The notes under the pieces were generated by a model. It made no database searches. It saw only the letters and a list, made by a program, of their open reading frames with translations, and had not been told where the DNA came from. Of a DNA stretch of 37,186 bases, positions 1 to 37,186 are shown in pieces. A program made the translations under genes and the position numbers. The stretch lies in NCBI GenBank assembly GCA_029248915.1, contig JAQWIK010000091.1, forward strand, positions 1-37,186, given 5' to 3'. Each line of letters starts with the position of its first letter. The first letter of the stretch is position 1. This DNA comes from Paracoccaceae bacterium. Its GTDB lineage: Bacteria; Pseudomonadota; Alphaproteobacteria; Rhodobacterales; Rhodobacteraceae.

Positions 1-942
1 CCCTCGGGCAATTGCCCTCGCCATACAAAGACTAGCCGCATGGCAAATTTCCGCAAAATCATAAACTTCGTCCCTAAGAGGAACCTCGCCAGTTGTAGTG
101 GCAAAAATTAAGTCACCATCGAAAGGTAAGTGAGAGGGAACAATTGCTCTTGCAATTCCATCATGAGCTGAGGTGGCCAGTCTTTGAGCTTGCGCTTTTG
201 TCAACTCTGCATCTGTGGCAATAATTCCAATTGTTGTGTTAGCTCGATCTTCCAATGGAAACAGTTCTGGCCTTTTGAAAGACATCGCATAACTGCCTCC
301 ACTTGGTGAATCAAATCCTCCAAATTCGCCATCAATTTCAAACGGTGCTGCCCAAAAATATTTCCCTGTTTCATCTGTTGCATCGCCCACAGGGTTGACA
401 GCAACCAGTGCACCAACTGTAATATTATTTTCTAATTTGAATGATGCCGAACCTAAGCCACCTTTCATCATTCCACCCTGTGCCCCGAAACCAGCGCCCA
501 CGGTGCCCAATTTAAATTCTGAATTTAAATTTTTATATGCTTCTCTTCCTAAGTCAGGGTATGGGTTTGTGGGCCAATTTTTTTCACCGCCATTGGTAAG
601 GTCAAATAAAATAGCAGCGGGAACAAGAGGGACTATATGTCCGCCAACCTCCAGACCTTTCCCATCTTTCTGTAATGTGTCCACAACCCCAGAGGCAGCG
701 TCTAATCCGAAAGCTGATCCTCCTGATAATACCAAAGCATCGACGCCTTTAATCGTTTTGTCAGGTGCAAGTAAATCAGTTTCTCGTGTTCCAGGAGCCC
801 CTCCCATAACGCAATATGAGGTAACTAATGGTTTATTTCCACTTAGAACTGTAACGCCTGTTTTAATTTTTTCATCATGAGCGTTTCCTACAAGAAGGCC
901 TTGCACATCAGTAATTAGATTTTTTGGTCCTGGTTGCATCAT
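1..942 (-). CDS. P1 family peptidase (DmpA/BapA-like L-aminopeptidase / D-esterase / beta-aminopeptidase), 3' end cut by the window
   Basis: Self-processing N-terminal-nucleophile hydrolase family that removes N-terminal residues from small peptides or amides; some members (BapA) act on beta-amino-acid peptides. The visible 314 codons begin MMQPGPKNLITDVQG, with the family-typical SGGSAFGLDAASG and GAGFGAQGG segments. NTTIGIIATDA (about residues 235-245) is the expected autocleavage site, with Thr236 as the new N-terminal nucleophile. Family members run about 320-370 residues, so only a short C-terminal tail should be missing. The start ATG overlaps the stop of the upstream SDR gene (TGATG), which supports translational coupling; a second ATG lies three bases on. 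It is the last visible gene of the peptide-importer operon, so an imported peptide-like compound is the likely substrate. The family is secure; the substrate is unknown. Confidence 0.9.
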   Translation of the reverse strand, partial: MMQPGPKNLITDVQGLLVGNAHDEKIKTGVTVLSGNKPLVTSYCVMGGAPGTRETDLLAPDKTIKGVDALVLSGGSAFGLDAASGVVDTLQKDGKGLEVGGHIVPLVPAAILFDLTNGGEKNWPTNPYPDLGREAYKNLNSEFKLGTVGAGFGAQGGMMKGGLGSASFKLENNITVGALVAVNPVGDATDETGKYFWAAPFEIDGEFGGFDSPSGGSYAMSFKRPELFPLEDRANTTIGIIATDAELTKAQAQRLATSAHDGIARAIVPSHLPFDGDLIFATTTGEVPLRDEVYDFAEICHAASLCMARAIARG

Positions 943-1688
943 CAAATACACCGCCCTCCGTCAACCTGCATACAAACCCCCGTCACCATACTTGCCTCCT
1001 CTGAAGATAAATAGCAGGCAGCATTTGCTATATCCTCAGGCTGTGCGAACCTTCCAATCGGAATTGTTGAGAGAAACTTTTGCCTTATTTCTGGTGTGTC
1101 TTCACCCATGAAAGATGCTAGTAAAGGTGTTTCGCTTGCAACTGGATTAACAGCATTTACACGCACCCCAAAGGGTGCAAGTTCAACAGCCATAGTCTTT
1201 GTAGCAGTGTTCATCCAGCCTTTTGAGCTATTGTACCAATTTAAGTTTGGTCTGGGGGATACGCCCGCTGTTGAAGCAATATTAAGTATAGAGCCGCTAG
1301 ACTGGTTTTTCATTTCAGGAACAAAGGCTTTCGCCATTAAATAAACTGATTTGCAATTTATGCGAAAAACGCGGTCAAAGTCCTCTTCGGTAACTTCGTC
1401 AAGTGGTGTTGGTAGATGAGTAACCCCCGCATTGTTAACCACAATATCTACTCTCTCAAAACTATCAAATACACATTTTTTCAGATTTTCTACTGAGTAT
1501 GTATCGCCCACGTCGGCTTTTACTGCTAATGTTTTTGCTCCTAAGTTCTCTGATAATTCTCGTGCAGCATCCTCATTTATATCAACAATAATGACCCTTG
1601 ATCCTTCTTCAAGGAATTTTTCTACAATTGCTTTTCCCAAACCTGAAGCGGCTCCGGTAACTATTGCCGTTTTATTTTCTAATCGCAT
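942..1688 (-). CDS. SDR family NAD-dependent dehydrogenase/reductase
   Basis: Classical short-chain dehydrogenase of 248 residues, the normal family size. Seen motifs: TGAASGLG cofactor loop near the N-terminus, Asp in IIVDINED after the second strand (usually meaning NAD preference), NNAG, catalytic Ser in NIASTAG and the active-site YNSSK. The start chosen is the ATG at 1688 (MRLENKTAIVTG), preceded by AAGGA at good spacing; a longer frame opens at 1724 but has no better ribosome site and would overlap the ALDH gene. It lies 16 bases after the aldehyde dehydrogenase and overlaps the peptidase start. It probably oxidises an alcohol or reduces a ketone made in the same catabolic route; the substrate cannot be read from sequence. 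Confidence 0.92.
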   Translation of the reverse strand: MRLENKTAIVTGAASGLGKAIVEKFLEEGSRVIIVDINEDAARELSENLGAKTLAVKADVGDTYSVENLKKCVFDSFERVDIVVNNAGVTHLPTPLDEVTEEDFDRVFRINCKSVYLMAKAFVPEMKNQSSGSILNIASTAGVSPRPNLNWYNSSKGWMNTATKTMAVELAPFGVRVNAVNPVASETPLLASFMGEDTPEIRQKFLSTIPIGRFAQPEDIANAACYLSSEEASMVTGVCMQVDGGRCI

Positions 1689-1704
1689 GTCATAGTTTCC
1701 TTGA

Positions 1705-3159
1705 TTATTGGTGATAGCTTGCAACGGTTTTTAACGTCGAAAAACCAAAAAGAGCTTCAAACCCTTTCTCACGACCATGTCCTGAAAGACCTCGTCCTCC
1801 AAATGGAAGTTCGACACCACCACCGGCGCCATAATTATTAATGAAAACCTGCCCTGATCTAAGTTTTTTAGCCAAACGCATTTGCCTGGCTCCATCATTT
1901 GTCCAAATACTTGCAACCAAACCGTAGTCTGTACCATTAGCAATATTAAGCGCTTCTTCCTCCGTATCGAAGGGTATGATTACCTGGACTGGACCAAAAA
2001 TTTCATCTTGAGCAAGTATGTGATCTTCTGAAACATCAGCGAACAGCCTTGGAGCAACATAATGCCCTTCTGACGGGGCATTACTATGGATATCCCCCTG
2101 TGCGACTAAGTTCAGATTTTGACCTTTATCTATAAAACTTTCTACAATCGACTTTTGTTTTTTGGATATCAATGGTCCTAAAGCTCCGTCCTCAATTGCT
2201 GGTCGCGCTACCAAGTCCTTATATTTTTGAGACATGTGATCAATCACTTCGTCGTATCGCGAACGATGAACCAATATACGACTGCTTGCAGAACAAGTTT
2301 GCCCACCATTCTGAATTCCGGCATTTACAAGAAATGGAAGTGCGTTTTCCAGATTAGCATCTTCAAAAAACAATTGAGGAGATTTTCCACCAAGTTCCAA
2401 AGTCACCGGAACGATATTAGTGGCAGCGGCTGCTTGCACTAAACGGCCTGTGGCAACTGATCCAGTGAAACTAATGTGGTTTATCCCTTTATGAGCGCAA
2501 AGAGCGGCGCCTGCTGAAGCTCCCAGTCCTGGAACTACATTTAAGACGCCCTTTGGAAGGCCAGCTTCAATTGCTAGATTAGCAAATGCTAAGGCTGTCA
2601 AACAGGCTTCTTCGGCTGGCTTCAAAACACATGTATTGCCCATAGCTAGAGCTGCACCAACTGAACGACCTATAATCTGCATGGGATAATTCCATGGGAC
2701 AATATGGCCAGTAACTCCGTGAGGCTCACGTAAAGTATAAACAGTGTATCCTTCTAGGTAGGGTATTGTTTCTCCATGAACTTTATCTGCTGCGCCACCA
2801 TAAAATTCCATATAACGAGCCAAAGCCTTCACATCTGCTTTTGCTTGAGTGAGGGGTTTGCCTACATCAAGTGCCTCAAGTTTGGCTAGAAGATCTATGT
2901 TCTTGAGAACAAGTCTTCCCAAATCAACTAAAATTCTCCCGCGCTCAGCGGCTGGAGTTACACTCCAACATTGCTCAAATGCATGTGTTGCATTTGTAAC
3001 TGCCGCATCGATATCATCACTATTCCCCGAGGCGATTTCGGTTATAATACTACCATCAGACGGATTTTCTAATTCCAATTTTTCCAAACTTTGAGGAGGA
3101 CGCCATTCACCAGCTATCAAACAACAAGATGGGTCAAATGGTAATGGTGGAAGCGACAT
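1705..3159 (-). CDS. Aldehyde dehydrogenase family protein (betaine-aldehyde dehydrogenase-like)
   Basis: NAD(P)-dependent oxidation of an aldehyde to its acid. The 484 residues match the usual family length. Visible hallmarks are PWNYP with Asn157, the cofactor Lys180 in VLKPAEE, FTGS (231-234), the general base Glu255 in LELGGKSP, the nucleophile Cys289 in GGQTCSA, and FGPVQVI plus PFGGRGLSGHGREKG near the C-terminus. It starts 3 bases after the stop of the fused transporter ATPase and ends 16 bases before the SDR gene, so it is co-transcribed with a peptide-type importer. An amino-aldehyde or small aliphatic aldehyde is plausible from similarity to betaine and gamma-aminobutyraldehyde dehydrogenases, but the true substrate is unknown. 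Confidence 0.93.
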   Translation of the reverse strand: MSLPPLPFDPSCCLIAGEWRPPQSLEKLELENPSDGSIITEIASGNSDDIDAAVTNATHAFEQCWSVTPAAERGRILVDLGRLVLKNIDLLAKLEALDVGKPLTQAKADVKALARYMEFYGGAADKVHGETIPYLEGYTVYTLREPHGVTGHIVPWNYPMQIIGRSVGAALAMGNTCVLKPAEEACLTALAFANLAIEAGLPKGVLNVVPGLGASAGAALCAHKGINHISFTGSVATGRLVQAAAATNIVPVTLELGGKSPQLFFEDANLENALPFLVNAGIQNGGQTCSASSRILVHRSRYDEVIDHMSQKYKDLVARPAIEDGALGPLISKKQKSIVESFIDKGQNLNLVAQGDIHSNAPSEGHYVAPRLFADVSEDHILAQDEIFGPVQVIIPFDTEEEALNIANGTDYGLVASIWTNDGARQMRLAKKLRSGQVFINNYGAGGGVELPFGGRGLSGHGREKGFEALFGFSTLKTVASYHQ

Positions 3160-3162
3160 TTC

Positions 3163-4752
3163 TTATAACTCCATTTGGAAATTAGGTAATTTTGGCACTG
3201 CATCAATTAATTTTTTTGTATACCTATTTTGGGGTTGTTCCAGAACTTTTTTCGTAAGTCCCTGTTCGATAATTTTCCCATTCTTCATAACTAAGCAACG
3301 ATCAGTAATTGAGCGAATTACAGAAAGATCATGACTGATAAATAGGTAAGTAAGGCCATATTCAGCGGCAAGTTCAGCTATCAGATCAAGGATTTGGGCT
3401 CTTACAGTAACGTCAAGAGCTGAAACTGCTTCATCAAAAATAACTAGTTTAGGTTTTATAATCAAAGCTCGTGCTATAGCAATTCTTTGTCTCTGCCCAC
3501 CCGAAAATTCGTGTATATATTTACTTTTATCAGCAGCAGATAGTCCTACATCTTCCAAGACCTGTTCAATTTTATTTTCAATTTTTTTGGTGTCAATAGA
3601 GCCCTTTATAAGGTAAAAAGGTTCCTTTATTAGAGTTGATACCCTGTGTCTTGGATTGAATGAGCCGTATGGGTCTTGAAAAACAACTTGAATATTTTTC
3701 CGAATACTTGCTTTAGCATTCAAAATATTTACGTCGTCTACGTTTATTTTACCTTCGAAAATTGGCTCAAGGCCAAGAATAGCCCGAGTAAGAGTTGATT
3801 TTCCACAACCAGATTCTCCAACCAACCCAACTCTTTCACCATTTTTTATATCAAACGAAACATCAGAAACTGCAGTGAAATAATCACTTTTTGAAAAAAC
3901 CTTTGTTCGCGCCAATCTATATTTACAAGTGACATTTTTGATACTCAGAAGAGGATCAGTATTTGTCTCAATTATGGGTAGTTCAACTAAATGTTCTGAT
4001 GCTGCAAAAAGTGAACGCGTGTATTTATGTTTCATACTTTTAAATAACTTCTGCGTTTCTTCAATTTCTACAATTTTTCCATTTTGCATGACTGCGATTT
4101 GATCTGCCATATTAGCCACAACTGCCAGGTCATGTGTAATTAAAATCATGGATATATTATCTTCTTTAACTAGTTTTTTAAGAAGTGCTAGGATTTGGGA
4201 TTGGGTCGTTACATCAAGTGCAGTCGTCGGTTCATCTGCAATTATAATTGAAGGTTTCAATGCAATTGCGATTCCAATAACAACCCTTTGACGTTGACCT
4301 CCTGATAACTCATGTGGATAGCGTTTAAATACGTCGATCGCGGGTTTTAGGCCTACTCTTTCTAGAATCTTAAGGGTTTCACTGTCTGCTGATGTTTTAT
4401 TTTTTTCACTATGCAATACAATTGTTTCGCTGATTTGATCTCCAACAGTTTTTACTGGGTTCAGTGCTGTCATTGGCTCTTGGAATATCATTCCTATTTT
4501 AGCACCGCGAATTTTACATAGTTCAAACTCATTTTTCGTGGTGATCTCTTGATCACGAAAAAATATTTTTCCTTCAAGGTTGGCATTTTTAGGTTGAAGT
4601 TGGATTATTGAAAGAGCTGTCATCGATTTACCAGACCCACTCTCCCCCGTTATTGCTAGGATACGTCCCTCATTCAATTCGAACGAGACATCTTCGAGAA
4701 TTTTTGTTGGGCCAATTTTGAGATTAAGATTTTCAACAGATAAAATGCTCAT
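3163..4752 (-). CDS. Dipeptide/oligopeptide ABC transporter, fused double ATPase (DppD-DppF type)
   Basis: Cytoplasmic energising subunit of a peptide/nickel-class importer. The 529-residue chain contains two complete ABC cassettes. The first has Walker A GESGSGKS (about 36-43) and signature LSGGQRQRV; the second has GESGCGKS near residue 320 and FSGGQRQRI. Both have Walker B followed by the switch His (ITHDL, FISHDL). Classical systems encode two separate ATPases; here, as in YejF/GsiA-type proteins, they are fused. The start ATG overlaps the stop of the DppC-like permease by 4 bases, and the ALDH gene starts 3 bases after the stop. Substrate specificity is set by the binding protein and is not shown by this subunit. 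Confidence 0.95.
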   Translation of the reverse strand: MSILSVENLNLKIGPTKILEDVSFELNEGRILAITGESGSGKSMTALSIIQLQPKNANLEGKIFFRDQEITTKNEFELCKIRGAKIGMIFQEPMTALNPVKTVGDQISETIVLHSEKNKTSADSETLKILERVGLKPAIDVFKRYPHELSGGQRQRVVIGIAIALKPSIIIADEPTTALDVTTQSQILALLKKLVKEDNISMILITHDLAVVANMADQIAVMQNGKIVEIEETQKLFKSMKHKYTRSLFAASEHLVELPIIETNTDPLLSIKNVTCKYRLARTKVFSKSDYFTAVSDVSFDIKNGERVGLVGESGCGKSTLTRAILGLEPIFEGKINVDDVNILNAKASIRKNIQVVFQDPYGSFNPRHRVSTLIKEPFYLIKGSIDTKKIENKIEQVLEDVGLSAADKSKYIHEFSGGQRQRIAIARALIIKPKLVIFDEAVSALDVTVRAQILDLIAELAAEYGLTYLFISHDLSVIRSITDRCLVMKNGKIIEQGLTKKVLEQPQNRYTKKLIDAVPKLPNFQMEL

Positions 4753-5567
4753 TCGCGAGACTTTCTAACTCTTGGATCCAGAATATCGCGAAGACCATCG
4801 CCCATTAAATTTAATCCCAGGACAGTTACTATAATTGCTGTTCCTGGTATAATAGCCAAGTGGGGAGCAAAGCTCACCATAGTTTGTGCATCGGCCAACA
4901 TTCTTCCCCAGCTAGGTATTGGCGGCTGCGTGCCAAGGCCCACGTAACTCAATCCAGCCTCAGCTAGAATACCTAATGAAAACTGTATTGTACCTTGAAC
5001 GATCAAAAGATTAGCAATGTTTGGTAAAATATGTTCGGCTGATATTAGAAAATCAGATTTACCACTTACGCGAGCCGCTAAAATAAATTCTTTTTGCCAA
5101 AGACTTAAAGCTGCTCCACGGCTCACGCGAGCAAAGACGGGTATATTAAATATCCCAATAGCAATAATTGCATTCATCGCACCAGCACCGAAAAGTGCGG
5201 TTATAAGGATCGCAATAACTAAAGAGGGGAAGGCAAATATCAAATCATTTGTTCGCATTATTACTTCATCAATCAGAGAATTTTTTCTAGCAGCTGCGGC
5301 AAGACCTAACGGAACTCCAATAGAAAAACCTATTCCAACTGCTAAGAGTGCGACCGCTAATGAAGTACGTGCTCCTATCATAATCATTGATAAAATATCA
5401 CGTCCAAAATGGTCGGTACCTAACCAATGAATTTTATTTGGCGTCTGTAATTTATCAGGTATCGAAAGTTGTGTAATATCAAATGGGACCCAAAGAAAAG
5501 AAACCCCAGCTGCGATTATCACCAAGACACTCAACAAAGCGCCAAATATCAGTGAACCATTTTTCAT
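4749..5567 (-). CDS. Peptide ABC transporter permease, DppC type
   Basis: Inner-membrane subunit of the peptide-class importer, 272 residues, slightly short for the family. A hydrophobic N-terminal segment (LIFGALLSVLVIIAAGVSFL) is followed by the DppC-typical HWLGTDHFGRDILSM motif, several membrane helices and the ATPase-coupling loop AARVSGKSDFLISAEHILP. The C-terminus (NLMGDGLRDILDPRVR) is characteristic of the DppC/OppC family. It overlaps the DppB-like gene upstream and the ATPase gene downstream by 4 bases each, so translation is probably coupled and subunits made in step. Confident family call; substrate unknown. Confidence 0.94.
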   Translation of the reverse strand: MKNGSLIFGALLSVLVIIAAGVSFLWVPFDITQLSIPDKLQTPNKIHWLGTDHFGRDILSMIMIGARTSLAVALLAVGIGFSIGVPLGLAAAARKNSLIDEVIMRTNDLIFAFPSLVIAILITALFGAGAMNAIIAIGIFNIPVFARVSRGAALSLWQKEFILAARVSGKSDFLISAEHILPNIANLLIVQGTIQFSLGILAEAGLSYVGLGTQPPIPSWGRMLADAQTMVSFAPHLAIIPGTAIIVTVLGLNLMGDGLRDILDPRVRKSRE

Positions 5568-6511
5568 ACACGCCGCCTTAATCGAGGATCTGCGATTGCA
5601 TAAGCTATATCAACAATGAAGTTCACAGTTATTACAGCAAAAACGAGAAGCATCACTACACTTTCTACAACTATCAAGTCACGTTGTGTTATTGCTTGAA
5701 AAACTAACCTTCCTAAGCCAGGAAGAAAAAATACTTGTTCAATAATAATTGCGCCAGCTAATAGAAACGAAAATTGCAGTCCAATAATAGTGAGCACTGG
5801 TATTAGAGCATTTCTTAACGCATGTCGCCAAATTACAGCTCTTTTGCCAAACCCTTTTGCACGCGCTGTTCGAATGTAATCCTCTGAAAGAGTTTCGATC
5901 AATGCACTTCGCATTACTCGAGAAAGTATAGAAGCTTGAGGTAAAGCGAGTGCAATAGCGGGGAGTGTTAAAGATTTTATACTCTGAAAAATACCATTTT
6001 CCCATTCTACAAATCCACCTGCGGAGAACCATCGCAATTTTAAAGCAAAGATAACTACTAATATCATTGCAAACCAAAAGTTCGGTATCGCTATGCCAAA
6101 TTGTGTTGCTCCCATAACTGCGACATCTCCTACCTTCCCCCTTTGTGTTGCAGCGTAAATCCCGGCTGGGAAAGCAATGAGAGTAGAGATTACAAGCGCA
6201 TATAAGGCTAGTGGTAAAGAAACCCAAATTCTGTCGGCGATCATATTCGAAATTGGACTTCTATATGTATATGAAGTTCCAAAATCGCCTTGGACCATTC
6301 CAGAAATCCAAGAAAAATATCGAGATAACTTATCTTGATCTAACCCCAACTCTGCTCGTAATGCGGCAATGGTATCTTCTTGTGCATTAATCCCTAGCAT
6401 AAATGAGGCTGGGTCACCGGGGGCGATTTCTACGATGGTGAAAATAATTACAGAGGCTAGACAGAGGCTGATCATAAGAGAAATAGCCCTGTTTAGAAAG
6501 TATCTCAGCAT
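5564..6511 (-). CDS. Peptide ABC transporter permease, DppB type
   Basis: Inner-membrane channel subunit, 315 residues. It begins with the family-typical hydrophobic helix (MLRYFLNRAISLMISL), followed by VEIAPGDPASFMLG, the conserved extracytoplasmic loop with the GDFGTSY segment, and the ATPase-coupling loop RTARAKGFGKRAVIWRHALR. The C-terminus (VDIAYAIADPRLRR) is diagnostic of DppB/OppB. It follows the binding-protein gene after an 84-base gap that contains a stem-loop, and its stop overlaps the start of the DppC-like gene. The ribosome site is weak (AAAGAAAA), consistent with lower expression than the binding protein. Confidence 0.94.
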   Translation of the reverse strand: MLRYFLNRAISLMISLCLASVIIFTIVEIAPGDPASFMLGINAQEDTIAALRAELGLDQDKLSRYFSWISGMVQGDFGTSYTYRSPISNMIADRIWVSLPLALYALVISTLIAFPAGIYAATQRGKVGDVAVMGATQFGIAIPNFWFAMILVVIFALKLRWFSAGGFVEWENGIFQSIKSLTLPAIALALPQASILSRVMRSALIETLSEDYIRTARAKGFGKRAVIWRHALRNALIPVLTIIGLQFSFLLAGAIIIEQVFFLPGLGRLVFQAITQRDLIVVESVVMLLVFAVITVNFIVDIAYAIADPRLRRRV

Positions 6512-6549
6512 TTTAAATTTTCTTTAAAGGTTTAGAATTACTATTGTAG

Positions 6550-6578
6550 GAGGCGGGAAATAAAAATATTCCCGCCTT
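6550..6578 (-). terminator. Stem-loop between binding-protein and permease genes (attenuator or 3'-end stabiliser)
   Basis: AGGCGGGAA at 6551-6559 pairs perfectly with TTCCCGCCT at 6569-6577 (9 bp, extendable by one G-U pair), leaving a 9-base AT loop. In the transcript it lies just after the stop of the binding-protein gene. No U-run follows, so a full intrinsic terminator is unlikely. Such hairpins in ABC operons typically give partial termination or protect the upstream message, raising binding protein over membrane subunits. The structure is seen; the role is inferred. Confidence 0.6.
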
Positions 6579-6595
6579 CACATGCGTCTCAAGAC

Positions 6596-8080
6596 TTAAT
6601 CTGCCCAGCTTACTCCAGTCAGGTCAGTAGCTTGTGTGGGTGCATTCTTCCAAAGACCACGGACCTTAGAATTTGCCACGGTGGTGTAAGCTAACTCAAA
6701 AAGATATCCATTCACGTAATCATTTGAAATCATACGTTGTGCTTTTTGAAGCATGCTGCTGCGCTTGCCTGGTTCTGTAGTCCCATTCAATTCAGTCATG
6801 AGAGACTGGAATTCCGGGTTGTCATACTGAAAGTAGTAATCAGGCCTTGCATAAATCCCAATATCCATTGGCTCAGTGTGGCTTACAATTGTAAGGCCAT
6901 AATCTTTTCCCCTAAAAACTTGCTCAAGCCACTGTGCCCATTCCAAATTGCTTATTTCAGTTTCAATTCCAACTGCACGCAATTGAGACGCTATTATCTC
7001 TCCACCGCGTCTAGCATAAGAGGGTGGTGGAAGTTTAAGAGTGGTTGTAAAACCTTCTGAAAATCCGGCCTCGGCTAGAAGTTTTTTGGAAAGCTCGGGA
7101 TCATAATTTGAATTACCAGTTAAGTCTACGTAATCAGGATTATGAGGCGCAAAATGTGTTCCTATGGGTGTGCCGTAACCAAACATTGCACCATCGATAA
7201 TGGCCTGACGGTCGATAGCGTGAGCTATGGCTTTACGGACTTTTACGTTATCCAAAGGTGGCATTTTATTATTTGTTGATAAAATTGTTTCACCTTCTGT
7301 CGAGCCCTCTAAAACCTGAAACCTTGGATCAGCCTCGAACTGTGGAAGATTTTCAGGTGCTGGAAAACTAGTAAAAACATCCACGTCCTGAGCCATAACC
7401 GCAGCGAAGGCAGCCGTAGGATCGGAAATGAACTTAAAAGTAACGTTTTCTAAAGCAGGCTTGTCACCCCAATAATCTGAGTTGCGGGATAATTCAATTC
7501 GATCCCCTTGAACCCAATTTTGAAATGTAAAAGCACCCGTTCCAATGGGCTTATTTTTTATACCGTCAATACTCTCAGGCGCAACTATTACAGCGTCACC
7601 CCAAGCCATATTAAACAAAAAGCTTCCATTAGGCTTATCTAGTGAGATTTTAACGGTAGAGTTATCTACAACAGAAACATCGGTTATTCCAGAAAATAGG
7701 GCCTTTTGGGCATTAGTACTATCTTCCGCTCTGGCCCGATCAAGAGAAAATTTAACGTCATTGGCGTCCATACTGGTGCCATCGTGAAACTTTACTCCGG
7801 AACGTAATTTAAAAGTATAAACAGTTCCATCGCCCGAAATATCCCATGATTCTGCTAGTCCGGCTGTTACAGATCCGTCTGATGCAAATCTGGTTAGACC
7901 TTCGAATACATTTGAATAAAGAACGCTGTCAATTGCTCCAGCTGCTGCACTAGTCGGATCCAGATGTGGTGGTTCTAGCTGCATAGCGACTGTGATGTCA
8001 GACTGTGCCGAAAGGCCAATTCCTGCGCTAGCAAATACAGCTAATGCACCAGCTGCGATGAGTTTTGTTGGTTGAAACAT
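6596..8080 (-). CDS. ABC transporter substrate-binding protein, family 5 (peptide/nickel/opine type)
   Basis: Periplasmic receptor of the importer encoded downstream. The 494 residues start with a signal peptide (MFQPTKLIAAGALAVFASAG, cleavage probably after IGLSA), then family-5 landmarks: EPPHLDPTSAA, NVFEGLTRF, VYTFKLRSGVKFHDGT, KPIGTGAFTF and VRKAIAHAIDRQAI. A strong AAAAGGAG lies 8 bases before the ATG. It is the first gene of the unit that continues through the two permeases, fused ATPase, ALDH, SDR and P1 peptidase. Family-5 proteins bind peptides but also opines, glutathione, nickel chelates and sugars, so the ligand is open; the downstream enzymes argue for a compound with a peptide or amide bond. 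Confidence 0.94.
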   Translation of the reverse strand: MFQPTKLIAAGALAVFASAGIGLSAQSDITVAMQLEPPHLDPTSAAAGAIDSVLYSNVFEGLTRFASDGSVTAGLAESWDISGDGTVYTFKLRSGVKFHDGTSMDANDVKFSLDRARAEDSTNAQKALFSGITDVSVVDNSTVKISLDKPNGSFLFNMAWGDAVIVAPESIDGIKNKPIGTGAFTFQNWVQGDRIELSRNSDYWGDKPALENVTFKFISDPTAAFAAVMAQDVDVFTSFPAPENLPQFEADPRFQVLEGSTEGETILSTNNKMPPLDNVKVRKAIAHAIDRQAIIDGAMFGYGTPIGTHFAPHNPDYVDLTGNSNYDPELSKKLLAEAGFSEGFTTTLKLPPPSYARRGGEIIASQLRAVGIETEISNLEWAQWLEQVFRGKDYGLTIVSHTEPMDIGIYARPDYYFQYDNPEFQSLMTELNGTTEPGKRSSMLQKAQRMISNDYVNGYLFELAYTTVANSKVRGLWKNAPTQATDLTGVSWAD

Positions 8081-8257
8081 ATTTTTACTCCTTTTCCTGA
8101 GACAATTTTAATCCGCGAAAAACCGTTTCTAACGTTAATACGTGTAATAGAAGCTTATACTACGATTGCTATTTTTAAACAAAAAAAGCGACTCATTTTG
8201 ATTTTTACTTTGTTGAAAGAATTAAACTGGGCAGTTATCTAAAAAATCTGGAATTTT

Positions 8258-8306
8258 AATACCTGAAAATATTTAAATTTTAGGTATTATTCTCGATATT
8301 AGGTAT
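8258..8306. promoter_or_regulatory. Candidate operator: repeated AGGTATT boxes in the divergent promoter region
   Basis: The 294-base gap 8081-8374 separates the minus-strand importer operon from the plus-strand amidase and must hold both promoters. Within it AATACCT (8258-8264) and AGGTATT (8282-8288) form an inverted repeat around an AT core. TTAGGTAT occurs at 8280-8287 and again at 8299-8306, a 19-base direct spacing that puts the copies on nearly the same helix face. This resembles a transcription-factor site array. No regulator gene is nearby to name it. The rest of the gap is AT-rich with nothing else I can assign. Confidence 0.4.
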
Positions 8307-8374
8307 AAAAATATTTTACTTTGTTTTAAGACCTGACCCGTGTAGCGTGTTTTGAATCAAATCAAAAATGCAAG

Positions 8375-9814
8375 ATGAATAAAAATAACCTATGGCGTTT
8401 GAGCGCCTCTGAAATAGCCAAAGCTACCACCGCGGGTGAAATTCGGACAGTTGATGTCATAACTTCCGCTGTCGATAGAATGAAGCAAGTCAACCCTTCT
8501 TTAAACGCTGTAGTTGTTGATCTATCAGAAAAAGCTATTGAAACAGCAGACCTTTTAGATCGTGATAGAGACAATAATAAATGCTGTGGACCGTTACATG
8601 GTGTCCCAATAACGATCAAAATTAATGTTGATCAAAAAGGTCATGCGACTTCAAATGGTGTTTCCGCTCTTAAAGATTGGATAGCACCTGATGACGCACC
8701 AATTGTTAAAAACCTTCAAAAAGCTGGTGCTATTATAATTGGTCGCACCAATACTCCAGAGTTCTCATTTAGAGCTGATACAGATAATGGCCTTCATGGA
8801 AGAACAAATAATCCGTGGGGTAGTCATGTTTCTGCTGGTGGCTCTTCTGGTGGTGCTGGTGCGGCTGTCATGTCGGGTATTGGGGCAATGGGACATGGAA
8901 ATGACATTGGCGGTTCGCTGAGGTTCCCAGCGGCAGCTAATGGCGCGTTCACAGTTAAACCTGGTTTAGGTCGTGTGCCAGCTTGGAACCCATCTCAGAC
9001 AGCGGAAAGGGGAATTTTAGCCCAATCCATGTCCGTCCAAGGCCTTTTGACACGAGGTTCATCAGATTTGGAATTAGCTTTGCCCGTTATATTTAAAAAT
9101 GATCCTGTTGATCCGTTTCATGCACCCTTGCCGTACCAACTAGAACCCAAACAAAAAAACTTTAAAGTTGCTTTTTGTCGTGAAACACCTGGTTTTGAAA
9201 CTCATCCTGAAATCTATAAAGGATTAGAATTAGCTGCAGCTGCGCTGCGCGATGCAGGCTATGAGATTATCGAAGTTGACCCGCCTTTATTACTTGAAAC
9301 GGCGATGGCCGGCTATCGAGCTTTAATGGGTGAGGTAATAGAATTACTTGGACCCGACATCAGAAATTACGGCTCCAAAGAAATTAATCAAATTTTTGAT
9401 GATTACTTTAAACAATTTAAACCTTACACTGGAACTGACTTATTAAAAGTGCTCGCGAAAAGGGCTTATTATGCGCGAGAATGGTCACTTTTTTTAACCC
9501 AATATCCTTTACTTCTCAGCCCATTTTTGCCTCAACCATTTTTTAAACCAGGAAGAGATTTAGAGGGTCAAGAAGGCGTTCGGGAAGTTTTGGGAGCGGC
9601 TCTTTGGTCGTATTCTATAAACTTTTTGGGTCTTCCGGCAGGATGTTTTCCAACGCATCTTGCGCAGTTGGCGCACGGGCCTCAGACAATTAACATTCAG
9701 TTAATTGGTCAGAGATGGCGTGAGGACTTAATCGTAGATGCAATGAAGGCAATCCAGAACCGACTTGGTTCATTTTCAAATGAGCTTTGGTCGCTTATGG
9801 AAAAAAATAATTAG
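8375..9814 (+). CDS. Amidase signature family enzyme
   Basis: Hydrolyses a carboxamide to acid plus ammonia or amine. The 479 residues carry the complete Ser-cisSer-Lys triad: Lys82 in VPITIKINVDQKG, cis-Ser157 in AGGSSGGAG and nucleophile Ser181 in GNDIGGSLRFPAA. The spacings (24 and 99 residues) equal those in the known family structures. No clear Shine-Dalgarno precedes the ATG; a four-codon frame (8368-8382) overlaps the start. It is divergent from the peptide-importer operon and shares its promoter gap, and the next gene follows 17 bases on. It could process the same imported amide compound. AtzF/GatA-like roles are possible but not indicated by context. Confidence 0.93.
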   Translation: MNKNNLWRLSASEIAKATTAGEIRTVDVITSAVDRMKQVNPSLNAVVVDLSEKAIETADLLDRDRDNNKCCGPLHGVPITIKINVDQKGHATSNGVSALKDWIAPDDAPIVKNLQKAGAIIIGRTNTPEFSFRADTDNGLHGRTNNPWGSHVSAGGSSGGAGAAVMSGIGAMGHGNDIGGSLRFPAAANGAFTVKPGLGRVPAWNPSQTAERGILAQSMSVQGLLTRGSSDLELALPVIFKNDPVDPFHAPLPYQLEPKQKNFKVAFCRETPGFETHPEIYKGLELAAAALRDAGYEIIEVDPPLLLETAMAGYRALMGEVIELLGPDIRNYGSKEINQIFDDYFKQFKPYTGTDLLKVLAKRAYYAREWSLFLTQYPLLLSPFLPQPFFKPGRDLEGQEGVREVLGAALWSYSINFLGLPAGCFPTHLAQLAHGPQTINIQLIGQRWREDLIVDAMKAIQNRLGSFSNELWSLMEKNN

Positions 9815-9831
9815 TAACTTGAGTGGTACAG

Positions 9832-10767
9832 ATGGATTTCCCAAGATTTAACTTAGAGTGTTTCGAAAAATCTGAGGGGCTCGACCGAAGAAAAAGAAGC
9901 AAAGAACTTGATAAAATGTGTAGTGAGACTGGTTTCCTTCTTTTGGAAGGTCATGGAGTATCTCAAAAAATAATATTGGACCAATGGACTATTGTTTCAG
10001 CATTCTTTTCATCACCACTCAAAATAAAAAGGGAAGTTCAAGTACCTTTTATTGGCTATCCATATGGATGGATTGGACCTGATCAAGAAGCTTTGGCGGC
10101 CTCAAAAGGTGAAGAAACACCACCTGATCTGAAAGAGAGTTTTAATGGTGGCCCATTAACCATTCCAAAAAATATTAAAGATCCTGCAGCCTATAAGTTT
10201 TGTTACCAACCAACACTTTGGCCAAAAATTGATGGTTTTAGAAAAATTTGGGAAACTTATTATGCAGCAATGGAAGACTTAGCAGAACGGATCATGGCCG
10301 CTTTTGCCGAGGCTTTGGGGTTGAAAAGTTCGTATTTTGATAGTTTTATTGATAACCCCATCTCTGCCTTGCGAGCGCTGCATTATCCGACAACTACAGA
10401 CGCTATAATTGAAAAACAACAGAGAGCAGGGGCTCACACAGATTATGGATCGCTGACAATATTGTTACCACAGGTCGGCACCACTGGTTTGCAAATAAAG
10501 AAAAATAATAGTTGGATAGACGTCCCGGCCCTTGAAGATTGTTTAGTTATAAACATTGGAGATTTAATGGAACTTTGGACGGCGGGACGCTGGGTTTCCA
10601 CACTCCACAGGGTTATTGCAAGACCAAATCAACCTCAAAGAAAAAGCCTTGCGTATTTTCATCAACCTAACTGGGATTCTATAATCAAACCAATAAATTC
10701 AGGTATTTATGGGAGTGTGGTTTCTGGACCTTACCTAATGGATAAATTTAAGAGTACGAACCTTTAA
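9832..10767 (+). CDS. 2-oxoglutarate/Fe(II)-dependent oxygenase, isopenicillin N synthase-like
   Basis: Non-haem iron oxygenase of 311 residues. The iron triad is visible as His202 and Asp204 in GAHTDYGSLTILL and His259 in VSTLHRVIA, with the 2-oxoglutarate-binding pair Arg270/Ser272 in PQRKSLAYFHQP (numbered from the ATG at 9832). The N-terminal DIOX_N-type domain includes SETGFLLLEGHGVS. A GTG at 9823 could add three residues; the ATG is preferred because GAGTGG lies just upstream. It is probably co-transcribed with the amidase. Members hydroxylate or desaturate small molecules, including purine/pyrimidine bases, gibberellins and ethylene precursors, so the substrate is open. Confidence 0.9.
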   Translation: MDFPRFNLECFEKSEGLDRRKRSKELDKMCSETGFLLLEGHGVSQKIILDQWTIVSAFFSSPLKIKREVQVPFIGYPYGWIGPDQEALAASKGEETPPDLKESFNGGPLTIPKNIKDPAAYKFCYQPTLWPKIDGFRKIWETYYAAMEDLAERIMAAFAEALGLKSSYFDSFIDNPISALRALHYPTTTDAIIEKQQRAGAHTDYGSLTILLPQVGTTGLQIKKNNSWIDVPALEDCLVINIGDLMELWTAGRWVSTLHRVIARPNQPQRKSLAYFHQPNWDSIIKPINSGIYGSVVSGPYLMDKFKSTNL

Positions 10768-10781
10768 TTTGAGAAATTAAA
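10763..10781. other. AT-only palindrome spanning two convergent stop codons
   Basis: TTTAATTT at 10763-10770 and AAATTAAA at 10774-10781 form a perfect 8-bp inverted repeat with a GAG loop. The TAA of the oxygenase gene and the TAA of the convergent PLP-enzyme gene both sit inside it; the genes are 9 bases apart. It might act as a weak bidirectional 3'-end element, but with only A-T pairs it would be unstable. Confidence 0.3.
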
Positions 10782-11862
10782 CAAGCATTCCGCGAGCAGC
10801 TACGGGAATTGTTTTTATGATCTTATTATTTTGAACCATAACTAAATTATCAACCATATTCACCGCCACACAGACATGGTTTGGTATAACAGTAACAATA
10901 TCACCAACTGACGGCTTATTTTTGCAACCTTTCAAATCTAGAAACCCATGCTCTTCTGAAAATTTAATTATGTTAGCTTCGGGATGTTCGGTTATGTAGC
11001 CAAATCCTTTTAGCCCACCGGTGTCAGAAGTAAGTGTTTTTGAACCTGCATCTAATATTCCGCGGTTGTCATTTGCTCTGCTGACTACGCTCGTGAACAC
11101 TCGAAACCCACAATTACTGATTTGAGCAAAACCATTTTCAACCATCATCATATCATTAAAAATGCATGTGCCAGCGCGGTGTTCTGTTGCTCCATTTAAT
11201 TTCCCAATGTTTGCAAAATTTGGTGTGCCACCAGTAGATATTATTTTTGCTTTTAAATTTAGCTCATTTAGCTTTTTTGTTAAATCATCATGAAATATTT
11301 GGGTATCTTTCCAACCATCAAGCGGTGGATAGTAAAGTAAGCCCTTAAAATTTAACCATTTATCCTCAATGATTAATTTAATCAGGCTTAGAGCCTCGTC
11401 AGGTTTTTCGACTCCAGCTCTTTTTTGCCCTGTGTCACACTCTATAAGTACATCAAGAGGCCGATTTGCGGCTTCTGCAGCTTTTGAATATTCAATCAGT
11501 GAAACTTTATTGTCTGCACAAACTTTTAGAGAAAGTTTTTTCTGCAAACTGGCCAAACGACCTGATTTTGCGGCTCCAATAATATTTGTTGCTATTAAAA
11601 TATCATCGATACCTGCTTTTGCCATTACCTCGGCCTCTCCAAGTTTTTGGCAAGTTATTCCCTTCGCTCCTGCATCTATTTGCATTTTTGCTAATAGAGG
11701 TGATTTATGCGTTTTTATATGTGGGCGGTTGGCTACACCTACACTATCACAAATTTTCTGCGCTTCACGAATGTTACTTTCGATTATATCTAGGTCAATC
11801 ACAGGACAGGGTGTGCCAAATTGGCTGATTATAGAAGACTTAAGGCTATCTAGGCTATTCAT
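10777..11862 (-). CDS. PLP-dependent enzyme of the D-serine dehydratase / D-threonine aldolase-like family (alanine racemase fold)
   Basis: The 361 residues have an N-terminal alanine-racemase-type barrel and a C-terminal D-serine-dehydratase-like domain. The PLP lysine is most likely Lys50 in RPHIKTHKS. ECDTGQKRAG and STGGTPNF are further family segments. The C-terminal metal pair is His329-x-Cys331 (PNHVC), the His/Cys pattern of zinc-dependent D-serine dehydratase; this favours elimination or aldol cleavage of a D-beta-hydroxy amino acid over racemisation. AAGGAA lies just before the start. It is the last gene of a minus-strand set with the cupin and quinone-oxidoreductase-like genes and converges on the oxygenase gene. 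The exact substrate (D-Ser, D-Thr, 3-hydroxy-D-Asp) is not decided. Confidence 0.87.
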   Translation of the reverse strand: MNSLDSLKSSIISQFGTPCPVIDLDIIESNIREAQKICDSVGVANRPHIKTHKSPLLAKMQIDAGAKGITCQKLGEAEVMAKAGIDDILIATNIIGAAKSGRLASLQKKLSLKVCADNKVSLIEYSKAAEAANRPLDVLIECDTGQKRAGVEKPDEALSLIKLIIEDKWLNFKGLLYYPPLDGWKDTQIFHDDLTKKLNELNLKAKIISTGGTPNFANIGKLNGATEHRAGTCIFNDMMMVENGFAQISNCGFRVFTSVVSRANDNRGILDAGSKTLTSDTGGLKGFGYITEHPEANIIKFSEEHGFLDLKGCKNKPSVGDIVTVIPNHVCVAVNMVDNLVMVQNNKIIKTIPVAARGMLV

Positions 11863-11892
11863 AATTTAATTCCTTCATAAACATAACTTTTG

Positions 11893-12306
11893 CTAGGGGC
11901 TTTCAACACTTTCAGTTTCAAACGCAGCTGGGGATGTGATCTCGATAAGTTCAAGATCATCACTATGCTGAATTTCCCTATGTCGTATTCTGGGAGGTTG
12001 AAGTGCCGCTGATCCAGGTCTGAAAGTTACTTCGCCTTGGCCCTCATATTCAAAAGTCACCCACCCCTTTAGAATGTAAATCATTTGAAAGTCTAGGTGA
12101 TGTATATGCCAAGTTGGCTCAGCACGTCTTCCTGGAACAGCGCGGATAACGTTTGCTGAATATTTCCCCTGCGTTGCGTCATTAATACCTAAATCACGAT
12201 ATTCGAAAAAGGCTCGAAGACCGCCAGTAAAATGACTTTTAAATGTACCTGTTCCATCTGCATGACTTACACAAAATGCTTGGCTTTTCCATATACCTGA
12301 TGACAT
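11893..12306 (-). CDS. Cupin-domain protein
   Basis: Small single-domain cupin of 137 residues. The first cupin motif is visible as PTWHIHHLDFQMIYILKG, giving two His ligands but Gln where Glu is usual. The second motif is RPGSAALQPPRIRHREI, giving a third His. A metal-binding barrel is likely; the function could be sensing, isomerisation or dioxygenation. Its ATG overlaps the stop of the quinone-oxidoreductase-like gene (TAATG), with AGGGAG upstream, so the two are coupled. Substrate unknown. Confidence 0.8.
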   Translation of the reverse strand: MSSGIWKSQAFCVSHADGTGTFKSHFTGGLRAFFEYRDLGINDATQGKYSANVIRAVPGRRAEPTWHIHHLDFQMIYILKGWVTFEYEGQGEVTFRPGSAALQPPRIRHREIQHSDDLELIEITSPAAFETESVESP

Positions 12307-13292
12307 TATCTACTCCCTACGTCAAAGACTGTTGCTCCAGTAGTTTTTCGAGCCATAAGCATTTCAAAGGCTTTTGGTACATCTTTCAAAGCGTACCTTT
12401 GGTTAATATGCATTTTTACATGACCTTCAGCCAACATTTTAAACATATTTTCGGAAACTTGCTTTAAGCTTTCTTTGCTTGATATGAAATCAAACAATGT
12501 TGGTCTTTGAGCGTAAAGCGATCCATTTTTAGCCAAGTCACCCATAGCAATATCCTTTATAACGCCACTCGACTGGCCAAAAGAGACGAACAACCCAAAT
12601 TTCTTTAAACAAGAAAGTGTATGAGGGTATGTTGCCTGACCCACGCTATCGTATGCGACATCAACACCCATGCCGCCCGTGATGCGGGCTACTTCTTCAA
12701 CAAAGTTTGATTTGTTATAATTTATTACATGATCATAGCCTGCATCCCTGGCAAGTTTGATTTTATCATCACTTCCAACGGTTCCTATACTTTCTGCACC
12801 AATGTACTTAAGCCATTGACCAGCTATCAAACCAACACCGCCAGCTGCGGCGTGAAATAAAACTCTGTGAGAATTTTGGACTTTGAACGATCTGTTTAAT
12901 AAGTATTCGACCGTCATACCTTTAAGCATTGATGCTGCTGCTACTTCATCGGTAACATCATCGGGCAGTTTTACTAATTTTTCTGCAGGCAAAACCCGTT
13001 CTTCTCTATATGCTCCGTTAGGCGTGGTGTATGCGACTCTATCTCCAATTTTCAGGTGACTTACATTTTTACCCAATTCTGCAACTACTCCAGCAGCTTC
13101 CCCGCCGGGGATTTGGGGACCGTTTTCTGGAAATGGGTATGTACCACTCGTCATGTAAACGTCGATGAAATTCAAACCAATTTTAGTTTGGTGAACCAAT
13201 GCATCATCTGGTCCTAAATGTGGTGTTTCTATTTCTCGCCAATCTAATACCTCTATTCCACCGGGCCTATCCGCACAAATTGCTTTTGGCAT
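12306..13292 (-). CDS. Quinone oxidoreductase-like, zinc-free medium-chain dehydrogenase/reductase
   Basis: NADPH-dependent reductase of 328 residues in the QOR (zeta-crystallin-like) branch. Seen: GLNFIDVYMTSGTYPFP near residues 39-55, IPGGEAAGVV, the Rossmann motif AAAGGVGLIAGQW (148-160) and TVGSDDKIKLA. There are no zinc-ligand cysteine clusters. The ATG has AGGAG 7 bases upstream. It is the first gene of the minus-strand group QOR - cupin - PLP enzyme and shares a 120-base divergent promoter region with the SDR at 13413. It probably reduces a quinone or an alpha,beta-unsaturated carbonyl; the physiological substrate is unknown. Confidence 0.9.
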   Translation of the reverse strand: MPKAICADRPGGIEVLDWREIETPHLGPDDALVHQTKIGLNFIDVYMTSGTYPFPENGPQIPGGEAAGVVAELGKNVSHLKIGDRVAYTTPNGAYREERVLPAEKLVKLPDDVTDEVAAASMLKGMTVEYLLNRSFKVQNSHRVLFHAAAGGVGLIAGQWLKYIGAESIGTVGSDDKIKLARDAGYDHVINYNKSNFVEEVARITGGMGVDVAYDSVGQATYPHTLSCLKKFGLFVSFGQSSGVIKDIAMGDLAKNGSLYAQRPTLFDFISSKESLKQVSENMFKMLAEGHVKMHINQRYALKDVPKAFEMLMARKTTGATVFDVGSR

Positions 13293-13412
13293 ATAATTCT
13301 CCTATTAAGTTTATATTATTAAGCATATCAAATAGATGAAAATTTAATAGCGCCAATAGGTAAAAATTTAATAAAATAAATTTTTAATTGAATATAAAAA
13401 AGGGTGGATAAT
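13293..13412. promoter_or_regulatory. Divergent intergenic promoter region
   Basis: 120 AT-rich bases between the starts of the QOR-like gene (minus) and the SDR gene (plus); both promoters must lie here. An 11-base element, AAAATTTAATA, occurs at 13339-13349 and 13363-13373. In such AT-rich DNA this may be chance. No clear -35/-10 pair can be defended. Confidence 0.35.
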
Positions 13413-14114
13413 ATGGCAGAAAAAACTTGTTTGGTAATAGGTGGTGGCAGGGGCATGGGCGCTGCTACGGCTAAGGAAATGCAAAAAAGAGGTTATAAAC
13501 TCTCACTAATGTCGCCATCCGATAGTTGTGAACAATTAGCTGAAGAATTGAATGGTATTGCTTTACGTGGAAAAGCCGAAGTTCCTGAAAATTTGAAAAG
13601 TATTGTTGATTTTACAATGGAGAAATATGGGCGAATTGACTCAGTTTTGGTCCACGTGGGAGGCCCCCCTAAAGGTGATCTGTTGGAAATTGAGGATGAA
13701 GACTGGGACAAAGCAAACCAAATGATAATCAAACCCGTCATTCGGATTGCAAAATTAGTAACTCCAATAATGCTAGAACAAGGGGGTGGATCAATAGTGA
13801 ATATTACTACTTTTTCTGCTTTTGAACCAAGTCTCACTTTTCCTACATCCAGTATTTATCGGGCAGGGGTTTCTTCGTTTACAAAATTATTTTCAGATAG
13901 GTACGGAGCAGATAATATCCGAATGAATTGCCTTCTGCCGGGTTTTACTGACAGTTTGAATTTACCTGATGAATTTGCAAAATTATCATCACTAAATCGT
14001 TTGGCTAGAGCTGAAGAGCAGGCAAAGGTAGCCGCATTTTTACTATCTGATGATAGTAGTTACATAACTGGTCAAAGCATTAGGTCGGACGGGGGCGTTA
14101 CAAGGCACATGTAG
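13413..14114 (+). CDS. SDR-family protein lacking the canonical Tyr-x-x-x-Lys active site
   Basis: Rossmann-fold SDR of 233 residues. The ATG at 13413 is chosen over the in-frame GTG at 13404 because AGGGTGG sits at proper distance. The cofactor loop VIGGGRGMGAA and the C-terminal ITGQSIRSDGGVTRHM are normal. The usual NNAG is replaced by VHVGGPPKG, and where Y-x-x-x-K is expected the chain reads SSIYRAGV, so Tyr becomes Ser and Lys becomes Arg. Such GGPP-type SDRs form a recognised subgroup (from memory), so this is probably not a broken gene. It may reduce an unusual substrate or only bind cofactor. It is divergent from the QOR-like gene. Confidence 0.85.
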   Translation: MAEKTCLVIGGGRGMGAATAKEMQKRGYKLSLMSPSDSCEQLAEELNGIALRGKAEVPENLKSIVDFTMEKYGRIDSVLVHVGGPPKGDLLEIEDEDWDKANQMIIKPVIRIAKLVTPIMLEQGGGSIVNITTFSAFEPSLTFPTSSIYRAGVSSFTKLFSDRYGADNIRMNCLLPGFTDSLNLPDEFAKLSSLNRLARAEEQAKVAAFLLSDDSSYITGQSIRSDGGVTRHM

Positions 14115-14348
14115 TTTATTCGCTTTGATGGGTTATTGAAGTCAATTTTTATATTTTTGTGGTAATATGGCCATCACGATTGGAGCGCCTAAAATTACCC
14201 CATTTCATAGAACTTTCCGCAACCGTAATCGGTAATATCCCAACCACATCTTGACCTGGCCTTTTCATTAGTTATTTGTTTTAGGTAAAATATTAGAAGT
14301 TTTTGATCGTAAAATTAAAACCATGAATATTATTTTATCTAACTCGAG
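14115..14348. other. Intergenic region without a recognisable gene
   Basis: 234 AT-rich bases between the SDR gene and the sugar-dehydrogenase gene. No RNA gene, convincing hairpin with U-run or conserved protein fragment was found on either strand. It should contain the promoter of the exported dehydrogenase/phosphatase pair. Confidence 0.4.
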
Positions 14349-15497
14349 TTGAATGGAAGACTTTTGTATAAAATTTGTTTAATTTTTTTGCTATTGATGG
14401 CCGCTAGCCAAAGTTTTGCAAACAACATAATTGAAGGAAACCTAGGGTCAAAAATTCAGGGAGAAGTAGTTTTAAATTTCAACTTCCCCTGGTCAATGTC
14501 TTTCATAGGCAACGACCATCTTTTGGTCGCAACAAAGCCTGGCAAACTATGGCTTGTAGACAGTTTTGGATCCAAAACTGAAGTCAAAAATATTATGAAC
14601 ATTCAGTACGGTGGGCAAGGCGGAATGGGTGATGTTGTCCCACATCCAAATTATAAAAAAAATAAATACATCTATCTCTCTTACATAACCTCGGATGATG
14701 GAGGTATGACAAGATATGCCGTAGTTGATAGAGCTAACTTAAGCGACCTCAGTAGCCCCAAGCTAGAAAACAGGCAAAGGATATGGGAGCAATTTCCAGC
14801 AGTAAAAGGCAAAGGACATTTTTCTCATCGAATAGTTTTTGGTCCTGAGGGATCGGTCCATGAAAACAAAATATTCATCACATCTGGTGATCGGCAAATG
14901 CAAAAACCTGCTCAAATGTGGGACACCAATTTTGGAAAGATAGTCCGTCTAAACGATGATGGATCGGTTCCACAGCAGAATCCTTTTCAAAGCAAAGGTG
15001 AATTGGCCAAAACATTTTGGACGACTGGGCATAGAAATCCCCTTGGCATAGCTTTTGATCAGAAAAATAACTTATGGGCCAATGAAATGGGCCCACGACA
15101 CGGGGATGAATTGAATCTAATAGTGGCAGGATCAAACTATGGATGGCCATTAGTATCAGAAGGTAATCACTATAATGGAGCCATAATTCCACCACACGAG
15201 ACGAGGCCGGACTTCGCGTCGCCAGTTGCATATTGGGTTCCAACGCTCGCCCCGGCCGGATTAACTTTTTATAGTGGAAATGAATTTAAAAACTGGGAGG
15301 GGCATGCACTTTTGGGTGGACTAAAGGGGAAGTCGTTGGTGAGACTGAAATTCAAAGATGAACAAGTGATTGAGGAAGAAAGGTTTTCATGGCGAGTGCG
15401 AGTTAGAGATGTTGAAGTTCAAAACAGCGGTTCCATTTGGGTAATTGAAGATGGGTCCAATGCTCGCTTAATAAAATTTTCTTTGCCAAAACAGTAA
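14349..15497 (+). CDS. PQQ-dependent sugar dehydrogenase (soluble aldose dehydrogenase, Asd/YliI-like), exported
   Basis: Six-bladed beta-propeller quinoprotein, up to 382 residues, that oxidises aldose sugars in the periplasm. Seen: GDVVPHPNYKKNKYIYLSYI, FSHRIVFGPEG, TGHRNPLGIAFD, NEMGPRHGDELN, SNYGWPLVSEG and WVPTLAPAGLTFY, all typical of the family. The N-terminus is a signal peptide (KICLIFLLLMAASQSFA). No ATG is available before the signal sequence; the frame opens with TTG at 14349 or, better placed behind GGAAGA, TTG at 14364. The histidine phosphatase gene overlaps its stop (TAATG). No PQQ synthesis genes are in the window, so the cofactor would come from elsewhere in the genome or the environment. 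Confidence 0.9.
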   Translation: MNGRLLYKICLIFLLLMAASQSFANNIIEGNLGSKIQGEVVLNFNFPWSMSFIGNDHLLVATKPGKLWLVDSFGSKTEVKNIMNIQYGGQGGMGDVVPHPNYKKNKYIYLSYITSDDGGMTRYAVVDRANLSDLSSPKLENRQRIWEQFPAVKGKGHFSHRIVFGPEGSVHENKIFITSGDRQMQKPAQMWDTNFGKIVRLNDDGSVPQQNPFQSKGELAKTFWTTGHRNPLGIAFDQKNNLWANEMGPRHGDELNLIVAGSNYGWPLVSEGNHYNGAIIPPHETRPDFASPVAYWVPTLAPAGLTFYSGNEFKNWEGHALLGGLKGKSLVRLKFKDEQVIEEERFSWRVRVRDVEVQNSGSIWVIEDGSNARLIKFSLPKQ

Positions 15498-16075
15498 TGA
15501 TAAAAATTGTGCTTTGGAAATACCTTTTAAGTTTCACCGCCCTAGTTTGTTTGTCAATTTCATGGGCCGATGTCGCGAGCAGTCAGAGGAATAATCTTCT
15601 AGAGGTAATTGAGCGAATTAATGCAGACGTAATTTTTTTACGCCATGCCTTGGCGCCTGGGTTTGGAGATCCAGAGAATTTTAACTTAGCAGATTGCAGT
15701 ACCCAAAGAAATTTAGACGATATAGGGCGCGCTCAAGCGGTTGAGATAGGAATTGAGTTCAAGTCTTATGGTATTGAATTTGAGGACATTCTTTCGAGCC
15801 AGTGGTGCCGTTGCAAAGATACTGCAAACCTCTTAAATTTAGGAGATTGGAATGAGTTCATGGGGCTAAATTCTTTCTTCCAGAATTTTTCAAATCGAGA
15901 AGACACTTTGGCTTTATTGAATAAAAGATTGCTTTCGAAGGAAACAGGTTTAACCCTTATGATAACCCATCAAGTCGTAATCCGTGCGGTGACTGGTATT
16001 GTAGTTTCAAGCGGCGGACTTGTAGCTTTTAACTCAAAAACAGGTCAGTCTGTAATTCATAAATTTGATAATTAA
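15497..16075 (+). CDS. Histidine phosphatase superfamily protein, probably exported
   Basis: 192-residue protein with a likely signal peptide (KYLLSFTALVCLSISWA). The phospho-histidine motif appears as FLRHALAPG (Arg49-His50), so RHG is RHA here. RNLDDIGRAQA, SSQWCRCKDTA (Arg105) and the second catalytic His158 in LMITHQV complete the pocket. Length and periplasmic location fit small broad-specificity or SixA/phytase-like members. Its start overlaps the sugar-dehydrogenase stop, so the two exported proteins are co-translated. The substrate, such as a sugar phosphate or phytate-like compound, is unknown. Confidence 0.85.
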   Translation: MIKIVLWKYLLSFTALVCLSISWADVASSQRNNLLEVIERINADVIFLRHALAPGFGDPENFNLADCSTQRNLDDIGRAQAVEIGIEFKSYGIEFEDILSSQWCRCKDTANLLNLGDWNEFMGLNSFFQNFSNREDTLALLNKRLLSKETGLTLMITHQVVIRAVTGIVVSSGGLVAFNSKTGQSVIHKFDN

Positions 16076-16228
16076 GTGAATAATTTTTATGATGAATTAT
16101 GAATCTTATTCAATTAAAAATGCGTAATTTTGTATTTTTCTGGGTTATCTAATCAAAAATTAAATAAGTTATTGATTAATTGTGTAAACGAAAGCACACT
16201 TTCCCAGTGTAATGACAAGGGGGAAAAT

Positions 16229-17221
16229 ATGACTCTTACGCATCAAATAAGCCGTAGGTTAGCACTCGCATTAGTAGCAAGCGCAAGCCTATTTTCATCA
16301 GTTGGCATCGCTGCTGCTGACAAAATTAAAGTTGCCGCAATTTATACGTTGCCAGTTGAACAGCAGTGGATAAGCCGCATTCATAAGGCTTTGAATTTGG
16401 CAGCGGATCGTGGTGATATAGAATATACATATTCTGAAAATGTGGCCAACACCGACTATGAGCGAGTTATGCGTGAATACGCTGAGCAGGGACAGCAACT
16501 CATAGTGGGTGAAGTCTTTGGTTTAGAAAGAGCTGCTCGAAAAGTTGCAAAAGATTATCAAAACACTGCATTCTTAATGGGCTCTTCATTTGGCGGGGTT
16601 GGACCAAATTTTGCAGTATTCGATAATTGGATTCATGAACCATCATACCTATCTGGAATGATCGCTGGTGCAATGACTAAGTCTAATAAAATAGGAATGG
16701 TTGGCGGATATGCTATTCCAGAAGTGAACCGCTTAATGCACGCATTTATGGATGGTGCTAGAGATGTAAATCCAGATGTTAAGTTTATGGTGAACTTTAT
16801 AGATAGCTGGTATGATCCGCCCAAAGCAAAAGAGAATGCATTTGCGATGATGGATGCTGGAGCAGACATAATGTATGCGGAACGCTTCGGTGTAGCAGAT
16901 GCTGCTGTCGAAAGAGGCATGAAGGCTATTGGTAACGTTATAGATACCTCGGGTGATTATCCGGGAACAATTTTGGCTTCAGCTTTATGGCATATGGAGG
17001 CTACAATAGATAAAGCCATATCAAATGTTGTATCAGGTAACTTTGAAGCATCGGATTACGGACAATATAGCTTCATGGCCTATGGTGGCGGATCTTTGGT
17101 AATGGATGAAAGCCTTGTGCCAGCTGATGTGGCTAGTTCAGTAAAAGCAAAACAGCAAGAAATACTAGACGGTTTATTCCGAGTAAATGTAAATGATGCT
17201 CGGCCTCAATCAGACGGTTAA
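16229..17221 (+). CDS. BMP family (BmpA/PnrA-like) ABC transporter substrate-binding protein
   Basis: Periplasmic receptor of a nucleoside-class importer, 330 residues. The ATG at 16229 is chosen because AAGGGGGAAAAT precedes it and it begins a clean Sec signal peptide (MTLTHQISRRLALALVASAS, ending near GIAAA); an upstream in-frame ATG at 16130 would add 33 non-signal residues. The mature part starts KIKVAAIYTLPVEQQWISR, with BMP-fold segments GEVFGLERAARKVA, MVGGYAIPEVNRLMHAFMDG and DAGADIMYAERFG. Family members bind purine or pyrimidine nucleosides or bases. The ATPase, two permeases and a cytosine-deaminase-like gene follow, supporting a nucleobase or nucleoside ligand. Confidence 0.92.
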   Translation: MTLTHQISRRLALALVASASLFSSVGIAAADKIKVAAIYTLPVEQQWISRIHKALNLAADRGDIEYTYSENVANTDYERVMREYAEQGQQLIVGEVFGLERAARKVAKDYQNTAFLMGSSFGGVGPNFAVFDNWIHEPSYLSGMIAGAMTKSNKIGMVGGYAIPEVNRLMHAFMDGARDVNPDVKFMVNFIDSWYDPPKAKENAFAMMDAGADIMYAERFGVADAAVERGMKAIGNVIDTSGDYPGTILASALWHMEATIDKAISNVVSGNFEASDYGQYSFMAYGGGSLVMDESLVPADVASSVKAKQQEILDGLFRVNVNDARPQSDG

Positions 17222-17229
17222 ATTTTATT

Positions 17230-17253
17230 GGTCGGCACTGTTAAGTGCCGACC
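17230..17253 (+). terminator. Stem-loop after the BMP binding-protein gene
   Basis: GGTCGGCACT (17230-17239) pairs with AGTGCCGACC (17244-17253): a perfect 10-bp stem with a GTTA loop, 8 bases after the binding-protein stop and 9 bases before the ATPase ATG. There is no proper U-run after it. It probably stabilises the upstream message or gives partial readthrough. It also takes the place of a Shine-Dalgarno for the ATPase, whose initiation should therefore be weak. Confidence 0.65.
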
Positions 17254-17262
17254 TTCTATAAT

Positions 17263-18780
17263 ATGACTTCTTCACCCGTATTAATTCTTAATGGTTTGTC
17301 AAAGACCTTTGGTTCTGTCCAGGCGGCCGATTCAATTAGTTTGGAACTTTTTAGAGGTGAAGTACTTGCTCTACTTGGTGAAAATGGGGCTGGCAAAACG
17401 ACATTAATGAATATGTTGTTTGGCCACTATATGCCAGATGGTGGCACCATAGATATAATTGATGATTCAGGGTATACTGAGTCATTACCACTTGGTAACC
17501 CCCAGGCGTCTATTGCTGCTGGGATTGGTATGGTTCACCAACATTTCACCTTAGCTGAAAATCTAGATGCCCTCGATAATATAATGCTCGGCTCTGAGAA
17601 GTTTCTCAAAATAAGGCGCAATAAGTCTCAAGCAGTCCAAAAAGTTCAAAAAATTATGAACGATAGTGGATTAGTCGCTCCAATGGATGTTGCCGTTGGA
17701 AAGTTAACAGTGGGTGAGAGGCAACGCGTTGAAATTTTAAAAGCGCTATACCAAGACGTAAAAATCCTAGTGCTAGACGAACCAACAGCGGTTCTTACGC
17801 CACAAGAAGCTGATAAGTTATTTGAAAATATTACGGCCATGACCAGAAATGGCCTCTCAGTGATCTTTATTTCCCATAAATTGCGAGAAGTTTTGGCTTT
17901 TTCAAATCGAATAGCAGTTCTTCGTCATGGTAAGAAGGTAGGCGAAATTTCAAGCAAGGAAGCTAACGAAAGAAAAATAGCGCGCTTAATGGTTGGAGAA
18001 GACACGAAAATATCTTTGAGAAAAAAAATAAAGGCTGGAGCGCCAGTACTAGAACTGGATAACCTGACCATTTCTGGTTCTTCGAAAAGAGAAAGTATCT
18101 CTAACGTAAATCTATCGGTTAAGAAGCATGAAATTTTGGGAATTGCTGGGATTTCTGGAAACGGTCAAACGGTATTGGCAAATGCAATCTCTGGTTTGGT
18201 AAAGCCTTCTTCTGGTAAAATTAAGATCGATGGTAAAACTATAACCTCAATTGATCCGTCTAATATCATCCAAACTGGAGTCGGACGTATACCGGAAGAC
18301 AGACATAAAGATGGTATCGTTGGCCAGATGAGCGTTGCGGAAAATATGATAATAGAAGATTTAAATAGTGGCAAAATTCAAAGCCGAGGTTTACTCGATC
18401 GTGAAGCTATAATGCAGAATTGCTCAGATTTAAGTTCAAAATATGATGTAAGAGGTCCAGGTCCAAATGCCCCGGCACGCTTATTGTCAGGTGGTAATAT
18501 TCAAAAATTAATTCTGGCCCGGGTTTTCGAAGCTTCTCCAAAGCTAATCCTCGCAAATCAGCCAACTAGGGGGTTGGATCTGGGTGCTGCTGCAGACGTA
18601 GCTAATCGCCTGCTGGAGGCGCGCCAACGAGGTTCTGGTGTTATCCTGATTTCTGAAGATCTAGACGAAATTTTAAGTTTGTCTGATCGTATTATGGTAA
18701 TTTACGACGGTAAGCTTAGAACCGCTGAAACGCATAACAGGGAAAGTCTTGGGTTAATGATGGCGGGTGAGGTGGCATGA
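17263..18780 (+). CDS. Nucleoside-type ABC transporter, double ATPase (NupA/YufO-like)
   Basis: 505-residue protein with two ABC cassettes, as in the sugar/nucleoside CUT2-like class. The first has Walker A GENGAGKTT, signature LTVGERQRVEIL and VLDEPTAVLTPQE. The second has the degenerate loop GISGNGQTVL and signature LLSGGNIQKLILARV, normal for this class where only one site hydrolyses efficiently. The start is taken at ATG 17263 (MTSSPVLILNG); GTG 17245 would lie inside the hairpin. No Shine-Dalgarno is visible. Its stop overlaps the first permease by 4 bases. It energises uptake of the BMP protein's ligand. Confidence 0.93.
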   Translation: MTSSPVLILNGLSKTFGSVQAADSISLELFRGEVLALLGENGAGKTTLMNMLFGHYMPDGGTIDIIDDSGYTESLPLGNPQASIAAGIGMVHQHFTLAENLDALDNIMLGSEKFLKIRRNKSQAVQKVQKIMNDSGLVAPMDVAVGKLTVGERQRVEILKALYQDVKILVLDEPTAVLTPQEADKLFENITAMTRNGLSVIFISHKLREVLAFSNRIAVLRHGKKVGEISSKEANERKIARLMVGEDTKISLRKKIKAGAPVLELDNLTISGSSKRESISNVNLSVKKHEILGIAGISGNGQTVLANAISGLVKPSSGKIKIDGKTITSIDPSNIIQTGVGRIPEDRHKDGIVGQMSVAENMIIEDLNSGKIQSRGLLDREAIMQNCSDLSSKYDVRGPGPNAPARLLSGGNIQKLILARVFEASPKLILANQPTRGLDLGAAADVANRLLEARQRGSGVILISEDLDEILSLSDRIMVIYDGKLRTAETHNRESLGLMMAGEVA

Positions 18781-19847
18781 TTAGGATAGAACCAAGAAAT
18801 GCAAATTCTGCCATCTTTAGTTATGGAGTGCCAATCCTTTCTGCATTTATAGCTTTGATTTTAGCCTCTATTCCTCTTTGGTTCGCTGGAGCTCCCGTTT
18901 TAATTTCATACGTTGAAATGGCTAAAGGAGTATTTGGGTCAAAATTTGCTTTTTCAGAGATGTTAACAAGAGCTACGCCTTTGATGTTTACAGGATTAGC
19001 AGCTGCATTGGCGTTCAGAGCTAAACTTTGGAATATTGGGGCAGAAGGGCAGTTATATCTTGGAGCAATGGCAGCTGCTGCCATTGGAACAGGTTTGATA
19101 GAGGCACCAGCATTTATTTTGCTCCCTTTAATTATCGCATTTGGCTGTGCGGCTGGTTCCGTGGGAATGGTTGTTCCAGCTTTATTAAAAACTAGATATG
19201 GGGCTGATGAAGTCGTGACAACTTTATTACTTAATTTTATTATTATTATTTTTCTGCAGTATATGCTTGAAGGTCCTTTGAAAGATCCAATGGGTTTGGG
19301 TTGGCCTCAAAGCTCTCCAATTCTTGATCAGGGAATGCTACCGCCTTTGATGGAAAGAATGCGAGTACACTCGGGTTTAGTAATTGCCATTGTGTGTGCT
19401 TTAATAGCGCAATTTATGTTAGCAAGATCTGTTTGGGGTTTTAAGTTGCGTGCTGTCGGGGAGAATGTATTTGCTGCTCGGCACGCTGGCATAAAGGTCA
19501 ACCGTACAATACTTAGCGCAGCTTTAATTTCTGGAGCTCTTGCAGGAATGGCGGGCGTTAGCGAGGTTGCTGGTTTGAAGGGTTATCTTACGTCAGACTT
19601 GTCCCCGGGATTTGGCTATGTGGGGATTATTGTGGCAATGCTTGCAGGATTATCACCAATTGGTGTGGTAATATCGGCGTTGTTTATAGCTTCTGTTTTT
19701 GTTGGTGCTGATAGTATGAGCAGAGCGATGGGTGTATCTTCTTATCTCGCGGATTTAGTTGTTTCGACTTCTCTACTATGCGTTCTTATTGGTGGGTTTT
19801 TCAGTCGGTTCAAAATGGTAAGAACAAGCTTAAAAGGTCAAAATTGA
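18777..19847 (+). CDS. Nucleoside-type ABC transporter permease (YufP/NupB-like)
   Basis: Inner-membrane subunit of 356 residues, BPD_transp_2 family, many hydrophobic helices. Typical segments are TRATPLMFTGLAAALAFRAK, LWNIGAEGQLYLGAMAAAA, TRYGADEVVTTLLLNF and KLRAVGENVFAARHAGIKV. It starts within the ATPase stop (ATGA), and the second permease begins on the base after its stop. Together the two permeases form the heterodimeric channel of the BMP-dependent importer. The family is clear; the ligand is inferred from neighbours as a nucleobase or nucleoside. Confidence 0.93.
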   Translation: MIRIEPRNANSAIFSYGVPILSAFIALILASIPLWFAGAPVLISYVEMAKGVFGSKFAFSEMLTRATPLMFTGLAAALAFRAKLWNIGAEGQLYLGAMAAAAIGTGLIEAPAFILLPLIIAFGCAAGSVGMVVPALLKTRYGADEVVTTLLLNFIIIIFLQYMLEGPLKDPMGLGWPQSSPILDQGMLPPLMERMRVHSGLVIAIVCALIAQFMLARSVWGFKLRAVGENVFAARHAGIKVNRTILSAALISGALAGMAGVSEVAGLKGYLTSDLSPGFGYVGIIVAMLAGLSPIGVVISALFIASVFVGADSMSRAMGVSSYLADLVVSTSLLCVLIGGFFSRFKMVRTSLKGQN

Positions 19848-20792
19848 ATGGTTGAAATATTTCAAATTCTTCTGAGTGAAAGCTTTTGGGCTGCTTCTTT
19901 GAGAATTGCTACGCCTTTAATTTTTGGAGTTCTAGGCGCTTTAATTTGTGAAAAATCAGGTGTTCTTAATTTAGGTATTGAAGGAATATTTGTTGCGGGT
20001 GCTATGTCGGGTTGGATGGCTGTTTGGTTGGGCGCTGGTCTATGGGGAGGTGTACTAGTTGCTGCGCTGGCCGGTGGATTTTTTGGATTAATTCATGCTA
20101 TTTTAACGGTCCCTTTAGGGTTATCTCAGCATGTATCAGGACTTGGCGTTACATTATTTGCGACCTCAGTAAGTTACTTTTCTTATAGAACCGCATTACC
20201 AAACGTTTCTTCTCCTCCAAGAATTGAACCTTTTAGACCATTGGAAATCCCAATCTTGTCAGAACTCCCATTTATTGGAGCAGTTTTTTCTCAACAAACT
20301 GCGATGACGTGGTTAGCTCTATTTATGGTTGGGCTTGTTTGGTACGTAATGAATCGAACTGGTCTAGGGGTTGCGATTAAAGCGGTTGGTGACAATCCCA
20401 ATAGTGTCGATGCGCAAGGTTTAAGCGTTTATGGACTCAGGATAGGCGCTATTGTGGCAGGTTCGGCACTTATGGCCTTGGGTGGTGCTTTTCTTACGAT
20501 GTCTGCTTTCGATGCTTTTTTCTTTGGGATGGTCAATGGACGGGGTTGGATTTGTATTGCCTTGGTTATTTTTGCAAGTTGGAAACCTGGAAAAGCTTTA
20601 TTAGGAGCATTGTTATTTGGGGCCTTTGATGCATTACAAGTTCGAATGCAGACTGAGGTGGGAGCAATTATTCCTTCCCAAGTTTTTCTGGCAGCGCCGT
20701 ACATATTATCGATAGTAGCTTTAGTAATTGCAGCCCGACGGGCGGAATATCCAAGAGCGTTACTCACACCTTGGTTTAAAGGACAAAGATAG
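19848..20792 (+). CDS. Nucleoside-type ABC transporter permease (YufQ/NupC-like)
   Basis: Second inner-membrane subunit, 314 residues, with TPLIFGVLGALICEKSGVLN and LGIEGIFVAGAMSG near the N-terminus, LSQHVSGLGVTLFATS and VGDNPNSVDAQGLSVYGLR in the middle, all typical of the family. Its ATG directly abuts the TGA of the first permease (TGAATG). The CodA-like gene follows 9 bases after its stop, so import and deamination are co-transcribed. Confidence 0.93.
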   Translation: MVEIFQILLSESFWAASLRIATPLIFGVLGALICEKSGVLNLGIEGIFVAGAMSGWMAVWLGAGLWGGVLVAALAGGFFGLIHAILTVPLGLSQHVSGLGVTLFATSVSYFSYRTALPNVSSPPRIEPFRPLEIPILSELPFIGAVFSQQTAMTWLALFMVGLVWYVMNRTGLGVAIKAVGDNPNSVDAQGLSVYGLRIGAIVAGSALMALGGAFLTMSAFDAFFFGMVNGRGWICIALVIFASWKPGKALLGALLFGAFDALQVRMQTEVGAIIPSQVFLAAPYILSIVALVIAARRAEYPRALLTPWFKGQR

Positions 20793-20801
20793 GAGTAAAT
20801 T

Positions 20802-22085
20802 ATGTTTGATTTTTTGGTTAAGAACGCTTCTTTGCCTGATGGCAAAGAAGGTATTGATGTAGCCTGTAAAAACGGCTTAATTACCTCTGTTGAAAAGAAT
20901 ATTTCTGGTGAAGCAAAAGAAACTATCTATGCAAATGGTTGGCTTTTAGCTCCGCCTTTTGTGGATCCGCATTTTCACATGGATGCAACGTTATCACTTG
21001 GCACACCAAGGTTAAATAAATCTGGAACATTGCTGGAAGGAATATCACTTTGGGGCGAATTAAAACCTGTCCAGACTATAGATGACATTATTGCAAGATC
21101 ATTAAAATATTGTGATCTAGCTGTTTCCATGGGTATTGGAGCAATAAGAAGCCATGTTGATACATGCGATGACGAATTAAAGGGCGTACAAGCTCTATTA
21201 GAGGTGAAAAAGCAAGTTAAAGACTATTTGGAACTTCAACTAGTGGCTTTTCCTCAAGATGGGCTTTATCGAGATCCTACAGCATTGGAAAATACCGTTC
21301 GCGCTTTGGATATGGGGGTAGATATTGTTGGAGGTATACCTCACTTCGAACGAACCATGTCGGAAGGTACACAATCAATTAAAGCTCTTTGTGAAATAGC
21401 TTCTGAAAGAGGGTTGCTGGTTGATATGCATTGCGATGAAACAGATGATCCTATGAGCCGTCATATAGAGACCCTGGCTTTTGAAACTCAGCGTCTTGGC
21501 TTGCAGGGTCGAGTAACAGGCTCTCATCTTACTTCAATGCATTCGATGGATAATTATTACGTGTCGAAATTAATACCATTGATTGCAGAAGCAGGGGTAC
21601 ATTCAATACCTAACCCTCTTATAAATATAATGCTTCAAGGAAGGCATGATACATATCCAAAACGTAGGGGGCAAACTAGAGTAAGAGAATTGCGCGATTC
21701 AGGTGTTTTGATCGGCTTTGGTTCAGATTGTGTTATGGATCCTTGGTACTCACTTGGTAACGCAGATATGCTTGATGTGGCCTTTATGGGCTTGCATGTC
21801 GGCCAGCTATCCAGTCGTGAGGATATGGCTTGGTGTTTTGACGCAATTACGTCTAATTCGGCCACTATAATGCACCTTGAAGATTATGGAATAAGTGTTG
21901 GATCCAAGGCAAATTTTAATTTGCTTCAAGCAAAAAATACTATTGAGGCGATTAGATTACGCGCTCATAGACTTGCTGTCGTAAGAAGTGGAAAATTGAT
22001 TGCAGGAAACACTCCACTAAATACTGAATTGCATATTCAAGGCCGTCCTCATTTTGTTGACCCTGCTTCCTATGCTCCCAATTAA
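20802..22085 (+). CDS. codA: Cytosine deaminase-like amidohydrolase (CodA family)
   Basis: Metal-dependent hydrolase expected to convert cytosine (or a related base) to uracil plus ammonia in the cytoplasm. The 427 residues match E. coli CodA in length, and its key residues have counterparts: His57 and His59 (DPHFHMD), Gln152 (AFPQDG), His210 and catalytic Glu213 (MHCDETDD), His242 (GSHLTSMHS) and Asp309 (GFGSDCVMDPWYSLG). CodA has FGHDD where this reads GFGSDC, so specificity may differ (isoguanine, creatinine or another ring amide are alternatives). AGGAG precedes the ATG. It is the last gene of the BMP-importer operon and feeds logically into the dihydropyrimidine route encoded downstream. 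Confidence 0.85.
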   Translation: MFDFLVKNASLPDGKEGIDVACKNGLITSVEKNISGEAKETIYANGWLLAPPFVDPHFHMDATLSLGTPRLNKSGTLLEGISLWGELKPVQTIDDIIARSLKYCDLAVSMGIGAIRSHVDTCDDELKGVQALLEVKKQVKDYLELQLVAFPQDGLYRDPTALENTVRALDMGVDIVGGIPHFERTMSEGTQSIKALCEIASERGLLVDMHCDETDDPMSRHIETLAFETQRLGLQGRVTGSHLTSMHSMDNYYVSKLIPLIAEAGVHSIPNPLINIMLQGRHDTYPKRRGQTRVRELRDSGVLIGFGSDCVMDPWYSLGNADMLDVAFMGLHVGQLSSREDMAWCFDAITSNSATIMHLEDYGISVGSKANFNLLQAKNTIEAIRLRAHRLAVVRSGKLIAGNTPLNTELHIQGRPHFVDPASYAPN

Positions 22086-22129
22086 GCATTGTGTTGTTAT
22101 CAAATTTTCAGAAATAACCGTGGTTTACT

Positions 22130-23020
22130 ATGATTAGCTCGCTGAACATAAAAGTAAAAAGTCACTTAGTGATGTTGCTGTTTTCTTTGTTCGTAGCAGG
22201 CTCATTTATTTTTGGAAAAATATTTGCTGAAATTATTGAGCCCGAACTTTTAACTTTTTATAGGTTCCTTTTGGGCGCTTTAATACTCGGATCATATTTG
22301 AGTTATTCCAAGAAATTATCGCGCGCTATTTTAATTAGGCCATGGCGCTATTTTGTTCTGAGTGGAATTTATTCTATATATTTTGTCTTTATGTTTATAG
22401 CCCTTCGGCATACATCTACTATTTCGACATCAGCTATTTTTGCACTTATGCCCTTTTCAACGCTGATTTTGGACTCATTGTTTTTTAACAAAAAGTCTAA
22501 AACTTTAATTTGGCTAGCATTAGGTTTGAGTTCATTTGGAGCCTTATTTATTGTTTTTGATGGCTCAATACATAATGCTCTTAATTTTAAATTGGATTAT
22601 GGTGAACTTATATTTTTAATTGGAACGATCGTCTATTCAACTTACGCATTATTTCAACCTAGGTTAAATAATGGTGAAAATCTGCTAATTACTACATTTG
22701 GAGTTTTAACTGCCGGAACAGTTATTTTAGGTTTAACTCTGATAATTCAGGATAAAAATTTTACTCCTGACACAATTCCGATTGGGCTAATTTTCCTAGT
22801 TATTTACCTTGCCATTTTTGCGTCAATAGGAACTATTTTGTGTCTAAATTATGCTTCAAATAAAATTCCGGGTACTAATGTGATGGCCTACAGCCTACTA
22901 ATCCCTTTCTGGGTTTTACTAGTAGAAAGTTTCGCCAAAGATGGCCTTGCTCCAGCTTATACTTACATTGGCATAGTGCCTATTGGTTTAGGACTTCTAA
23001 TTCTTTATCGAAATTCTTAA
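22130..23020 (+). CDS. EamA-domain (DMT superfamily) transporter
   Basis: 296-residue membrane protein made almost wholly of hydrophobic helices, consistent with ten segments in two EamA repeats. Recognisable pieces are the first repeat's PELLTFYRFLLGALILGS and ALRHTSTISTSAIFALMP, and in the second half IFASIGTILCLNYASNKIP followed by a helix with PFWVLLVESF. Members export amino acids, metabolites or nucleobases (RhtA/YdcZ-like range). It follows the CodA-like gene by 44 bases with no strong ribosome site, so membership of that operon is likely but not certain. Substrate unknown. Confidence 0.87.
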   Translation: MISSLNIKVKSHLVMLLFSLFVAGSFIFGKIFAEIIEPELLTFYRFLLGALILGSYLSYSKKLSRAILIRPWRYFVLSGIYSIYFVFMFIALRHTSTISTSAIFALMPFSTLILDSLFFNKKSKTLIWLALGLSSFGALFIVFDGSIHNALNFKLDYGELIFLIGTIVYSTYALFQPRLNNGENLLITTFGVLTAGTVILGLTLIIQDKNFTPDTIPIGLIFLVIYLAIFASIGTILCLNYASNKIPGTNVMAYSLLIPFWVLLVESFAKDGLAPAYTYIGIVPIGLGLLILYRNS

Positions 23021-23066
23021 TACATAAGCGAAACTAAACTATGAATAGGTTTCTCACTATCTGAAA

Positions 23067-23357
23067 TTAAATTGTTTCGACGTATCTGAATTCTCGAGAG
23101 GCAGATCCATCCAAAGCTTTTAGGGCAGCTTGATATTCTAGGCCATTGTAACCTTTGTCAGCCGCTTCCATACTTGGCCATTCTATTACCACCGTTCTAG
23201 TTTTTTGCCCTTCTTCGCGGACTGCTACTGGAATGCCTCGAGCAATAAACTTTGCTCCTGCTTTTTCCATCGCAGGTAAAGCTAATTTTGCATACGCTGC
23301 TAACTTTTCTTCGTCAGAAACTGATTTGTAGATAACTACCTGTAGAACTTTGGACAT
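23067..23357 (-). CDS. DUF1330 family protein
   Basis: Small protein of 96 residues with the dimeric alpha-beta barrel (ferredoxin-like) pattern of DUF1330: an early strand KVLQVVIYKSV, then ALPAMEKAGAKFIARG, the conserved RTVVIEWPSMEAADKGYNG and AALKALDGSASREFRYVET. ATG at 23357 is preferred over GTG 23360, with AAAGGGG ahead. Function unknown; members are usually stand-alone. It is divergent from cofG, and the tandem RutR-like boxes lie about 110 bases upstream of it, so it might share that control. It converges with the DMT transporter gene. Confidence 0.85.
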   Translation of the reverse strand: MSKVLQVVIYKSVSDEEKLAAYAKLALPAMEKAGAKFIARGIPVAVREEGQKTRTVVIEWPSMEAADKGYNGLEYQAALKALDGSASREFRYVETI

Positions 23358-23469
23358 CACGACCCCTTTGAAAATTATTCTATTACCTGTAATGGGTTTG
23401 CATCAAATACTAAACAAATTTAAACAAATTTTTCTAATTTCTTAATTTTATTCGCGTATATCATAAAAA

Positions 23470-23504
23470 TTGACCATATGGTAAAAAATTGACCATATGG
23501 TAAA
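23470..23504. promoter_or_regulatory. Two tandem RutR-like operators upstream of cofG
   Basis: TTGACCATATGGTAAA occurs at 23470-23485 and identically at 23489-23504, a 19-base period. The E. coli RutR consensus as I remember it is TTGACCAnnTGGTCAA; each copy matches 13 of the 14 specified bases (A for C in the right arm). The core ACCATATGGT is palindromic. The boxes end 56 bases before the cofG start. A possible promoter follows (TTGATG at 23512, CACAAT at 23534), but I would not rely on it. A rutR homologue lies in the same cluster, which supports the assignment. Confidence 0.75.
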
Positions 23505-23560
23505 AAAATCGTTGATGTATTTTATTTTTATGCCACAATAGTGTTTAGGGAGTGCGTCTG

Positions 23561-24685
23561 ATGGATATAAATTCCGATCCAACGTTCGCAAAGGCTGACA
23601 CGACAGCGCTACTATCAGCGGCTGCAGCAATTCGCGATCGATTTTGGGGTAATAATGTTACTTATTCGCGCAAAGTTTTTGTGCCGCTAACAAACATGTG
23701 CAGAGACACTTGTGGGTATTGCACTTTTGTAAAACATCCCTCTGATCCTCAAGCACGAATTATGACCCCAGATCAAGTTCTCCAAGTTGCCAAGAAAGGT
23801 ATTCAAAACGGTTGTAAAGAGTTGTTGTTTAGTCTGGGTGAAAAACCCGAATTAAGGTATGAAACAGCTAAAATAAGCCTTGCTAAATTGGGTTATGAAA
23901 GTATGACGCACTATCTTGCTGACATGTGTGCTCTTGTGCTTAAAGAAACGAATTTACTGCCCCATGTTAATGCTGGTACGCTGTCTGATGATGAGATCGA
24001 CATGCTAAAACCTGTTTCTGCTTCAATGGGAATGATGCTGGAAACGGTTAGCCGACGTTTGACTCGTAAAGGTATGCCACATCACAGTTGTCCGGATAAA
24101 ACTCCCGTGCAAAGATTGCGGACTTTGGAACGAGCTGGTTCCAAGAATGTGCCTTTTACAACTGGCTTATTGATTGGAATTGGAGAGACTTGGGAAGAAC
24201 GAATTGATGCATTAAAAGCGATAAATGCATCTCACCTTCGCTACCGCCACATCCAGGAAGTAATAATCCAAAACTTTCAACGTAAGCCTGATATTGCTAT
24301 GGCTCACCATCCGGAGCCTTATCTTGAAGATATGCTGCGTACTATTGCGGTTGCACGCATTATACTTGATCCCGAAATTAGTCTGCAAGCGCCTCCAAAT
24401 TTGCATCAGCGTCACATCTCCTATTTAAAAGCGGGGATAAATGATTGGGGTGGAATTAGCCCTGTTACAATCGATTTTATTAATCCGCAACATGAGTGGC
24501 CGGAAATACTTAAACTGTACGAAAGTTGTGCGAGTGTGGGCTTCAAATTATTAGAGCGCCTCACAGTGTATCCGCGTTTCATCAGTAAACGTAGTGAATA
24601 TTTGGACCCTGGATTGAGAAAACGTATTTTGTCAATGGCTGGAGATGATGGATTTGCGAGTGAACAAATATTGGAAGCTATTTAA
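23561..24685 (+). CDS. cofG: 7,8-didemethyl-8-hydroxy-5-deazariboflavin synthase subunit CofG
   Basis: Radical SAM enzyme that with CofH builds the deazaflavin (Fo) core of coenzyme F420 from tyrosine and the flavin precursor 5-amino-6-ribitylaminouracil. The 374 residues have the iron-sulfur motif at Cys47, Cys51 and Cys54 (MCRDTCGYCTF), then LLFSLGEKPELRY, LPHVNAGTL and MMLETVSRRL, all typical CofG segments. The ATG at 23561 follows AGGGAG at 8-base spacing; a GTG at 23552 is less likely. It is the first gene of a chain of overlapping F420 genes and sits behind the tandem RutR-like boxes. CofG and CofH are separate here, unlike the fused FbiC of actinobacteria. Confidence 0.96.
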   Translation: MDINSDPTFAKADTTALLSAAAAIRDRFWGNNVTYSRKVFVPLTNMCRDTCGYCTFVKHPSDPQARIMTPDQVLQVAKKGIQNGCKELLFSLGEKPELRYETAKISLAKLGYESMTHYLADMCALVLKETNLLPHVNAGTLSDDEIDMLKPVSASMGMMLETVSRRLTRKGMPHHSCPDKTPVQRLRTLERAGSKNVPFTTGLLIGIGETWEERIDALKAINASHLRYRHIQEVIIQNFQRKPDIAMAHHPEPYLEDMLRTIAVARIILDPEISLQAPPNLHQRHISYLKAGINDWGGISPVTIDFINPQHEWPEILKLYESCASVGFKLLERLTVYPRFISKRSEYLDPGLRKRILSMAGDDGFASEQILEAI

Positions 24686-25959
24686 TGAATAAAGTAAATC
24701 AGCAAGTTTCTAAGTTTATACCAGCAGAGTTGCAAAATTTGCTAGATTCTGCGAGTAGTTCAGTTTCTCAAATACTAAGCAACGCATTGTTTGGTAATGA
24801 AATTTCAGAGGATGATGGAACAGTACTTTTTAACTGTAGGGATAATGAAAAAGTTACAGATCGTTCTGCTATTTTTGCTGTCGCGGATATTTTGAGACGG
24901 CGTAGTAAAGGTGATTACGTAACTTTTGTGGTAAATAGAAATATTAATTTCACAAATATTTGTTATATGGGCTGTCGATTTTGTGGTTTTGCCAAACGCA
25001 AAGAAGAGGCAGGCTCTGAGTGGTTAGAACCTGCTCAGGTGGTTGAGAGAGCCCATCGGGCCTGGGATCGTGGCGGTACTGAAGTCTGCATCCAAGGCGG
25101 TCTGCATCCTAAAATGGAAGGTAGTTATTACCGTGAACTTATACTAGCAATAAAAGCATCGTTGCCAGATATGCATATCCATGCATTTTCTCCTTTTGAA
25201 GTATGGTATGGGTCAGTTAAATCTAAAATGTCTTATCGTGATTTTTTGAGTGATTTAAAAGATTGTGGTTTAGGATCTATGCCGGGAACAGCTGCAGAAA
25301 TACTCGATACTGAGGTTCGGCAAAAATTGACAAAAAATAAGCTTAGTGCTCAGTGCTGGGAGGAAATAATCCGAACGGCACATGATATAGGAATTCCAAG
25401 TACTGCTACAATTATGTATGGACATGTTGACGAGCCGAAGCACTGGTCTGCTCATATTGCACTTTTGCGGGAAATACAAAGAGATACTGGCGGATTTACT
25501 GAGCTTGTTCCCTTAAGTTTTGTGCATACGGATAGTCCCCTATTTTTGAATAATCCAAATTCAGTACGGCCCGGGCCGACTGATCACGAAGTTGACTTAA
25601 TGCACTCTGTTTCTCGGATTATGTTAAATGGTTTCATAGATAATATTCAGGTTAGTTGGACAAAGTTGGGTGCTGAACGTGCCCGTGATATGCTTTCCTT
25701 GGGTGTCAATGATCTTGGCGGAACTTTAATGAATGAAAGCATTTCTCGTTCAGCTGGATCTAAATATGGGCAAGAGATAACCGCATCTGAACTCTGTGAG
25801 ATTATTCGGTCAACAGGGCGCACACCTGTAAGGCGAAATACAGTTTACAAAACCATCGATATTTTCAAGGATCATGATCCGATTGAAATTGCTCCTTTAG
25901 TCGAACGTAACTCTGACCCTCTAAATTTCTTAACGATGTTTCCGGAGACTGTAAAATGA
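24685..25959 (+). CDS. cofH: Fo synthase subunit CofH (5-amino-6-(D-ribitylamino)uracil-L-tyrosine 4-hydroxyphenyl transferase)
   Basis: Second radical SAM half of Fo synthesis, joining the tyrosine-derived phenol unit to 5-amino-6-ribitylaminouracil. The 424 residues carry the cluster Cys93, Cys97 and Cys100 (NICYMGCRFCGFAKR), VCIQGGLHPKM, the segment GLGSMPGTAAEILD and TKLGAERARDMLSLGVND, typical of CofH/MqnC-like enzymes. The ATG overlaps the cofG stop (TAATG), and its own stop overlaps cofD (ATGA). The co-occurrence with cofG, cofD, cofC and cofE excludes the menaquinone enzyme MqnC. Confidence 0.96.
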   Translation: MNKVNQQVSKFIPAELQNLLDSASSSVSQILSNALFGNEISEDDGTVLFNCRDNEKVTDRSAIFAVADILRRRSKGDYVTFVVNRNINFTNICYMGCRFCGFAKRKEEAGSEWLEPAQVVERAHRAWDRGGTEVCIQGGLHPKMEGSYYRELILAIKASLPDMHIHAFSPFEVWYGSVKSKMSYRDFLSDLKDCGLGSMPGTAAEILDTEVRQKLTKNKLSAQCWEEIIRTAHDIGIPSTATIMYGHVDEPKHWSAHIALLREIQRDTGGFTELVPLSFVHTDSPLFLNNPNSVRPGPTDHEVDLMHSVSRIMLNGFIDNIQVSWTKLGAERARDMLSLGVNDLGGTLMNESISRSAGSKYGQEITASELCEIIRSTGRTPVRRNTVYKTIDIFKDHDPIEIAPLVERNSDPLNFLTMFPETVK

Positions 25960-26909
25960 CTCGCGTGACACTTTTAGCTGGTGGAGTTGGCGGCGCTAAA
26001 TTAGCCGAAGGGCTAGCTGAAATTCATGAAGTTAGTCTTACAGTGATTGGAAATGTGGGTGATGACGAAGAATTTCATGGACTTTGGGTATCCCCAGATA
26101 TCGACACAATGCTCTACACCCTTTCTGGCCGCGTAAATCGCGATCAAGGTTGGGGCCTTGCGGATGAAAGTAATCGAGCGCTTGAAATGTTAAATTGCTT
26201 GGGTACCAACACTTGGATGTTTCTTGGTGACCGTGATTTTGGTCTTCACATTTATCGTACAGAGCGATTGCGTAGTGGAGACCGGCCTTCCGATATTTTG
26301 GCAGATATAGCGTCTAAATTTGGTATCAATTCAAAAATAGTATTGCCGACTGACGCAAGGGTTCAAACACGTGTGCTCACTGATGAGGGATGGCTAAGCT
26401 TTCAAGAGTATTTTGTTCGAGAGCGCTGCCAGCCCGAAGTTTTAGAACTTAGCTATAATGGATTGGAGTCATCTAAAATAACACCAGAAGCAGAACAAGC
26501 GCTTATGGAGACTGAATTGATTGTAATAGCGCCTTCAAACCCTCTTGTAAGTATACTGCCAATTCTCAAAATACCGGGGTTTCATACAGTGTTGCAAAAA
26601 GCGACAGCTCCAATTTTGGCTGTTTCACCACTGATTGCTGGAAAAGCGTTAAAAGGTCCGGCGGACAGAATGCTTACAAGTTTAAATTATAGAGCAGATG
26701 CTGTGGGAGTTGCACATTTTTATGAAAATATAGCAGCCCATTTTCTGATGGACTCTAATGATGTTGAACTTAGCGATGAGGTATCTAAATTAGGTATGAA
26801 ACCTTATACTGCGGATATACTTATGCCTGATTTAGCAGGTAAAGTTCGTGTGGCGCATGAAATATTGGAAATTTATAAAACCATAAGTCGAGTGGGTTCA
26901 AAATGTTAA
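25956..26909 (+). CDS. cofD: Fo:2-phospho-L-lactate (or PEP/3-phosphoglycerate) transferase CofD/FbiA
   Basis: Transfers the nucleotide-activated phospho-acid made with CofC onto Fo, giving F420-0 or a variant. The 317 residues begin TRVTLLAGGVGGAKLAEGL, the hallmark loop (Gly9-Gly13), followed by NVGDDEEFHGLWVSPDIDT with the metal-binding acidic residues (Asp36, Asp37, Asp48, Asp50), and later IAPSNPLVSILPIL and SPLIAGKALKGPADRM. The start overlaps the cofH stop by 4 bases, and cofC begins inside its last codons. Which acid (2-phospholactate, PEP or 3-phosphoglycerate) is used cannot be told by eye. Confidence 0.96.
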   Translation: MTRVTLLAGGVGGAKLAEGLAEIHEVSLTVIGNVGDDEEFHGLWVSPDIDTMLYTLSGRVNRDQGWGLADESNRALEMLNCLGTNTWMFLGDRDFGLHIYRTERLRSGDRPSDILADIASKFGINSKIVLPTDARVQTRVLTDEGWLSFQEYFVRERCQPEVLELSYNGLESSKITPEAEQALMETELIVIAPSNPLVSILPILKIPGFHTVLQKATAPILAVSPLIAGKALKGPADRMLTSLNYRADAVGVAHFYENIAAHFLMDSNDVELSDEVSKLGMKPYTADILMPDLAGKVRVAHEILEIYKTISRVGSKC

Positions 26910-27520
26910 AGACCTTGATCGTCGTTCCAATGAAAACTCTGTCAGTTTCTAAAACTCGACTGGCAAGTTCACTTTCAAACAGCGCCAGAATTAGGTTAGT
27001 GCGTTTATTATATCAAAAAACCTTAAATTTTCTCATTCCGATCGCCGCAAAGGAACAAGTCGAAATTGCTGTTGTTACTAAATGTAAATATGCAAAAGAT
27101 ATCGCCAAGAAGTTGGGTGTCAGGATCATTCACGAACCAAGTAACCTGGGATTATCTGGTGCTATTCTTCATTCAGCAATCGCTGCAAAAGAGATGGGTT
27201 TTGAAAGGCTTTGTATTATTCCGGCAGATTTAGCTGCTCCATTAAAAAGTGATCTGACTGCTATGCTTAAAAGCGACTCAGCCGTAACCATTTGTCCGTC
27301 TTCTGATTTGGGTACGAACGCACTGGTGGTATCTCCACCAGATATTATTCCATTTCGATATGGTTCTCGATCATCTTTAACACATTTACAGGAAGCTAAG
27401 AAAAAAGGTATCAAAGCTCGCGTAATGAAACTAGATAGCTTCACCTTTGACATAGATACAAATAAATGTTTAGCCCGCGCTATGCGCGTAGTGCCAGATA
27501 TAGCAGGGGTTTGCGCATGA
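26903..27520 (+). CDS. cofC: Phospholactate/PEP/3-phosphoglycerate guanylyltransferase CofC/FbiD
   Basis: Nucleotidyltransferase of 205 residues that activates the phospho-acid with GTP for CofD. Seen: VPMKTLSVSKTRLA (residues 8-21; substrate/GTP loop), CIIPADLAAPLKSDL and GTNALVVSPP (137-146), the CofC signature. The more usual ADLP is ADLA here. The ATG lies 7 bases inside cofD, and its stop overlaps the cofE start. In the only proteobacterial case I know (Paraburkholderia) CofC prefers 3-phosphoglycerate; this one could do the same, but I cannot decide from sequence. Confidence 0.93.
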   Translation: MLKTLIVVPMKTLSVSKTRLASSLSNSARIRLVRLLYQKTLNFLIPIAAKEQVEIAVVTKCKYAKDIAKKLGVRIIHEPSNLGLSGAILHSAIAAKEMGFERLCIIPADLAAPLKSDLTAMLKSDSAVTICPSSDLGTNALVVSPPDIIPFRYGSRSSLTHLQEAKKKGIKARVMKLDSFTFDIDTNKCLARAMRVVPDIAGVCA

Positions 27521-28281
27521 TCAATGTTTCTTTGTCTACCATTCCCACCATACCAGATATTCGTCCTAAGGATGATTTAGCTTTGATTATAGGCAACGCA
27601 CTAGAATCCCATGGAGTTGAGAGTGGTGATATATTGTGTATCGCGCACAAAATTATTTCTAAGGCAGAGGGCGCCATTTTCAATCTAGAAGAAATTGAAC
27701 CTTCAACAGAAGCATTAGAGTATGCGGAAAAGTTAAATAAAAACCCTAAAAAAGTGGAAATAGTTTTAAGGCAATCAAAGCGAGTTGTTAGAGCTTTCAA
27801 GCGGCCGCAACAAAATGAAGGGACAATGATATGTGAACACCACCTCGGATTCATTTCGGCTAATGCGGGTGTGGACGAGTCGAATAGTGAGCCCAGTACG
27901 GTGATTACACTGCCGAATGATCCGGATACAAGTGCGAGAAAGCTTGGTCGGAAGCTCGAAGATCGGTTTGGTGTGCAACTTGGTATCGTTATTACAGATA
28001 CCTTCGGTCGCCCGTGGCGATTAGGTCAGGTAAATGTAGCGATAGGTCTTTTCAGAGTTCCTGCAATTACATCTGATATTGGTAAGAAAGATGCCTGGGG
28101 ACGTGAACTTTCTGTAACTGAACCTGCTTTATGCGATGAACTTGCAGCAGCCTCAGGTTTGGTGATTAAAAAGGCTGCTAAAACACCAATAGTCCTATTT
28201 CGAGGGTTGAAATGGGCTATGGAAGAGGAAACTAGCGCACTTAATATTTTGCGCGCAAATTCGGAGGATATGTTTCGATGA
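27517..28281 (+). CDS. cofE: Coenzyme F420:L-glutamate ligase CofE
   Basis: Adds gamma-linked glutamates to F420-0 using GTP. The 254 residues equal the archaeal CofE length and lack the C-terminal nitroreductase-like domain of mycobacterial FbiB. Motifs: [12 protein letters not shown] (44-55), ANAGVDESN (115-123), [12 protein letters not shown] (132-143) and [17 protein letters not shown] (161-177). The start is the ATG overlapping the cofC stop (ATGA at 27517); an upstream in-frame ATG at 27466 would add 17 residues inside cofC. Its own stop overlaps npdG. Without the FbiB domain, the step reducing dehydro-F420 is either unnecessary or done elsewhere. Confidence 0.95.
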
Positions 28282-28946
28282 CAATTGCCATACTTGGTGG
28301 AACCGGGCCTCAGGGTCGAGGATTAGCAAAGCGTTTTGCTGCTGCTGGGGTGCCCGTAGCTATTGGGTCCCGAAAATCAGAACATGCAAAGGAAGTTGCG
28401 GCTGAATTAGCTGCAGTTTTACCTGCAAACAGCGGATCAATCATAGGATATGATAACGCGAGTGCTGTAGCTGCTGCAGACGAAATGGTTATTTTAGCAG
28501 TTCCCTGGCCCGGGCATAACCCAACCTTAGAAACCCTCAAGAAGGACCTTTCTAACAAAATTCTTATTGATATTGTTGTGCCGCTCAAGGAAGGTGATCC
28601 AAAGAAAACTGAAATGCCTCCAGAGGGATCGGCCACTGAGGCGGCTCAGGCTCTTCTTGGGGACGAAATTCCAGTGATGGGAGCTCTGCACAACGTATCT
28701 GCTCACACCCTCAATGATATTGAAATACCTATCAACTGTGATGTTTTAGTTTGTGGAAATGGGCTAGAACCACGTAAAAAAGTTATGGAGCTGATAGAAA
28801 AAATTGGAGTGAAAACCTACAACGCGGGTGATGCGGAGGCTGCGCGATGTATAGAGGCTATTACGCCTATTTTAATAAGGATTAATATTTCCAAAGCTGT
28901 ACCTTTTAGCCATGCAGGTATCAAGATTTGGGCACCAGAAAACTAA
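28278..28946 (+). CDS. npdG: NADPH:F420 oxidoreductase (NpdG/Fno)
   Basis: Transfers hydride between NADPH and F420, here most likely making F420H2 for a reductase. The 222 residues begin with the dinucleotide loop [16 protein letters not shown]; the 2'-phosphate-binding GSRK lies at 30-33. [36 protein letters not shown] and [13 protein letters not shown] match the family. The ATG overlaps the cofE stop by 4 bases. The luciferase-like gene follows 17 bases on. Its presence in the biosynthetic operon means the cluster can both make and charge the cofactor. Confidence 0.94.
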
Positions 28947-28963
28947 ACATAAAGGAGATTACT

Positions 28964-29965
28964 ATGGAATTTGGAATTACTTTTAAAGGCTTCGTTGAGC
29001 CAGAACGTGCTCGCAAACTTGTTGCGCAAGCGGAAGAAGCTGGTTTCACATATTGTTGGTTTTACGATAGCCATATTCTTTGGCGTGAAAGCTTTCCTGC
29101 TATGGCAATGTGCATGGAGCATACAAAAAATATGAGGTTTGGTCCTTGTGTAACAAATCCAAATACTCGTGAATGGTCAGCCGCTGCATCTCTCTTTGGC
29201 TCTTTGGCACACCAGTCAGGAGGGCGATTTGATATAGGTGTCGGGCGCGGTGATAGTGCTGTTCGTGTTATGGGACGCAAACCAGCGCTTCTGAAAAAGA
29301 TGGATGAATTTATTGATGTAGTTAAAGGGCTCGTTAGGGGAGATGAATGTCATTACGGTGATGTACCCAATGCCATTAAGTTTCCATGGGCAACTGCCTA
29401 TGAATTGCCTGTTTGGGTAGCTGCTTATGGACCGAAAGCTCTGGATAGCGCCGGGCGCAAGGGTGACGGCCTTATATTACAAGTTGCGGAGCCAGCTATT
29501 TGTAAATGGCTCGGCGATCAAGCTATCGCAGCCGGGAAAGCTAATGGGCGCGATATGTCAAACTATAGAATAATGTCTGCAGCTCCTGCCTATTTTGGCG
29601 ATATTGAATCCTGTCGTGAAGCTACAAGGTGGTTTCCCGCAATGGTAGGAAATCACGTGGCGGATATCGTTGAAAAATATGGTACTGATCGCGAGGATAT
29701 ACCCAAGTCACTTACTGCTTATATTGAGGACCGAAAAGGTTATGATTACTCTAAACATGGTCAAAGCGATAATGCTTATTTAGACTTTATTACAGATGAC
29801 ATTATTGAAGGTTTTGCAGTTCTAGGTACCCCAGACGACCATATCGCTAAATTAAAAAAATTGGAGAGTGTGGGTGTTACTCAATTCAATATATATCTTG
29901 ATAATGGTGATGAAGAAAACATTATTTCTGAGTATGGCAAAACTGTAATTCCAGCCATGTCATAA
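28964..29965 (+). CDS. F420-dependent luciferase-like (LLM) oxidoreductase, CPS_4043-type; candidate uracil/dihydropyrimidine reductase
   Basis: TIM-barrel F420 enzyme of 333 residues related to methylene-tetrahydromethanopterin reductase (Mer). It starts MEFGITFKGFVEPERARKL behind a strong AAAGGAGA. GVGRGDSAVRVMGRKP (92-107) is the Mer-like cofactor/substrate loop, and LPVWVAAYGPKALDSAGRKG and VLGTPDDHIAKLKKL are further family marks. From memory it fits the CPS_4043 group (TIGR03842), whose proteobacterial members are often the only F420-dependent LLM in the genome and have no assigned reaction. It ends the cof operon and sits beside rutR, dihydropyrimidinase and carbamoyl amidohydrolase genes, so I infer F420H2-dependent reduction of uracil/thymine. 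FMN use as in RutA is the alternative. Confidence 0.88.
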   Translation: MEFGITFKGFVEPERARKLVAQAEEAGFTYCWFYDSHILWRESFPAMAMCMEHTKNMRFGPCVTNPNTREWSAAASLFGSLAHQSGGRFDIGVGRGDSAVRVMGRKPALLKKMDEFIDVVKGLVRGDECHYGDVPNAIKFPWATAYELPVWVAAYGPKALDSAGRKGDGLILQVAEPAICKWLGDQAIAAGKANGRDMSNYRIMSAAPAYFGDIESCREATRWFPAMVGNHVADIVEKYGTDREDIPKSLTAYIEDRKGYDYSKHGQSDNAYLDFITDDIIEGFAVLGTPDDHIAKLKKLESVGVTQFNIYLDNGDEENIISEYGKTVIPAMS

Positions 29966-30001
29966 GAAATCGGTCTTTTTAAGGTAACTATAAGATCACT
30001 A

Positions 30002-30035
30002 TGACCAGTGAATAACATATTGTATTTGCTGGTCA
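30002..30035. terminator. Inverted repeat between convergent LLM and rutR genes
   Basis: TGACCAG (30002-30008) pairs with CTGGTCA (30029-30035); after a two-base mismatch, AATA/TATT extend the stem, leaving an 8-base loop. It lies in the 167-base gap between two converging genes, where a shared terminator is expected, but no U-run follows on either strand. The arms resemble RutR half-sites, but the spacing (20 instead of 2) is wrong for an operator. Confidence 0.35.
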
Positions 30036-30132
30036 AAATTTAGGCTTACTGATGAGTTATTATAGTTTTGATAATGTTTTTGCTAATTTTTTAGTGAAGC
30101 ATAGACTGAATAGTTTCTTAAAATTTTTCCAA

Positions 30133-30786
30133 TTAGCATGGTTCAGCAGAATGATTTTGGTTACTTGGCAAAGAAAGCATTCGCAAGAGAAGATTGGTCA
30201 AATATTCTTCAGCATCCTGAAATAATTCGTCTTCGTTTTTGTCTAATATAGCTTTTACTTGAACATCGAAATCAGCATAGTGTTGGGTCATAGCCCAAAT
30301 TGAAAAAAATAGGTGGTATCCACTTACATTAGCCAACTTTCCTTCACTGACCCAATGATCAATCACGGCCACCTTTTCATCTAAGGTTTGTCTTAGGCTA
30401 GTAGCTAAAATATTTTGCATCAACGGAGCTCCATGCAAAATTTCATTAGCGAATAGTTTGCTCTCTTTTGGTTTTTGTTTAGACATCTTTAATTTAGCTT
30501 TCATATAGCCTAATAATTCTTCTATTGGCTCCCCTTCTTTTGAAATTTCGTGAAGCGGGGCAACCCACTCGTCTAGTAGCCCATTTAGGACTTCAAAATA
30601 TATTTGATCTTTGCTCGAGTAGTAATAGAGGATGTTCGGCTTTGTTAATCCGCAAGCCGTGGCAATCTTATCTAGGGTAGCACTTCGAAGGCCGTATTCT
30701 GAGAAGACTTCAAGAGCGGCCTTTTGAATTTTGCCGCGTTTTTCTCGTTGAATTCTGGAAAGATTTTTTTCTGTAACTGCGTTCAT
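30133..30786 (-). CDS. rutR: TetR family regulator, RutR-like (pyrimidine-responsive)
   Basis: 217-residue TetR repressor. The N-terminal helix-turn-helix reads SATLDKIATACGLTKPNILY, with YYYSSKDQIYFEVLN following. The ligand domain carries segments close to E. coli RutR: LDEWVAPLHEI, SKLFANEILHGAPLM, DEKVAVIDHWVSEGKL and IWAMTQHYADF (the last near the uracil pocket). RutR in E. coli binds uracil or thymine and then leaves DNA, linking pyrimidine level to the rut genes. Here it converges on the F420 operon and diverges from the carbamoyl-amidohydrolase gene. RutR-type boxes occur before both flanking operons, so both are its probable targets. Confidence 0.9.
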   Translation of the reverse strand: MNAVTEKNLSRIQREKRGKIQKAALEVFSEYGLRSATLDKIATACGLTKPNILYYYSSKDQIYFEVLNGLLDEWVAPLHEISKEGEPIEELLGYMKAKLKMSKQKPKESKLFANEILHGAPLMQNILATSLRQTLDEKVAVIDHWVSEGKLANVSGYHLFFSIWAMTQHYADFDVQVKAILDKNEDELFQDAEEYLTNLLLRMLSLPSNQNHSAEPC

Positions 30787-30912
30787 TGTTTTTTTACTCT
30801 TAATCTTCAGTTCTTTTTTAGAATCTTTGAGTCACTAAAAAGATACAAAGATATTATTAATAGGCATTATTTAAGTAACTCTAGAACAAGAATAAAAAAA
30901 ATTTAAGAAAAA

Positions 30913-30928
30913 TTGTCCATTTGGTCAA
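30913..30928. promoter_or_regulatory. RutR-like operator between rutR and the amidohydrolase gene
   Basis: TTGTCCATTTGGTCAA matches 13 of 14 specified bases of the remembered consensus TTGACCAnnTGGTCAA. A further half-site, TTGACC, follows at 30936-30941. The box is about 85 bases before the amidohydrolase start and about 127 bases before rutR on the other strand, in the 226-base divergent gap, so it could control either or both. The rest of the gap is AT-rich without other recognisable elements. Confidence 0.72.
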
Positions 30929-31012
30929 AAATTTATTGACCGCTATCGCTTATTTGTTCCAAAGTTGTGAGGAACCAGTTTATGGCAAATTTTTAAAGTG
31001 AGGAATTTTGAC

Positions 31013-32257
31013 GTGACAAGCGTAAAAAATTTAAGGATTGATCCAGATCGATTATGGGACAGCTTAATGGAAATGGCCAAAATTGGGCCAGGAATTGCTG
31101 GTGGAAATAATCGACAAACATTAACGGATGAAGATGCAGAAGGCCGCGCTCTTTTCCAGAGTTGGTGCGAAAAAGCTGGTATGGATATGGGCGTCGATAC
31201 AATGGGCAATATGTTTGCAACTAGAGCCGGTACTGATCCTGATGCTTTACCTGTTTATGTTGGCTCACATCTTGATACTCAGCCGACTGGGGGAAAGTAT
31301 GATGGGGTTTTGGGTGTTCTGGGGGGCTTGGAGCTCGTTAGGACACTTAATGACCTTGATGTTTCTACAAAACATCCAATTGTGGTAGTAAATTGGACAA
31401 ATGAAGAAGGAACAAGGTACGCCCCGGCAATGCTTGCGTCTGGTGTATTTGCGGGTAGGCATGATCAAGACTGGGCATATGATCGAACTGACAGTGATGG
31501 AAAAAAATTTGGTGACGAACTTAAGCGAATTGGGTGGGTTGGTAATGAAAAGGTTGGCTCAAGAAAAATGCATGCAATGTTCGAGTTGCATATTGAGCAA
31601 GGGCCTATACTGGAGGCCGAAAACAAAGACATTGGTGTCGTAACGCATGGGCAAGGTTTGCGCTGGATAGAATGCAAAATTTCTGGAAAAGAGAGCCATA
31701 CTGGATCAACCCCAATGCGTATGCGGAAAAATGCGGGTAGGGGTTTAGCCCTAATTACTGAACTTGTTCACGAAATAGCTATGAAGCACCAACCAAATGC
31801 CGTTGGCGCAATAGGACATATTGATGTTTACCCCAATTCTAGAAATATCATTCCTGGTCAAATTGTGTGTACAGTCGATATGCGAACCCATTTGATAGAC
31901 ATACTGGAAGATATGGTTTCTGAATTTGAGGAAAGAGCTCCAAAATTATGTAGCGATATTGGTGTTGAGTTCGAATGTTCAATCGTTGGCCAATTTAATC
32001 CGCCAGCTTTCGATGAAGACTGTGTTTCAGCAGTTAGAGAGGCCGCAGTTGAACTCGGCTACAGTCATATGAATATTGTTTCAGGAGCTGGGCATGATGC
32101 TTGTTGGATCAATGATTTGGCCCCAACTGCCATGATCATGTGCCCCTGTGAAGATGGCTTGAGTCATAACGAGGCTGAAGAGATCTCAAAAGAATGGGCG
32201 CAGGCTGGTACCGATGTACTTCTTCACGCAGTTTTAAATACTGCAATTATTCAATAG
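31013..32257 (+). CDS. Zn-dependent M20-type amidohydrolase (N-carbamoyl-beta-alanine amidohydrolase / hydantoinase-carbamoylase family)
   Basis: Expected to split N-carbamoyl-beta-alanine (or the thymine-derived analogue) into beta-alanine, CO2 and ammonia, the last step of reductive pyrimidine breakdown. The start is GTG 31013 (MTSVKNLRIDPDRLW), 8 bases after GAGGA; another GTG at 30998 lacks a ribosome site. The 414 residues show the dinuclear metal ligands His86 (GSHLDTQPTGG), Asp97 (KYDGVLG), the Glu131/Glu132 pair (NWTNEEGTR), His193 (ELHIEQGP) and a His in LSHNEAEE near the end, and the lid segment GAGHDACWIND. Allantoate and N-carbamoyl-amino-acid hydrolases share this family; dihydropyrimidinase 23 bases downstream and a RutR box upstream favour the pyrimidine role (PydC-like). 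Confidence 0.88.
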   Translation: MTSVKNLRIDPDRLWDSLMEMAKIGPGIAGGNNRQTLTDEDAEGRALFQSWCEKAGMDMGVDTMGNMFATRAGTDPDALPVYVGSHLDTQPTGGKYDGVLGVLGGLELVRTLNDLDVSTKHPIVVVNWTNEEGTRYAPAMLASGVFAGRHDQDWAYDRTDSDGKKFGDELKRIGWVGNEKVGSRKMHAMFELHIEQGPILEAENKDIGVVTHGQGLRWIECKISGKESHTGSTPMRMRKNAGRGLALITELVHEIAMKHQPNAVGAIGHIDVYPNSRNIIPGQIVCTVDMRTHLIDILEDMVSEFEERAPKLCSDIGVEFECSIVGQFNPPAFDEDCVSAVREAAVELGYSHMNIVSGAGHDACWINDLAPTAMIMCPCEDGLSHNEAEEISKEWAQAGTDVLLHAVLNTAIIQ

Positions 32258-32280
32258 TCATAATTCTTAGGAGTTAAAAA

Positions 32281-33735
32281 ATGTCGAAGGTAATTAAAAA
32301 TGGAACAGTTGTAACTCATGATTTGACTTACAAAGCTGATATTTTAATTGAGGGTTCGAAAATAACAGAGATCGGAAAAAATCTTTCTGGCGATAGTGAG
32401 ATCGACGCTACAGATTGTTTTGTTATGCCAGGTGGAATTGACCCACATACCCATTTGGAAATGCCTTTTATGGGTACATATTCAAGCGATGATTTTGAAA
32501 GTGGCACTCGAGCTGGCCTAGCTGGTGGAACTACGATGGTGGTAGATTTCGCTCTACCAAACCCGGGCGAGAGTTTGCTCGATGCTTTAAAACGCTGGGA
32601 TAATAAATCTACTAGAGCCAATTGTGATTATTCTTTTCATATGGCTGTAACCTGGTGGGGTGAACAAGTTTTTAATGATATGAAAACGGTAATTGAGGAA
32701 CGTGGCATCAGTACTTTTAAACACTTCCTGGCCTACAAAGGTGCTTTAATGGTGAATGATGATGAATTGTATTCATCTTTTTCCCGCCTGGCGGAGCTTG
32801 GGGGAATCGCTATGGTTCACGCTGAGAACGGCGATGTCGTAGCAGAGCTGAGCGCAAAGCTTTTGGCTGAGGGTAACAATGGCCCAGAAGCTCATGCATT
32901 TTCGCGACCGAGTCAGGTCGAAGGTGAGGCAACAAATCGTGCGATCATGATCGCTGATATGGCTGGAGTTCCTCTTTATGTTGTTCATACATCTTGTGAA
33001 GAATCCCACGAAGCAATTCGTCGCGCTAGGCAGGCGGGGAAGCGGGTTTGGGGCGAACCGTTGATACAGCATTTAACTCTTGATGAAAGTGAGTACTTTA
33101 ATAAAGACTGGGATCATGCTGCTCGTCGGGTAATGTCACCGCCTTTTAGAAATAAAATGCACCAGGATAGTTTATGGGCTGGATTACAATCAGGATCCTT
33201 GAGCGTTGTTGCTACAGACCACTGTGCCTTTACCACCGAACAAAAACGTTTCGGTGCAGGTGATTTTACAAAAATTCCAAATGGCACAGGTGGTCTGGAA
33301 GATAGATTACCTATGTTGTGGACCCACGGTGTTAGGACGGGTCGACTTACTATGAATGAATTTGTAGCTGTTACTTCCACAAATATAGCAAAAATATTAA
33401 ATTGTTATCCTAAAAAAGGAGCAATATTGGTTGGGGCAGATGCAGATTTGATTGTCTGGGATCCTGAAAAGTCTAAAACGATTAAAGCATCGTCTCAGCA
33501 ATCAGCAATTGACTACAATGTGTTTGAAGGTCACAAAGTAACAGGCTTGCCTAGATACACCTTAACCAGAGGTTACGTTGCAATTTCTGATGGTGAAATT
33601 AATACGAAAGAGGGGCACGGTGAATTTGTTGCACGCAAAGGTAACACACCAATAAACCAAGCTCTTTCAAATTGGAAAGACCTTACATCTCCAACTCCAG
33701 TGAATCGCACTGGGATACCTGCTACAGGTGTTTAA
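32281..33735 (+). CDS. hydA: Dihydropyrimidinase (D-hydantoinase family)
   Basis: Opens the ring of dihydrouracil or dihydrothymine to the N-carbamoyl-beta-amino acid. The 484 residues are full length and all zinc ligands are present: His56 and His58 (GGIDPHTHLEMPF), the carboxylated Lys153 (HFLAYKGALMV), His180 (AMVHAENGD), His236 (VVHTSCEESH) and Asp313 (ATDHCAF). NGTGGLEDRLP is the substrate-binding segment. AGGAG lies 8 bases before the ATG. It is located between the carbamoyl amidohydrolase and the ABC importer genes. Its substrate needs a prior reduction of uracil, for which no PreT/PreA or PydA gene is present in this window. Confidence 0.95.
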   Translation: MSKVIKNGTVVTHDLTYKADILIEGSKITEIGKNLSGDSEIDATDCFVMPGGIDPHTHLEMPFMGTYSSDDFESGTRAGLAGGTTMVVDFALPNPGESLLDALKRWDNKSTRANCDYSFHMAVTWWGEQVFNDMKTVIEERGISTFKHFLAYKGALMVNDDELYSSFSRLAELGGIAMVHAENGDVVAELSAKLLAEGNNGPEAHAFSRPSQVEGEATNRAIMIADMAGVPLYVVHTSCEESHEAIRRARQAGKRVWGEPLIQHLTLDESEYFNKDWDHAARRVMSPPFRNKMHQDSLWAGLQSGSLSVVATDHCAFTTEQKRFGAGDFTKIPNGTGGLEDRLPMLWTHGVRTGRLTMNEFVAVTSTNIAKILNCYPKKGAILVGADADLIVWDPEKSKTIKASSQQSAIDYNVFEGHKVTGLPRYTLTRGYVAISDGEINTKEGHGEFVARKGNTPINQALSNWKDLTSPTPVNRTGIPATGV

Positions 33736-33751
33736 GACTTAGGGGCAACTA

Positions 33752-34534
33752 GTGACAGACGAGACAGTGATTTCTGCGCAGTCGTTGGATTTAACCTTCC
33801 AAACCAATGACGGGCCCGTTCATGCTTTGAAAGATGTAAACCTTAATATAACAAAAGGTGACTTTATAAGTTTTATTGGGCCATCTGGATGCGGTAAAAC
33901 AACACTTTTAAGAGTTATGGCGGATCTAGATCAGCCAACAGATGGGACTATCACGATTAATGGTGTTTCTCCAAAAGCTGCCCGAGAAAGTCGGGCATAT
34001 GGATATGTTTTTCAATCAGCGGGATTATATCCGTGGCGCACAATAGGAAAAAATATACGCTTACCATTAGAAATAATGGGGATAAGTAAGTCTGAGCAAA
34101 AAGAGAGAGTTGAAAAAGTTCTAAAGTTAGTTGAGTTAGAAGATTTTGAAAAGAAATTTCCATGGCAGCTTTCTGGTGGAATGCAACAAAGAGCATCCAT
34201 CGCAAGGGCTCTAGCATTTGATGCTGATATTTTATTAATGGATGAACCTTTTGGTGCTTTGGATGAAATAGTAAGAGACTATTTAAACGAACAGTTGCTG
34301 AAACTTTGGCATTCTACAGAAAAAACAATTTGTTTTGTAACTCACTCGATTCCAGAGGCGGTATACCTATCCACTAAAATTGTTGTTATGTCTCCTCGTC
34401 CTGGACGAATTATTGATATAATTGAAAGTGATTTGCCTGACAAACGACCCTTGGAGATAAGAGATACAAAAGAGTTTATTGATATTGCCCAAAGAGTAAG
34501 AGAAGGTTTAAGGGCGGGGCATAGTTATGAATAA
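33752..34534 (+). CDS. NitT/TauT-type ABC transporter ATPase (predicted pyrimidine importer)
   Basis: 260-residue ATPase with Walker A GPSGCGKT (43-50), signature LSGGMQQRASIARAL, Walker B ILLMDEPFGALDE and the switch His in CFVTHSIPEA, of the SsuB/TauB/ThiZ branch. The start is GTG, preceded by AGGGG. It lies 16 bases after the dihydropyrimidinase stop, and its end overlaps the next permease by 8 bases. In alphaproteobacteria such ThiXYZ-like importers often stand beside hydA and are thought to bring in pyrimidines (general knowledge, from memory); sequence alone gives only the class. Confidence 0.92.
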   Translation: MTDETVISAQSLDLTFQTNDGPVHALKDVNLNITKGDFISFIGPSGCGKTTLLRVMADLDQPTDGTITINGVSPKAARESRAYGYVFQSAGLYPWRTIGKNIRLPLEIMGISKSEQKERVEKVLKLVELEDFEKKFPWQLSGGMQQRASIARALAFDADILLMDEPFGALDEIVRDYLNEQLLKLWHSTEKTICFVTHSIPEAVYLSTKIVVMSPRPGRIIDIIESDLPDKRPLEIRDTKEFIDIAQRVREGLRAGHSYE

Positions 34535-35393
34535 CGCGTTCCTTCCAGTAGTAACAATTTCTACTTTCATAGTGTTAATTTGGTATAGTTTCTCAATAGT
34601 ATTGAATTCGTCATGGGCCTTAGACAAGGCAGAAAGGAACGACCAGAAACTTAGTTTTTCTGAACTTGTTCATGATACCTGGTCTCAGAAGAAGCCTAAA
34701 TTGCCGACCCCTCATCAGGTGGGCTATGAAATGTGGAAGACGATTTTTGATAAAAAAGTTACGTCTAAACGATCGCTTGTTTACCATGGTTGGATAACGT
34801 TATCGGCAACATTGGCTGGCTTTATGCTGGGGACGGTTTTAGGTATTTTATTAGCTTTAGCAATTGTACATGACAAAGCGACAAATTTAAGTGTGATGCC
34901 ATGGATTATTACGAGTCAAACAATACCAATACTGGCGTTAGCTCCTATGATCATTGTCGTATTGAGTTCAATTGGTTTTACCGGGCTATTGCCTAAGGCC
35001 GTTATTTCAATGTATCTTTCCTTTTTTCCAATTGTAGTGGGAATGGTTAAGGGACTTAGGTCACCTGATTTACTTGAAATTGATCAAATGAAAACTTGGT
35101 CGGCCTCGCAGTTTCAGATTTTGATTAAATTAAGGCTCCCGAAGTCAATTCCATTTCTATTTACCTCGCTGAAGCTCGGGATGGCGGCATCGCTTGTCGG
35201 AGCCATTGTTGGAGAGCTACCATCTGGTGCAATCGCAGGTTTGGGAGCTAGAATGCTTTCAGGAAGTTATTATGGACAAACAATCCAAATCTGGAGTGCA
35301 TTATTTACTGCAGCTATTCTTGCAGCTTCATTGGTAGGCTTGATTAGTATAATTCAGGCCTTTGTTTTTAAAAGAATGATGATTGTTCAATGA
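34527..35393 (+). CDS. NitT/TauT-type ABC transporter permease
   Basis: Inner-membrane subunit, 288 residues, BPD_transp_1 family. An N-terminal helix (VVTISTFIVLIWYSFSIVL) and a hydrophilic stretch rich in Lys and Gln precede the membrane core; the loop before the core is longer than in SsuC. The ATPase-coupling loop is MKTWSASQFQILIKLRLPKS, and GAIVGELPSGAIAGLGARM is family-typical. It overlaps the ATPase gene upstream and shares ATGA with the second permease. Together they form a heterodimeric channel, unlike the homodimeric SsuC/TauC systems but like ThiX/RibX-type pairs. Confidence 0.91.
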   Translation: MNNAFLPVVTISTFIVLIWYSFSIVLNSSWALDKAERNDQKLSFSELVHDTWSQKKPKLPTPHQVGYEMWKTIFDKKVTSKRSLVYHGWITLSATLAGFMLGTVLGILLALAIVHDKATNLSVMPWIITSQTIPILALAPMIIVVLSSIGFTGLLPKAVISMYLSFFPIVVGMVKGLRSPDLLEIDQMKTWSASQFQILIKLRLPKSIPFLFTSLKLGMAASLVGAIVGELPSGAIAGLGARMLSGSYYGQTIQIWSALFTAAILAASLVGLISIIQAFVFKRMMIVQ

Positions 35394-36241
35394 ATAGTTT
35401 TTTCTTTTTTTCTATCATTTTTTGGATAGCCGCTTGGATAATAAATATTTTTATTGCTCAATCAACTCTCGCTAGAACTAAATTGGTCTTGCCTCCTATC
35501 TTATTCGGAGTATCCTTGCTACTGGTGTGGGAGGCTTCAATCAGTGCCTTTGATGTGAGTCCAGTAATTCTCCCAGCCCCGTCTTTAGTTTTTATAAAAT
35601 TAATTAGCAGCGTTTCAATTCTTTGGGTTGATTTTGTACAGACTTTCGTCAAAGGAGCTTTAAGTGGTTATATCTTTGGTTGTTCAGCAGCTTTTGGTGT
35701 TGCTCTTTTAGTAGATCGATTTAAGTTCCTGGAACGTGGATTATTGCCGATTGGAACTTTTATGGCAGCTCTTCCCATTATTGGTACGGCACCGATATTG
35801 GTAAGGTGGTTTGGTTTTGGCTGGGAGTCAAAATCTGCTGTAGTTACAGTGATGGTATTTTTCCCTATGCTGATAAATACTATACAAGGTCTTCAAATGT
35901 CTGATAAAATTCATCGTGATTTAATGCAGACATATAATGCAACATCATTTCAAACGTTGGTAAAATTGAGATTAGCTGCTGCAATGCCTTTTATTTTTAA
36001 TGGACTTAAAATCTGTTCTACCCTAGCATTAATCGGAGCAATTGTCGCTGAATTTTTTGGATCGCCGATTAAAGGGATTGGATTTAGGATTTCAACGGAA
36101 GTTGGCAGGTTTGCGTTAGACATGGTCTGGGCAGAGATAACAATAGCGGCAATAACAGGGTCGTTGTTTTACGGTGGGATTGTTTTGTTGGAAAAGGTAT
36201 TAACCTTCTGGCACCCGTCGCAAAGAGGAAGATCAGAATAA
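35390..36241 (+). CDS. NitT/TauT-type ABC transporter permease, second subunit
   Basis: 283 residues with several membrane helices. PVILPAPSLVFIKLISS is the classical segment before the core in this family, and YNATSFQTLVKLRLAAAMP the ATPase-coupling loop. GAIVAEFFGSPIKGIGFRI is the conserved C-terminal half motif. Its ATG overlaps the stop of the first permease by 4 bases, and the binding-protein gene follows 24 bases on with its own strong ribosome site. It is clearly a paralogue of its neighbour. Confidence 0.91.
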   Translation: MNSFFFFSIIFWIAAWIINIFIAQSTLARTKLVLPPILFGVSLLLVWEASISAFDVSPVILPAPSLVFIKLISSVSILWVDFVQTFVKGALSGYIFGCSAAFGVALLVDRFKFLERGLLPIGTFMAALPIIGTAPILVRWFGFGWESKSAVVTVMVFFPMLINTIQGLQMSDKIHRDLMQTYNATSFQTLVKLRLAAAMPFIFNGLKICSTLALIGAIVAEFFGSPIKGIGFRISTEVGRFALDMVWAEITIAAITGSLFYGGIVLLEKVLTFWHPSQRGRSE

Positions 36242-36265
36242 AATTGTAATTAAAGGAGAATATAT

Positions 36266-37186
36266 ATGAAAAATTTATTTAAATTCGCCCTTGGTGGCGT
36301 TGTTATGTTGTTGGCTTCAATGGCCACAGCGTCAGATGATGTAACAATTCAGCTAAAGTGGGTTACACAAACGCAGTTTGCTGGATATTATGTGGCACAA
36401 GACAAAGGATTTTATAAAGAGGAAGGTCTAAATGTTACCATCAAACCAGGTGGACCAGATATTGGGCCAATGCAAGTCCTTGCTGGAGGTGGCGCGGATG
36501 TGGCAGTCGATTGGATGCCATCTGCTTTAGCTGCAAGAGAAAAGGGACTTTCAGCAGTTAATATTGCTCAACCTTTTAAAAGTTCCGGAATGATGCTTAC
36601 TTGTAGAAAAGATCGCGGAGTAAACTCTGTCTCCGACCTCAAAGGTAAGAACCTGGGTGTTTGGTTTTTTGGTAATGAGTATCCATTCTTGAGTTGGATG
36701 AATAAATTAGGTCTTTCAACAGACGGTGGCTCTGACGGAGTTACTGTTTTTAAGCAAGGTTGGGATATCCTCCCTTTAACCCAAGGTGATGCAACATGTG
36801 TTTCGACGATGGCATATAACGAGTATTGGCAGGTTCTTGCTGAAGGCTTAAAACCATCCGAATTAACAGTGTTTAAATATGAGGCAGAAGGCGTTGCGAC
36901 ACTTGAAGATGGTCTTTATATTTTAGAAGAAAACTTAAAAAACGCGGCTTTCAAAGACAAGATGGTCAGGTTTGTAAGAGCGTCAATGAAAGGGTGGAAA
37001 TATGCCGAACAAAACCCAGCTGAGGCTGCTGAAATCGTTGTTGATAACGACGACTCTGGAGCTCAGACAGTTGAGCATAACACAACCCAGATGGGTGAAA
37101 TAATTAAGTTAACTGCAGGCAGCAATGGAGCCCTAGATCCGGCAGATTATCAACGTACAGTTGACAGTTTAATGACTGGTGGCTCA
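36266..37186 (+). CDS. NMT1/THI5-like ABC transporter substrate-binding protein, 3' end cut by the window
   Basis: Periplasmic receptor; 307 codons are visible and open at the edge, so probably 10-40 residues are missing. TAAAGGAGAA precedes the ATG. The signal peptide is MKNLFKFALGGVVMLLASMA, cleaved near ATA. VTIQLKWVTQTQFAGYYVAQ and DKGFYKEEGLNVTIKPGGP are the THI5/NMT1 hallmark. Relatives bind thiamine precursors (HMP, formylaminopyrimidine), riboflavin or pyrimidine bases. With hydA, the carbamoyl amidohydrolase and rutR in the cluster, uracil/thymine or a dihydropyrimidine is the best guess for the ligand. Confidence 0.92.
   Translation, partial: MKNLFKFALGGVVMLLASMATASDDVTIQLKWVTQTQFAGYYVAQDKGFYKEEGLNVTIKPGGPDIGPMQVLAGGGADVAVDWMPSALAAREKGLSAVNIAQPFKSSGMMLTCRKDRGVNSVSDLKGKNLGVWFFGNEYPFLSWMNKLGLSTDGGSDGVTVFKQGWDILPLTQGDATCVSTMAYNEYWQVLAEGLKPSELTVFKYEAEGVATLEDGLYILEENLKNAAFKDKMVRFVRASMKGWKYAEQNPAEAAEIVVDNDDSGAQTVEHNTTQMGEIIKLTAGSNGALDPADYQRTVDSLMTGGS

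Follow-up and report, generated by a model that had tools for sequence, protein, structure and literature searches.

The window considered here, a stretch of 37,186 nucleotides from a Paracoccaceae bacterium, contains a block of F420 genes set within genes for pyrimidine degradation. According to profile searches, positions 23552-29965 encode CofG, CofH, CofD, CofC, CofE, NpdG and a single luciferase-like (LLM) enzyme, all on the forward strand. These are FO synthase subunits 1 (cofG, 23552-24685; TIGR03550, 459 bits vs a cut-off of 213) and 2 (cofH, 24685-25959; TIGR03551, 478 vs 374), 2-phospho-L-lactate transferase (cofD, 25956-26909; TIGR01819, 263 vs 257), the guanylyltransferase (cofC, 26903-27520; TIGR03552, 138 vs 105), F420-0:glutamate ligase (cofE, 27466-28281; TIGR01916, 260 vs 181), NADPH:F420 oxidoreductase (npdG, 28278-28946; TIGR01915, 199 vs 150), and the LLM enzyme (28964-29965; TIGR03842, 498.7 vs a curated cut-off of 295.45), a putative F420H2-dependent uracil/thymine reductase. 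The start of the last gene is set at the ATG at 28964; the listed open frame begins with a TTG at 28928.

Adjoining this block are genes for a RutR-like regulator, an M20 carbamoylase, a dihydropyrimidinase, and an ABC importer. The regulator, a TetR protein on the reverse strand (30133-30786), matches PF08362 (YcdC-like C-domain) and PF00440 but reaches only 216 bits against the RutR profile TIGR03613, under its equivalog cut-off of 368, hence the label RutR-like. The other genes lie on the forward strand. The carbamoyl amidohydrolase (hyuC/pydC, 30998-32257; PRK09290.1-3, 678 bits vs 452), a proposed beta-ureidopropionase, is equally close to its two nearest solved sequence relatives, one of the L-amino-acid type (N-carbamoyl-L-amino-acid hydrolase 8apz, E 1.1e-191) and one of the beta-alanine type (N-carbamoyl-beta-alanine amidohydrolase 8c46, E 2.5e-190). 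That of the dihydropyrimidinase (hydA/pydB, 32281-33735; TIGR02033, 585 bits vs 393) is the dihydropyrimidinase 3dc8 (E 1.4e-271). The importer consists of an ATPase (33752-34534), two permeases (34527-35393, PF00528; 35390-36241), and an NMT1/THI5-type substrate-binding protein cut by the end of the contig (36266-37186; PF09084). Associated genes on the same strand encode a cytosine deaminase (20802-22085; PRK07572, 739 bits vs 438) that may supply uracil and an ABC importer of the BMP type, with its binding protein, ATPase and pair of permeases (16130-20792), that may take up nucleosides; the best NCBIfam matches of the latter are families of putative B6 ABC importers (BMP-type), all under their cut-offs. 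The profiles thus bear out the gene content given in a preliminary description of this DNA: cofG, H, D, C and E, npdG, one LLM, a rutR homologue, the hydrolases, and an importer. The arrangement is not an artefact of assembly or binning, because an independently assembled genome (L041, AG-422-J09, presumably a single-cell genome like others with AG- names) shows the same gene order between EamA and the first permease, and its LLM is 97-98% identical to that of the window. A search of viral contigs gave 17 pattern matches, none of them confirmed.

The two halves of the cluster appear to share a regulatory signal. Predicted RutR-type operators lie in tandem upstream of cofG (TTGACCATATGGTAAA at 23470-23485 and a second copy at 23489-23504) and between rutR and hyuC (TTGTCCATTTGGTCAA at 30913-30928), each with one mismatch to TTGACCAnnTGGTCAA, which I take from the E. 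coli RutR literature to be the consensus. In E. coli itself, that consensus is found with one mismatch upstream of carA and with three in the gap between rutA and rutR. Position 23470, where the preliminary description began its candidate system, is the first base of the tandem pair. Three such sites in the window compare with 0.01 expected, and they are the sole matches with at most one mismatch in the 2.02 Mb genome, where a reversed control pattern matches once. The same predicted site precedes cofG in four loci where the F420 and pyrimidine clusters lie apart (L061, L069, L075, L076). By hand count, it is found upstream of CofG in 13 of 45 regions with two mismatches allowed and in 7 of 45 with one (53 regions less 8 that repeat a genome; the background was 987 upstream regions, spurious open reading frames included).

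What the cluster lacks is the usual first enzyme of reductive pyrimidine degradation. Neither PreA, PydA nor RutA is seen in the assembly, 90% complete, an outcome in favor of the preliminary description, which had judged that a preTA or pydA gene elsewhere in the genome under RutR control would count against it. The PreA profile NF006183 has no match anywhere in the genome, its sole PF01180 protein is a PyrD of the quinone type, and its only two PF00296 proteins are the TIGR03842 LLM and one resembling SsuD. This last looks like an FMN-dependent sulfonate monooxygenase, which lends some weight, within the luciferase family, to the earlier claim that the cofactor is made for one pathway only.

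Related genomes suggest what has happened. In four of the same family (G022, G154, G252, G331), the order is preT, preA, a divergent rutR, and then carbamoylase, dihydropyrimidinase, and ABC importer. The host's cluster is the same in order and orientation, with homologous regulator, hydrolases and importer, except that an F420-type LLM and a cofactor operon (cof-npdG-LLM) occupy the position of preT-preA, just as the preliminary description had supposed. The window's HydA and its preTA-linked counterpart in G252 share 88% identity. In a HydA tree, dihydropyrimidinases linked to LLM and those linked to preTA interleave, requiring eight changes between the two states, and I count this as repeated replacement. 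The tree is a quick one, with SH-aLRT support only and 24 of its 79 inner branches open; the window and G252 join with support of 93, a branch that is not starred.

I propose that the TIGR03842 LLM works as an F420H2-dependent dihydropyrimidine dehydrogenase in place of PreTA or PydA, a reading to which I assign a probability of about 0.85. The bacterium, it appears, has exchanged the usual uracil-degrading reductase for an F420 enzyme and keeps the genes for the cofactor in the same cluster. Flanking importers and the cytosine deaminase would supply the base. NpdG would use NADPH to reduce F420, recharging the donor of the LLM, and I infer that C6 of uracil, thymine or both would then receive a hydride given up by C5 of F420H2, in the direction of the 5,6-dihydropyrimidine. 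The dihydropyrimidinase (HydA) would open the ring, giving N-carbamoyl-beta-alanine, and the carbamoylase (HyuC) would convert this to beta-alanine, CO2, and ammonia. The RutR-like protein would bind as a repressor at the operators that precede cofG and hyuC, so that pyrimidines would induce cofactor, reductase, and hydrolases together.

LLM genes tend to keep company with the hydrolases across genomes. HydA (TIGR02033) is found in all 51 LLM genomes searched, as against 113 of 385 genomes of the class. Among 34 of these LLM genomes that lack PreA, 32 have a carbamoylase-dihydropyrimidinase pair, either linked to LLM or cof genes (18 genomes) or elsewhere without preTA (14); one more has HydA linked, with HyuC beyond the stretch seen, and in the last (G425) no close pair was found. 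The LLM gene lies directly 5' of hyuC in six loci devoid of cof genes (L048, L050-L054), with CofG located elsewhere in all six genomes; no operator was found upstream of these LLM-first operons. At E <= 1e-80, TIGR03842 occurs in only two of 398 genomes of the phylum, the host and G571, and the latter carries the linked cluster. On a Leisingera plasmid, cofGHDCE-npdG-LLM-TetR adjoins a run of NCS1, hydA, hydrolase, aminotransferase, pntB and pntA genes, and I count the pntB-pntA neighborhood as support on the matter of electron supply. In the sole Actinobacteria sampled, Streptomyces, the LLM starts 11 nt after a TIGR02033 gene (one record). The cof genes are linked at least as often as counted here, because the picking of open reading frames loses some real genes, such as the annotated cofG in L253.

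It might be argued that the F420 genes and the LLM fell beside pyrimidine genes by chance and that the cofactor serves some other process. Of the 42 loci whose flanks are complete, only 26 contain HydA or HyuC, and HydA, HyuC, NMT1 and RutR are all missing from 29 of the 80 loci (many on short contigs). Paracoccus alcaliphilus has cof-LLM with no pyrimidine gene adjacent, the homologues in G196 and G289 (53-54% identical and over the TIGR03842 cut-off) are not beside such genes either, and a few LLM genomes are without the hydrolases, among them G258, 98% complete, with cof-npdG-LLM but neither HydA nor PreA found. It is too much, however, to ask of chance that the LLM should also precede hyuC where no cof genes are at hand, that operators should precede cofG even when the clusters are apart, that HydA should never be missing from the LLM genomes searched, and that HydA or HyuC should appear in none of 20 control loci of other LLM proteins. 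Besides, it would leave the host genome without any first enzyme. I consider coincidence very unlikely. A less improbable idea, though still a poor bet, is that the LLM reduces a related heterocycle (thymine only, or a different ring that HydA and HyuC are able to cleave), so that two pathways would run in parallel, each on a substrate of its own. More than one kind of ring is accepted by HydA enzymes, and PreA is present in 16 of 80 LLM genomes. Strict exclusion between the two is therefore ruled out, and the LLM is not a simple substitute everywhere. Thirteen of these 16 have a second HyuC-HydA set, with an NCS1 permease beside it in 12 in place of the ABC importer, and separate hydrolase sets suggest separate duties. 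(Elsewhere among the 16, G386 has one HydA only, adjoining preTA; G401 has one close set, away from its preTA; and in G404 the stretch examined reached no further than the second HydA, and HyuC was not seen.) Against this, 64 of the 80 genomes have no PreA, the HydA proteins of LLM clusters do not form their own clade, and the importer, RutR, HyuC and HydA of the window each have their match in the preTA cluster. In G387, G388 and G389, matches to PreA of 124-142 bits, under the cut-off, proved to be dihydroorotate dehydrogenases of the PyrD type.

The protein itself raises one further alternative. The LLM would bind F420, to judge from the presence of cof and npdG in the one operon, and its AlphaFold2 model (pLDDT 91.4) has as nearest solved folds Mer, Adf and FGD. 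First among them is Mer, the F420-dependent methylene-H4MPT reductase (Z 36), also the closest solved relative by sequence (E 9e-36). By alignment only, Cys62-Val63 of the LLM corresponds to the cis-peptide Gly61-Val62 of Mer, in the loop that forms the cofactor backstop of F420 enzymes, and Asp97 to Mer's Asp96. One might then take the LLM for a methylene-tetrahydropterin reductase feeding C1 metabolism. But the protein falls far under the cut-offs of both Mer profiles (127 of 276, 118 of 349), and Glu6, the catalytic residue of Mer, whose replacement by Gln leaves 0.4% of kcat according to the available text of PMC11094777, is Thr6 in the window's LLM and Cys or Ala in its relatives (six LLM proteins, alignment A1). 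On these two grounds a Mer-like C1 enzyme may be ruled out, with hardly a chance of its returning.

The proposed F420H2-dependent dihydropyrimidine dehydrogenase may be compared with what is known. RutA also belongs to the LLM superfamily and acts on uracil, and its structures align to the LLM model at Z 25-26, which suggests a common superfamily and no more. RutA, however, is oxidative, dependent on FMN and O2. The ferredoxin-dependent PydAc of Clostridium chromiireducens is another instance of a changed electron donor within a Pyd cluster, but, as described in the available text (PMC7332683), it is a PydA homologue with an FMN domain like that of dihydroorotate dehydrogenase, whereas the LLM comes from a different superfamily. 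Also related is a bioinformatic proposal for uric-acid clusters of Chloroflexota, in which a putative F420-dependent LLM takes the place of a PydA-like reductase next to a HyuA-type hydrolase; there the reaction is reduction of a purine (yanthine), and neither an F420 operon nor RutR control is seen in the available text (PMC12507026). I found no earlier statement of pyrimidine reduction by an F420-dependent LLM in the open-access literature, subscription journals being mostly outside the search.

If correct, the model would give a function to a TIGR03842 clade so far without known role, and F420H2 would join NAD(P)H and ferredoxin among the electron donors that serve to reduce pyrimidines. 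I think it rather likely, with less assurance than for the enzyme itself, that the enzymes of this clade form a second kind of dihydropyrimidine dehydrogenase, unrelated to the first and extending from Proteobacteria to Actinobacteria, and that pyrimidine reduction is the main reason why many Proteobacteria make F420, with synthesis switched by pyrimidines through RutR. The cofactor is present in Paracoccus denitrificans, as it is in other Proteobacteria where it has been detected. According to the available text of a 2021 review (PMC8498797), bacterial F420H2-dependent reductases had been studied experimentally only in Actinobacteria and the role of F420 elsewhere awaited experimental work. 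The cluster offers F420 a specific and testable job, with enzyme, substrate, regulator, and culturable hosts all named. The trace amounts of F420 reported from P. denitrificans could reflect the uninduced state. That species has no PreA over the cut-off, and its cof-npdG-LLM genes lie beside those for HyuC, HydA and an NCS1 permease (L106, L212).

The window is one entire contig of a 2.02-Mb host genome (113 contigs, 90% complete). On its plus strand, a run from cofG to the gene of the luciferase-like protein (LLM; TIGR03842, 28964-29965) meets a convergent rutR-like gene, from which hyuC, hydA and an ABC importer diverge, the importer's binding protein being truncated at the contig end. The same strand carries, upstream of cofG, a BMP-type importer, a cytosine deaminase and an EamA transporter, and an independently assembled genome, AG-422-J09 (L041), has the same gene order between EamA and the first permease of the importer. 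The gene identities in the preliminary description hold above curated cut-offs, except that the regulator is RutR-like.

In relatives, the genes around preA usually run PreT, PreA, a reversed RutR, HyuC, HydA, an ATPase, permeases and an NMT1 protein. This order appears in 15 of 16 PreA loci of LLM genomes (e.g. Leisingera, Shimia; some truncated by the end of the stretch or contig) and in the same-family genomes G022, G154, G252 and G331. It is variable in other alphaproteobacterial families, and one of 20 preA loci from the class (L242) is without HydA or HyuC. The window keeps the usual order with cofGHDCE-npdG-LLM where PreT-PreA would stand, just as the preliminary description had it. The window HydA shares 85-88% identity with twelve copies linked to preTA, as against 60-83% with LLM-linked copies other than that of L041, the gammaproteobacterial ones being lower. 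A quick tree built from 82 HydA sequences interleaves the copies linked to LLM with those linked to preTA, with 8 changes required, and the window HydA pairs with the preTA-linked copy of G252 (support 93). The interleaving points to one hydrolase served by two unrelated reductases, a partner that, judging from the sequences, has been switched several times.

I propose, with a probability of about 0.85, that the LLM is an F420H2-dependent dihydropyrimidine dehydrogenase that replaces PreTA/PydA. The first enzyme, noted earlier as missing from the stretch, is missing from the host genome as well: neither PreTA/PydA nor RutA was found in the 90%-complete assembly. PreA has no counterpart there, the sole PF01180 protein being a quinone-dependent PyrD. 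There are two luciferase-family proteins, the TIGR03842 LLM and one most like FMNH2-dependent alkanesulfonate monooxygenase, under the cut-off of that monooxygenase family. With up to 10% of the genome possibly missing, the case for absence is strong but not absolute.

HydA is above cut-off in all 51 LLM genomes examined, the host among them, and in 113 of 385 class genomes, 58 of which also have PreA. The expectation that LLM genomes lack preTA holds in part: amongst the genomes of the best 80 of 332 LLM relatives from a scan of genome contigs, PreA was not found in 64 but is present in 16. All 16 lie within the 50 better assemblies, chosen first (16/50), and PreA was found in none of the remaining 30, many of them incomplete. 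PreA-like matches under the cut-off in three further genomes are dihydroorotate dehydrogenases. The 34 PreA-less genomes of the 50 have HydA and HyuC both linked to LLM/cof in 18 cases, HydA alone seen linked in one, the pair elsewhere without preTA in 14, and no pair found in one. Thirteen of the 16 PreA-bearing genomes carry, in addition to the preTA-adjacent set, another HyuC-HydA set, with an NCS1 permease (12/13) and a class III aminotransferase (10/13) as neighbours. In four of them this second set is on one stretch together with the F420 genes; in the other nine its HydA is less than 4 kb from a contig end, and on a complete Leisingera plasmid the second-set half and the F420 half are contiguous. 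Six class genomes with LLM above cut-off have HydA in five and PreA in none. A Poseidonocella genome (G385, C14:30770-48959, L043) has three RutA matches above cut-off besides the LLM.

The association of LLM with nearby pyrimidine genes likewise proved partial, seen as HydA or HyuC in 34 of the best 80 of 332 loci but not in the rest. Of the same 80, 68 contain NpdG, 54 have three or more cof genes, and 51 show one or more of HydA, HyuC, NMT1 and RutR. HydA or HyuC is present in 26 of the 42 loci having about 10 kb on both sides, and in 0 of 20 control loci of other LLM proteins from the class (stretches of 11.5 to 19.3 kb), three of which adjoin cof genes. In six loci (L048, L050-L054) LLM stands immediately before HyuC, HydA and importer genes come next, and cof genes are not seen in the locus (L048 has only 1.8 kb of upstream sequence); CofG is encoded elsewhere in all six genomes. 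This adjacency ties LLM itself, beyond the cofactor operon, to the pathway. Of 13 genomes searched for CofG, 12 have it; in the exception, G414, the LLM locus begins with CofH at a contig edge.

Regulation points the same way. The consensus used is that of E. coli RutR; in E. coli it matches upstream of carA with one mismatch and in the rutA-rutR gap with three. The window has three matches at one mismatch each (0.01 expected; 0 of 100 shuffles reach three): a predicted tandem pair at 23470-23504, -82 to -48 of the called cofG start, and a predicted site at 30913-30928, -85 to -70 of hyuC. They are the sole matches in the host genome, against one for the pattern reversed as a control. In related loci, the region preceding CofG has a site with at most one mismatch in 7 of 53 cases and with at most two in 14 of 53, compared with 2 and 6 of 987 background upstream regions. 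Four loci from probably interrelated genomes (L061, L069, L075, L076) have a perfect or one-mismatch site before cofG and their HyuC-HydA cluster on a different stretch, so the shared control does not simply follow from the two clusters being neighbours. The six LLM-first operons are without a consensus site within 350 bp.

A structure model of LLM (pLDDT 91.4, pTM 0.91) is nearest in fold to Mer, the F420-dependent methylene-H4MPT reductase (Z 36), then to Adf (32) and FGD (30-31), whereas RutA is further away (25-26). Mer's catalytic Glu6 is Thr in the window LLM. With a Mer-like F420 fold and this replacement, the modelled LLM looks like an F420 hydride transferase whose substrate is other than Mer's; that the Mer pocket already faces a pyrimidine-type ring is a suggestive hint to what that substrate may be. 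F420H2 would be formed from NADPH via NpdG. In Leisingera and Limimaricola the hydrolases are separated from cofG by pntA and pntB, which encode transhydrogenase (pntB-pntA at 5254-8271 of L253; also L086, L088, L110, L197 and L203), a likely NADPH supply for NpdG and a placement consistent with a demand for NADPH and with a reaction running towards reduction. On a Caballeronia plasmid (L256, 9001-12991), an LLM fragment (residues 205-333 matched) precedes genes for a Zn hydrolase and alanine dehydrogenase and then pntB, which suggests a betaproteobacterial version, possibly decayed.

The arrangement extends further. Marinomonas and Vibrio (Gammaproteobacteria) have HydA, NCS1, HyuC, RutR and cof-npdG-LLM, with a semialdehyde dehydrogenase nearby and, in Vibrio, an aminotransferase. 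Amongst 398 genomes sampled from the phylum, the only LLM match besides the host, G571, has, one after another, HydA (cut by the stretch end), NCS1, HyuC, RutR, cof, NpdG and LLM, and no PreA was found in it. In Streptomyces sp. BHT-5-2 an LLM 42% identical to that of the window (TIGR03842, 590 bits) follows a dihydropyrimidinase (TIGR02033, 554 bits) with its start 11 nt downstream of it, near an acetylornithine/4-aminobutyrate-type aminotransferase.

Some genomes do not conform. In G258 (98% complete), which carries the F420-LLM operon, neither HydA nor PreA was found; in Paracoccus alcaliphilus no pyd genes were seen beside the operon; and homologues 53-54% identical, above the family cut-off, are unlinked to pyd genes. 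The window carbamoylase is equally close to the L-amino-acid and beta-alanine types, and this ambivalence, with the one linked genome showing HydA only, lowers confidence in the proposal slightly, to the value given. I found no earlier statement of an F420-dependent pyrimidine reductase in the open-access literature. The nearest published idea concerns Chloroflexota, where a putative F420-dependent LLM would reduce yanthine (PMC12507026); a 2021 review does not settle what F420 does in Proteobacteria (PMC8498797).

Several LLM loci have features of their own. Roseibium (L078, L102, L104) has an LLM 72% identical to that of the window with reordered, reversed F420 genes located away from the pyd cluster, and a CofG frame of 832 aa in G391. 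L089, from a record titled Nocardioides marinus, has a Leisingera-like cluster and its genome is possibly mislabelled. L038 (G196) has two adjacent LLM copies, one partial, 52-53% identical to the window LLM and beside NpdG. The window also carries a 2OG-Fe(II) oxygenase (9823-10767) and the BMP-type importer (16130-20792). In G096 (L233) a preTA cluster has as neighbours a homologue of the oxygenase (38% identical) and homologues of the importer (25-38%), and a similar importer lies directly upstream of cofG in L047, so the two may serve pyrimidine or nucleoside use. A 97-aa ORF (23067-23360, minus strand) lies between EamA and the cofG operators.
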